The translations under genes were made by a program, and so were the position numbers. A stretch of 64,000 nucleotides of DNA, from NCBI RefSeq assembly GCF_040183065.1, contig NC_091131.1, positions 99,944,330 through 100,008,329 on the forward strand, written 5' to 3'. Within the stretch, counting starts at the first letter, position 1, and the number at the start of each line of letters is the position of its first letter. This DNA comes from Periplaneta americana (taxonomy: Eukaryota > Arthropoda > Insecta > Blattodea > Blattidae). The notes under the pieces were generated by a model. The model saw nothing but the letters and a program-made list of their open reading frames with translations. It did not search any database and had not been told where the DNA came from. Shown here piece by piece: positions 1 through 64,000 of the stretch.

Positions 1-499
1 TCTGACAGATGCAGCTCCCTGTCAACTGTCTCAAATCCACCTCAGCAAACAAGTGCAACTCGTTACAAATCTGCATTTTCAATTGACATTCAATTATAGA
101 GTTCACGTAATTTACAAAGCTAATCGCCTGTAAATCAAATAAGCTTGCCTACTATATACGTAATTAGCCTACTGTTGTCACGCCAGGAGAAGTCGGCTGA
201 AGTACTTAGACGGGACGGAGGGGAAACAGTCGCGCATGCGCACCGCGCTGTTCACTGCAATATTCCAGTTTCACAAACATCTACTATACGTGTCTATGAG
301 TCTTTGCGACTTTGTGAAATAATAGTAGGGTTTTTATTGTAGTGTTTTATTAGTTTCAACAGGATGATCGTTTTCAATATAGCGCAAATCTTTGTACTGC
401 TTTAGTTATCGTTTGCTTTTAGTGTTAATAGTGTTGATAATAATATAGTTAATAGAATTTATGTTACTGTATACTGTTAGTTTAGGTTTATAGCAGTTT

Positions 500-1620
500 T
501 TTGTTTATTGTAAATATGTCGACAAAGAAGAAACAAGGATTGACAATCTATAGCGAAGCAAGGAATATTATTGCAAGTGTAAATTAATTCTGTGATGAAG
601 AAAAAGAACAACAGTGCCTTTGCATTCCTCTTACGAAACCCACAGCAAAGGTAGAAAAGTACTCTAATCTATCCACAAGAACAATACAGCGTATAAGGAA
701 TGACATGAAAGATTGCACAGAAGAAAGTGCGTTGTGGGAGAAAAAAAAACGGAAACGTCCAGACTACCGAAACGCAAATGTAGATGACTTTGACCGGAGA
801 TTGACAAAAAAGATATAATTGAGAATTTTATTTTAAAAAAGAATTAAGGCCACCGGCGTAGCTCAGGAGGTAGCGTGTTTGCCTGCTGATCTGCAGTTGC
901 GCTCGGGCGTGAGTTCGATTTCCGCTTGAGTTGATTATCTGGTTGGGTTTTTTCCGAGGTTTTCCCAAGCGAAAGGCGAATGTCAGGTAATCTATGGCGA
1001 ATCCTTAGTTTCATTTTGCCAAATACCATCTCGCCATCATCAATTGAATCGACATTGAAGAAGCTAGTAATTATTACAGTGTCGTTAAATAACCAAATAA
1101 AAAAAAGTAGTAACAAGCTGCAACAAACTTTTACCCCTGCTACAAGAGAGAATTGATTTGAAATGAAAGACAACATTAAGACGAATACTGAAGGAAAAGG
1201 ATTTCAGGTGGAAGAAGTGTGCATCGAGAAAAAAAATAATTGAAGAGGAAAATACTGTAAATTAGAATATGTGAAAATATCTACAGCAAATAAGAAAGCT
1301 TAGGGAAGTGGAAAAACCGATTTTGTATCTGGACGAGATGCGGATAGATAGGCCTATCAATTTAACTTCTGGCAGGATATGTTACGGGAGTTTTGACTAC
1401 CATAAATGTGGCCGGAAGACTTATTGTTGTCATCAGGATGGGGGCGGTGGGGCTAATGGCTTTGTTGAGAGATTCGAGTTAATATACAAGGCTGGAACAT
1501 AAACAGATGATTATCATGGACAGATGATTCTTCAACAATTTCGAAGTCATAGCAACAACACCGAAGATGCGGAATCTTTTATGTCTGACTTCGTTCTCTT
1601 GTAGCCAAGTAAGTGGACTG
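500..1620 (+). pseudogene. Decayed IS630-like DDE transposase, interrupted by a SINE
   Basis: The frame from 516 reads MSTKKKQGLTIYSEARNIIA, then after a stop a helix-turn-helix-like stretch (STRTIQRIRNDMK) and VDDFDR. The insertion at about 845-1110 is a tRNA-derived SINE. Beyond it the transposase resumes: ILYLDEMRID (the DE of the DDE triad), GGGGANGFVERFELIYKA, then DDYHGQM and a frame-broken tail. The order (HTH, YLDE, GGxNGF, DYH) is that of the insect IS630/Tc1-like DDE family. Stops and frameshifts make it inactive. Confidence 0.7.
845..1115 (+). mobile_element. tRNA-derived SINE
   Basis: Head has box A-like TAGCTCAGGAGGTAGCG and box B-like GAGTTCGATTTC, as in a tRNA promoter. The body GGTTTTCCCAAGCGAAAGGC resembles other SINEs here, and the end is ACAGTGTCGTTAAATAACC followed by an A-rich run. 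It interrupts the transposase relic. Confidence 0.75.
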
Positions 1621-1859
1621 AGGTTTTCAGGTCAGAGCGTAGCGTAAAGTTCCCCCGTCCCGCCTATCTACTCCCCACGCCAACTCGTAGCGCGAAGACA
1701 GTACACTGTACTATTCTTCTGCAAATAAATTAAGACTTCAATATGCGAAACATAAGAGTACGTGTTTTTACACCTTGCTGACAGTTCTTAACATACTAGA
1801 TGATTTGATTATGAATAGCATAATATGTGTCTGAAGTCTGATTAGTGTAATATGTTACT

Positions 1860-2000
1860 AGTTACCGATGTACGCAATGGACGGAGAAAGAAACTGGCCA
1901 TCCTACCCCATTATCTCTTGGCTTAGTTGTCCAATAAGTGATGTCTCATTGGTGTCACTTATGAGGTTCAAACCTGTCTTCGAACATTTGACTAAAGAAC
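1860..2000 (+). repeat. Dispersed repeat family R1, copy 1
   Basis: Segment with CTACCCCATTATCTCTTGGC, then GAGGTTCAAACCTGTCTTCG and ACATTTGACTAAA. Further copies sit at 27060-27365 (same orientation) and 6360-6600 (inverted). No coding potential; class not recognised. Confidence 0.7.
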
Positions 2001-3280
2001 AAACAATACGAGTACTAATAAAAAACTTCGTTTAGGCGCTTGTCAACTAGCAAAAATACGTCGATTATTTATTGTTTCTTGTCAGTTGCACTGTACATAT
2101 TAAAACTTCCGAAAAAATATATTGGAACCAAGGAGACAGCAGTCCTTGTCCAACGGAACAAAGGACTGAAAAAGCCATGTTAAACATTTTAGCAACTTAA
2201 TCGCTGTAACAATATTAAACTCGACTTCAATTTTCTTCCAGTGGAAGGCCTCTTAATGACTTTTACAGTCATTAAAAATCAATCCCAGGAAGATAAAGGC
2301 AAAGAGAGATAGTACATGCAACAACGAAATCTAAGTAACAACCATAAACAGAGACCGGAAAACAAGAAGAACGTTCGAAGAATGGCCTGCAAACTGAAGA
2401 CTAAACAATCTGAAAAATCAAAACAATGGATGATGATGATGATGATGATGATGATAATGTATAATCGTGTAATTGTTGCATTTTCTTTACCTCATATTGT
2501 AATATTACCTGGCACTTATATCAATTTATACTATAGGCCTAATCATTTTGGCCTGTCTTAATTGAAGTAGAGTTTATGATCTGTTGTGATTTGAATTGTT
2601 TTCTACATACGTTATTTATTATCGAGTAAGAAACGAGTTAATTATATTTAAATTTATTATGACGCACATATTTTAGTCACATATTTATGGTATATTCTGT
2701 AATACGCGAAATGAAGTTATGTAATTCAATGTGTATTGAGCCACATTTAATCTGCTATTGCACACCAGCCAAGAGGACTTATAAAACAAGTTACAATTTT
2801 CAGCGACATGATTGAATTACACCTATTAAAATTACAGTTCACTTAGCTTCTAGTTAATTTCTAATTGCGCAACAAAAGTTAAGCATCGTGTTTACACATA
2901 ATTGCGAACTGCAGTGTCATTTATCAGTTTATTCTACATATTAAAAAAATACAAAGAAAAACGTCTGAATTGAAGATCTGAATTGACAAACATCCCAAGG
3001 CCATTGAAGTACATTTTTCAGGAGAGCAAAGAAACCATACAGACTTGCAATATGATACTGAAATTAATATTTATATGATTAAAAAACACAGACTTAGAGT
3101 CGCACTTTGAATATTTTTTTTTACAGGATGGTAGCCTATACAAAACACAACATCTATCAAGTGAAAAGTAAAATTCGGTAAATTTTTGACTTGGAATGCA
3201 GGAAACGTGTATTTCGGTGAAAATGATTGAAATCGATTTTAGCAGCATCACAATAACTATAATACAATTTGGATATGGAG
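2000..3280. other. Unassigned intergenic DNA
   Basis: AT-rich DNA without convincing genes. It contains a short (GAT)n microsatellite at 2429-2457, which gives an open frame with a Met run that I do not regard as a gene. One TAGGCCTA palindrome lies at 2534-2541. Confidence 0.4.
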
Positions 3281-3604
3281 AAGAATGGAGCGTGGGAAAT
3301 GGACAGATAGAATAAGCAATGATGTTATGCTAGAAAGAGTAGGTGAATAAAGAATAATGCTGAAACTGATCAGGAACAGAAAAAGAAATTGGATGATTCA
3401 CTAAGAAGAAACTACCTACTAAAGGATGCACCGGAAGGAATGGTGAACGGGAGAAAAGCTCAGGGCAGAAGAAGATATCAGATGATAGACAACATTAATA
3501 TAAATGGATCGTATGAGGAGACTAAAAGGAGATTGGAGAATGCTGGGTTTGCAGTGAAAGATCCTTCGGCAGAAAACTATGAACGAATGAAAGTGAGAAA
3601 GTGA
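3280..3604 (+). pseudogene. LINE C-terminal remnant (endonuclease/RT polyprotein tail)
   Basis: The frame reads NYLLKDAPEGMVNGRKAQGR, then RRYQMIDNIN and ETKRRLENAGFA. This GMVNGR..GRRRYQMID tail is common at the C-terminus of insect non-LTR polyproteins, preceded here by a degraded LIRNRKRNW segment. Only the tail survives, with internal stops; it is a different family from the 13-36 kb LINEs. Confidence 0.6.
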
Positions 3605-5833
3605 AACCCTAAACGCTTTGCCTGAAACTTCCAGAATATTTAATTAATATCCAAACAAGAAAAATAAGAACAAACTTTGTACAATTTGAGGGTTCAGAAT
3701 CATAGTTGGCCATGCGCCATTTACTAAAACCGTAGAAAAGAAGGGTTAAAATGAAGTTATCACCATAATACAATGGAAATATATAGCAAGTAATATAAAG
3801 TATACACATTCAAACTAAATGATATGTCAATCTTCATTAAACTATGGCATTCGCTTAACTTTAACCCTCGCTTTCTCCGTTTTTAATAAATGGCGCTTGG
3901 CACACTATGGCTCTGAACTCTTCAATTTTTAAAACCAGAAAAGCCGTCTTTGCGCGTGCATGCACGCACATGACAACACTGAACAAACACGTACAATTAT
4001 CATGCATGTGTGTGTGTTTGTGTGTCTTTTCATGGCCTGGGAGGTAAGAGTTTATGGTATGTGGGTTCCGTATCCACTGTCACGATTTACGGCTGGTTTA
4101 TATTACATAATAATCTACCACCATCACGCTATCATACATAATACAGGTCTAGCTATTGAAAATCAGTAAAAATATTACTTGGTCTAGTGACGTTAACTTG
4201 ATAACGATATTCAATCATCCCACACAAGCAGGTTCGACACCTTAACGAAATGAATAACATCATTCTAGACAGTTACAAAGCAAGGGGGAAATAGTGAACT
4301 ATTCGTTTCCTATGCGAGATTACTGGTCGTTCATTTTAAGTATCAATGATCATCTATAGAAACAAACTATTACATCATCCAATCAGCTGATGATGTTTGC
4401 TAATTGGACACGTCAAAAGCTCTCATTCTTTGTTTCTCATTCACCCGCTCTCCGCCCTCTTTCTATAAGAATGCCAACAAATGCATTAAAAACCCAGCCG
4501 GCCATTATTACAAACAAAAAGCAAAATATAAGAATTTATGCTTCTTTCTTGGTTCTACAGCTGAGGTTAAACCTTGGATCAAGTCCGTACCTGGAAGTCG
4601 CTTTTGGAAAATTGTTATGATACGAACATGTAACTCCTGATCAATATCTTCATTTTCGCGCCGAATATTGTTTTCCAGCTTTTGAATAGCATTTATTCCA
4701 AGGAAGAACACCCTATGTCTCAAATACCTCTGCGACAAAAATTTGAAGCTGTCAAATCGGGTGAACATGAAGGCCATGAAATAGCACCAGACAAATAATG
4801 CGTCCGGAGAAGAACCTCTGCAAAGTCTACAAAAGTATTTGAAACAGAGGGTGTTCTCTCATTGATTATTTGATATTCAAAAGCTGAAGAACAAGATTCG
4901 GCATTAAATTGAACATATTGGTTATGAGTTATGACGTGTTCGTGTCATGACAAATTTCTAGAAGCGACCTCAGCAGTGCATTGCAAGTGAAAGTCAAGGA
5001 TGTGTTTTTTTAATAACTTAAATTATTGTGTAAATAAACAAAATCCAAAAATATAAATAAGTTACTAGATTCTTATTATTTAAACCCACATTTGATTCGC
5101 TCCAAGTTTTATCACACTTAAAAATACTTCGCTGAAAATGCCCCAACTTGTAGAAGTGTATGTTATCCTCTATATTCTTCTCTCTACAAAGCCACTTGAC
5201 TAAAATAATGTGGAATGCAGTGGCTCCGTTGACATTCTTAATTTAGGCTGGGCACAACTTAATGTAGGCAACATTCCCGATACTACTACTAAAGATTAAT
5301 CACCAACCGTAATAAGCGTTGGCATAATGCAACTGTAAAGGAGCCAGTGTGTCTTATATAAAGCGGATTTTTTTTACTAACACTCTACCCGTTTATGATA
5401 CTTTAACACTGTAAAATATATGACAAGGAAACGTTATAAGCTAAATATAATAAGTGAACGAGTAAACTGGGTTGGAATAGTTCTGAAACAAGTTCTAGCT
5501 GCAGTTTCAATATCCTTGTGAAGATGGAGGGAAAGAGGGCAGAAGAATAACAAAAATAAAATTAACTTTTGATATTAAAAAAAATCCCACCGAAGTCACT
5601 CTGCTGCTGTCACTCCTGGTTGAATGAATTAAATAAATATTTTCTATGAGTTATACATTCTAAAACAAGATTTGTTAGTTCATTTACTCCTGAGTGGAAT
5701 TATTTTCGGCACATCTTCAGCCTTAGATTTAAATGTACTGAAAGAAATATTTTCGTTAACTGCAACTCAAACATATACGGCTCATTATGATTATTAAAAC
5801 CTTAAAAACGGTATGAACTAATTTAATGATTAC
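3605..5833. other. Unassigned intergenic DNA
   Basis: No supported gene. A minus-strand open frame of 89 codons at 4508-4777 has ordinary composition but no domain I recognise and no splice context; I leave it uncalled. The rest is AT-rich unique-looking sequence. Confidence 0.4.
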
Positions 5834-5989
5834 GGGCCGTATTCATAGACATTTTTAGCGCGGGCTTCCGCTGGATGATCAGCGTTTTTCGTATTCATGA
5901 TTTGAATTCTGTACTAGTAACCAGTGGATAGCCGGGGCTAGCTTAGTACGCTCGTAGCGCGTGCTGCGAAATGTCTATGAATACCACCC
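5834..5989. mobile_element. Palindromic-end MITE (156 bp)
   Basis: Ends are inverted: GGGCCGTATTCATAGACATT on the left and, on the opposite strand, GGGTGGTATTCATAGACATT at the right. Sub-terminal GCGC-rich blocks also mirror each other. No coding capacity. A target duplication is not clear. Confidence 0.75.
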
Positions 5990-6359
5990 TAGATGTCTTT
6001 TCTGATTCAAACAGTAGACGTGCGACACTACGTCTTAACACGTTTTTCATACAGGGTGTTTCAAAAGTGACTCAAAAATCTAGGGATAAGAAGTAAAAAC
6101 GAAAAGAAGCAAAAATGTTCCAGTAAACATGAGGCCGCAAATTAACCCTTTACAAGATAATGTCATTTTGTGTTGGTCATGGCCCACTGAATATCAAGTA
6201 TTAATTCCAACAAAAGCAGTGACAATTTTATTTAATTTATCAATCACGAAACAGTAAGATTTTATAAGTTTGGCTTCAGAACAACAGAAATGTGATTGAA
6301 TATATACAAAAGAAACTTTTTTGTTTGAACAACAGTAAAGTTTCTGGATTAACAAGATA

Positions 6360-6600
6360 TAGTATAGTTGTTTAGTCAACTGTCCGAAGACAGATCTGAA
6401 CCTCACAAGTAATACCGAGACGGCACCACTTATGAGGCAACTAGGCCAGGACATAATGGGGTAGGGCGGCCAGTTCCTTTCCCCTCCACTGCATACATCG
6501 CCGACTAGCTACATATTACAATAGTCAGACTTCAGATTGTTCTTCCTCTGACACATATCAAGTGAGATGTACTGCCTGATAATAGATGTATACATATCAG
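6360..6600 (-). repeat. Dispersed repeat family R1, copy 2 (inverted)
   Basis: Reverse complement of the 27060-27365 repeat, including GTACTGCCTGATAATAGATG and ATAATGGGGTAGGGCGGCCA. The open frame at 6194-6454 is within it and not a gene. Confidence 0.7.
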
Positions 6601-8330
6601 CAAGAACCTCAGTCAGAGGATTCTTAGAGAGTAAAGGGAAATGATGTTTTTGTACGGAAAAAATTCCAATGCGAACGGTGGGTTCCACTGTGTAGTTATT
6701 GTACTGCTACTTAATGCACTGAATTATTATTCTGCAAAGAATCAACCGACAATTATTAATGATGTAATAAAATGTTCATCGAGGTGAATTGTTCATTCTT
6801 GTTCCGTTCATTTCATTTTGTTTTGTTCCTTTTTGTGGGCACAGAGTTTTGTTTCCTTTCTTCTTGCACACTGATCGATAGAAACAATGCAAATAAATAT
6901 TACAATAAGATAAATATGCCAATCAATAAGTTTCACAGAACCAAGTGTTTAAGCTATCCTTTCTAACTTCAGAATCAGTTACCAATCCATTTAATAAAGC
7001 TTAAATTTGTTACATATATTTTTAAATTTATTACATATTTATCTACATATTTTTCAAAATTGTGGCTACATACATATGTACACATTTCCCACTTTCATAT
7101 TACATAAAAACCGGATCTAACTATTGGATAATCAATACGTAAATGGGGGACTAGTAAGGAAAAGGCCCCGCGTTATTTTTTATCGTCTTATTCTACAATT
7201 AAAATTATCTTCATTAATTTACAGGGGCTTCGAGATGAATTGTGGGGTTTAATTTGATAATTGTACGTGTCACGGCGGTGGCAGTATTATGTACAGTCCG
7301 AGTATTCAAAGAGGACGCTTTCTTCTGAAGAGATAAGAGTCTGTATAATGATTAGGCCTTCTCAGATGCCTCTCCAATCGCAAGAAGCGGTAACATACGT
7401 CTACCAATGATGCGTAAGCAATAATTTGTAAGTGACGTTCTTATATTAATTCTACTTGGAGTAAATACAATGTTGTCGTATCTGGATTTGGTTGATGACA
7501 AAAAGGTCAACAAGCATAATTTTAATTGAAAGTAACCTTATAGCTTAAAATTTATTCACTATGGATGGTGGTGGTAGAAATCAATGTACTGATGTCGGTA
7601 TAAAATAATAAATTGTAACCAGAAATAATCTTTACAACGAAAGTGTGACAATACAGCTTGCCATTACAAGTACTGATGCGTGTAAAAAAATATATATATA
7701 TATCCAACACAATGCTTTCCGTCTAGGTATTAATTGGACGCTCGGACTATAAGTACTATGCTGCCGACCTAAGGTTGATCCCGATGTAAACAGAAGCACA
7801 TTCTGTTACTCGCTTATCACTGGCAGACTGATTTACATATATAAAATACTTAACCATATTATTATATTTCTTCTATCCACGAAAATCGGAATTTAAAAGC
7901 GATATGAATGTTAAACTATATACATTTTGCCTCTGTTTATTCACGCGTAACAAATGCGTTTACGAAAAGGGATACTATCTGAAGTACAATGAGACCCTAT
8001 TCATTAACAAAGTAACTTGACTCGCTTAGCCTGGAAGCTATTTAGGCCTACAATATTCGCAACGAAAAGTAGACATTTCTACTAATCATTTTAAACGAAA
8101 CATAGGAATCTGGGAGCATTCTGCGCTGCTTATTTCATTTGGGTCTATCTCTTCATCTTATGCAATAAGAACTTAAGTAAGAACAATAATTTGTGTAAGT
8201 TTCGAATTCCTGGTAACTTTATATTTTTGATTACAATAATTAAAGAACCATCAATTTTTAGAAATTGACTTTTGGGTACTCCACTCTGTCCTGAAATTTA
8301 ACATTCCTCAAGTTTCGAAACTACATACAG
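6600..8330. other. Unassigned intergenic DNA
   Basis: AT-rich, with a short (TA)n run near 7690 and a TAGGCCTA palindrome at 8043. No gene or clear transposon seen. Confidence 0.4.
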
Positions 8331-8332
8331 GT

Positions 8333-8845
8333 TAAGGTGACCAAGCGTCGGGCTTTTGGAAGACATTCCTCCTTTTTGAGCTTTGTCCTTCTGTCCTCCA
8401 GGCATAACATATAACAAAATGTCCGGAATTTTTAAAATCTATGACTATTGAAAATTTAATTCTTCATAACACGTGTTATTTATTGTCCTTAACGGTAAAA
8501 TTATTTTTTTTATCTATTTGGGTTGAGTTAATAATTCTAAAAAAGTAGGTTTTTTTTATTTCCGTTGGTAACTTTGTTCCTAAACTAAATTTATCACATG
8601 TAATGCTCATAGGCCTAATCAGGACAATATTTAGTATTATTGTTTTCGTTTAAATTGAGAATTAACATATTTATTATACAGTATTATTAGATGAACAGTA
8701 GCCTAAAGAAGCAATTATGACACAGAAATAACACTTTAAATTTACAAAACAGTGTCGTTACATGAGAATATTTTGGAATTATCCATTGTCCTCCTTTTTT
8801 CATCATTTTGTCCTTCAAAGATATTTTCACATCTGGTCACCATGA
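8333..8845. mobile_element. Possible TIR element with GGTGACCA-type ends
   Basis: Left end AAGGTGACCAAGCGTC and right end CATCTGGTCACCATG are roughly inverted, and both carry TCCTCCTTTTT/TTGTCCTTC motifs just inside. This is suggestive of an old hAT-type non-autonomous element; no target duplication is evident. Confidence 0.35.
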
Positions 8846-9564
8846 TGAATATTCCATAATCAGGGCAGATAGGTATGACCAGAGGGGCGCACCCATCTGC
8901 CCTGATGATGATGAATGTATAGCCTAGTTCAAAAACGTTGGTAATGTTAAGTTCCAGGACACGGTGGAATACCCGAAAGTCTATTTCTAATCACATTTAC
9001 CGTGAAAGTCTAAAGACGCATATAAGTATCAATTTTTTTAAACTAACATTACTACATTTCAAGAGCATCATTTCTGGATAAATTGACTTATAGATACTGA
9101 ATATGAACAAAATCGAGCCAACAGTCCAGGGAAAAAATAGTTGTACACTGACAGACAGACAGACGGTCTGGCCAAAACCACGTTCTCGGTTATCACGGAT
9201 GTTGAAAACGATTCATCATAAGCAGCAGCACAACAGCACATTATGAGCCTCAGCTTCCCTTACAATCCTCTTTTAGACTTCTCTATCTCTGGCAACCAGC
9301 CCCCATCCCTTGATTTTTAACCTCCTCACCTTCCCACACCTCTTCGCCTCTCAAATTTATTTTCCGTAACTTTCGTGTTCTGTAATTCTTTGTACATGCC
9401 CTGCCCCGTAGTCTTGACACTTTAATTGTTGTAACCACATCAGGAGACTTATATAGTTGGTAAAACTCAAAATTATACCCCATACGTCATTCTCCTTTAT
9501 CATGTAGTGGGCCATATACTCGTATTTTCCTTAATATCTTAGTTTCAAATGATCGTACTTGGAG

Positions 9565-9780
9565 TCCACACCTGTGGAGTAACGGTTAGCGCGTCTGGCC
9601 GCGAAACCAGATGGCCCGAGTTCGATTCCCGGTCGGGTGAAGTTTTTTCGGGGTTTTCACTCAACCCAATATGTGCAAATGCTGGGTAACTTTCGGTGTT
9701 GGACCCCGGACTCATCTCATTCAGACGCTAAATAACCTAAGATGTTGATAAAGTGTCGTAAAATAACCTACTAAAAAAAT
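9565..9780 (+). mobile_element. tRNA-derived SINE
   Basis: Head GTGGAGTAACGGTTAGCGCG (box A-like) and GAGTTCGATTCCCGGTC (box B-like), body CAATATGTGCAAATGCTGGG, tail GTCGTAAAATAACCTAC then A-rich. The same family appears inverted at 35855-36310, 45283-45480 and 56750-56985. Confidence 0.85.
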
Positions 9781-10220
9781 TGTACTTTGATAGGGTCCAT
9801 GTTTCACTTTCTCTCTAATACTTTCTATACTTCCTATAAAGAGAAAAAATACGACAACCGTCCGATTAGATTCCAACTAAGTCGCCATATGTAGTTAATA
9901 ATTTCAAATAAAAGTTTATTATTTGTGCATCATTCCCGAATAAATTCACTCTCAGATAACATATATTAACAAAAATGGTCCAATAATAGCCCATAAATCG
10001 CTGCACACAGTTTGCAAGCTACTGAAGAAAAGAGTACTTCCGTGAAAATGTCGAAATCGGTTTTTCTGCAGTACCACAATAGCTTCTCTTCTTACATTAC
10101 ATCGTTCAATGACCAATTTATCAATACTTGGCGCAATATACTCGTAATACGCAGGGAACAAAGTAAGCTTCAATATCCACTGTACATTGTACATTGTCTC
10201 TGATTTTTCTCTAAAATACG

Positions 10221-10417
10221 CAGTCTTAGAAAAAAGTGTTGTCGCACAGAAAGGAGGCAGTGCGCATGATCAGAGGACGAGCGACCTGGTTCACAATAAA
10301 ACGACTAATTGAGGTAATAAAATTAGTTTTGGTGTGTTGTATATCTGATCATGCGCACTGCCTCTTTCACGGGACTTTCAAAAGTATTTGTGCGACAAAA
10401 CTTTTTTCCAAGACTGT
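10221..10417. mobile_element. Palindromic MITE, 28-bp TIRs
   Basis: Left end CAGTCTTAGAAAAAAGTGTT and right end (opposite strand) CAGTCTTGGAAAAAAGTTTT; both continue GTCGCACA. An inner inverted pair, GAGGCAGTGCGCATGATCAG, extends the arms to about 70 bases each, so the element can fold almost fully. 197 bp, no coding capacity. A partial relative is at 45480-45590. Confidence 0.85.
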
Positions 10418-10879
10418 ACAGTATTGTAACGTCACGATGCAGTGACTGAAACATTCCCCACCTTCCTCGAGCACTGTTGTAAAACGGGCCCTCGCCACAT
10501 TAATGATACCCCTGCATCGCTGAATAAATAAACTGGCTATAGTAGAAACAAACCTTAGTTGAAGGAGTGGGCACAGAGAAATCGGGTTGCTCACTGGAAC
10601 TGTTCAGTAAATTATGGAGAGAAAACGCAAGAAGTTTACAATTCCGAACGAAAGAATAGAAAGTGAATTGTATTCAGGAAATTAAACTACTATATTGCGA
10701 TTTCCACTGTTACAGACTCTTTCAGCCAAGGTTTCTTTTTCACTCTCATTTTATGTTAATGAAAGTATGTCTTGCTATTACGTTAGGAAAAAGTTTTAGA
10801 GAAGCAAACATAAACTAGCGATTTATTTATAATTTGATTATTTCTTTATTTATACTCTCAATTGATTATTATCAATGTG

Positions 10880-11105
10880 ATCTGAGGGTAGCGAGAGGGA
10901 CTCGTGCTACGAAGCCGTACTCGGGGCCGGGAGTGAGTTCGAATCCCGCTGGGATGAGCTATCTGATTAAGATTTTTCCAAGTGGAAAATGAATGTCAGG
11001 TAATCTTATAAAGAATCTCGCGATAATACCTTCTCACTATTACCAGCTACATCAACAGCAAATAACCGCAAAGTTGATACAGCGTCGTTAAATGGCCAAT
11101 TAAAA
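10880..11105 (+). mobile_element. tRNA-derived SINE
   Basis: Box B-like GAGTTCGAATCCCGCTGG after a degraded box A (GAGGGTAGCGAGAGG), body AATGTCAGGTAATC shared with the SINE at 845, end ATACAGCGTCGTTAAATGGCC. Confidence 0.8.
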
Positions 11106-11109
11106 TACT

Positions 11110-12378
11110 CGCAACTGCAGTGTCGACCAAATGATAAAAGGGTTATGAATTCGTAGAGAGAAGAGAATTTAAAATTAGTTGTAAGCCTATTTTAAAGAAT
11201 TATTTCAGCGTTTTCTTGGAGATTCTGAGAAAGCCCGCGAGACAATTCTGTTAAGACATAATGAAACCAGAAACTTTCTATGCGACGCAACTACTGTCCG
11301 CGTCCCAGCTCTGCGTATTATAAGGTGAGGTGAGAGGAGGAGGAGGAGGAAACCAATTGCCAGAGAGCTGTTAATAAGAACCCTTTTTCCTCGACTTTTC
11401 AGATTGACGTGGTTCAACGTCATATCCACAAAATGAACGCTCTGCTAGATGCAATACTTTGACGGATAGCTGGGAGATCTATCGGAAGATGATATGATAG
11501 AATGATAGATAAGAAGTGATGGTGAAATGTTAATTAGTTTAGGAAGGAGTGGAGTCGCGGCTCTTTAAATTGGTACCTGGTACTATGCCAGCATTCGCTT
11601 GGACGGACTTATAACGATGCGGCTCTTTAACCCTTTGAGGCAGAGTGGCTTCATTTGAATCATTCTTTACCACAAGTATGCCTAGTTCTGGTATTGTTTC
11701 TAGTTAATTGTTTCAATGTCGTCAAGTTGTGTCACAATGACTTCAAATAAAGCCACCTCCTAATTTGTATGCAAATTTATAAAATACAAATTGTATGCAA
11801 ATTTCATCTCTGTTTTATTCATTTTACTTCATTTGACCAATATCCACCTCAAATTCTCTTGACGGACTTATAACGTATTAATTAAATACATGGACTCATC
11901 GCACCGTATACTGCAACTGCTACTTATGACAGTTGAGTTATTCATGAAAGCAGCCATGTCTTCCCCCTTGCTGCTTCATGGCGTGTAAAATCGAAGTATG
12001 TAAATTTGCAGCTATGAGGCTAAGCAATGGTAGGATAGAACTGATACATAATACGATTAAAGCATTATCACATTTTATGTCTAATCTCAAAGATATTTAT
12101 ATATTAAAAATCAGAATGAATTATATCACATTATCATATAGGTCCACTATCTACAGTTTTCTAAAACCGAGTTTGCTTTGCTCAACTGGCATTAATCCAA
12201 AACATAGCCTGCTCACTGATATACAACAAAGACTAAGACTTCCACGTAACTGAACTTGTTGAAATACCTGTCACAATTCACTTACGTATACCGGACTGTT
12301 TACAAACGTGGTTTATAAGCTTTTACAAATTTAATTTTATGCGTGGTGACCCAAAACATAGATGAAGCAATTTCCTAG

Positions 12379-12434
<56 letters not shown>

Positions 12435-12974
12435 TACTATTATTAATATTATCATCATCATCATCCTTGATATATCACGTTACCACTACAACCACTTTAT
12501 TTGATACTTATAACTGTTGTTTGTTTAGTTACAAAAAATTGACTCATCTGTATTGCAGCATCAGTTTTATCAAAAGCTGAACTTCGTTCTTTCTTGCAAT
12601 GCAAAGACAGCGATCACCTTACCAAAAAAAACTTGAATAGGCTGTTTTACATGTCCTCCAGCAAACTAGATTCTACTGAAATTATTTCTAAGTCTTCAAG
12701 TGTATTTTGTTCTGTATTAATGGCTATTGTGTGAGTACAAAGATCTGAAAGCCTCAAGACCGTTGAGATTTAAAAGACAGGTACCGGTTCCTGGTCAGGC
12801 ATAAAGTCCACTTGCAAAACATTTGCCAGTCGTTCGCTCGCTGACAGGTGCTTGTAGTGAATCTCTTTGTATTATTTTACGGAAGTTTTATAAACATTCA
12901 GCGGATGGATTCATAAGTGTATATGTATTTAAACTGTGTATATAGAGTTTAAGTGTTTGTAATTTGCAATTGTA
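11110..12974. other. Unassigned intergenic DNA with (ATT)n tract
   Basis: No supported gene. A long (ATT)n microsatellite at about 12380-12432 creates an artificial poly-Leu frame. The 12780-12974 end may be the 5' leader of the IS630-like element whose ATG is at 14074, since it flanks the LINE insertion there. Confidence 0.4.
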
Positions 12975-12985
12975 GTTAAGGAAAT

Positions 12986-14064
12986 ATTCTTATTGAATTT
13001 AGTATTCCCAAGAAACTAGTTCGATTAATTAAAATGTGTCTCAGTGAAACGTACAGCAGAGTCTGTATAGGTTAGTTTCTGTCAGATGCGTTTCCAATTC
13101 ACTGTGGGCTAAAGCAAGGAGATGCACTATCACCTTTGCTTTTTAACTTTGCTCTAGAAGTCTAGAGTATGCCATTAGGAAAGTCCAGGATACCACAGAC
13201 GGTTTGGAATTGAACGGGTTACATCAGCTGCTTGTCTATGCGGATGACGTGAATATGTTAGGAGAAAATCCACAAACGATTAGGGAAAATACGGGAATTT
13301 TACTTGAAGCAAGTAAAGAGATAGGTTTGGAAATAAATCCCGAAAAGACTAAGTAGGCCTATATGATTATGTCTCGTGACGAAATATTATACGAAATGGA
13401 AATATAAAAATTGGAAATTTATCCTTTGAAGAGGTGGAAAAATTCAAATACCTGGGAGCAACAGTAACAAATATAAATGACACTCGGGAGGAAATTAAAC
13501 ACAGAATAAACATGGGAAATGCCTATTATTATTCGGTTGAGAAGTTTTTATAATCCAGTCTGCTGTCAAAAAATCTGAAAGTCAGAATTTATAAAACAGT
13601 TATATTACCAGTTGTTCTTTATGGTTGTGAAACTTGGACTCTCACTTTGAGAGAGGAACATAGGTTAAGGGTGTTTGAGAATAAGGTGCTTAGGAAAATA
13701 TTTCAGGCTAAGAGGGATGAAATTACAGGAGAATGGAGAAAGTTACACAACAGAACTGCACGCATTATATTCTTCACCTGACATAATTAGGAACACTAAA
13801 TCCAGACGTTTGAGATGAGCAGGACATGTAGCACGTATGGGCGAATCCAGAAATGCATATAGAGTGTTAGTTGGGCGGCAGGAAGGAAAAAGACCTTTGG
13901 GGAGGCCGAGACGTAGATGGGAAGATAATATTAAAATGGATTTGAAGGAAGTGGAATATGATGATAGAGACTGGATTAATCTTGCTGAGGATAGGAACCA
14001 ATGGCGGGCTTATGTGAGGGCGGCAATGAACCCCCGGGTTCGTTAAAAGCCAGTAAGTAAGTAA
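12986..14064 (+). mobile_element. 5'-truncated LINE (copy A) with 11-bp target duplication
   Basis: Non-LTR reverse transcriptase fragment flanked by the direct repeat GTTAAGGAAAT (12975-12985 and 14065-14075). It carries [12 protein letters not shown] and [14 protein letters not shown] (the RT YxDD motif near 13226), then the C-terminal [15 protein letters not shown] and a (TAAG)n 3' tail. Several frame breaks and a TAG from the TAGGCCTA at 13354 disable it. Clade is uncertain, RTE-like by tail and C-terminus. Confidence 0.85.
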
Positions 14065-14073
14065 GTTAAGGAA

Positions 14074-14640
14074 ATGGCTCCAGCAGTTATTTCAAAATTA
14101 AATGGGACGAAGCTTCATAGTGAAACCAAAGAAGTTATAAACGATGTATTGGTGTTTACATCCAAAGAAGCTTCTCAAGGAAATGAAATTCCTCTACACG
14201 TAGTTCAAAAGCGAATGGCTACAGGCGTGTCCTATAGCAATATGAAAACATGTTGCAGAAACGAGGAAAATTGATAGTGGCAATAGTACGTTTTTCGAAA
14301 CTCCGTATAAGACAATAATAATTTAAAATGAGTATCTTCTGACTAGACGCATATGACGAAAGTGTAGTGCGAAGGCCAGTGTACAACTTTACATAACCGA
14401 GAAACGCGTTGCAACAGTCAGTGCATTTAGAATGAAACTGAAAGACGCAATTGGCTTTAATAGGGCAATGTTAGTGTTAGAACTCTGCTAAAAACTGGGA
14501 TATTCTTGGGAGAAACGAAAAACAAGTAACGCTATTAATTGAAAATCACGATATTAGGCAAAGGAGGATACACCACCTGAGATTATTTCTAATTATCGAG
14601 CTGAGAGAAGAAATGAGGAGTAGATTTTAAAAAATCAATT
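14074..14640 (+). pseudogene. IS630-like DDE transposase remnant, second copy
   Basis: The ATG frame reads MAPAVISKLNGTKLHSETKE, then VQKRMATGVSYSN, and after a frame loss RVATVSAFRMKLKDAIGF and IENHDIRQRRIHHLR in changing frames. The order matches the N-terminal half of the same transposase family as 500-1620. The LINE copy A inserted directly before the ATG. The catalytic core is missing. Confidence 0.6.
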
Positions 14641-15289
14641 TGTCCAAAATCACAAAAATTGCTTTACTATGCCTATGATCCTTTTTCCGTATTATGCATT
14701 CGATTTTCGCATCAAAATGCTGTAATTTCTGCAGTTATGTAGGTATGAAGTTGGTTTCGAGATTTTTCATTTCCCATACAGGTTTTTTTTTTTTTTTTTC
14801 AATTTTCCTTGAAAATAAATAACGTACAAAACTACGCTTTGAAAGTCCACTCCTTAAATATTTTGTATCTCACAGCGCCTGCTACGACTAATAATACACG
14901 TAGGAGATGAGCTGGGGTTCGTTCCTAATGGCATACTAATTTCGGAACCTTAGAAGAGATCTGGGGATTATCACTCTCAAATAATCCAAATAATTATGAG
15001 AAATGGATTTGAGAGAACTTGATTCCAAATTTGACCCAGCATTCTGTTGTATTTGATAATACTCCTTACCATAATGTTGCTTTAAATAGAGCCTTCACTT
15101 AAAATTCAACAATTATTATAATGAAGGAAAAGAGGCCATTCCTTATAGTGATGATATTTGTTGAAACCAACATCATACCAACTCGTCAACTCGCACAAAC
15201 CCCCGTCTCTCAAATATTCCGCAGACGCCAATCTTGAAAGTGCCAACTTCTTTGTGAAAATTTTACAACTTTTTAAAAAAATGTATGTA

Positions 15290-15292
<3 letters not shown>

Positions 15293-15343
<51 letters not shown>
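15293..15343. repeat. (TA)n microsatellite
   Basis: About 50 bases of TA directly abutting the MITE at 15346; the Ile-Tyr open frame across it is an artefact. Confidence 0.95.
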
Positions 15344-15345
<2 letters not shown>

Positions 15346-15646
15346 CAGGGCTTTCATTTCAAAACTTCCCAGTATAAATAACTAATTATTTAAATTGAAT
15401 TAAATTTAAACAAAAAAGCAAGTCAATTTAGATATTGAGGGGGAAGTCTGAAACCTGGCTTAATTGCATTTTAGATTTCACCCCCCATCCCTCACTTTGA
15501 AATTTCAAATAGCATCTCTGTATGTTTATACTTAAATATGAAAGAGCATTCAATAATTGTTTATACACCTCATTCATTTGTTTAAATTGGAATTCAATTT
15601 AAATAATTAGTTATTTAGACTGGGAAGTATTGAAATGAAAGTCCTG
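15346..15646. mobile_element. TA-flanked foldback MITE, copy 1 (301 bp)
   Basis: Ends CAGGGCTTTCATTTCAAAAC and, on the other strand, CAGGACTTTCATTTCAATAC, each next to a TA dinucleotide. Internal ATTGAGGGGGAAGT and TTTGAAATTTCAAAT blocks are shared with the 17262-18030 copy. TA duplication places it with Tc1/mariner-type elements. Confidence 0.85.
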
Positions 15647-15649
15647 TAT

Positions 15650-17260
15650 ATTTACGAAGCACAAGTTATTGTTCGATATCTTAGACCCCAGTATCATAAG
15701 TCTCGGTGGTATCAGTGATGACGATAATGATGGTTCCAACTGTGACGGTAAAATGGACAGGACAGCAAAATTTGAGGACTAGGACTAGCAGCTCAAGTTA
15801 ACATGTCAGTGTTTCAATTCGATGTTTAGCGCGCGCTTGCCATTTTCACTCTGTTCTCTCCCCTCCCAAGTGACGTAGATCAGGCTTTCAGATCTTCCGC
15901 ACGAGCTTGTATGTCTTTATATTCTTTTCAGTGCCGGAAGGCCTTTCTGTAGTCGTTACGCTCATGGGAATTGTACACACTAACAGCATTAGTTGTGGAA
16001 AACTGAATGTTAATTTATCATTAAATAGTTTTAGCAATATTCAATGTCCACAATGAAAACGGCTTGTTTACCGGATCTTTATTAAATTAAACACAATATT
16101 ATCATTATTCCAATAGCACACCATCACTAGCACTGAAATAAATAAAAGTAAGCTTTCTCCTCTGCACTGCATAGTTATCAGATTAATGTACCGATATTAA
16201 CTTCGACTTCACTTCCACACTGTTTGACACAAAAACTAAAACTGATAACATTTTTTTTTTTTTTTTTTTAATTTTCTTAGTTTTTAGAATGTAATTTTGA
16301 ATGGATATGGGAAAGGTGGCAGGTTTGTGTAGAAAACACAGTTATACTAAGCTGAGGGATGTTATGAGGGTAATATAACTTCCTACCTGACGCTAGCTTC
16401 AGTTGAGTATTGAAAACTACCAGTCTAGGCCACGACTTTTTCTCTCTAGTCATTCATGCAATGCCCGAGGGAACAAATGAATCGGAACTTCAGCAGCAAT
16501 GTGAAATCGCAGATTTTCAATTGCCATATCTACGTGCAGTTTGAAAATGTTGTATAAAGGCGCTCTTGACAATGTTTTTAGTATTTAATTTTTGTATTCG
16601 GAAGCAATTACAGTGAAGCAGAACTTCATCTGAATTCTCGCCACTGGGTTTATGTAGGCCTAAATATTATTATAATGCTACCAAATTTGGGACACACGTT
16701 TATAAAGCATTACAAAGACTTAGTTCAAAATTATATTGAGATATTTTGTATATTGAGGAGCAAAAATTAAACAGAAAAAGTAAAATTCAGAATTTAAATA
16801 TACAAAAGTAAGTGAAGATGGTACAAATTTTCCTAAAAATGTTCAACCAAGGCACTTGAAACTTCAGCAATGAGGTAATGAACGTCATGCAATGGATGAC
16901 ATGCTACTCAGTATAGAGAAATTCTTTACACCATGCATATACCTTAATTTTCAAAAGGAACTGTTCTGTTTTTCCATTAGTGTCCTAGCAGTGTGCCATT
17001 TGTTGTGATGTAGGCCTACTCTTATCTGAATTACACTCAAACGGCTTTCTTTATAATTCCAAAGTAAGATAATTGTTTTCATTTATTCACTATGCTTGCA
17101 GTAAATATATGTAATCAATTTTAAACAAAGGACATAAAATTGCTATGCATTCATTGTAATCATTTCTAATATTCTTCCATTTACAAACATCACCATTTAA
17201 AAGTGATATGAATGATAAGATAAATTAGACTGCTTAATGCTTTACTCATGCGTAAGATAT
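15650..17260. other. Unassigned DNA
   Basis: No supported gene. Contains a T-rich tract near 16253 and TAGGCCTA palindromes at 16655 and 17011. Confidence 0.4.
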
Positions 17261-17261
17261 A

Positions 17262-18030
17262 CAGAGTGTTCATTTCAAAACTTCCCAGTCTAAATAACTA
17301 TAAAATTTAGATTGAATTTAATTGAACTAAGAACATATAAATTTAGATATTGAGGGGGAAGTTTAAAACCATTCTTAACTGATTATTAAGCTTAACTCCC
17401 TCACACCCAGCCAACCCCATTTTGAAATTTCAAATGGCACCCTTATCTTGTGATATTTAAATTTGAAAAGTATTCAATTATTTATACATCTCATTCATTT
17501 GTTTTCGCATCTTTTATTTTCTATTGTCGCCTGGTAACCTGTACTGTTGTTATTGTCAGTTGATTGTAGGATGAAAACACAGTTTATTTTGTGTAATCTC
17601 CTAAATTTAATCTAAGGATGATTTCTGTTCTTTCTTGAAGGGTATATACCATTTCAAATAATTTAATACACAAACACAACTATTATATGAAATGCTCAAT
17701 AGTCTTCTATTCTCTTCAGCTCTAATCAACAATAACAACAATCCAGGTTGCCAGGCGATGATAGAAAACAAAATATGCGAAAACAAATGAATGAGGTGTA
17801 TAAACAATTGAATACTCTTTCAGAATTTAAGTATCACAAGATAGAGGTGGCATTTGAAATTTCAAAGTGGGGGTGGCTAGGGGTAAGGAGGAGAAAACTA
17901 ATATCAATTAAGACTGGTTTTAAACTTCCCCCTCAATATCTAAATTGACTTGTTTTTTGTTTAATTAAATCCTATTTAAATTATATACCGGTAGTTATTT
18001 AGACTGGGAAATTTTGAAATGAACACTCTG
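17262..18030. mobile_element. TA-flanked foldback element, copy 2 (769 bp)
   Basis: Ends CAGAGTGTTCATTTCAAAAC and, inverted, CAGAGTGTTCATTTCAAAAT, each beside TA. Nearly the whole element is an inverted repeat: the left half has GGGGGAAGTTTAAAACC and the right half its complement, and AACAATCCAGGTTGCCAGGC pairs with its inverse near 17530. The longer frames on both strands are arm shadows. Confidence 0.88.
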
Positions 18031-18284
18031 TATGTTTAGAGTTACTCTCCTCAATTATTCTCTGCTAAGACCTACATGATGCTACCCACAGGGGTAAGAT
18101 ACAATTTACAGCTAAAGAGAAATAAGTCTATAGGCTATATTAATAAAATAATAACGTATCTCAGCAAATCTTCTTTTTTCTCTCAATACGAACTTCACTA
18201 TCTCAGTTGCCAGTTTATTTTACGTTATTTTCTTCAATGGCACATGCCTCAATTTGCTGTTATTTGCCCCAGATATCACTAATA

Positions 18285-18450
18285 CTGAGAATCATAGATC
18301 ACTTAGTTTGTCAGAGGCTTTTCAGAGTGCATCACAAGAGGAAGAGCTACATTATACTCATAATGAAAGATAATGATAATTCAGAATTGTTGGGATGTTA
18401 CAGAGAAACTGGAGCACCCAGAGAAAATCCGTGCTGTCTGAATTACAGGT
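18285..18450 (-). mobile_element. SINE family S2, degraded copy
   Basis: Contains AATCATAGATCACTTAGTTT, TTCAGAGTGCATCACAAGAG and GAGAAAATCC, the body of the family seen better at 20735-21025. The tRNA-like head is largely lost. Confidence 0.55.
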
Positions 18451-20455
18451 TAGAAAACACGAAGAAAATGCTCTACCAATTTTGGAAGTGGATAGCTAGT
18501 ATGCATCTTTTTTTATTTCAAATAAAGCCCATTATTTTTTACTAATATTTTATGTAGAGTTGCCAAACATAGGTTTACCCCAGAACAATACTGTTTCAGC
18601 TCTTTTTGTTCTGTATGGTGCAAGTCTTGAACTGTATGCCAAATGATTCATTTTCAATTTCCAAATTCCGTGCATAGTACTGATTGATTCTCACTGCTAA
18701 GCTACCTACTAAAGATGAACAAATTTAACTGCCACTCTCGCTTGCTGTGGTCGTTGCACTTGTCTTTTGAGTCTCGTCTCGTAACTCTTGTGCGCTTCGA
18801 GTCTTGCTCATCATTCTCGAAATAGCATTTGGTCGGCGTGGAAAGATTTAGTAACTTTGAATAACATACATCATTGAAATAAATAACATTAGAGATGTTT
18901 AAATGACACAAAAAGTCAAAACAAAACAGTATCATAGTTATCAAAATGTTCTGGTTCTATTATCAGATATTACCTATGGTGTCATAAATAGAAAAAAATT
19001 GTCAAATAAATTTGAATTTCTAAGAAACATAAAACATAATGTTAAATAAAGCGTTAATATTTTTTTTTACTTGAGATTGTACACTTGATATCAAACATAC
19101 GAAAAAACAAAGCCTAGCATTTTAATAAGGGCCTAGTAATTAAATAAAGATTGGGGAATGGATTATTATACACTGAAATGTAGAGATGATGTTTCAAATA
19201 GGCTACTTGATTGTTTATACATACATAATATTTGCCAAAATAGATAAAAGTTCAATCTGGTATAAACAACTTTGGCAATTCAAGGTTGCTTAATGTTCGA
19301 GAGTTGACCACTCCCGATGTCTTGACAGTTTGCTTAAGGAGTCAACGACATAGGCAATACTGTCGTTTAAGTTTTCGGCTTTGCAGGCGCTATTACTCTT
19401 GCTTTCTCAATCACTGTTCAACTCTACTACCTACGTCACATTTACAGACGTGGTGGTGGCAGTGTAGTAGTGTGACAATCTCAGAAAGATGGGTGTATTT
19501 TATAGATTTAATTGGTGCACAAAAACAGAAAAACATTTTAATTAAGTTTTTGCTAAGCATTTTCTCATAATATGTATTTACAGAGAGAGTTTTTCAATCA
19601 GTAATAGCTATAAAATATAGGTATGAAACAAACAGAACTATTGCAAATTTGATCAAAAATGAACTTTATGTATACTTCAACAATGATGAAGATTGAGGTG
19701 AATTTTACAAGATTTTGTTAGATAAAATCTTGTTAAGTATGCCATCTTCAAGTGAGAAATACATGTGAAATGTTTTTTTTTTTAATCCAATGCCACCAGG
19801 TTGTCTTTTCAACATTTCTGGTCTTCTCTCCTGCCCGTGGCTTAGTTGTAACCCACTTCTGAGGTTGGGGCGCCTGGAAGTTGGAGTTACATCACCCCGA
19901 TGATGTGATAGGATGAACATGTGAAATGTAGGAGTGTATAAAAAGAAAGACTGAGTTCACAGGATAATTATATATGTAGTTATACTGTAATAAATAATAG
20001 TTTGCAATGCGTAATTATAATGATTAAGTTTAATAGTTAATACGTAATACAATCTCCTCTTAAACAAACTCAATAAAAGGTGCCTCCCTCCCCCAGAAAC
20101 TGGATGTCAATGAAAAGTGTACCTTTTTGATATTTTCCATCTCCAAATATGGCAACCCTAATTTTATGTGCATCGTTTCTAGATAAATTGAGTAATAGAT
20201 ACCGAATATGAGCAAAATCTGTCCAATAGTAATCCCTGTACATACGCAGAAAGATAGACATAGACAATATGCCCAAAACCACTTTTTTTTGTATCAGGAA
20301 TGTCTAAAATGGTGTATTTCTGTGCAAATCTCAAAAACGTGTTTTGCATTATCAGAATATTTTTTCTTTATAGGCCTACTTCATATAATGATTGTACCAT
20401 AAATAAACTAATTAATAACAAATCTACCAAAATATAGAAAATAATATGTACTTAC
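18450..20455. other. Unassigned DNA, possible intron of the LPCAT3-like gene
   Basis: No further MBOAT exon is seen. 20160-20300 holds a dispersed repeat also seen at 9065-9200 (GATACCGAATATGAGCAAAA, then a GACAGAC-like run), probably LINE-related. Confidence 0.35.
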
Positions 20456-20578
20456 CAGCCAGGAGATAGGTCATTGTGAACACAAAGACACTTATAACAG
20501 AAAGTAAAGTGCCACCAACAATTTTTAAGATCCCGTAAACAACCAGCACAGATGTGACAGAATGCAAAACTTCCCACC
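20456..20578 (-). CDS. LPCAT3-like exon: WEVLHSVTSVLVVYG...MTYLLAG
   Basis: 123 bases; acceptor TTGCTTCTAG, donor GTAAGT. Encodes WEVLHSVTSVLVVYGILKIV, then GGTLLSVISVFVFTMTYLLA, two hydrophobic spans as expected for MBOAT proteins. A 3.6-kb intron separates it from the previous exon. The longest ATG-initiated frame here is a different, non-coding frame. Confidence 0.87.
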
Positions 20579-23500
20579 CTAGAAGCAAGAATGGTGTTGT
20601 TAATGTATGTAGGATGGAGATAAAAATTCATTTTCAAAATTATAGTCTAATAATGCCAAAAATAATAATTCAATACTTATTTTTTCAATGACAGGACCCT
20701 TAACTTGCAATTATCCAACCTGACTCTATGTGCAGGCTCATAGATATAGCTAGTGCCACTTAGTTCGTCAAAGACTATCCAAAGTGCACTATAGGCAATG
20801 GATGTACATTATAACAATTGTAATGGATAATGATGATGATGATGATGATGAGAAATTCTTTGCATGTTATCTACAGAGGAACTGGAGTTCCCGGAGAAAA
20901 TCCTTATGCTGCCCTGACCACAGGCTTGTCCAAGACAAGTTATAAATTCAGGGTGCAGTGGAATTTGAACCTGGGCCCCTTGGTTTAAAAGCCCAACGTG
21001 CTAGCACTGAGCCACCGTAGTGGACTAGTGGTATTGAATAGGTACTTTATGTACTAGTACACGAGCTCAGCATATTCGTATTATTAAACTATGTGAGCTC
21101 AGGTGATATAAATTAACCGATGGAAAACTTTATCTTAAACTGAAATCATTTATATATATAAATTAAATACTATATTTATTAAAGCTTCGTGGAAGTATGC
21201 AAAGAAACAAAACAAAAATATTTGGATTTATTTACAAAATATTAGACTAATAAAACAGAATTTGAAACATATTACTAACTTATACAGGGTGAATCGTAAT
21301 TGTGCACCATAAAGTATTGTAGAGTATTCTATATTCCAATATAAACAGATTTTGTCATACAAACATATAGCCATGATGTCTTTGTTATCGAGATATGACA
21401 ACACTGTGGAATGCACGAGTTGATGTTATGTCGAAGTTATTCATGCATCAGTCACTCAGATGACACCCTACAGTACACAGTAAGTGCAACTATTGTTATT
21501 GAAGAGAGAGAAATGCTACAGTCAGTCAATGGCAGCATATTTGCATTTTCTGCAGACTGAACTACCACAAGAAACAGTACCACTGTCAACACGGTTGAAC
21601 ACGTGGCTACTGCAAGATGAAGCGTCTGGGTAATGAAATATCATTTGAATGAACGGTATCCAGACAAATGGAGTGGACACAACGGGCCTGTTGCATGGCT
21701 GACGCGATCGCCTAAACTCGGTCCATGCAACTTCTGGTTGTGGAATCACATGAAGGGACTAGTTTACTCTCAACGAGACGCCACGAGAGAGCACCTGATG
21801 AATGCAATTGTGGCTGCAGGAAACATAATTCGGAGCATTGTTCAAAGAGCAAGACATTCATGGTGGAGGAAGGTGGAATTGTGTTGTGAAGTGAGTGGTG
21901 CACATTTCGAGCATCTTCTGTGAACTTGCAATGTAAATAACTACGTCATTAAGCAACACTCTCAGAAAAGTAGCTCTTGTTTTCTTCTAACTGTTCCAAT
22001 CATTATCTCCATAGCCTAATGAAGCAGGCACGACCATAAGTTTATATGAAAAAATATGTTTCATTTTTAGTATAGAATATTCTGCACTATTTTATAGTAC
22101 ACAATTACGACTCACTCTGTATACTAAATACGTGTAAACACGTGGAATAGCCTAATACTGAAGTTATTAAATCTCAGTTATTATAAAAGTCTATATAAAT
22201 TCTTATCTAGTATTCAAAGGTAGCCAGATTTTTGTTACAGTACAGCTTTTGAAACTTGACACTGAATGTAGAATTAAATGTGTATGTACTCGTATAGGCC
22301 TACATATAGTGGATTCCGGCATATCTGTTGGCCGACCAGTGACAGGTTTCTCCCACTGCCACTACTATTTGCATCTACGAACTCACCATATTTCGCTGGA
22401 TTAAAACTTACTAGGTATGCAAAGTAACAACATTCGTATATTTTGCCACAGAATTAATTATTAGCAGGGGGTTATAGAAAGCTCATTCCCCACATCTAAC
22501 ACTATGTGATTTTTATTTAATGGGAAACACTGAAAAATAAAGTGTATGCAACTCACAATTTTGAACACAAATTTCTTTCATTGATGGAGAGAAACTGATG
22601 CATGTGAATAACAGTTTCTTATGACGATATGAATTATGTATCACACAAGATGGGCAACACTTCCAGCAGCTACTGTAAGGAGGATGAGTACCGAATGTTA
22701 TTAATAGGCCTATAACATAGCACTTAAGTTTTAATCCGGAAGAAGCACTGTGAGTTCATGGATGCATGGTGGACCTGCAGCTGGTCAGCCAACAGAAACA
22801 CTTGGAACATTTGCCAAGATTTACTGTAGCCTATATGGTCACTGAAATACTGTTAAATATAGTTTCAATTTAAGATTCAATTATTATATAAATTTGGACG
22901 AAAATATTCAAACGTATTAAATTCTACATAAGTAAGGTACATAAAATGAATTGTTATGTCAGACCTTGTTTAGCCTATTGTGTTCACAAACAAGATTCGC
23001 AACTTTCACGGTGATCAACGTGGTTCGAGGTTTTTACACTACCCTATGTCCAAGATGTAGAGGCGTCCAACATTTCAGAACTAAATGTCGGCTCCATCAT
23101 CGGGGCATGTATTATTATTCCTATAACTTTTGACTTGATCCACACCTCAAAGCTACAAATGCTGATATAAGATCTATGGAATACAGTAAATTAAATGAAA
23201 GGAGAACGAGAAAACCTAACTGTTGGATATTTCTACATCAAGGACATGGCGTAAATACCCAAAACCTCGCACTGAACAATGATTAGTCTATTAATTTTGT
23301 TGAAAGTTCGTACAAAACCTCGAAAATAATCAGTAAGCCTAACAGAATGTGAATAGATCTACAAGTAAATACATCACTTATTCCTTGTAATTATTAATAT
23401 GAATTTCTGGTAGTTACAGAAATATCGCTGTTTACACTACAAAAGGAGAATTACATTTCAATATTATTTTTGGTGCATGCTATAATCTATATATATCTAC

Positions 23501-24572
23501 GTACCTAGCCTAGCTACTACAATGCAATATTACTACACAGGACAAAGTTGTATAAAGTTACTCTGGCTTCTAATCAGTTTAAGCTTACAATTTTATATTT
23601 GTCTCATTTGATCACTTACACAATCACAATTTTTATTTAAGTCTATGCATAAGGTAGCTGAAGGCTTACTTATTGAGTGAGGATGCAAACAGAAGATGAT
23701 ATATTTAAGAGGAAACAAATGACTTGACCGAACACTGTGTTAAGGGAATTGAAAACGAAAACTAGACACCATAAGTCATTTCCAAAGATAATATTGGACA
23801 GGACAGGACAGAAAAGGATCTTTATTAAACAAGCAGTAAATTCTTCTTTAAGAAGAAGACGAAGTGAAAATAAAGTCCATGTCTATCGTTTCCTAGATTA
23901 GAATGTTAAAGTAGTCAAGTGACCTGGCAAAGTATCAATCGCTAACAGAAATAAAACCTGTAAATATATTCATTTTCTAGATAATAATGTCCATAAAATT
24001 AAATTAGGTACACTTGAAGTGAAAGTATAGCCTACGAATATGTGTAGGCATTTCACAACGAGAACATGTATTTGCCAACGCTGACCTTCATACAGATGAT
24101 GCGTTAGTTGAAACATCACGGATATCACTAAGAAATGAGGTTATGAAGACACAAAAAAAAGCATGAAAGTAAACTTACCATAATTGAAGTATCCAATGCT
24201 CAACCCACTCAATACAAAAAACAAATGCTGATATTGTAGAAATTGTCCATATAGTGTGTATCTATGTATTAAAGCTAGAGGATATCCTGAAATAATGATA
24301 AAATTCTTGATTATTATCAATTCAGACTGCAGAAACAGTAATATATGCAGTGTATGAATTTCAAAATAACCTCCTAGTAAGTATGTCACAACAGTTAAGT
24401 CGTAAATTATATTTATTTTGGACGAAAATTATACTAAATTGACATGTTATAAATACATTTATACATTACCTATTAAAATCGACACTAATAAACGTAGTGC
24501 TGGTTCTGTTGCTCCTAAGGAATTTGCCAATTGGCCTAACAATGTTCCTCCTGACATACTCACACCAGCCAT
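20456..24572 (-). CDS. MBOAT lysophospholipid acyltransferase (LPCAT3/nessy-like), N-terminal three exons
   Basis: ER-membrane acyltransferase that re-acylates lysophosphatidylcholine and related lysophospholipids. Three exons (24572-24470, 24286-24179, 20578-20456) join in frame to 111 residues. They match LPCAT3 (MBOAT5): QLANSLGATEPALRLLVS, GYPLALIHR, FFVLSGLSIGYFNYG and VFTMTYLLAG, corresponding to human KLATSLGASEQALRL, GYPFALFYR, FTGLSIAYFNFG and FQMAYLLAG. The segment covers the first hydrophobic helices; the catalytic Asn/His region is not reached. The start is the ATG at 24572 because conserved sequence begins soon after it; an in-frame ATG at 24635 precedes a T15 run. Later exons were not found down to base 1, implying a very long intron, a missed exon or a scaffold edge. 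Homology is from remembered family sequence. Confidence 0.88.
20735..21025 (-). mobile_element. SINE family S2
   Basis: Minus-strand tRNA-like head: read in reverse it gives box A-like GTGGCTCAGTGCTAGCACG and box B-like GGTTCAAATTCC. The body has TCCGGGAACTCC-type sequence and a (GAT)n run at 20828-20850. Related copies are at 18285-18450 (same orientation) and 31920-32170 (opposite). Confidence 0.75.
21285..22119 (+). mobile_element. Internally deleted mariner-like element (835 bp), TA-flanked
   Basis: Terminal inverted repeats CAGGGTGAATCGTAATTGTG and (opposite strand) CAGAGTGAGTCGTAATTGTG run about 50 bases; both ends abut TA. The frame at 21633-21923 is a transposase C-terminus: NERYPDKWSGHNGPVAWLTR, SPKLGPCNFWLWNHMK (degenerate SPDLTPxDFxLW), ending GAHFEHLL. 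The N-terminal DNA-binding part and first catalytic Asp are lost. Confidence 0.9.
22125..24170. other. LPCAT3-like intron, no other gene seen
   Basis: AT-rich intronic DNA with TAGGCCTA palindromes at 22295 and 22705 and TAGCCTA at 22827 and 24028. A GGACAGGACAGGACAG run lies near 23797. No other gene or well-defined transposon is seen. Confidence 0.4.
24179..24286 (-). CDS. LPCAT3-like exon: GYPLALIHRYTLYGQ...FNYG
   Basis: 108 bases; acceptor TTATTTCAG, donor GTAAGT. Encodes YPLALIHRYTLYGQFLQYQH then LFFVLSGLSIGYFNY, matching LPCAT3 between its first and second membrane segments. The intron before it is 183 bases. Confidence 0.9.
24470..24572 (-). CDS. LPCAT3-like first recognised coding exon
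   Basis: ATG then MAGVSMSGGTLLGQLANSLG and ATEPALRLLVSILI, one base left over, donor GTAATG. The open frame continues upstream through a Ser/Gly stretch to a possible acceptor TTTGTTAAAAG before base 24609, so the exon may be internal or begin in 5' UTR. Confidence 0.85.
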
Positions 24573-25555
24573 GTTTGATTTAGAACTTCCACCACTACGA
24601 CCACTACTACTTTTAACAAAAAAAAAAAAAAACATAGAGTTCGAGAGTATTTGTAGCGGTACATTTAAATATCACAAATAACAATTCGGTATACTAATAA
24701 TTCTCTATAGTAAAGTCGTTATACCAAAACCATGAGTCCATACGTAATTTTTATAAATTTTTCTATAAACGTCGATATATTTCAATTACTTTGGCTTCAA
24801 TTTACAGTATTGTTTTCCTTTTTGCAACATTCATCATTTCAGAACGTACAACTTTCGAACACGTGAACACGAAATTGGAACATAACACAAATTAAACCTA
24901 AAAAAAAAGCAACTTAATCACTGCCTTCTAGCAGTGCATCCACTATTCCCTAAGCATGGATGATTATATTGTTGGTCTGTTGGGGGTCTATTTAGGCTAC
25001 TTTTATTGCAATTCGCTTTACGATACCGCAGTTATTTTTACAAGAAAAAGAAAATTTCTAGATGCACATAGAGCCACTGTCATTCATAAATCAACCAAAT
25101 ACTCTTGTACATAAAACATTCCATTGATCACAACAAAATTCCATCGTCTTTCTTTTTTTTTTACGTAGGAGTGTCCTTGTCACACGAAGTTCACATGGCA
25201 AGTAGCAGTAGGACCACAGTCTAGTACTACAGTCACGAAGTTCAATACGTAGGGAATATGCATCCAATGACAGTTGAACTTGGATTCGGAACACCTCAAA
25301 ATCTGTGCTTCATTGGCTGGTCATGACAATATCTTTGAAAAATATTGGAGTGCAGAGGTCAAATGACTTTGTTGTCAAACGCCTGGCATTAGAAAACAAT
25401 AACATGACAGTTGAACTTTAGTTGCTAGCCACTAGGATCGCTACTATCGCACAGTCTATTGTTTGTTTAAGAGTGCTCTCAGTTGCTAACTGCTTGGAAC
25501 ATTGTATCGCGAGAAATGCAAAAATCACCCCAAGCTTCGTGACTGTATGTACTAG

Positions 25556-25871
25556 CAGGGTACGAATTAACGGGGGGGGGGGATTTCCCCCCTGTTGGAA
25601 AGTTACCCCCCTCTCATATGTACTTTAAATTCATATTGACATTCCTGCCAAGGATAACTTCTATCCCCCCTCACAAAACATGTTTTAATACGAATATACT
25701 GTACTTTATAATATTGATGTATTACCACCAGCAAGCTGACAACAATCAATAACTTAGGAATTATACATCTTATCTTAAGCATGCTCCTGGATATAATAAT
25801 AATTATTATTATAATCAAGATGCAAGACAAGTAACTCTGTGCGACCAAGCATTGACCTGTATCGAATGAGG

Positions 25872-25908
<37 letters not shown>

Positions 25909-25909
25909 C

Positions 25910-25951
<42 letters not shown>

Positions 25952-26017
25952 TTTGTGTGGTATTTTCTATCTAGGATTCTATCCCCCCCCTCATCAGAAA
26001 TCTTAATTCGCACTCTG
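25556..26017. mobile_element. Short-TSD DNA transposon/MITE with G/C tracts
   Basis: Inverted ends CAGGGTACGAATTAAC and (opposite strand) CAGAGTGCGAATTAAG, flanked by direct TACTAG (25550-25555 and 26018-26023). A run of G and CCCCCC blocks lie at both ends, and a long (AAT)n tract fills 25870-25950. The 136-codon minus frame with poly-Leu is a shadow of that tract. hAT-like by termini, but the TSD appears to be 6 bp. Confidence 0.75.
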
Positions 26018-26616
26018 TACTAGACTGTGGTAGGACACTGTATCAATATTAAGCTTTACTTGTTCAGTTGTTAGTACAACTACCCACTGATTGATTTGAA
26101 TGAAGGAGGGGGGGGGGGAAGCCACTGATTACATTTTCACAGCGCAAGTGTGATAGAGAAAGAGAACTTTATGTTGTTTTTTGTGTAGATTGTCAGAAAA
26201 TGGAACTGCTGAAGCAATTTTTGAAGAAACGGTTAATAATTTGATGGTATAGATACAGATAGGCAGTTTCTTCAGCGAGATCCCATAAAGTGAATGACAT
26301 CCCAAGAGAAAAACATTGTTGCTTAAAGGTTGCATTACTGCAGTTTTCTCATTGTGACTTATGTAGTAAAAATAATGGCACTAAACACATACCATGTTAC
26401 AACACAATAATTGAAAACCCTCCCTCCCAGAATAAGTAGGTACATAGAGATACAATGTACCGATATCATATACCCTTATTCCGGGGGATATTCAATTAGA
26501 ATAAGTAATACTGTAATAATTTTAGTGTCACTTCCAGTAGAATAACATTAAAATATAAATTTATACTTAATGACAAAACATAACGGCCTTGTTTCCTGAA
26601 GGAAGGTCATACTCAC

Positions 26617-26780
26617 CTCTGCATTATTTTTGTAAGCGTTTCTAATGTGGACGACACCCCCTCCTTATAGTAATCATACACTGTATGTCGAAGTAAATCG
26701 CGAGTGAAATCATCAATAAGGATGGTAATGGAGTAGTATGAGGGAAGGTCGTCAAGTTCTGTCATCGACTATACCTTACA
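26617..26780 (-). CDS. Possible first coding exon, transposase HTH-like (or TE fragment)
   Basis: Minus-strand block with strong splice-like borders: a T14 tract then GTAAACAG acceptor, and AG|GTGAGT donor. ATG at 26765 opens MTELDDLPSYYSITILIDDF, then TRDLLRHTVYDYYKEG and a short tail; an in-frame stop precedes the ATG. The IDDFTRDLLRHTVYDYYK part resembles the linker/helix region of insect IS630-like transposases, as in the decayed copy near 764 (VDDFDR). The two-base overhang would be in frame with the possible 24609 acceptor of the LPCAT3-like gene, which has a one-in-three chance. It may be a plain transposon remnant. Confidence 0.4.
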
Positions 26781-27059
26781 CTGTTTACAAAAAAAAAAAA
26801 AACATTGTGCTCGTGAAAATCAGCTCAAACCAATGAGCTTTCTGCAGTTTGCATGTTCTAATTAAAACAACAGAAGGAAAATAAAACCGAAAACCTTGAA
26901 TTCTTGTATGAGAGAGCTCCAGATAAAATTCACTGTCTAGTTATTTCTCATCAATTAAGTCTTCTGCTCTGTAAATAGATAGATGCCACTGCTGGCCAGA
27001 GCCCTATTGCAGAATCCTGTAAGATTTCAGACACTACCAACAGATAAAAAATAAAACAA

Positions 27060-27365
27060 TATTAAGGAAGACACAATATGCCATCCTCTGGTTGAGGTTC
27101 TGGCTGATATGTACATCTATTATCAGGCAGTACATCTCACTATACGATGTGTGTCAGAGGAAGAACAATTGTTTGTATGCATCTGAAGTCTGACTAGCAT
27201 AATATGTAGCTAGTCGGCGATGTATTGCAATGGAGGGGGAAAGGAACTGGCCACTCTATCCCATTATCTCCTGGCCTAGTTGCTTCATAAGTGGTGTCTT
27301 CTTGGTATCACTTGTCAGGTTCAGACCTGTCTTCGGACAGTTGACTAAACAACAACACAATATAC
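27060..27365 (+). repeat. Dispersed repeat family R1, copy 3
   Basis: Most complete copy: TGTACATCTATTATCAGGCA, AGCTAGTCGGCGATGTATTG, AGGTTCAGACCTGTCTTCGG, TTGACTAAACAACAA. No coding. Confidence 0.7.
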
Positions 27366-27601
27366 CAATAGGTTTTATATTCGGAGGTGAAGTGAACGGA
27401 CTCTCAAATAGTCTACTACTGTATCAATGGAGTGAAGCTCGCGAGTTCCCAAGTCGAAGATGATAATCATTATCATGGCTTTCTTCAGAAGGCATATGTC
27501 ACGTAGGCCCTAATAATATAAGAACACTATTTCTAAAATGAAGGTTCCTGAAATTCCATAGCCCATTCCTGAGTTCTCTATGCTTGAATCAACGGTTAAT
27601 A

Positions 27602-27857
27602 TCGAGGGCTTAGTGTGAAACTAACGTAACTACAAAAATTGACACTTTTAGGTCTTTACACCAAACGATAATAATTCGTTCAAGTTGGTCACAAAAAATC
27701 TTAACTCAGTTTCGAACAGTTTTGTATGTAATACAATTCGTAACTAGTTCATAGTATAGTTCATATGGAATAAGCGTATTGCCTATTAAGAATTTTGCTG
27801 TGAATAAAACATCGATTGTAGTTACGTCAGTTTCACATTAAGGCATTAAGCCCTCGA
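27602..27857. mobile_element. MITE with TCGAGGGCTTA ends
   Basis: Left TCGAGGGCTTAGTGTGAAAC then TAACGTAACTAC; right (opposite strand) TCGAGGGCTTAATG then AATGTGAAACTGACGTAACT. About 255 bp, 30-bp arms, with ATA beside each end as a possible 3-bp duplication. No coding. Confidence 0.75.
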
Positions 27858-27894
27858 ATAATTAAAAATGTTCAACAGTGACGAACACAATGGA

Positions 27895-28290
27895 AGGCAT
27901 AGTGGACTTCGCAGTGAACTCGGACGTTATATATCTTTGACCTAAAGACAAAGATATCACTCCACCGACGATGATCGCGCTGGGAATCATCGTGGACTCT
28001 ACAGCTTACTCAGACGGTCTCTATCCTTGATGCAACGTCGAAGACATCAATCTACTGATGGTGACTGCTGTGAGAATCATTGCGTACTTTACAGCTCAGA
28101 CGGTCTCTACCCTTGACCAAACGACGAAGACATCATTTCAGAGATGGGAATCATTGCAGACATCAGAACTTACTCGGACGATCTCTACCCTTGACCTAGT
28201 GGCGAAGTCATCATTCCAGCTATGGTAATCGTGGTGAGAATAATCGTGGACTTTACACTTTACCGGTCTCTACCCTTGAGCCATCGGTGA
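27895..28290. repeat. Minisatellite, about five diverged 75-90 bp units
   Basis: Recurring landmarks: GAATCAT(C/T)G at 27987, 28073, 28147 and a variant at 28229; GGTCTCTA(C/T)CCTTGA at about 28016, 28102, 28177 and 28264; CGAAGACATCA between them. The array stops one TA before the mariner derivative at 28294, so its right boundary is the transposon insertion. Confidence 0.75.
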
Positions 28291-28293
28291 ATA

Positions 28294-29194
28294 CAGAGGG
28301 CTCCAAAAAAATGTACTCACTGTTTTTAAGTCCATATCTCGTGACATATTTGACTTGACAATTTTTGGCATTGAGAGAGGGTTATGTTAGTGTTCGAAAT
28401 GACCATTACAAACTTGTATACAACGCCCATGGCGCCGAACTATGGCTGTTAGTGTATCTGGCATAATGGCAGCACATGACTCTTCGATTTCTGCAAGTAG
28501 CTCGTCGATTGTTGCTGGTCTTTGTGGATACGCATCATTCTTTATGGTCTCCCAGAGGTAGAAGTCCAGAGGTGTCAAATCAGGAGACCAAGGTGGGTAC
28601 TCAACAGCACCTCTTCGACCCACCCACCGTCCAGGTAGGGTTCTATCGAGGTATGACCTGATATCTCGACGGTAGTGAGGCGGTGCTCCGTCTTGTTGCA
28701 TGTAAAAGAGTTCATCACCATACAGGTTTTGGATGGCAGGCAAAATCCTTATCTGAAGTATATCAAGATATGCCTGGCCAGTTACGGTACCCTTGAAGAA
28801 GAAAGGACCAATCAAACCACGCACTGATACACCACACCACACAGAAAATCCCGGTAGATTCACTGCCCTGTGGGTGGGTTGAAGAAGTACTGTCGAGTAC
28901 CCACCTGTCTCCTGATTTGACATCTCTGGGGGGACTGTAAAGAATGACGTATATCGACAAAGACCAGCAACAATCGACAAGCTACGTGCAAAAATTGAAG
29001 AGTCATGTGCTGTCATTACGCCAGATACACTAATAGCCGTAGTTCGGTGCCATGGACATTGTATACAAGTTTGTGGTGGTCATTTCGAACGCATACTATA
29101 ACCCTCTCTCAGTGCCAAGAATTGTCACGTCAAGTCAAATATATCACGAGATATGGACTTGCAAACAGTGAATACATTTTTTTGGACTCCTCTG
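28294..29194 (-). mobile_element. Foldback mariner-like derivative (901 bp), TA-flanked
   Basis: Ends are TA|CAGAGGGCTCCAAAAAAATG and, inverted, TA|CAGAGGAGTCCAAAAAAATG. Minus-strand transposase 3' half: LFYMQQDGAPPHY (first catalytic Asp context), YPPWSPDLTPLDFYLW (second), ending QVCNGHFEH. From about 28870 to 29194 the same 3' segment is repeated in the opposite orientation, so the element is an inverted duplication of one transposon end. It cannot encode a full transposase. Confidence 0.88.
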
Positions 29195-29196
29195 TA

Positions 29197-29860
29197 CATA
29201 ATACCAGTGACGAGAAATGGAATTTACCATTTGTGCAGAGGGTCCAGACTCAACAGATGGTTCGGAGGGGGTGGACGCATAGGAAACCAGTGTAAGGGGC
29301 GAAGGCCTTTACTCTAGTCGCGACAACAGACTAGCAGGTACTTTCAGGATATTCCCCTAGGGGATCTTTGACGGGGGGGGGGGGGAAGTTGGAGGCGACA
29401 TTGTCATATTACGAGTTAAGGTTTGGATAGGGGCGCCGTCTCCTCATGGATGCTACATCGACGTGGTTGGAGGGCTTCTGATGCTTCCGTGTCTTTTAGT
29501 CGCAATTCACACAGAGAAGACGTAGACAGACGTGGCCTAAAACTAACAGATTGTTAGAAGAAATTTATGTACACAAATGGAAAGGAATACGGATTGACAA
29601 TATGCCAAAAATATGTTCTAGTGTAATGAATATTCAAAAGCTGCATTTTCGCGAAAATCTCAAAGCAAATTTTTACCAGCATCACAATACTTTTTTTGAT
29701 ATGTGGAGTAAGAGCTTATGAATTTATTGACAATAAAATATTCTTTGGCATTTTGTTCTTTTGTTTAAGTTTTCTTTTAAAAAATAAACTGTTTGAATGA
29801 ATTTTCATGGAGCTTAGGAGTTATTCATATCACATAATTATGATATTTTAATTTTAATAC
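29197..29860. other. Unassigned DNA
   Basis: Contains a G-rich run at 29373-29386 and no supported gene. The downstream border is the LINE copy B, whose 5' end is not marked by a clear duplication. Confidence 0.4.
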
Positions 29861-31855
29861 CAGTAAAAGACATGGCAGCAGCACGCAAATTATATCCTTC
29901 AAAATTGAAATTCTTACAGGATTCAGTTGAGGCAAATAAAGATATTTATTTCAATGAAAGTCAGAAAGCAAGTCATACACTTAGAAATAAAAGGAGGGAT
30001 TACTTGAAGGAAAAACTCAATGAGGTAGAAACAAATAGTAAGAATAAAAACATTAGAAATTTATATAAGGGCATAAAGGAATTTAAGAATGGATATCAGG
30101 CAAGGATAAATGTAGTCAAGGATGAGAATGGTGACTTGCTTGCAGATTCTAATTCAATTCTGAACAGACACAAAAACTATTTTAAGCAACTATTAAATGT
30201 ACAGAGGCCAAACAGAAATGATCAGACAAAATTCAAATACAAGTTTGTGGTGGTCATTTCGAACACATACGATAACCCTCTCTCAGTGCTGAGCCATTTA
30301 TTCCCGAACCCACACTTTCTGAAGTCGAAATTGCAATAGAAAAGCTGAAAAATTACAAGTCTCTAGGTATCAATAAAATTCCAGCAGAATTAATACAAGA
30401 GGGTGGAAGCGCATTATCTAGCAAAATTTATAAGCTTGTACTTACTATTTGGGAAAAGGAAATTGTACCAGAACAATGTAAGGAGTCCATAATTGTACCT
30501 ATCTTTAAAAAGGGGGACAAGACTAACTATAGTAACTTTCACGGAATATTAGTTTTGTTGACGTCGTACAAAATGTTGTCCAATATTCTTTTGAGAAGAT
30601 TAAGTTCATATGTAAATGAAATTATTGGGGATCATCAGTGTGGTTTTAGGCATAATAGATCACTATCGATCAGAATTTTTGTATTCGACAGATATTGGAG
30701 AAAAAATGGGAGTATAAGGGTACAGTACATCAGTTATTCATAGATTTCAAAAGGCATGTGACTCTGTTAAGAGAGAAGTTTTATATAATATTCTTACTGA
30801 ATTTGATATCCCCAAGAAACTAGTTCGATTAATTAAAATGTGTCGCAGTGAAACGTACAGCACAGTCTGTATAGGCCAGTTTTTGTCAGATGCTTTTCCA
30901 ATTTACTGCAGGCTAAAGCAAGGAGATGCACAACCACCTTTACTTTTTAACTTTGCTCTAGAATATGCCATTAGAAAAGTCCAGGATAACACAGAGGGTT
31001 TGGAATTGAATGGGTTACATCAGCTCCTTGTTTATGTGGATGACGTGACTATGTTAGGAGAAAATCCACAAACTATTAGGGAAAACAAGGGAATTTTACT
31101 TGAAGCAAGTAAAGAGATAGGTTTGGAAGTAAACCCCAAAAAGACAAAGTATATGATTACGTCTCGAGATCAGAACATTGTACGAAATGGAATTATAAAA
31201 ATTGGAAATTTATCGTTTGAAAAAGGTGAAAAAGTTCAAATATCTTGGAGCAATAGTAACAAATATAAATGACACTCAGGAGGAAATTAATCACAGAATA
31301 AATATGGGAAATGCCTGCTATTATTCGGCTCAGAAGCTTTTATCATCCAGTCTGCTGTCAAAAAAGCTGAAAGTTAGAATTTATAAAACGGTTATATTAC
31401 TACTGACTGTTCTGTATGGTTGTGAAACTTGAACTCTCACTTTGAGAGAGGAGCAACAGAGGCTAAGAGTGTTTGAGAATAAGGTGCTTAGAAAAATTTT
31501 TGAGGCTAAGAAGGGTGAAGTTACAGGTGAATGGAGAAAGTTACATAATGCAGAACTGCACGCATTGTATTCTTCACCTGACAAAATTAGGAACATTAAA
31601 ACCAGACGTTTGAGATGGGCAGGGGATGTAGCACGTATGGGCGAATCCAGAACTGCATATAGAGTGTTAGTTAGGAGGCTGGAGGGAATAAGACCTTTAG
31701 GGAGATTAAGACGTAGATGGGAGGATAATATTAAAATCGATTTGAGAGAGGTGACATATGATGGTAGGGACTGGATTAATCTTGCACAGAATAGGGATCG
31801 ATGGCAGGTTTATGTGAGGGCGACAATGAACCTCTGGGTTCCTTAAAAGCAATAA
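29860..31855 (+). pseudogene. LINE copy B (inter-domain, RT and C-terminal regions), degraded
   Basis: Linker between endonuclease and RT at 29872-30235 (LRNKRRDYLKEKLNEVE), RT from about 30290 with [56 protein letters not shown] and [14 protein letters not shown] (YVDD instead of YADD). C-terminus at 31442-31846 has [20 protein letters not shown] and ends in a (TAAG)-type tail. Frameshifts near 30735 and 31225 and a TGA near 31430 kill it. A 52-base mariner patch sits at 30238-30289. Confidence 0.85.
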
Positions 31856-31919
31856 ATAAGTAAGTTGTAACTAAACATAACATTTCTGACAATATTAAAA
31901 ATAGTAAAGTTTACTTCTT

Positions 31920-32170
31920 TAGGGGGCTCAGGTTCAAATCCTGTTTCATCCAGAATTTATAACTTGTGTTGGACAAGCTCATGGTCCAGGCAATACAGGG
32001 GTTTTCTCCAGGTACTCCGGATCCCTTGTGAATCTCAACAATTCTCCATAATCCTCATCTTTAATTACGAGTGTAATGTGGACCCACTGTCTGTGGTGCA
32101 CTCTGGATAATCTTTGACGAACTGAGTGGTCTATGATTCTTGGCGCTAGCAATATCTATGAGCCTGCTTG
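31920..32170 (+). mobile_element. SINE family S2, plus orientation
   Basis: Box B-like GGTTCAAATCCTG near the left, then TTGTGTTGGACAAGCTCATG, GTTTTCTCCAGGTACTCCGG and GAACTGAGTGGTCTATGATT, the inverse of the 20735-21025 copy. It follows LINE copy B. Confidence 0.7.
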
Positions 32171-32364
32171 TAGAGTTGAGGCAAATAACAAGTTAAGAGT
32201 CCTGCATTGGACAAATAAATAAACAAACTAACACCATATTTAATTAATTATATAACACCAGAATTCGAACTCTGTCCGTGAATTAAAGGAATCCAACCAT
32301 TCCTCGTCCATTTCGTAGGCAGAAGTCTCTTCTGGCCAAAGTCTCATGAGATGGTAAATCCTTA

Positions 32365-33702
32365 CTTACTTACTTACAAATGGCTTTTAAGGAACCCGAA
32401 GGTTCATTGCCGCCCTCACATAAGCCCGCCAGCGATCCCTATCCTGTGCAAGATTAATCCAGTCTCTATCATCATACCCCACCTCCCTCAAATCCATTTT
32501 AATATTATCTTCCCATCTACGTCTCGGCCTCCCTAAAGGTCTTTTTCCCTCCGGTCTCCCAACTAACACTCTATATGCATTTCTGGATTCGCCCATGCGT
32601 GCTACATGCCCTGCCCATCTCAAACGTCTCGATTTTATGTTCCTAATTATGTCAGGTGAAGAATACAATGCGTGCAGTTCTGTGTTGTGTAACTTTCTCC
32701 ATTCTCCTGTAACTTCATCCCGCTTAACCCCAAATATTTTCCTTAGCACCTTATTCTCAAACACCCTGAACCTATGTTCCTCTCTCAGAGTGAGAGTCCA
32801 AGTTTCACAACCATACAGAACAACCGGTAATATAACTGTTTTATAAATTCTAACTTTCAGATTTTTGGACAGCAGACTGGATGATAAGAGCTTCTCAACC
32901 GAATAATAACACGCATTTCCCATATTTATTCTACGTTTAATTTCCTCCCGAGTGTCATTTATATTTGTTACTGTTGCTCCAAGATATTTGAATTTTTCCA
33001 CCTCTTCGAAGGATAAATCTCCAATTTTTATATTTCCATTTCGTACAATATTCTGGTCATGAGACATAATCATATACTTTGTCTTTTCGGGATTTACTTC
33101 CAAACCGATCGCTCTACTTGCTTCAAGTAAAATTTCCGTGTTTTCCCTAATCGTTTGTGTATTTTCTCCTAACATATTCACGTCATCCGCATAGACAAGA
33201 AGCTGATGTAACCCGTTCAATTCCAAACCCTGCCTGTTATCCTGAACTTTCCTAATGGCATATTCTAGAGCGAAGTTAAAAAGTAAAGGTGATAGTGCAT
33301 CTCCCTGCTTTAGCCCGCAGTGAATTGGAAAAGCATCAGATAGAAACTGACCTATACGGACTCTGCTGTATGTTTCACTGAGACACATTTTAATTAATCG
33401 AACTAGTTTCTTGGGAATACCAAATTCAATAAGAATATCATATAATACTTCCCTCTTAACCGAGTCATAAGCCTTTTTGAAATCTATGAATAACTGATGT
33501 ACTGTACCCTTATACTCCCATTTTTTCTCCATTATCTGTCGAATGCAAAAAATCTGATCAATAGTCGATCTATTACGCCGAAAACCGCACTGATGATCCC
33601 CAATAATTTCATCTACGTACGGAGTTAATCTTCTCAAAAGAATATTGCACAAAATTTTGTACGACGTCAACAAAAGTGATATTCCTCGAAAGTTACCACA
33701 GT
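32365..33702 (-). mobile_element. Young 5'-truncated LINE (copy C), intact partial ORF, 13-bp target duplication
   Basis: Flanked by TGGTAAATCCTTA at 32352-32364 and 33703-33715. The minus frame is open from the truncation to the stop near 32387, over 430 codons: [69 protein letters not shown] (RT active site), [26 protein letters not shown] and [17 protein letters not shown]. The endonuclease and first RT blocks are absent. (TAAG)n tail at the 3' end. The intact frame and clean duplication suggest a recent insertion. Clade probably RTE-like; not certain. Confidence 0.92.
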
Positions 33703-33914
33703 TGGTAAATCCTTAATGAACAAAATGGAAGAAATGTGTAAAAATATGACAGCAAGTACAAGGAACCAACAGGCTGCAGTTTATCTGGGCCTGGATAACA
33801 AATGGAGCACAAATAAAATAAACATGGACTTCGAATTAAAACTTTTCACGAGACAGAAAAAAAAAAAAAAAAAAAAGAGAGAAAACTTTAGTAAAATATG
33901 TGTGTGTGTCTAAT

Positions 33915-34400
33915 GCCTACCCACTTCACTTGTGTGATTCGGGTTCCACATATTGCAGATAGATGGCAGAACTGTGGCCCATTTTCAAGTTGCACACCAC
34001 TTCGGTGTGTCACGTTATGCATTATGTGCACTTGTGAAGAGTTATGTCGTGTACTAGGGTGAGTATATGTGTAAGTGTTCTTGTAAGGGGAATGGGTGAG
34101 GAAGGGAGAAGGGGAAACCTAGTGCCGGCACATAGCCTACTTCTGTCGAATAGCACCCGGGGGCCGCCAGGTTTAACGTCCCCATCCAACAGACAAATCA
34201 CTATCAACAGTGACATGTGCCTTCTCTTCATATGCACTGTGGAGAGATTTGGGATTTAACCCAGGCATATTGGTGCACAATCTAGTGCTTAGAAATTGTG
34301 CACCGCCATCTCTCCTAGTCCAGAGGTAGAAATTTTAAATGAAAATTTCTGACCCTGCCAGGAATCGAACCCGGGCTGGCTAGTCTGAAGGCAGACACAA
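33915..34400 (-). mobile_element. SINE/long repeat family S3, copy 1
   Basis: Shares ATGCCTACCCACTTCACTT, GATTCGGGTTCCACATATTG, GTGTACTAGGGTGAG, GCACATAGCCTACTTCTGTC and CCAGGAATCGAACCCGGGC with 59175-59735. The right end read in reverse is a tRNA-like head with box B. Frames within it are artefacts. Confidence 0.8.
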
Positions 34401-35194
34401 AGAGATAAATTTATAATTTGAGAATGAAGGGTTCCTATTAGAGTCGGGCAAACAGCCTCTTACTCCCGCTCGTTCTCGTAGGCGAGACTAGCTGGCCGAT
34501 AATGCCAGTTCCGAGAATCGTATTCTCGAGATTGGCACTCTCGGGAACGAGGAATACCGGGTCCCGGCCTGTTATCGCACGGCCGACTTATCGTTATGAA
34601 ATGCGTACACTGACTGCTGGCTTAATTGCCGCTCATCACTGCAATTCGTGACTCTTTCTGAAATATTAATGTTCACAAAGTAATTTAAGAAGGCACAGCA
34701 GTGTGGTATGCAATAATACAGCACATTATGATTGTAGACATTCTTACAGAAGTCACACTATTTTAATGAACTATTTATTGCCTTTCTGGAGAAGCAAAAT
34801 AATGCAGCACTTTCAGTCGTTACCTAATCCTAAGCTAATCTAAAACAACAACAAGTTATGGTTGGTGCTATGATATATTTTCTCGCTATCAGCATTTCGT
34901 TGACATTCCATATTTAATCATTCGATAGTGTTTTGTATACGCTATAGTAATGGATATCACACGACTGTATTATTATATTGCGCGTTCACATCTGGACGTT
35001 TCGTTGTTATTGCGCTGTGTAAGGACGAAATAAATGAATTAATACTTATTTATATTATTATAAGGGACCAAAGACTCTGACAAAAGATATTTTTGTTTCC
35101 CAACTGATAAAATGCTGAATGTGAAATGGAAACACTTTTGCAAGGGGAAGGACAGAATTACGAAATAGAGTAGATCCTTTCACAAATTGATCAT

Positions 35195-35790
35195 AATTAC
35201 TTACAAACGCGTTTTAAGGAACTCGGAGGTTCATTGCCGCTCTCACATAAGCCTTCCATCGGTCTCTACCCTGAGCAAGATTAATCCAATCTCTACCATC
35301 ATATCCATTTTTATATTATCTTTCCATCTACGTCTCTGCCTCTCCAAACGTCTTTTCCCTCCGACTATCCAACTAACATTCTATATGCATTTCTGGATTC
35401 GCCCATACTTGCTAGATGTTCTGCCCATCTCATACCTCTGAATTTCATATTCCTAATAATGTCAAGTGAGGAGTACAATGCGTGTAGTTCTACGTTGTGC
35501 AACTTCATCCATTCTCTATCCCTCTTAGCCCCAAATATCTTCCTAAGGATCTTATTCTCGAACAGCCTTAATTCTGTTCCTGTCTCAAAGTGAGAGTCCA
35601 AATTTCACAACCATACAGAACAATCGGTAATATAACTGTTTTATAAATTCTAACTTTCAAGTTTTTTGAGAGCAGGGTGGATGACAAAATCTTGTCGACC
35701 GAATAATAACAGGCATTTCCCCCCCCCCCACCATATTTATTCTGCGTTTCCTCCAGAGTGTCATTTATATTTGCTATATCATAACAGAGA
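35195..35790 (-). pseudogene. LINE copy D, 3' fragment
   Basis: Minus-strand C-terminal pieces: [66 protein letters not shown]. Same family as copies A-C but more diverged, with frameshifts and a C-rich run at 35721-35730. The tail GGTTTAAAACGCG-like end lacks a visible duplication. Confidence 0.8.
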
Positions 35791-35805
35791 ATAAAAGAGG
35801 GAACG

Positions 35806-35807
<2 letters not shown>

Positions 35808-35854
<47 letters not shown>
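35808..35854. repeat. (ATT)n microsatellite
   Basis: Uninterrupted ATT tract abutting the 3' end of the SINE at 35855, as SINE tails often seed such tracts. Confidence 0.95.
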
Positions 35855-35855
<1 letters not shown>

Positions 35856-36310
35856 ATTAGTTACTTTACGACGCTTAATCAACTGCTATCGCTATCTAGC
35901 ATCTGAATGAGATGATGGTAATGCCATTGAAATGAGTCCAGGGTCCAACGCCGAAAGTTACCCAGCATTTGCTCTTAATGGTTGAGGCGAGAAGACTCAG
36001 CCAGGTAAAGGCTGGTTCACAATAAACCGGGAACGGAAACGACAACGAGAAATAATGTTAAATAAATGCATTTAAATGTGAGCATTCACAATTAACGAGA
36101 AGATTGCCGGAGCCCGGGGGCCGGGAACGTGAAAGTTAATTGTGAATGCTCACATATAAATGCATTTATTTTAAGAATATTTCCGTTATCGTTGTCGTTT
36201 CCGTTCCCGGTTTATTGTGAACCAGTGTTAACTTGTCCCAAACAAGATTCGAACCGGAACCCGATCGTTTCACAGTCAGGTGTGCTAACCGTTACTCTAC
36301 AGCGATGGAT
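35855..36310 (-). mobile_element. tRNA-derived SINE split by a MITE
   Basis: Reverse-oriented SINE: tail side TTACGACGCTTAATCAAC, body GAGTCCAGGGTCCAACGCCG and TTACCCAGCATTTGCTC; beyond the MITE at 36009-36228 it resumes with AACTTGTCCCAA and the tRNA head AGATTCGAACCGGAACCCG, then GTGTGCTAACCGTTACTCTA. The uninterrupted version at 56750-56985 reads straight through CAGGTAACTTGCCCC. Confidence 0.88.
36009..36228. mobile_element. Palindromic MITE, copy 1, TAA duplication
   Basis: Long arms: GGCTGGTTCACAATAAACCG, GGAACGGAAACGACAACGAG, TGAGCATTCACAATTAAC, mirrored on the right. Flanked by TAA (36006-36008, 36229-36231). A 3-bp TWA duplication is typical of PIF/Harbinger elements, so this is Harbinger-like by inference. 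It lies inside a SINE. Confidence 0.88.
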
Positions 36311-36319
36311 TATTATTCT

Positions 36320-36470
36320 TCTTCTTATTATTATTAATTGTTATTAATTATTATTATTATATTATTATTATTATTATTAGTATCACTGTTATCATTATCA
36401 TTATCGTAATCATTAGGATGATCAAGATTATGATTATCAGGATTATTATGATGGTTATTATTTATTATTG
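36320..36470. repeat. (ATT)/(ATC)-rich low-complexity tract
   Basis: Mixed ATT and ATC triplets; the Asn/Asp-rich minus frame over it is an artefact. Confidence 0.85.
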
Positions 36471-36680
36471 TCTTGTAAGTTACCATTAGGTACAACGAAT
36501 TAGAAATCTTATTAATTCTTAATTTGTTATTCTCGTTCCTATAACATATAGGATAATTATTGTAAACCATATAGGTCTATGTCATTTTATATTGCAACAT
36601 GGCTGCAATACAATAAGGATTGTTCTGTAACAATACTTTATAACGTGCACACCAGTAGAAAGTGTAGTTTTCTATAGTAT

Positions 36681-36875
36681 AGGCTGGTTCACAATAAACC
36701 GGGAACAGAAACGAGAACGGAAATAACGTTAAAATAAATGTAGTCTACAGTATTTAAATGTGAGCATTCACAATAGTTAATTGTGAATGCTTACATTTAA
36801 ATACATTTATTTTAACAATATTTCCGTTCTAGTTCTCGTTGCCGTTTCCGTTCCCGGTTTATTGTGAACCAGCTT
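36681..36875. mobile_element. Palindromic MITE, copy 2
   Basis: Same family as 36009-36228: AGGCTGGTTCACAATAAACC at the left and its inverse at the right, with TGAGCATTCACAATAGTTAA at the centre. Its central loop is shorter than in copy 1. The target duplication is unclear. Confidence 0.85.
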
Positions 36876-38536
36876 TTAATATTTTCATGTTTCACATCAT
36901 TGTGTTACAAACTATTTTTTTATTTAGTTGCTATAAAAGATAGCCTAATTACTGTAAAGTGTAAACTATCTTGGACTATATAGCCTCATTTTCAACTACC
37001 TGTATTAAAATATTATTTAATACCATCCGTACAATAACGGGTTTTCATGCGTTGAAGGATTCCGTACAAATTTTACGGAACAAACGTTTGAGTCATGAGT
37101 CTTTCGCAAACAGATCTTTGGTTAACTCGCCGTTATTCGAGAACCAGTAAAGATTTTGAGTGGCCATCACTTTTAAAAGTAATTTCCATCCTTTCTCAAC
37201 ATTTCTCTCGCTTTGACCCCCCATCTAACGTGAAAAACAAAAAAGTTTTCAGCCTACAAAGTTGAAGTTGCAAATGTCTATTCTGAACACATCAATCTCC
37301 ATCGAAGTTAATATTTTTTTTCTCACTTTCCAAAAAATATTTTCAGTTCGATTTTTTTCCTATGTTTTCCTTAGACATTGAGCTATCAATCCAAAAAATT
37401 ACAGCGCGATTGATTAAGTATTATAGGAGCTACGACATGATATATATTTAAAGAACCGGGAAGTGTATAAGCCAATGCTTCCTATAGGAGCACGGCCCGA
37501 GCGATATCGCTTGCTTATCAGTACTACAGTCCCGCCTAGACCTCCGAGACTGTCGGGAATGACCTGGTATCGGTAATCCCGGGACCAAGAGAATCTCGTG
37601 TTCTCTATCAATGAGTCATTTGGCTAAGTTAGGTACTCGCGCACCGAGCGAGACTACGATGATTGCGCAACCGAGAACGGGCGATAATATGAGGCAGTCT
37701 GCCCGACTCTAGTTCCTATATTCTGAAATGTCATGGAAAATCAGGGAAAAAAATAAGTTTTGAAAAAAGCCAGGGAAAGTCTTAAAAAGTCAGGGAAATA
37801 AAAAATTAAATAAATAATTCATGATTAGGGCTAGGGTTTGGATGGAAATACATATGTATACTGGCCAGTTAAAAGTCGTGCAAAAACATTTTTATACATG
37901 TTTTAAACGTCTGTGATAAATATTCAAAGTTAATCGTGCATATTTTTACATACTTCAGTCATTCCTGCATACAATAGACTATTGTGCCTAATATATTGTA
38001 GCATATTTTCAAGCGTTTGTTGCATAAACCCCAAAATTTGCATATTTTGTAATAAGAAAATGGTTCTGGATTATTTGGTGCCCAGCATAAAATTTTTTTG
38101 GTTAACTGTACTTGATGACTGGAAATTTCTTGCATAGGAAGGTTAGCTGTGGAGAAATTAAAACAACCACTCCCTGCTTTTGTTCCACTTGCCCTTGAAT
38201 CCTGAATGTAGGACATTGAACTTCTGCACAACAAGAAGAATTTCCAAACACCCATATCTGCCTGACTTTTAACATCCCTACCCATCTTTTTTCTGTTTCA
38301 CTTATTCTCAGTTGACGAGCCAGCAGTCTGAGTGTGAAGTATAATAATTTGTGTGCAGTTTGTCTGAGTGCGTTCCTGATTTCCCCTGAAATCAAATTCC
38401 ATAATTTAGTAAAATATGATTCGCTATATTATTTCTTGTTGGAAGTATAACTACAACTTTTGAAGCCAGGAGAAAGGATATGCTGGGAGAAGGAATATCA
38501 CACTTACTTATGTCAATCCTAAACAGGAGATCTTTC

Positions 38537-38541
<5 letters not shown>

Positions 38542-38598
<57 letters not shown>
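38542..38598. repeat. (TA)n microsatellite
   Basis: TA tract of about 55 bases; Ile-Tyr frames on both strands are artefacts. Confidence 0.95.
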
Positions 38599-38599
38599 G

Positions 38600-40430
38600 A
38601 AACCTTTCAGTTTGTTGTTTGTTTTTCAAACTATACAACTGCAGAACAGTGGAACATCTCAACACTATTTGTCCATTAAATGAACTGTAACTTAGATGTA
38701 ATAAAAATGCATTTGATTCTAAAATTACTTTATAATACACTTAGGTAGTACAATTATTACTTCCATATGATGTTTAAACTTCTAGAAGAATTGTACAAAA
38801 GAAATGTTCAGACTTATAAATGAAACATAAAATTGGAAGTATATTTGTGCATACATTACATGCTCTGATCACATCACATAAAGGATTATATTCTTACTGC
38901 TCTTAAACACAGGCCATTTTAATTATGAAGTAACTGCACAAACCTAACATACAGTATCAACTTTAATAACTCACAACTGTTGGTGTTTTCATGCAACTAA
39001 TTGTGTTGCTGTAAAGCCTCGACATTTGCGTCATTAGCCTGTTTAATGGGTATGGATTTACAGTTTCAATTAATTATCAGCCACACTGTATCTATTTCAT
39101 TTACATGATTGAGATGCAAGCAACAGCTAAATTAGGCCCAGTGCAATTGATTAAAAACCAAAACAATATCTGGCCGAAACAAAAATGGTCTGGATCACAA
39201 TATAAGGTAACTGGTTCAGTAATGGTGGCACAACGATTAGGATATGGAATGTGAAGAATAATTTATTTCTTGCAGATTGCACATACAGTTCTTGGCACAC
39301 AAATCAAAAGCCCACAACTGGCATTTGGATTATGGGAACTTAAAATAATGTTAAAAACACATCCAAACTGAGGAGTCACCCGCAAGAGCAATGCACATAC
39401 GACAGAAACTGAGCTGTGCTGCAATGTATATTAATAAAGAAATAGGAAAATTAATAAAAAAAATACTTAAAACCACCCCAATCTCATCTTCATCCCCGCT
39501 GAAATGCCTAAATATATTATTTACATCTGTATAAATATATATCTTATATCATGAAAATTGGAAGAGTATATTTATAATCCCTTACAAAATATAACAAATC
39601 TTTTGAAGTATTAATCTCACGACCTGTAATGAAATAGGAATAATCTTTGAAATTTTGGTTCGTGTGGAGCTGCACTAAATGAGAAATCTTTCTAAGGATG
39701 TGTCAAACATACATATCTATACCAAAGCACACATTTTATATACTTCTTTACAAGTGCAAAAGCATATTTTCATTCATGACCTCTATCACAGACTAAATTC
39801 ACAGGAAGTACGTAGTTTACTGCAGTCAGAATAAGCAATTTAGAAGAATTACATACCTAATAATAAATAAATGCACTTACATACTTATAAAATGAGAAAT
39901 GACATGGCAAAATGAAAGGAGAGTACGTAACAGATGAATATAACAAGAACATTTGCATCTTCTAGATCATGTTTCAGTCAAACCATTTGGCATTTTCATA
40001 CTTAAAACAATTAACTCGTTGTTGACATACCACATGCTTTCACTCAAGGATGTGCTCATTTTCCGTAGATCTCTTCTAACTATTGCGACTAATACCTCTA
40101 CCCAAACAAGCTATGACAAAACCATCATCTTTCATGAAGTTCAATAATTTCTCTTCATCAGAAGTGATATTCGTCCTTAAGCATTTATCACTGTTATCAC
40201 TGCACTGCCTCTTTGCATGTTGACATGATCAATATGACGAATAAAATTGTCAAGAATAATTAATTAAATTATCTGTAACATTACAGTGCAAAACATTTCT
40301 ACAGTGTGCTCTCTTTAACAACATGAAATTATGACTCTGTTTACTGTATGTGGACGTTTATACGTATAAATCTGTTCTGCCTGTTGGCAACTAACACAAG
40401 CTTAAATTATGACTTCTCTCACTGCATAGT
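38600..40430 (-). other. Probable ACLY 3' UTR / downstream flank
   Basis: Stretch directly after the ACLY stop codon in its direction of transcription. I see no coding signal on either strand and no recognisable transposon until the (TA)n tract near 38545. An AATAAA hexamer on the minus strand lies at 39267-39262, about 1.2 kb past the stop, and could be a polyadenylation signal. UTR extent is inferred only. Confidence 0.3.
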
Positions 40431-40525
40431 TCAGTTGGTATACTGTTCAGGCAAGACGTATGAGATATCATCCCACGGATGACGGTACAGACCTTGCTTC
40501 AGGCGTTTCTGGTCCATGAAATGAC
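40431..40525 (-). CDS. ACLY: ACLY terminal coding exon and stop
   Basis: 95 bases: two bases finish the split Gly, then [30 protein letters not shown] and TGA at 40433-40431. The C-terminal helix is near invariant among animal ACLYs. The acceptor is ATTTTCAG. Confidence 0.96.
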
Positions 40526-41387
40526 CTGAAAATATGAAGTTCTTTAAATACTGTACACACTTTCCTCCTAAGTCAAAAATAAATACACCAAGTCTTTAGG
40601 GCCCATTTATAATAAGGTATCCCCGTCACATGCCATGAAGGCACTTGAGGGGCATGGAGGTAAAGCCCTATGCTTTCCATGACCTCGGCACTAGAATGAG
40701 GTGGTGTGGTCGGCACCACGCTCTGACCGCCTTTTACCCCCCAGAAAGACCCGGTACTCAATTTTATAGGAGGCCGAGTGAACCTCAGGGCCGTTCTGGA
40801 AGTTTGACAATGAGAAAAATCCCGTCACCACCTGGGATCGAACCCTGGACCTTCCAGTTCGTAGCCAGCTGTCATTTATAATATACATATGTTTAACTTT
40901 ATGTTTGCTGGTCTTCATTGTCTCCAGTTATGATTAACTTAAACCTTACTGAAATTCTCCCAGCTTGGCAAAGTTGAGGTTCACTTTTCACTTGGGTGAA
41001 TCAACAGCAGAATTCATTATCTCTGTAAAATTGTGGTACCAAATTTTAATTGTGGGAAGGAAAGGGGAAAAGGGAATTCCAGGTGGGTTAACTATGACCT
41101 TTCTGGAATTCTCCTATCTTGGCAAAGTTGAAGTCTATTTCTGATTTGAAGGCCTCAATATCCGAATTTATTATCCCTGTACAACTGTTATACCAGAATT
41201 CTCATTGGAGAGAGGGGGAAGTAAGGAGAGAATTTAAGGTGGGCAACCACAGTGGTTTCATGATAGTAATCCACAAAGCAGACAAGGGGCATATTAGAAG
41301 GCATTGGCGTATGCATAATTTTGTCAAGGGGGAGGGGTTTTTATTAAAATTGTTTACAATTTACATTACTGGTATTTTAAATTTTTT

Positions 41388-41428
<41 letters not shown>

Positions 41429-44400
41429 ATTATTATTATGTTACTGTATACTTATTAATATTATACTATGTTCTAATAGAACATATTCATGAATATCCTT
41501 ATAAAATCTTTGAAATGTAATTTTTTAATAGCTACCCAATTTTTAACAAACAAGTTAATTTCATATTGTATTGGCTTCATTTTATTACAAGGTCGGTACT
41601 AGGCAGTAGATCTCTCTATAATAAAGATAGAATTGTTATAATTCGAACGTGCCACAGCATCAAGCACAGGGATTATACTGAAGGAAGGTTAAGACTATAC
41701 TTTATGTCGATGTAGATTTTGTTACTCTGACAGTGAAAAATTAGAGAAGGGAAAACGATCATGGATAAGAAAATACTCAAATTTAAATATGGCATTTTTT
41801 TAACTTCGGGGGGGGGGGATCCAAACCCAGTAACCCCCTCCCTTGTATACACCCCTGTTAGAAGGACAGGAAATTTAAATATATTTCTTAATTTAATTAT
41901 TTAATACTGGTATATATACACATGTCTTTCTTGTATTCTAAAACTGTATGATTCCAGAATAATGTGACTTGTGTCTGTGTACTTTTTAAAGCATCAGAGG
42001 ATCTCAAAGATGACTGTCGAGGAACAGAATTTTCTGATACATCACTTACAATCCTTTTCTTGTGTCGCACATCACTGAAATTATTTTAGGAATATTACTA
42101 TCTCACAGAGTGGTTATGTCACATCTCGTTTTAACCCACCTGTTCCTGCTGGCCTCTCTGTAAAGACTAGTAGCTGGGGTGTTAGGCTCTTTCCTGAAAA
42201 TATTTTATGTTAGGAATTGAGAGTCTACGTAATATTATACAACTGTTTAAACTAATTTAAAGAAAAGGGCCCCGTAAAGTAAGCAACTGTTACATGACTT
42301 CCTCCGTTTTCCCAAGCCTATGACATAACCACTCAAATATTAAACATTAGTACAGATTAGCAAAAGATTCTTTTCCATTTGCAAACCACTGAAATGCCAA
42401 ACAAAAATAAATAAGTTTGAATTAAAATTTTAAGACTCAACCAAATGATAGAGGAATGCTGTCGGTTTATCTACAGTGATAAAAGAAGGTCTGAGTAACT
42501 GCTAAGTGAAAGTTATGACTTTAACATAACAATAATGAAATAATAATGATATTAGTTCTGAAACAAATTTTAACTGCATTTTCATTACTCATGTGAAGTT
42601 GGGAGAAAGGCCCTGTGATAAGATGGTAGAAGTGACCTGCAGAGAAAAATACTGATGTGATTATAGGAGAGAAACGGTGCATAAATTTTGCCAAGAACCC
42701 TTTCATTCAAAGACAGAATTCTTATGCGTACTATGAATCTATAATATGGAAGCTCCAGTTTTATTTGCTTTCAAACTGAACTACGTTAAGAATTTGTATC
42801 AATCTTCCAACACTCGCAGATGGGTCTGAACCCACAAATCTCTGGTCTAATAGCGAGCAATGTAACCATTCAACCACTAAGGTCTATCCCACAATGTCGA
42901 ACAAACACAGTTCCTGTTGGTGAAAATTACCGACTTATGAGGAGCAACATTTATTGCATACAACTGCACCTTAAATCTATCAAATTGAGTACCAGATCTT
43001 TCTCGGGGGTAAAAAGCGATCAGAGCATGGTGCCAACCACAACACCTCATTCTAATGCCGAGGTCAAAAAAGCATTCCACTCTACCTCCATACCCTCCAA
43101 GTATCTTCATGGCATGTGAAGGGATTACCTTTACTTTTACCTTTAATTGTGCCTTAAAATAGTGTCCTAGGACTCAATCACCATAGCTTAAGGGTGTACT
43201 GATGAGGTAATTTTGAGTTGAAAATGTAATATGTACATATATCCAAAACTCAATCATAATGGAGTTACAATCAGTTTTAATTTTGAATCTGTTACAGGCG
43301 TGAATCAGAATGTAATAAACAGTTACTGTTGTTGCTATGATAACTTTATTTATTATGTTTCAGTGGAAATGGATGCATTTATAAGTGAGAAATATGCCAA
43401 TATTCTGTTTATTTATGGACATTGTGAATACTCGGAATTCACATTCATTGTTACTTGACAATCCTTATGTGAAATCTATTTTCAACAATAATTTTCTGTG
43501 AACATTTGGTGTCGTATACTTAACAACCAACTCATAGGACCACTTATAATGTGATGACTTTTAATATCCGAGTACTAGCTCTATTTTTTACAGAATGAAC
43601 TGCCAGGATTATTGGAAGAAGGCAGATGTGGATACAGCAGGATCGTGAACCTCCTCATTTTGACAAGCAAGTTACTGCATTCCTTAATCAAAATTGTTCA
43701 ATTGGAAGAGAAGGTGCTGTACCTTGGCCACCGAGATCACCTGACCTTAATCTCTTTGATACTTTATTTGTATAAAGGCAGCACGAGGAAATTTTCAACA
43801 AGTATCACATTGAAATGTTACATGCTGAGTGTTAAATAATAAAGTTTATGCTCGACCATGCCAAAATGTAGTAATTATACACCTGGTAGCAGTCCTTTAA
43901 TGCATGTCATTAAAGTACAGGTCTTCAGCCAATGACAAGTCAGCTTTGTACCGTTATATCGATTATTCTCAGATATGCAATCGACAGACAATTAGCGAAA
44001 AGTCACGGAGGCTGGAAATCCAATACTGTCGCAGAAGGTTATGTTCTGTTACTATAATAATTAGCGTTAATTGTAAATAATATTCAAATAAATTCAATTT
44101 GTCATCTCGTTTTTCAATTCTAAATCATTTTCCAGGTTACATCAGACTAATGTTCATTCTCATTCTGTGCCAAGGTCAATGACATTCGGCCTCGGAAAAA
44201 ATCAATACTTTCACGTCTGCGCACATCTCACAATTCAGGTCAGTTCTCACTTAACCATAAAAAGACCTAATTTTCAATACTTTCAAGTTAGAAATATGGT
44301 CGAGCATAAAAAGTCGTATGAAACTTGCCTATAATGGTAATTAAGACGCTCGTATGAAAATTATGAAACTCGCTTGCGCTCGTTTCATAAACAGTCATAC

Positions 44401-47400
44401 TTGTATCTTAATTACTACCATTATAGGCTCGTTGCATAATGTACTATTAAGTCAAGAAGAATGAATATTACGCTGATTTGTTTAGAGTTGATAAAATTAA
44501 AATGTCCAAATCTATGAATCAAGTGAGTTTCGGACATATATTGACATGACATTTTCGACTTAAAATGACCTCACCAATACTCTCTTAAGCTATGGCCATC
44601 AAGTCACAGGACATCTTGTATAACAGAGGGAGGAAAGCCATTTAGAAACTTACCAATGAAACCAATACTTCTTCCCAAAACAAAAAGACTGTTGATGGAA
44701 CCCATTTCTATGTATTCTTGGGCTTCTTCCCTGTAGAAATAAAACAAAATATTATTAGAAATATCATCACTTTACAGTTAATTCCAAATTTCACGCATTT
44801 TTGCAGTAATATGGTGGTTACAAAAAAGATACAAGTTCAGTTTATGAACTTCATTATTCATGAACCAGGTATTTTCTTTTTTATTTTTTTTTTCAATTCA
44901 TGTGTTACATACCTGGTGAAACTTCCACTATGTCTCAGGAGATCAACAAATGAAACAGCAATTACACCATCTACATTAAGGATGAGATTTGGTTTCTTGG
45001 ATGTTGTGATTTTTTCTACTTCCAAGGCATAATTCAAAAGAGGATGTGCTGGGAAACTCTCCAAGACAAATTCCTTGATTATCTTCACCCGCATATCAGG
45101 ATTGTTAATCTGCACAAAAGAGGATTATGGTAATTTTATTATTTATTATTTTTTACAGTGTATCACACATACTCAAAACTACAGTCTGTCCAAAATAAAA
45201 ATGCTCTACACATAAACCTTAAAGAAGTTCTCGGGGCAGAAGGGAAGAAATAGTTCTTTACTTTTCATGTCTTCTTTTTTTTGTAGTGGGTTATTTTATG
45301 ATGCTGTATCAACATCTTAGGTTATTTAGCATCTGAATGAAGGTGATAATGCTGGTGAAATGAGTCCAGGGTCCAGCCCGATAGTTACCCAACATTTGCT
45401 CATATTGGGTTGAGGGAAAACTTCAGAAAAAACCTCAACCAGGGATTCGAACCTGGGCCACCTGGTTTCACAGTCAACTAGTGGTTTGCTTGTGAATCTA
45501 GTCGCTCGTCCTCTGATCATGAGTAGTACCTCCTTTCTGGGATTTATAAAATATCTGTGCACTATGAATTGTTTCTAAGACTGTACTACTCACTAATTAA
45601 CCGAATAATAAACAGATTTCTCTTTAACTGCAAAAATTAATATTAAATTACGCTGAATCTTTAAAAAGTTACACCCACAATGATTTACATCACGAACTTT
45701 CATTTATTATTTGTAAAGAAAATATATAATATGTTAGTGATATAGGCCTACTTACTGATTTAACTCTGTGTCCTATACCCATGATAAGTTGGCCCTTCTT
45801 TCTCATTGCATTAACAAATTCCATTGGATGAAGGCCAGAATCATAAGCTTCACTGAATTGTCTTGCAGCACCATCTAGGGCACCACCAAACCTGTCACCC
45901 TGAAATGTACAGTAGTTATAAAGTTCATCTGTTCTGTGTATGTAACAAAAACAAACAGTAACCTACAAATAGATGGATCTTTGAAACATACCAAACAACA
46001 AATGTTACAACATCATTGAGACATAATTGCTTGGTTTCTTATGTATTCAGAAATGGTTAACTAAGATTTTAATGAACTATGCCAATGTTTCAGCGACAAT
46101 TTACATTTCTGAGCTGGGTAATCTAGAAAGAGAAATGTTATTATTTACTCCCAACTAGAGAATAATAGACAAGGGTGGTAACTAGCTGAGTTGGATTTTC
46201 TGTGGATGGGAAATAACAGGTAAATTTTGTCCAGAGTGCTTTCATATTGGGGCAGGATTCTTTTAAATGCCATAAAACTAAACTAAACAGCTGCAACACA
46301 CAGTTTTATGCCCCTTCTCGAACCAAGCAGAAAATATTATGTTTCTCATAAAGCCATTTATCTTTGACTGAATTTGAACTTATGAACCTTCGAGTTAAAG
46401 ACAAGTATAGTGACCCCTGAACAATAAGATGCAATTTTAAGAATTTGTTTTCACGATGAAACAATTATTTCATCTTATTTATTTATTTATTTTGTTGGTT
46501 TCACAGTAACTATCATTTTGAGTTTTTTAGTTGGTTATTTAACGATGCTGAATCAACTGCTAGCAATGACTGAATTGGTGATAGCAAGATGGTATTTGAC
46601 GAAATGAGGCTGAGGATTCGCCATAGATTACTTGTTGTTTGCCTCCCAGTTGAAGAAAAGCTCGAAAAAACCCAACCAGTTTATCAGCCCAAATAGGAAT
46701 CAAACCCACACCCGAGGCGCAGCTCTAGATCAGAAGGCAAGTGCCTCTTGCCGACTGAACTACACCGGTGGCTTCATTTTGAGTTTAATGATCCGTGAAA
46801 TTAAATACAGATCTAAATAGCACTATCTTACATATAATAATTAATTTTTGTGCAAGACAATATCTGATCTGAAAGTCACACTTACAATTGTGAGCAAGCC
46901 TGAGACAACGGATGATACAAGATCCTTGCCTGCACGTGCACAAACAATAGTGTTGTGTGCGCCTGACACAGCTGGTCCATGGTCAGCTGTTACCATCAGA
47001 CACATTTCAAAGAATTTGCAGACATAGGGAGGAAGGCAGCGCTGGAACCACAGGAGGGATACTACTCCACCAATACCAACATCACGCTTCAGAACCTGCA
47101 TATAGACATACAAAACTATAAGTGACATAAAAATGTCTAATAAATTATTTACATATTTTTACACCTTGTTAAAGGATCTATTAAAGAAATTTCGGTAAAG
47201 AAGAAAGTTTCTAGAAAAGTAGAAACTTGCAATGAAGATCAATAGAGAGACATATAGACACATGAAAAAGTTTCAGATTTTAAAAAAGTACAAATAAGTA
47301 AGAACTTGAGCAAATATTGAGTCAAATCAGTACACTGGGCTGCAAAAGAAATGCCGAGTTGAAGTCTCTATCAATTTTAAATATCATGTTACGAGGACTT

Positions 47401-50097
47401 CACTTAGGAAACAATAGAAATAGATACACACAAAAGACATTGCATGTAAACTCTATTATTGCTTTGTTATCATTACATCATTCACCTTGTTCGTGTATGT
47501 CTTTAATAAACTAATGTTATCAAAATCCATTACTGCTAATTACAGAATTCCATTCAAAAGAACTAAGATAATCAATAAACAAACTTAAGTTAACCTCATT
47601 AAGAACAAACTAGATAGGTTAGTAGCATGCAAAGGAGAAATGTGTAGTAAAATGTTTCAATGAGATTAAATTTTCAGTTCTGTGTCTGTATTTATAACAA
47701 CATTTTGTATTTATATTTATAACAAAATTGATACATTCTTTTGTTAATACAATATGAAATGTAATTGACTGTAACTGTACAATGACAACATCCATGGATA
47801 ATAAGGAAGGCTGTGATTTTCGTGTAGTATTCTTATTATAATAATAATAATAATCCATGGCGCTACAGCCCGTGAAGGGCCTAGACCGATCAGTCGGCTG
47901 CTGGCCTCACGCCCATATGCCGAAGCAGAGGTGGACGATCATCCAACCAGAATGGAGGTATCATGTGGTTAGCACGATGATCCCCCCCAACTGTTATAGC
48001 TGGTATTCGCAACCAGATTTCGCTACCTATCGTAGCTCCCCAAGTGCATCACGATGCTGGGTGGGCACCAGTCATGAGAAAATTTCTTCCCCATGAGGAA
48101 TCCAACCAGCACACATTCTGTAACGCGAGTCCTAGGCGGGATGCCTTAGACTGCGATGCCACGGCGCGGAACAGTATTCTTATTATTGTTGTAAAATAAA
48201 AGCATATGAATAATTTAAAATAATAAATTTAAATCAATTCATATTAAATAATAATGTGAACATGTTATAAAAGTCATATTTACATGTTTTCAAAAAACTA
48301 ATCTCAGGAAAATAGCTTTCCACCTCTCGCCATGTTTGCTAAAGTTCTGGGAAAATGATATAATTTCGCATCGGCATTTCTTTTGCAGCCCAGTGTACAA
48401 TGGGGGGGGGGGGGAACGTTAAAAAGAAAAGTAGCCTAAGTAGTGAACTTGTTACTATCAACTAATGTTAAAGAAATTTGAACTTTAATGCCACACTCAA
48501 CATACATACACTGGTTATACAAAACATACAATTCCTTATTCTCTCCCATTTTAAAACTTACATCACTAATTGGCATTCCAGCATAGTTCAGCTCCTGTCC
48601 TCTCTCATCACAAATACTTGTCATAAATGATGCTGGTTTACGGATCAGGCCCAGCTCCTGTCAACAAACAACATCAATGGTATAAAATCTTTTCTCAGAG
48701 CCAAAAGTATTCAAATAAAATAACCTTACAAATACATAGGTACATTTCAGTAAATCTGTACATATTACTTCGTAATTTATAACAAAAAAAGTAACTCTGT
48801 CTCACTGTTGTTGATGAAATATACTATTCTGTAATGCTGAAAGTTTTCATACAATATTTAATGACCATATCAACTCAGTCATATTAATTAAATTGATGCA
48901 AGCTACTTACCCTCGCCCAGGAGTAATCCATAGGAACTGTGGGTGGTGGAACCTCTGGTTCAGGCATAATAACTCCAGACTGTACCAAGCCATCGTACAC
49001 TTCATGAATGATATCGCCCAAAGAATCAAAAGACTGTGGTACATGGGCACCAGCTTCACCCAAAGATTTGTTCTTAGAGAGAGCAGTTTCCCGGTCTGAG
49101 TTAGCACATGATCCAGCATGGCCAAACTGAACTTCAGATGTGAACATACCTAAAAAGATGGATATTAATAATATGAAGAATAAATACTTTTTAACATTTT
49201 TACTTTTTATTCAATTTATTTAATTAGAAAAAAAATAGATATATGACAGTATAATTTGCTAATTTACAACTACTACTAAAAAACGAGAGACATAGTTTTC
49301 GATCAAGTGTGACTAATTTTCTTGCCAACAAATGTTTCCTAATAAATGACAAAGGGCATCTTAAGTAAAGCAAAGGCCACATGTTGCTACTTCTCCAGTG
49401 CTGCAATACAAACCAAACTGAACAATTTGCGTGCTGTGACGTGTCAACAACAGTGCAATCAGAAAGCAGTGACTACTAAACTAACTATTCGCAACCTTTT
49501 CCTGCTGCATGAAGCTTTAAACTGGCAATGTGAACAGGGTCCCAAGGTTCCAGCTGCAACATTTTTTTATATAAGTTTCGTTGAAACTTTTGCAGCTGTT
49601 GCGAACAGTGTTACCACCTAAATGTGTCATTAATACTTTATATCAGATCATACTGTAAGAAAATGTATATCCAATTTTGATTTTAAGTTAATTTTTATTA
49701 AAAGTATTTACTGAGGCACAAAAATATTTATCCAAATGAATATGTAAGCAACATTCTCTACACTGAAATTGCTTTATATATTTTTTTATTTTTTATTGTG
49801 CTTCCTCAAATTAGAGGCTGTCATTAGACAAAGCATACAAAACAATATAAATGGTGAAAGAAAACAGAGTAAGAAAAAAAGTAAACAAGTACACAAACAA
49901 ACAAACAATGGCAATTTAGAGAATAAAAAAAGTTACAAGTAAAGAAGCAATGAAAGCTAACAAAAGAAAGAAAAAAGATAATGTTTCGTTAGTTTTTTCA
50001 GTACACTGTATTAGAGTCCATATAGGTGGTTTCGTAAAAGTTTGACAGACTCTCTAATTATGAAGAGGGCCAGTTCATTCAGAAACGATTTGTGCAG

Positions 50098-50153
<56 letters not shown>

Positions 50154-53100
50154 TCTAATTTAACCACTACTATACCAAAGAAAATTAAAAACTTAAAAGT
50201 ATGAAGTGATTTGTCAAAGCAAATTATATTTACGTCAACACGCTCTATAATATAACCATTTTCACAAACATCTTTGTTCTTCTATAAAAATAAATCTTCT
50301 CATGACAAACATTTATTTTTTTTTAAATATTACTTTTGGCATTCCTTTTGCTGTGTAGCAGTCAATACAATTTGTCTTGATGTTAGTCTCTTCCTCTTTC
50401 TTGTTTCAGTTCAGTAGCATTGTTGCCAAATTAACCTTTTTTTTTACCGGTAATCCTAGAATTTTGCAAGTTCAGTCTAGTGGCAATAAATTATCATTCT
50501 CTCTTAGCAGAAATTCTATTTTTTTTTTCTTCCCTTAGCAGGAGAGAAAACATTATTGGATTAAAACAAAATTATAATTTAAGAAGCATATCAAGATTGT
50601 GTGTCAACATTTTCTTATAATGAGTTATTTGTATATCTGTGACATACCTGCACAAGTTCCTATACACCATGCTACTAATGGCTTGTCAATGCGACCACTT
50701 GTCAGTGCTTCACATACATCGTACTCTTCTACACCGCCCACTTCACCCAGTAACACAATCATTTTAACCTGTTCAAATAAATAATTAATGAATTAAAAGT
50801 AATTAAAAATACGAGCAAAAGTTAATAAGAAAACAAATGTCATTCATTATAGAATTTAAGTTCCATTTAATGAAAATAAAAATGTTTGTGAAAAGAAACT
50901 AGATAAAAAAAGAATTTAGAATATAGTTATGTGAGAAGATCTCACGTAAAATATAACATTCATTTTTCAACCAAATGAATCATTAATGATACTGTACAAT
51001 GTTAGTACTGAATTTACTGGTTATTACTATATGAAGAAAACCCATTCAAACTTGAGTTTTTAATGTCTTCGATAATATGATTATATGAAACAATATTTCT
51101 CTACAATACATATGAAAAATCCATGGGAAAAACCTGATAAGTCCAAAATGAGATATTTTTGTTTTTGATTTCATTTGATAGCCCAGCTAGCATAGTTTTG
51201 TATAGTTAATAATAAAAGTGGACAGCATAAAACCCTATTTGGTCCAGAGAACTTTGAAGAAGAATGATAAACCAAGACAATAAAATATATAGAGTGTCTT
51301 GAAACTTTTCAATTTGCTCTCCTGTAAAAACATTAAAATGTGTTTTTTGCACATAAAATAATTCAATCCATAGGAAAGCACTACATGTATATGTGAAGAC
51401 TAATTACGAAAGGTTCTGATAATTTAAATCACTATGTAACTACAGAGAGAGAGAGAGAGAGAGAGAGAGACAAAAATACAGGATGATCCGTTTGGGTATG
51501 GCTAAAATAAAAACATCGTAGTAAAACACTTACTACTGAACTTTATTTGTTGAAAAACTTTGTGCATATAATACTGAAAGATGGGAGATTCCTCAGAGCT
51601 CAACATGACCCCCATTGCACACCCTGCACAACTCATAATAGTGATGAAATTCAGCCCATGTACATTGTAACATAAGAGGGGTGATTTGTTGAAAAGCTTT
51701 TACTCTCAGATCATCAATGTTCCAGGGTTTTTGTGAAAAGACAATGTCTTTAACAAAACTCTACACGAAGTAGTCAGGAGGGGTTAGATCTGGGGAGTTT
51801 GGGGACCAAGCCAAGAGATAGCTGCTTCTCGTATTGGGTTTCACCTGCGACCTCCTGCATGTTTTTTTAACACAGAACTTGTTTCTACAAATGTTCAATA
51901 CCACAACATTATTGAATCATATTTAGGTACATTACGCACACCATACTCACGTCGAAATTCCCTTTGAACTCTTTTAACACTCTCAAATTTAGCATACCAA
52001 AGAACACATTGTTCTCACTGTTGATTTATAGTAGCCATTTTAATCATCTATGATTTTCATTTGTCCGTTCAGATTATGCATTGTTAATTGTCATATATGG
52101 AAACTCCCATCTTTTAATCAGAATATAACCAGCAAGAAATTTTTCCTACTGTCATAATAGCTTTATAATAATAAATTAATATTATCCATACCCAAACGGA
52201 TCAGACTTTATATATATACACACAAACCTTAGGGTCTGCCTGGTACCTCATGATGTGATCCATGAAGTTTGTGCCTGGGTACCTGTCACCACCAATGGCC
52301 ACACCCTCCAAAACACCATTTGTAGCCTTTGAAATGATATTATTCAACTCGTTTGACATACCACCAGATCTTGATACATATGCGACACTGTTAAGAGAAA
52401 ACAAATTTATATGTAACAATCAGTATATGTAATAAACAAAAAAGGTATCAACACCTGTCCCTGAGTTTAAACCAGATTATTTTATGAGTTCAACAACTAC
52501 GAACAGCAACTAAGAATGTAGTACTATATCAGGGAGCACCTGGGAGCCACTTCTTCCCCACATCAATAATATTTTCCGCAACCTGTAAGTGCAGTGTCCC
52601 TTTATTTGAATGGTAAATGTCTCGGACGTGTTACTCATGGAATCTGTAGACTATATTGAATGACATAATAATGTAGCTAAGATGGTGAACAATCATTACA
52701 GGAACAGAACACACTATACTACAAATATGAACCACCAGCAGTAAACATATAATTCGAAATATACTGGGACAATGAAATAAGAACTGATAGGAAAATCGTC
52801 AAGATATCCTGTTTCAATAAATTACACAAAGACATTACAGTGCTGTCAAACTGCAATTTGCAGTCTTACTTTGCAACAAAGATCAACAGACACTTGCAGC
52901 TAGTGATGGCATTAAGGACATGTGAAAAGTCAACAGATTTAATTTTCACTCTCTTGTTCTAACCACTGCTGCAGTAATGCCAAAGACACTGGTCAGACAA
53001 CTCAATACCTTGAACATGGATCATCTACTACCACAACCATATAATCTGAAATCCGTCATATTAGACTAGTCAGATTATATGGTGGTTCTTAAACTGTTCA

Positions 53101-56100
53101 ACTGACACAAATGCTACCTGATTCTTGTATTCGTAACACATATAGTGAAACTACTGTGTAATTAAAATGACAATAATGATAACAATGAACCAACTGCAAG
53201 CACCCTGATACCATTTATTAACAACTACATCGCTAGTTGCCCACTTTGAATCAACAGAGCATTAGATGCTTTTAATAATATTAAATTATAGGTGAGACCC
53301 TTGGATCAAAGCATAAAATTTAATGCTCCAACAGCTTTTGAGAAGAAATAAAAAGTTAAAATCTTACCTTCCAGACCTATAAAGTTTGGAATGCAGGATA
53401 TTGTCCATCATGCCACCTGTGTTGCCAATTTTAAAGCAACCAGGTTTGATACCACCAACTGTAGCTGGACCAATAATATTAACATTCTTTTCCTGGGCCA
53501 AAAGAATCAACTTTCGTGTCATATTTTCTGGAATACCTTCTGCAATAATAGCAATAGTACGAATCTGAAAGTATAAAAAGAACGATTATTACATGTAAAA
53601 TTCAAAGGTAAGCCTGTATGTTAATAGGGTGATTGCTGATTAATAAGTGTCATAAATGGATGTTATACATCATAATGAAATATTACTAGAATACTAAAAC
53701 CATGATTAACATATGAGCAATCTATAAATACAAGGCCATGCATTTCTTTGGCACCGCTCCCTGTCACAGAGCGGTAATAACATCAGGTAGTTCCGAGCAC
53801 AAAAACATGGCCTGCTCAAGGATGGCAATTGGCAATGATCATGTGACCTGCACGGAAATGATTAGTAAGCACAGTGCTAATGTACTGTATTTAGTGTTCA
53901 GATTTCACTTCTCTGTGTATATGTGTTGTACGAGCCACAATTCACAGATTTAGTAAGCAAAACAAAGAATTTTCATTTGTCGTAACCTTATAAAAAAAAG
54001 AATCAGCGGCTCAGTGCCATAGTGAGTTTCAGGAACGTTTTTGTGGAGTTGAGGCATTTAAGAGTATAGTTCGTCAAATAGTGAACAAATTCAAAACTAC
54101 GGGATCAGTAGTGAACAAGAAATTAAATCGAAGACTTCACATTTTAAGGGGAAAAACTTCACAGCATCAGTGCTCAATTGAAACCGCCACGAAAATCTTT
54201 CTGAAAGCTATCCCCAACAAGTAGGGGTCAGCTATACATTAGCACAATACACTACAAAATTACTGAAACTTCATTCATACAAGATTACCGAAGTGCAAGC
54301 CTTATACCTCAAGGACCCGCAGAGTAGAATATTTTTTTTTTGCAACTGGTTTCCTCAGTCTGCAAAAGATGGTGTTTTAGACCTACAGTTAGCGTTTTTA
54401 GTGAAGATTTGTGGTTCTACTTGCATGGACGAGTGAACAATCGAAATAATCAGCACCGATTAGCAGAAAATTCAAGACTCATACATGGAAGTTTATAAGG
54501 TGTAGAAGGTGTGTATGTTGTGTGATAAGTGTGACACGAATAATTGACTCTATTTTTTTCTACGAAATACTGTATTTATTCGAATCTAATGCGCACCTCA
54601 ATTTTTAAAGGCTTGAAACAAAAAAAAATATATATATATTTACTACTGGTGAATGTAATGCACAGCTGCAACAAAATTTAACTATTTTTTTTTTCAAACT
54701 TTTCCTTGATTTTGTGAAAAGCACCTCCCATCTTGTATCATAATATACTATTATTGTACCTATGATTACCTAATTCGCACTCCCTGTGTATTTTGCATCC
54801 CTAATTTAACGACTATTTTCGATTTTGTTTCTGCCCCGCATATTTTGCAAATGAACATTAAGTACGGTATGAGTTTTGCTTTCTATAAGTATTGATTTTA
54901 CGGTTTTGAATAGGTACTTGGACAGTTTGCATCACAACATGAAGTTGGATCAAGAATGCACTGATCAAATACCAATAGAGATTATTTACTATGATTTTAT
55001 TAATTATAGATTATTAAATAAATTATGGTATTATACAATAGATTTATTATGATTATAATAAATATAATTATTTCTAAATCAAGATTATAAAAACATTTTA
55101 CTGTTACAAAACTGAAATAAATATTAACACAAATTAATATAGGTATTGTAATTCATACTAGACTAAAACCTAGATCAAGTCCTCTTCCATAAAAATCTGC
55201 GTATTTTACGCACCCAAATTTGTCAATGTTCAAAAAGGTAAAAGAAATTACGCGAGACAATTTCAGTTCACATTTAATTACCTGAGGATAATTCATGGCT
55301 TCAATTGTACTCTCATATGCTGAACGCAGAGATGCAAAGTTAACAACAACATCTGCTTCTCTATGCTTTGTCATTGCGTCTTCCATTTTCTTGTACACTG
55401 GGAAAGCAAAAATAATTATTTGTTAGTTTGATATACCTTACATAACATGTAAAAAATTATTCAAATACGATTTTTTTTGCACTTAATTTCTATAAAATTC
55501 AACTGCCTTAAAGTAAAAGTAATGCATTGTTAAAGTAGTAAAGAAACTGGTGCAATATGTTTAGAGTTACTGCATTCATTTTAAGTCTTTATACACATGA
55601 AATTTACCAGCCACTCATTTTAAGTCCTTACGTACATAACATTTATCAGCCAGAATTTCATTTTATAACTTATTTGATTTATCATAATACAATTGAGTAC
55701 AGAAAATGCAATTAATATCTATGATATTAAATTTTAAGTACAGTATATTATTATTTTCGAGGGAAAAATTGTTCCGGGGCCGGGTATCAAACCCGAGACC
55801 TTTTGGTTAAACGTACCAATGCTCTCCCAACTAAGCTACCCGGGAACTCTACCTGACACCGATCCAGTTTTTCCTTCTATATCCACAGACCTCAAAGTGG
55901 GCTGACAACCGTCAAGCAACCAACATTGAGTGCACACTAACACTGTGTGACTTAAATTGTGGTTGTCTGTTATGTACAGTGACGTGTATTATGCAAATCA
56001 AGCTTTCAGGTATAACTCCCTGTAAAGTTAATTTGAATAATTTCGAGGGAAAAATTGTTATGGGGCCGGGTATCGAACCCGGGACCTTTTGGTTAAACGT

Positions 56101-56573
56101 ACCAATGCTCTCCCAACTGAGCTACCCGGGAACTCTACCCAACAGCGATCCAATTTTTCCTTCTATATCCACAGACCTCAAAGTAGGCTGACAACCGTCA
56201 AGCAACCAACAATGAGTGCACACTAACTCTGTGTGACTTAAATTGTGGTTTTCTGTTACGTACAGTGACATGTATTATGCAAATCAAGCTTTCAGGTACA
56301 ACTCCCTGTAAAGTTAATTTGAATAATTTCGAGGGAAAAATTGTTACGGGGCCGGGTATCGAACCCGGGACCTTTTGGTTAAACGTACCAATGCTCTCCC
56401 AACTGAGCTACCCAGGAACTCTACCCGACACCGATCCAATTTTTCCTTCTATATCCACAGACAACAGTCAAAGTTGAATTTTTCTACGAAACATAACAAA
56501 TACTATGCAATATCTGAGTATTTTATGTAATAAAAACATATCCTACACCAATTAAATTTAGTTTTATTGCAAC

Positions 56574-56632
<59 letters not shown>

Positions 56633-57548
56633 GTACATAACAATAAAAATTATTATTATTCATGAATTTTATAATGCTTTATAGGTCATGATAACTTAGG
56701 CAAAGCGTATGCAAGCAAGCACGCACGCACGCACACACACACACACTGATATATTATTTTATTATTTTACGATGCTGTATCAACATCTAGGTTATTTAGC
56801 GTCTGAATGATATGAAGGTGATAATGCCGGTGAAATGAGTCCGGGGTCCAGCACCGAAAGTTACCCAGCATTTGCTCGTATTGGGTTGAGGGAAAACCCC
56901 AGAAAAAACCTCAACCAGGTAACTTGCCCCAACCGGGCCACCTGGTTTCGCAGCCAGACGCGCTGACCGTTACTCCACAGATGTGGACCACACTGATATA
57001 TATATTAGCCTATATTTTATATGGCTTTGTACGAGTATAATGAAAAGTCAGCAATCAGCAATTATTTGTGCACTATATATTTGTTATAACCCACGATGTG
57101 AGGCAAAAAATCTTTCCACTATACGTTTCGTAACTAAATTATGTATGTATGTATGTATGTATCCAACAAAGACCTTATAATAGTATACTAGACTCACACA
57201 GAGCGCTGGTGTGCTGTCCAAAATTGAAACCAGTCTGCGCATGTTTACGCCGCCATGCTACTGGTAGAAATAGAGCGGTAAACACGATTGTCATACTTGT
57301 CCTTTGTTTTGTCTCGGGTGTTTTTAGTGCATAGTGTGAAAGTAATGGCAATATAATTTTGAAAGATGATATATTATCGCCGCGGACTCATGCTTAACAT
57401 CTCGGCATCATACAATAACGTGCGGTGTGGTTTAAAAAAATAATTTTGCCGACCGATTGTTGCTCTGTAGGTTTCACTCTAAGCGTCACGTTGTCACGTC
57501 TACTTTCTCGATAAGAATAAGCACTAGTTTGTTATATTGTTAAATGGC

Positions 57549-57594
<46 letters not shown>

Positions 57595-60535
57595 TCATAT
57601 ACGAGTACGTTGGCTTTCTTAACTCTTAATAATAACTCTTTAATAATAATTTTTAATCACATACCTTAATGTTCGTCCTCAGCACAAGACATTGCAACCT
57701 CGGGTTTAGTCTACGTAGATTAGACAAGTAAGTGTCATTTAATAATAATTGAAGCAGCTTATTGGTTACATTATTGAAATTGAGGCGAGTGATTGGAGCG
57801 GCGACACAAGAAATTGAAAACAATAATACAATTAAATTTCAAAGATCTGCCGAACGCATGAGGCCGCTCAAAGACCTGCCGAATGTTAACCATGAGAGCG
57901 CGGCGATAATACCATCCCTGTTTAATTTTCCAAGCTATTTGCAAAAGGTACGATATAATATTATCTCTGTTGTTACAATATCAATATCATTAAAAATCAA
58001 TCAGTAGTTTACGACAATAAAGAATACTTAATTGTTAGTACAGGTATATCAGACTGTAGAGAAATCCCACTGAGTGAATTATTTAGACTTACACATCAGA
58101 TGTTAAAACATTAGTGGAAAGATCATTTTTTTGTTTTTATTATGTAAATGAATTTATCTGCAAGATAATAAACTTTCATTCAAGATCCATATATGGATAA
58201 ATAAATATACAGATAATAAATAGCTATAATAGCTAAGCCTCCTTTGTGAATTTATGATTCAGAGTTTACCTATAAATAACTCTTTTACATTTTGCCGGAT
58301 ATATTTTATTAACAAAAGCAAGGAATGGCATCTTATTGATATTGCATATGTGCATAAAAATTATGTACCATCACTCCGCAAGCAATGATAATATATCTAT
58401 TTTATTTATTTAAAATAACAATACAATATGTAAAAAATCCACACATAAAAAGTATGTGTTTTTTTATCTTGCATAAAGTGATTGTTTAGTTTTTAGGTCT
58501 TCACGTTACCTATTGTTTGCAATGTATTAGGTACCGATACTTTTTATAATTGATAGCATTCCATTTATTAATTGAAGAATGAATTCAATGTAATTTGGCT
58601 ACCTTCGCATATTATATTTTGCCAGATTACCTATGTCCTGTGGTCTAAAAGTACCGGTAATATAATTTATTTTTGATTCTCTAAAACTTAACAACAAGTC
58701 TACACTGATTATCGCATATTTATTTGACTTAGGACTTTGATCATAACAAGAACTTGTGTAATCAAGGTGCATATATTTATGTCTTGTGATCTAAGAGTTA
58801 ATATGTTAATATAATTTTAGATTCTCTGAAACCTAACAATTTGCTGATTATCGTAAAATTATACAATCTATAATGTGTATTGTGTAGGCCTATTTATGGA
58901 TGTATCAGTATGTTTTCTATAAATTGCTGCATACGTATTTTCTTTTCTTTAATGTTCTAACACATATCAATGAAACTTTGAATATGTTTATTTCGTCCAA
59001 ATTTTACGTTAAACGTCGAAAATGGCCATAATATGTCAATTTTAGATCATCACAGCGTTAAATTGCGTGATTTACGCACTGCTATTATTTGTCTGCTCTC
59101 CAACAATATGGCGGCAAGTGCAGCGTTCAATTTGCCCCGGTTTCCTCGTTTCGCGCAGCCGAGACTGTAGGGGCTTGGTATCCAATGCCTACCCACTTCA
59201 CTTTACGTAATTCGGGTTCCACGTATTGCGGATAGATGGCAGGATTGTGATCCATCTTCTAGTTACACACCATTTCGGCAGGCCATGCTGTACATGATGT
59301 GTATCTGTGGAGAGTTATGTTGTGTACTAGGGTGAGTGTATATGTAAGTGTTTGTGTAAGTGTAGTGTATGGAATGAGTGATGATGATGAAGATGAAGAA
59401 GGGAGAAGATGAAACTCTATGCTGGCACATAGCCTACTCCTGTCGAATTGTACCCAGGGGGCCACCAGGCTTAACGCCCCTGTCGAACGAACGAATCACT
59501 ATCAACAGTGACATATGCCTTCTCTTCATATGCACTGCAGAGAGATTTGAGATTTAACCCAGGCATACTGGTGCACAATCTAGTGATTAGAAGTTGTGCA
59601 CTACCATCTCTCCTAGTCCTGAGGTAGAAATTTTACATGAAAATTGAAAATTTCTGATCCCACTGGGAATTGAACCCGAGCCGTATAGTCTGACGACAGA
59701 TACGCTACCACAGAGCTAACTTGGCAGACCCCATAATTAAATTAATATTCCTTATACAAGGTTGTCTTAATGTAACAATTTAAATTCAACCTCTTAAAAT
59801 GAAATATACATCTATACCTGGTATTAATATTTCTTTATGTCCCCAGTAGAATTTCTGTTTGTGATCTCCAGTGAAAGGATATACCATTGCAACCACAGAA
59901 GGCTCAGATCGTCGACATACAAAATCAAAGTCCAGCATGCTCTATAACAAATAGCACCAATTAAACATGAAGTGAGAAATGTTTAATTCGAATCTGAGAA
60001 CAAGAGTTTATACAATCCTGAAAGGGTATGCTACACAATCATTTATCATGTGTTACGTAATACCGTAAGTATTTTCAATTTCAAAAAATGAACTGAATAT
60101 TTATTTAGAGAAAAAATCTTTAGCATACATAACAGATTCATAGACATAATATATAAATAATGAGGATCTAAACTGTCTTATTCGAAAAAAGAAAAAAAAT
60201 CCACTTGTAATGACACTATTTCCATTAAACAATTTATGGAATCTCATGCAATATTTACAATCTACCTCTGGATATTCTTTATAGAATGTCTATTTTGTAT
60301 GAAATAAAAAGAAATAAAGTAACATCCATATTAATAACAAGTGTACGCCTGGAAACAGGTTTTGCTTAATATGGCACCAATCGAAAAGTTACATGAGGAA
60401 GTAACAGTTATGATTCAGTGCATAGGTTTCAGCAATAAAATCTCATTATTTATCCCAAATAATTATCGTGGATAATCGACAGTCTATTATAAACATCTAT
60501 GTCTAAAAATAAATGTACGGTGTGCGCACAAAGTC

Positions 60536-60590
<55 letters not shown>

Positions 60591-61769
60591 CATTACAAAA
60601 TCTGTATACACATTAGAAAAGGCACAACGTACCTCTTAGGAATCCAAAACATCTGTATGCGTCCCTCCATAGTCTCTGCATACTTGAAAGTGTCACCATG
60701 TTCTTTTGTTCATGTTAATCAACATTCTTAGGGTCAGTGTCTGGAAAGCTGCATGCACCACATTTTCCAGTTCATCAGATGCACCACATTTTCCAGTTCA
60801 TCAGCGGAGCTGTGATAAATCGTGCATTCGTCACAAAACATTACTTTTGCTTGCTGAGCCACTGTTGGAAATTGTTGCAGTATCCAACCACAAGCGTCCA
60901 TATGTCTCTTCAAATCGCCATCTGATAATTCATTGACATTCAATGGACACAAACACTTCAATTTCAGGTCCAATTCCATGTGTTTCCGCATGGTTGATTC
61001 TGGTACTCCCAACTCACCAGCACGTTTCTGTGTGGATTTGACTGGGGATTGTTGGATTGTGCCACATCTGCACAACGCTCAAGCCTTGTGGATGGCCTTC
61101 CACTTCTCGAAGCATCGCAAACACTGCCTGTTGTGAAAGCTTTCTTTTCCCACAGCAACAAAGTCTTCCTTGTCAGCACTGCCTTCTCAAGCAGCACAAC
61201 GAAATCATCTATGACATTTTTCATTGATTTGCCATTAATCTAACGCTCATGGACTCACACAGCGGCCATCAACATTCCTCAGCCATTCCTTCAACTAACT
61301 AACTTCAATTAACAATCTGCACCCACGTATTGCGATTCTCAGAGAGTCAACAATTGACAGCAATAGTGTCAACCTCACCAGCACGAACATGGCATGTCAG
61401 CTTGAATTTAATGTAGGAAATGTAATTTAATTTAATGAAAATGTATACTTTGTAATGCGTATATGGACTTTGTGCGCAGACTGTGTAATAGATGGGAATA
61501 CACAGCAGTTGTAAATTTTTATATTCAATAATCGTAAAGGAATGAGATTATTGCAAAGTTTCAGCTAAGTAACACAAGATTCTTACTTGAACTGCCCTAG
61601 TCTGCATGCCCCACACAATTGCCTTCGTCTTATTGGTAAACAAGACATCAGACGAAGTTTTGGTATCCCCTCTTGCTGCTTTGCTAGCTGCATTAGCTGC
61701 TTCTTTAAGCACAGAAGTAGTCAAAGATGACGAACTAGTGGATCCTTTACGTGACTGAAGGGGACTGTC
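40431..61769 (-). CDS. ACLY: ATP-citrate lyase, 3' thirteen exons (C-terminal 652 aa)
   Basis: Cytosolic ATP-citrate lyase converts citrate, CoA and ATP to acetyl-CoA and oxaloacetate, feeding fatty acid and sterol synthesis. Exons in order (minus strand): 61769-61587, 59941-59818, 55397-55282, 53564-53368, 52387-52228, 50768-50648, 49149-48911, 48657-48562, 47095-46886, 45899-45756, 45109-44913, 44730-44654, 40525-40431. All have AG/GT borders and every junction keeps frame; 1959 bases give 652 residues plus stop. Visible motifs are [42 protein letters not shown] (phosphohistidine, human His760), [27 protein letters not shown], and the terminal [12 protein letters not shown]. The ATP-grasp and citrate-binding N-terminal half lies upstream, past 64000. 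Introns run from 253 bp to about 4.4 kb and hold many transposons. Identity is very secure; first and last exon borders within UTRs are not determined. Confidence 0.97.
40590..40875 (-). mobile_element. SINE family S4, copy 1
   Basis: Body GTATCCCCGTCACATGCCAT, ATGACCTCGGCACTAGAATG, GTGGTCGGCACCACGCTCTG; right end CTGGGATCGAACCCTGGACC read in reverse is a box B-like tRNA head. Lies just upstream of the last ACLY exon, in the last intron. Frames through it (GIEPWTF and similar) are the usual SINE artefact. Confidence 0.75.
40938..41258. repeat. Tandem duplication, two diverged ~160-bp units
   Basis: CTTACTGAAATTCTCCCAGC..TTGGCAAAGTTGAGGT is echoed at 41100 by CTGGAATTCTCCTATC..TTGGCAAAGTTGAAGT; AATTCATTATCTCTGTA by AATTTATTATCCCTGTA; GGAATTCCAGGTGGG by GAATTTAAGGTGGG. 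Non-coding, in the last ACLY intron. Confidence 0.7.
41302..41857. mobile_element. hAT-like MITE (556 bp) with perfect 8-bp duplication
   Basis: Flanked by TTAGAAGG (41294-41301 and 41858-41865). Ends CATTGGCGTATGC and, inverted, CAGGGGTGTATAC, each followed by AAGGG(A/G)GGG. Contains (ATT)n at 41389-41437 and a G run at 41809-41818. No transposase. Sits in the last ACLY intron. Confidence 0.85.
41866..42810. other. ACLY intron DNA, no feature seen
   Basis: AT-rich, without repeats or exons that I recognise. Confidence 0.4.
42815..43145 (+). mobile_element. SINE family S4 copy 2 (with adjoining tRNA-like segment)
   Basis: 43000-43140 is the inverse of the S4 body at 40590-40760 (GTACCAGATCTTTCTCGGGG, AGCATGGTGCCAACCACAAC, TCATGGCATGTGAAGGGATT). 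The 42815-42895 part, GGTCTGAACCCACAAATCTC to CAACCACTAAGGTCT, read in reverse looks like another tRNA-like head. The two S4 copies are inverted relative to each other within one intron. Confidence 0.65.
43590..43800 (+). pseudogene. Mariner-like transposase fragment
   Basis: The frame from 43623 reads [20 protein letters not shown], then [20 protein letters not shown] and a stop. QQDxxPPHF and [12 protein letters not shown] are the second and third DDE blocks. Only this core segment survives. Confidence 0.8.
43845..44310. mobile_element. Non-coding element with 15-bp perfect inverted ends
   Basis: TTTATGCTCGACCAT at 43845-43859 is exactly inverted at 44296-44310. About 466 bp, no coding. 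No target duplication identified. A palindrome directly follows at 44312. Confidence 0.65.
44312..44442. repeat. Imperfect palindrome (foldback unit)
   Basis: Arms of about 55 bases: GCCTATAATGGTAATTAAG on the left and its near-complement CTTAATTACTACCATTATAGG on the right, with TATGAAAC(G/T) blocks inside. It begins next to the TIR element ending at 44310. Confidence 0.75.
44654..44730 (-). CDS. ACLY: ACLY exon: [13 protein letters not shown]...SIGFIG
   Basis: 77 bases: one base completes the Arg codon, 25 codons, one base left. Encodes [20 protein letters not shown] then SIGFI and a split Gly. Acceptor TTCTACAG, donor GTAAGT. The intron to the last exon is about 4.1 kb and transposon-rich. 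Confidence 0.95.
44913..45109 (-). CDS. ACLY: ACLY exon: [14 protein letters not shown]...SGSFT
   Basis: 197 bases, phase 0 start and two-base overhang (AG of a split Arg). Contains [18 protein letters not shown] and [10 protein letters not shown]; the Asp of NVDG is the catalytic acid/base of the lyase site by family knowledge. The intron after it is only 182 bases. Confidence 0.96.
45283..45480 (-). mobile_element. tRNA-derived SINE (same family as 9565)
   Basis: Reverse orientation: GTTATTTTATGATGCTGTAT, GAAATGAGTCCAGGGTCCAG, TTACCCAACATTTGCTCATA, AACCTCAACCAGGGATTCGA then the tRNA head. Its head is truncated at 45480, where a MITE fragment starts. In an ACLY intron. Confidence 0.85.
45480..45590 (-). 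mobile_element. Partial relative of the 10221 palindromic MITE
   Basis: Read on the minus strand: CAGTCTTAGAAACAATTC, AGAAAGGAGGTACTACTCAT, GATCAGAGGACGAGCGACT, matching the left half of the 10221-10417 element with an extra segment. Directly abuts the truncated SINE head. Confidence 0.65.
45756..45899 (-). CDS. ACLY: ACLY exon: [10 protein letters not shown]...GIGHRVKS
   Basis: 144 bases, 48 codons, phase 0. Ends in [11 protein letters not shown], holding the second active-site His of the citrate-synthase-like domain. The donor GTAAG is directly followed by a TAGGCCTA palindrome at 45743-45750. Confidence 0.95.
46515..46780 (-). mobile_element. tRNA-derived SINE (same family as 845)
   Basis: Reverse orientation: TTGGTTATTTAACGATGCTG, AGGATTCGCCATAGATTAC, and head AGGAATCAAACCCACACCCG with AAGTGCCTCTTGCCGACTGA; CACCGGTGGC closes it. 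In an ACLY intron. Confidence 0.85.
46886..47095 (-). CDS. ACLY: ACLY exon: [10 protein letters not shown]...SGLLTI
   Basis: 210 bases, 70 codons, phase 0. Contains [19 protein letters not shown], which supplies one of the catalytic histidines of the citrate-synthase-like fold by family knowledge. Donor GTAAGT, acceptor TATATGCAG. Confidence 0.96.
47333..48395. mobile_element. TA-flanked MITE-like element with nested SINE
   Basis: Left CACTGGGCTGCAAAAGAAAT and right inverse CACTGGGCTGCAAAAGAAAT continuing GCCGA: a perfect 25-bp inverted repeat, both ends beside TA. About 1063 bp, of which roughly 320 is the SINE at 47850-48175. No transposase recognised. Lies in the ACLY intron between exons 47095 and 48657. 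Confidence 0.9.
47850..48175 (-). mobile_element. SINE family S5
   Basis: ATGGCGCTACAGCCCGTGAA, GGGCCTAGACCGATCAGTCG, GGAATCCAACCAGCACAC, TTAGACTGCGATGCCACGGC. The AAT-repeat tail is at the left and the tRNA-like head at the right, so it runs on the minus strand. The 79-codon frame starting at 47857 is spurious. Confidence 0.8.
48562..48657 (-). CDS. ACLY: ACLY exon: [20 protein letters not shown]...
   Basis: 96 bases, 32 codons, phase 0 at both ends. Encodes the start of the citrate-synthase-like domain ([20 protein letters not shown], then NYAGMPISD). Acceptor TTGACAG, donor GTAAGT. Confidence 0.95.
48911..49149 (-). CDS. ACLY: ACLY exon with phosphohistidine motif
   Basis: 239 bases, phase 1 in and phase 0 out. 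Contains [16 protein letters not shown]; the His of FGHAG is the autophosphorylated residue (human His760) that carries phosphate to citrate. The exon ends [14 protein letters not shown] at the hinge to the citrate-synthase-like module. Donor GTAAGT is consensus. Confidence 0.96.
49775..50640. other. ACLY intron, low-complexity
   Basis: AT-rich intronic DNA holding a (TA)n microsatellite at 50100-50150. No exon or transposon seen. Confidence 0.5.
50648..50768 (-). CDS. ACLY: ACLY exon: [12 protein letters not shown]...WCIGTCA
   Basis: 121 bases, 40 codons plus one base. Encodes [20 protein letters not shown], then [12 protein letters not shown]. The split codon gives Gly where human ACLY has Thr before MFSSEVQF. 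Acceptor TTGAACAG, donor GTATGT. Confidence 0.94.
51444..51470. repeat. (GA)n microsatellite
   Basis: GA tract of about 27 bases a few bases before the mariner derivative at 51479. Confidence 0.95.
51479..52207 (-). mobile_element. Deleted mariner-like element (about 729 bp)
   Basis: Inverted ends share GATCCGTTTGGGTATGG. Minus-strand pieces: [20 protein letters not shown] (N-terminal helix-turn-helix) directly followed, after a deletion, by [11 protein letters not shown] (catalytic core) and [20 protein letters not shown]. The middle, with the first Asp, is gone. It lies about 20 bases from the ACLY exon donor at 52228. The exact right end is uncertain by a few bases. Confidence 0.85.
52228..52387 (-). 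CDS. ACLY: ACLY exon: [16 protein letters not shown]...
   Basis: 160 bases; the first T completes a Ser codon, then 53 codons ending at ADPK. Contains [19 protein letters not shown] and [17 protein letters not shown]. Acceptor CTTAACAG; donor GTTTGT is non-optimal but keeps frame with the next exon. A mariner derivative ends about 20 bases downstream of the donor. Confidence 0.95.
52440..53340. other. ACLY intron, no feature seen
   Basis: Intronic DNA with no recognised repeat, exon or transposon. Confidence 0.4.
53368..53564 (-). CDS. ACLY: ACLY exon: [13 protein letters not shown]...LYRSG
   Basis: 197 bases, phase 0 start and two-base overhang (AG of a split Ser). Contains [20 protein letters not shown], part of the CoA-ligase nucleotide-fold region. 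Acceptor ACTTTCAG, donor GTAAGA. Confidence 0.95.
53990..54510 (+). pseudogene. Degraded DDE transposase relic
   Basis: Plus-strand pieces in shifting frames: [19 protein letters not shown] (helix-turn-helix N-terminus), a KTLKLxPYK-like middle and [33 protein letters not shown], echoing the 'HLRGHVNxQNxRxWSxENP' block of insect Tc1/mariner-type transposases. Many stops. In the ACLY intron between 53564 and 55282. Confidence 0.6.
55282..55397 (-). CDS. ACLY: ACLY exon: [11 protein letters not shown]...AMNYPQ
   Basis: 116 bases; two bases complete the Val codon from the previous exon, then 38 codons. Contains [20 protein letters not shown], the Rossmann-type CoA-binding segment of the succinyl-CoA-synthetase-like part. 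Donor GTAATT is weaker than the others. Confidence 0.95.
55756..56471 (-). repeat. Tandem array: three 286-bp units each with a tRNA-like head
   Basis: Units start TTCGAGGGAAAAATTGTT at 55756, 56042 and 56328, exactly 286 bp apart; the third is cut short after TATATCCACAGAC. Each carries, read on the minus strand, TAGCT(C/T)AGTTGGGAGAGC (box A), a TTGGTACGTTTAACCAA stem-loop and GGTTCGATACCCGG (box B). Acceptor-stem pairing is poor, and position 33 of the anticodon loop is C, so these look tRNA-derived (SINE-like) and not functional tRNA genes. Confidence 0.85.
56575..56631. repeat. (AAT)n microsatellite
   Basis: Uninterrupted AAT tract in the ACLY intron. Confidence 0.95.
56750..56985 (-). 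mobile_element. tRNA-derived SINE (same family as 9565), uninterrupted
   Basis: Reverse orientation: GATGCTGTATCAACATCTAG, GAAATGAGTCCGGGGTCCAG, TTACCCAGCATTTGCTCGTA, CCTCAACCAGGTAACTTGCC, head CGCAGCCAGACGCGCTGACC. Serves as the empty-site reference for the MITE at 36009. Confidence 0.88.
57141..57163. repeat. (TATG)n microsatellite
   Basis: Five to six TATG units; the flanking AAATTATGTATGTA also occurs at 62058, where it joins a family S3 fragment. Confidence 0.9.
57180..59170. other. Large insertion-like block in an ACLY intron
   Basis: Apart from the possible THAP piece, it holds (ATT)n at 57549-57593 and AT-rich DNA. GCCGCCAT occurs near both ends in opposite orientation (57250, and 59110 as its complement), weakly suggesting one old element. 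Confidence 0.3.
57762..57950 (+). pseudogene. Possible THAP-domain remnant
   Basis: The plus frame ends ...[18 protein letters not shown] followed by a donor-like GTACG. This resembles the C-terminal AVPSxFNFP motif of THAP domains found in insect P-like elements and related proteins. No upstream zinc-binding C2CH exon is recognisable, so the call is tentative. Confidence 0.3.
59175..59735 (-). mobile_element. SINE/long repeat family S3, copy 2 (most complete)
   Basis: CCAATGCCTACCCACTTCAC, TAATTCGGGTTCCACGTATT, TTGTGTACTAGGGTGAGTG, GCACATAGCCTACTCCTGTC, ATCTCTCCTAGTCCTGAGG, and head GGGAATTGAACCCGAGCCG with GCTACCACAGAGCTAACTTG. About 560 bp with a minus-strand tRNA-like head. In an ACLY intron, about 80 bases from exon 59818. 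Confidence 0.85.
59818..59941 (-). CDS. ACLY: ACLY exon: SMLDFDF...HKEILIP
   Basis: 124 bases, 41 codons plus one base (the G of a split Val codon). Contains [20 protein letters not shown], almost unchanged across animals. Acceptor TTGTTATAG, donor GTATAG. Confidence 0.95.
60518..61485 (-). mobile_element. Mariner-like element (968 bp), degraded, TA-flanked
   Basis: Ends CGGTGTGCGCACAAAGTC and inverted CACAGTCTGCGCACAAAGTC beside TA. Minus-strand pieces: [47 protein letters not shown] (helix-turn-helix) and [13 protein letters not shown] (first catalytic block). Frames shift and the C-terminal DDE part is missing. A (TA)n tract fills 60538-60589. In the ACLY intron between exons 61587 and 59941. 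Confidence 0.88.
61587..61769 (-). CDS. ACLY: ACLY exon: Ser-rich linker plus start of CoA-ligase domain
   Basis: 61 codons, phase 0 at both ends, acceptor TTTTTACAG and donor GTAAGA. It opens [10 protein letters not shown], a Ser/Lys/Ala-rich linker corresponding to the phosphorylated linker of vertebrate ACLY, then reaches the conserved [13 protein letters not shown]. The linker is about 15-20 residues longer than the human one by my reading. This is the most 5' ACLY exon in the window. Confidence 0.93.
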
Positions 61770-62057
61770 CTGTAAAAAGTGAACCAAACCCTTGTTAAGG
61801 CGATGAAAATATTTAGATGCTCTCAATTAACCATGGTCTTTACTTTGAAATAAGTTCGTAAAATTAAAAATATATTTTAATATGATACAAGAAAGTACTA
61901 TTATAAACATTTGTGGAGTCTATAAATACTTACCTTCTTTGCATTTATTTGGTATAATGAATGTGTGTGATTTCATTTTCAGAAAATATAAAGATGCTGC
62001 TTATGATTCTAAGTTTTAATTATAATGTAAAATATTTCCATTACAAGTTTCGTAACT

Positions 62058-62230
62058 AAATTATGTATGTATCCAATGCTTCCCACTTCACTTTACGTAA
62101 TTCGGGTTCCACATATTGCGGGTAGTTGACAGGATTGTGATCCTTTTCTAGTTACCACTTCGGTGGGCCATGCCGTACATGATTTGTATCTTTGAAGTGT
62201 TACGTCGTGTACTAGGGTGAATGTACATAA
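62058..62230 (-). mobile_element. SINE/long repeat family S3, truncated copy 3
   Basis: CCAATGCTTCCCACTTCACT, TAATTCGGGTTCCACATATT and CGTCGTGTACTAGGGTGAAT match the left third of the 59175 copy. The rest, including the tRNA-like head, is missing. Confidence 0.75.
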
Positions 62231-62414
62231 CTGCAACTTCCGAGTTTTAAACTTGATTAAATACCTCAAAAGATGAATTTTTAAAAAGGCAGAAATTTAG
62301 AAAGTTCAGTAAAACAAAAAAAAAAAAAAATCATAACTTACCTGTATTATTAGTGTAGTACTACATAAAAGCAGAATTAAAACGAAGGTCACAGATATAC
62401 TAGGGTAGTAACTA

Positions 62415-62827
62415 CAGTAGAGTCTCGTTAATCCGAAAATGTGGTTAATCCGAACAAAATTATTTAAAAAAATAAACTAAATTTACTGTAATAGTACAAA
62501 GTAGTGAAAAGAAAAAATAAATGTATAAATTCAATCAATTTCTTTTACTTAAAAAAAATATGAAAATAGCACATTCAAGGGTGCTTACAACAATTAGTGT
62601 TTTCTGTACATAATTTACAGATCTATTATGTTCATAAAATCAAGCAGGCAGGCAGGCAGGTAGTGGTTCTAAAAATAGCAACAGGGTACTCCCACCACCC
62701 CACCACCATCTCTCAGCACTCGTGAATAGCATGCATTGCATTACAGGAAATGTTTCGGTTAATCCGAAAATTTTGTAATCCGAATAGGTCTTGGTCCCAG
62801 TTAGTACGAATTAATGAGACTCTACTG
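62415..62827. mobile_element. Pogo/Tigger-like MITE (413 bp), TA-flanked
   Basis: Ends CAGTAGAGTCTCGTTAATCC and inverted CAGTAGAGTCTCATTAATTC, each next to TA, with TTAATCCGAA repeated inside both ends. The CAGTAGAGTCTCGTTAATCCG terminus is typical of pogo-type elements. No transposase. Contains a (GGCA)n run near 62644. Confidence 0.88.
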
Positions 62828-62829
62828 TA

Positions 62830-64000
62830 CTGTATAACTGTAGTAATTAATTTATAGCGCCTTCTGAACTACAGTGTCTATTAAAAAAAAAGGAGATAAT
62901 GATACAGCTAAATAAGGGGAACAACTAAATGAAAACAACAAGGGAAACTCAAATACTCTGAGGAATAAAAAGACCTTCAATCGTTTAATCTACCATAATC
63001 CTCAAAGTATATGAGGACAGAGACAGCTCTACTTACAATTACAGTATAAGGCAGAGGCCTTACATTAGTTAGTACATATCTGTTTTATTTTCGTATGCAG
63101 CTATGCAAATTATATTTTTGTATGCAACTATTGAAAATTATTTTTTGAAACAGTTTAAGCATGAAAATTTACTGTTAAAAAACAAGAACTATCTAGTATT
63201 TATGTGATTTCTTGATAATATTTCATCTATAATCAGGAAGACTGCTGACAAACTATTACAGCTTTGCAAGCAAATATAGAGTCTGCTTGCACTATCTGAT
63301 ATGTCCTGCTCAAACTCTGAAGGATAATTACTTTAGGAACTAAAAGAATATTCCAGAACTGTGCTTCCAGATTCAAAATTATTAATATATACAATAATAC
63401 ATAACAATATGGATAAAATGTATATGCAAACTGTAGAGCTGCATCTGTCTAATGGTAAACAGACCCTAGTATCGTGGATGAGAAGTATCAACAAACTGAA
63501 TGCTGGGTCTATCGGAAGAATTACATAATGGAAAATTAATAAAAGCAGACAATGCAATATCCTTTCAGATGGGACAACACAAAGGAAGAGCTAGTGAGGT
63601 AGTGTATCTACTACTACATCAGTAACCACCAAATTTCTTTGCTATTCTTTTTAACATCCAGAGTTTACATTTGTGACCATGGCTAATTGAGAGGACTTAA
63701 ATTTTAGACGTGTAACTAGCATGCTAAGAGCTAATACTAAAACCATACACCACTGTTATTTTTACGAGTAATATACGCAAGTTGTAAATTCATCTACCCA
63801 TATATACAAAAGTATACAAAGGCAAATTAAATTCTAAAGCATATTCTAGAAGCAGTATCAAGAAACACTTAAATACTTCCTTACGAAGTTACAAATAATT
63901 ACGCAATCAATCAATTGATGAAATAAGCAGTAATATTAAATTGAAACGAAAATGTTAAAATGTTACATGATAGAGTGTTCTGAGGATGAAAGCAAAAAAA
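62830..64000. other. Upstream ACLY intron, no exon found
   Basis: AT-rich. ACLY exons upstream of the linker exon should lie beyond 64000. I see no conserved ACLY N-terminal motif here on the minus strand. Confidence 0.4.

Follow-up and report, generated by a model that had tools for sequence, protein, structure and literature searches.

The question raised by this locus is why a single exact palindromic word, TAGGCCTA, recurs across a stretch of the Periplaneta americana genome, and whether its copies are scars left behind by transposons that have since departed. The stretch analysed, referred to here as the window, is 64 kb long. An earlier note on this DNA had listed 12 occurrences where about one would be expected, and had read one of them as a six-base gain within a LINE, possibly the footprint of an excised element. 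The best available reading, plausible and about as likely as not, is that the TAGGCCTA sites were left by the excision of TA-inserting, cut-and-paste elements of the Tc1/mariner type.

An exact palindromic word in excess

An exact word search of the whole 64-kb window returned 12 copies of TAGGCCTA, which are the 12 positions given in the earlier note, every one of them correct, and no others. No strand is assigned to these sites:

1349..1356: TAGGCCTA
2534..2541: TAGGCCTA
8043..8050: TAGGCCTA
8610..8617: TAGGCCTA
13354..13361: TAGGCCTA, a 6-bp gain (GGCCTA or TAGGCC) in a LINE reverse-transcriptase ORF, with an in-frame stop (paralogue alignment and frame translation)
16655..16662: TAGGCCTA
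17011..17018: TAGGCCTA
20371..20378: TAGGCCTA
22295..22302: TAGGCCTA
22705..22712: TAGGCCTA
45743..45750: TAGGCCTA
58885..58892: TAGGCCTA

Symmetric Markov models of order 1 to 5, fitted after the 12 sites had been masked, give an expectation of 0.26-0.55 (Poisson P 1e-12 to 1e-16), and 100 dinucleotide shuffles gave a mean of 0.52 and a maximum of 3. Measured within the window against the shuffled and Markov controls that the earlier note had proposed, the excess therefore holds at orders 1-5; it is real and somewhat stronger than the note stated, the enrichment being correct and the expectation of about one slightly generous. Among the 256 palindromic 8-mers, TAGGCCTA ranks third by P under the order-2 model, and the words ahead of it are the microsatellite words ATATATAT/TATATATA.

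This excess is a property of the exact 8-mer alone. The one-mismatch neighbours of TAGGCCTA, when pooled, are not enriched (12 vs 12.9 expected), and this absence of decayed neighbours suggests that the sites are young. Of the 18 AGGCCT hexamers in the window, 12 have the T...A flanks and the 6 that do not are unenriched. Exact conservation, a palindromic form and clustering in the first 25 kb are also what a functional DNA motif, such as a host-factor binding site maintained by selection and dispersed through ordinary mutation, could display. We consider such a motif an improbable explanation, since binding sites normally tolerate variants and the near-variants here are flat, and since the TAGGCCTA at 13354 arose by insertion, interrupts a LINE ORF, and is accompanied by a second palindrome that behaves alike (described below).

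Inspection by eye shows different flanks at each of the 12 sites, so the sites are not one repeat consensus, the alternative that the earlier note had named as fatal to its own reading. A purine precedes the TA on 20 of the 24 sides (P 0.002), which is compatible with the target preference of a TA inserter. Insect telomeres are built of TTAGG/CCTAA, and TAGG and CCTA are pieces of such a repeat, so that TAGG-CCTA could be pictured as a head-to-head junction formed by telomerase priming on the ends of a break at TA. We rejected this very unlikely idea because the TTAGG/CCTAA extension that should surround the palindrome is absent, TTAGGCCTAA, TTAGGTTAGG and CCTAACCTAA each occurring 0 times in the window. 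T, moreover, precedes the TA on just 4 of 24 sides of the TAGGCCTA sites, as against 32.5% for TA generally, and a telomere junction leaves the CCGG and GCC words discussed below unexplained. For P. americana itself the telomere repeat is given as AACCT in an excerpt of the genome paper (PMC12774602).

A library or assembly artefact would find its one argument in the palindromic, restriction-like form of the words, AGGCCT and ACCGGT being restriction-site cores. We regard it as highly improbable, because nothing breaks the ordinary sequence in which the sites lie, a colinear LINE copy included, and no common flank is apparent by eye. Among the matches listed by a literature search we recognised nothing that reports an enrichment or insertion of TAGGCCTA in the genome of an animal, and the accessible portion of PMC9191728 contains nothing on GGCCTA or footprints.

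Gains at TA in two repeat copies

Only one of the 12 TAGGCCTA sites, that at 13354, has a paralogue in the window; the other 11 have none. The LINE copy in which it lies, at 13 kb, has exactly six extra bases (AAGTA-GGCCTA-TATGATTA) in comparison with both in-window paralogues, whose empty sites were located by alignment to the 13354 copy:

31146..31159, plus strand: LINE paralogue, empty site AAAGTATATGATTA
33067..33080, minus strand: LINE paralogue, empty site AAAGTATATGATTA

A gain at 13354 is the parsimonious interpretation because two of two LINE paralogues are without the six bases. The interrupted copy translates as EKTK-stop-AYMIMSRDE, the stop being an in-frame TAG, and in both respects the earlier note's account of GGCCTA gained at a TA proved accurate. 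The remaining 11 sites may have arisen in the same way as the one at 13354. Searched against Pfam, the LINE copy at 13 kb gave a partial RVT_1 match (E 1.1e-6, 28.9 bits, just below the curated cut-off of 29.6), while the paralogue at 32.4-33.7 kb matched RVT_1 with 129.6 bits. The LINE protein found no relative among viral contigs and a single match among prokaryote genomes, on an archaeal (Nitrososphaerota) MAG contig. That match (L001:2-472) is a contig-end piece with 67% protein identity to the window's LINE, and reflects either chimerism in the assembly or insect DNA that was binned with the archaeon; the contig has 0 TAGGCCTA in 10.5 kb.

The next most enriched palindrome after TAGGCCTA, microsatellite words aside, is TACCGGTA, with 4 sites vs 0.32 expected (P 3.4e-4; corrected P 0.046 within the 4-bp TA-X-TA classes, which is marginal, and 0.086 for the 256 palindromes, which is not significant). 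Its sites, and the element that hosts the first of them, are listed here with no strand assigned:

17986..17993: TACCGGTA, with 6 bp gained by the right-hand terminal repeat of element 17260-18032 (compared with its own left terminal repeat)
25906..25913: TACCGGTA within an otherwise pure (TAA)n run, which is in phase minus the six bases (sequence inspection)
50445..50452: TACCGGTA, without a paralogue in the window
58652..58659: TACCGGTA, likewise without a paralogue in the window
17260..18032: the element that carries the CCGG gain, flanked by TA and with CAGAGTGTTCATTT as its terminal repeats (terminal-repeat scan)

The left terminal repeat of this element reads AATAACTA-TAAAATTTA and the right one AATAACTA-CCGGTA-TATAATTTA. 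Both ends of a related element at 15344-15648 are also without the CCGG gain, with a gap there of 7 bp. The CCGG at 17986 is a second, independent case of a TA-doubling gain. The TACCGGTA at 25906 is weak evidence of a gain, because any multiple of three keeps the (TAA)n phase, and the gaps that BLAST places there are 3 or 4 bp, which further weakens the case for six.

As a control, every TA-X-TA site within the in-window paralogue alignments was scored for an exact gain. The 90 alignments used cover 13,684 bases, those longer than 20 kb or shorter than 60 bp being left out, as were identical self hits in the self-comparisons. The results by class were as follows:

GGCC: 12 sites, 1 testable, 1 gain
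CCGG: 4 sites, 1 testable, 1 gain
GCC/GGC: 18 sites, 2 testable (both of a single ancestral pair), 0 gains
CAG/CTG: 33 sites, 3 testable, 0 exact gains
CGAG/CTCG: 7 sites, 0 testable
other TA-NNNN-TA: 741 sites, 60 testable, 2 flagged, neither of them a clean independent gain
other TA-NNN-TA: 515 sites, 65 testable, 3 flagged 5-bp gains

The two flagged 4-bp controls consist of one that overlaps the 13354 gain and one that is a gap split in two, and the three flagged 3-bp controls of two split or ragged gaps and one that overlaps the 17986 gain. An exact gain relative to an empty site, with a doubled TA, was seen at 13354 and at 17986, the sole testable two of the 16 GGCC/CCGG sites; against the 4-bp controls this gives a Fisher P of 0.0005 if no control gain is counted and 0.003 if both flags are, on small numbers.

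These observations bear on the possibility that the words are ancestral positions of repeat consensuses, or mere compositional chance. In its favour, two TAGCCTA words (34133 and 59430) occupy a shared repeat position, and TAGGCCTA forms part of a reverse primer for BLAG 1-6 retrotransposons of the German cockroach, which places the word in a repeat of another cockroach, as far as an excerpt of that study goes (PMC7650587). We nevertheless think this origin unlikely for the window as a whole, given the 12 different flanks, a P of <1e-11 in all five leave-out models, and a sole testable TAGGCCTA site that is a gain and not ancestral.

Candidate footprints and the search for a source element

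If the TAGGCCTA sites are excision footprints, other products of the same repair should be recognisable among words of the form TA-X-TA. The spectrum comprised 32 classes at 3 bp and 136 at 4 bp, with AT-only words left out and Bonferroni correction applied within each length. Its leaders by P were GCC and CAG at 3 bp and GGCC, CCGG and CGAG at 4 bp. The GGCC class (12 vs 0.43 expected) stands after correction, as does TAGCCTA/TAGGCTA, with 18 vs 4.03 expected (P 2.8e-7; Bonferroni 9e-6), a count that includes one paralogous pair and hence 17 independent sites.

Published accounts of such transposons, taken from excerpts, offer a mechanism. In Sleeping Beauty the excision cuts lie three nucleotides in from the ends, and end joining of the 3′ overhangs leaves a short footprint between two TAs (PMC7827188); Tc1/mariner footprints are 2-4 bp in length between duplicated TAs (PMC7913693, PMC7827188, PMC1925063). 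By analogy, an element ending TA-GGC...GCC-TA would be released by staggered cuts placed a few nucleotides within it, and each flank would retain TA and the 3′ overhang GGC. The overhangs could pair via their self-complementary GC and be filled in, yielding TA-GGCC-TA. Alternatively, a three-base pairing with a central G:G mismatch could be resolved to TA-GGC-TA or TA-GCC-TA, and TA-CCGG-TA would come from a separate family with CC(G)...(C)GG termini. Excision as the origin of the gains, the termini and stagger length of the element and the like origin of the other 11 TAGGCCTA sites are what we infer here; the exact termini are not established.

Three stagger models yield TAGGCCTA: a 2-nt stagger in an element ending GG...CC, a 3-nt stagger with GGC...GCC termini, and a 4-nt stagger with GGCC...GGCC termini. 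The earlier note's comparison with Tc1 footprints agrees with published footprints in its four bases and duplicated TA, but its specific proposal of GG...CC ends with a 2-nt stagger finds no particular support. We would favour the 3-nt stagger, which fits better because it most directly predicts the TAGGCTA/TAGCCTA companion that is in excess, although the 2-nt model together with the loss of one base would also produce these words.

Several features of the 3-bp class count against the footprint reading. The testable TAGCCTA sites, 34133 and 59430, are one shared ancestral copy and not gains, and TAGCCTA and TAGGCTA occur in a ratio of 15:3 where unbiased repair would make them about equal. 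TACCGTA, the companion of TACCGGTA under the 3-nt model, shows no excess in the window (3 vs 3.9). TACAGTA/TACTGTA is enriched (33 vs 16.5, P 2.3e-4; Bonferroni 0.007) and matches the CAG termini of six TA-flanked candidate elements in the window, yet there is no gain among its 3 testable TACAGTA sites, two of which equal their paralogue in length and one of which differs by 10 bp. The CGAG class, TACGAGTA/TACTCGTA, is not significant at 7 vs 1.46 (Bonferroni 0.11); its members lie at 2007, 57030, 57600 and 63763 on the plus strand and at 9519, 10141 and 22289 in the minus-strand reading.

The candidate scars are unevenly spread, the first 25 kb holding 10 of 12 GGCC, 13 of 18 GCC and 11 of 33 CAG sites (Fisher P 0.0009, with the 25-kb boundary picked after the positions were known). 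A regional bias common to GGCC and GCC suggests one cause. The densest cluster is:

22012..24034, plus strand: six copies of the candidate 3-bp scar TAGCCTA (22012, 22148, 22827, 22971, 23506, 24028)

These six words, all on the plus strand within 2 kb, stand beside the TAGGCCTA sites at 22295 and 22705. Host genes in the first 25 kb might account for the clustering, but among 171 ORFs read by eye all that we recognised were what we take to be LINE-like or transposase-like pieces, most of the ORFs being left unassigned; three of these ORFs were compared with Pfam, which gave one RVT_1 match.

The terminal-repeat scan returned six CAG-ended, TA-flanked candidates (15344-15648, 17260-18032, 21283-22121, 25228-25547, 28292-29196 and 62413-62829), of which one has a transposase-like ORF:

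28292..29196, minus strand: TA-flanked element, CAGAGG-ended, with a 230-codon transposase-like ORF at 28387-29079 (terminal-repeat scan)

In a search of solved structures this ORF had as the top of its 22 matches SB100X, the Sleeping Beauty catalytic domain, with a weak score of 6.7e-5, the others (antibody chains, designed proteins, SETMAR) all being at 0.008 or worse; Pfam gave no match for it. Its second and third candidate catalytic D are separated by 41 residues, and presumably it is DD41D-like. TA-inserting elements seem to have been active in the window. For the genome as a whole, the excerpted paper attributes 24.3% to DNA transposons, mainly Tc1-Mariner and hAT, with an abundance peak of DNA elements near 5% Kimura divergence (PMC12774602).

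The element that would have left the GGCC scars was not seen. Among the matches listed for the 64-kb window there is no TA-GG, TA-GGC or TA-GGCC...CC-TA element with matching ends, the same scan yielding the CAG-ended candidates, and no CCG- or CCGG-ended terminal-repeat element in the window. The five GG matches of the 11/14-matching scan are inverted pairs of LINE copies (30.5-31.9 and 32.4-33.7 kb), and the best 5 of 11 GG matches of the 15/24-matching scan are LINE pairs again. Two GGC matches at the 15/24 threshold were taken as chance, and among the best 5 of 7 CC matches the two strong ones (40735-43011 and 1904-6463) lie inside longer repeat pairs. The 15/24-matching scan gave 0 for GGCC, CCG, CCGG and CGAG, and none of the outer ends of 14 intervals, drawn from the end scans and from an inverted-repeat list of which 25 of 211 pairs were listed, starts TAGG. 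Other repeat structures in the window include a TA-flanked stretch bounded by perfect 24-bp terminal repeats, CACTGGGCTGCAAAAGAAATGCCG (47331-48397), a foldback-like inverted repeat whose arms have AACCGGGAACGG-like units (36006-36878), and a short tandem array whose copies are 94-95% identical at an offset of 286 bp (55752-56462).

About one scar per 5 kb, with element copies unseen in the window, is a high ratio and counts against the footprint reading. A TA-directed micro-insertion that involves no element at all, in which a nuclease or transposase cuts at TA, fill-in doubles the TA and each 3′ end receives a fixed GG or CC before joining, would account for many scars where no element copies were seen in the window, for the gain of the mirror palindromes GGCC and CCGG alike, and for GGCC scars that look undecayed. 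We regard this mechanism as possible but rather unlikely. We know of no enzyme that adds exactly GG to both ends; additions of this kind should vary in length, and TAGGTA/TACCTA stands at 33 vs 25.9 and TAGGCCCTA at 1 vs 0.18; and the 3-bp GCC form is better matched by footprint repair.

Known footprints and the meaning of the putative scars

The Sleeping Beauty footprint is CAG/CTG, that of Tc1 is TACATGTA and that of Minos is TA-CGAG-TA. The candidate scars in the window, in contrast, are GGCC and GCC, with no source element seen in the window. The Tc1 and Minos footprints are even in length and TA-flanked like TAGGCCTA, but their terminal bases differ, and the Tc1 form is not in excess in the window (2 vs 2.4). 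The likeness to Sleeping Beauty and Tc1/mariner footprints lies in a doubled TA round a few fixed bases and in staggered cleavage within the element followed by end joining, as excerpts of two papers describe them (PMC7827188, PMC7913693). A review, in the part available, gives the Sleeping Beauty footprint as TAG(T/A)CTA (PMC2874221), which is not notably enriched in the window at 10 vs 6.5. Stowaway and Osmar elements of grasses are similar in leaving TA-flanked TIR fragments of 1-4 bp at empty sites, to judge from excerpts (PMC1925063, PMC4561436), but there the element is known at orthologous sites, whereas for the TAGGCCTA loci no occupied site is known. HIP1 of cyanobacteria is likewise one palindromic 8-mer present at high frequency (excerpt of PMC4390886); it is bacterial, however, while TAGGCCTA arose as a TA-doubling insertion in its one testable case.

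TAGGCCTA is probably a new scar of an already known kind, the TA-flanked excision footprint. If the window is typical, 12 sites per 64 kb scale to about 600,000 copies of TAGGCCTA in 3.23 Gb. A bolder proposal, which we put forward tentatively and think rather unlikely to be correct in full, is that identical TA-GGCC-TA scars number in the hundreds of thousands across the genome. A single TA-targeting activity, so far unrecognised, would have written them in the recent past, leaving GGCC, GCC and perhaps CCGG, and its own elements would now be rare or lost, as would be the case for a self-erasing transposon or a cargo-less transposase. If TAGGCCTA is an excision scar, a count of the 8-mer would show the frequency with which a cut-and-paste family has departed from its sites, including families whose elements have since vanished, and excision history, target choice and end-joining outcomes would become measurable genome-wide in an insect. 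The missing source element would be a concrete target. Every scar would be a 6-bp in-frame insertion able to add two codons or a stop, and one in-frame stop in a LINE copy would be explained by a definite event.
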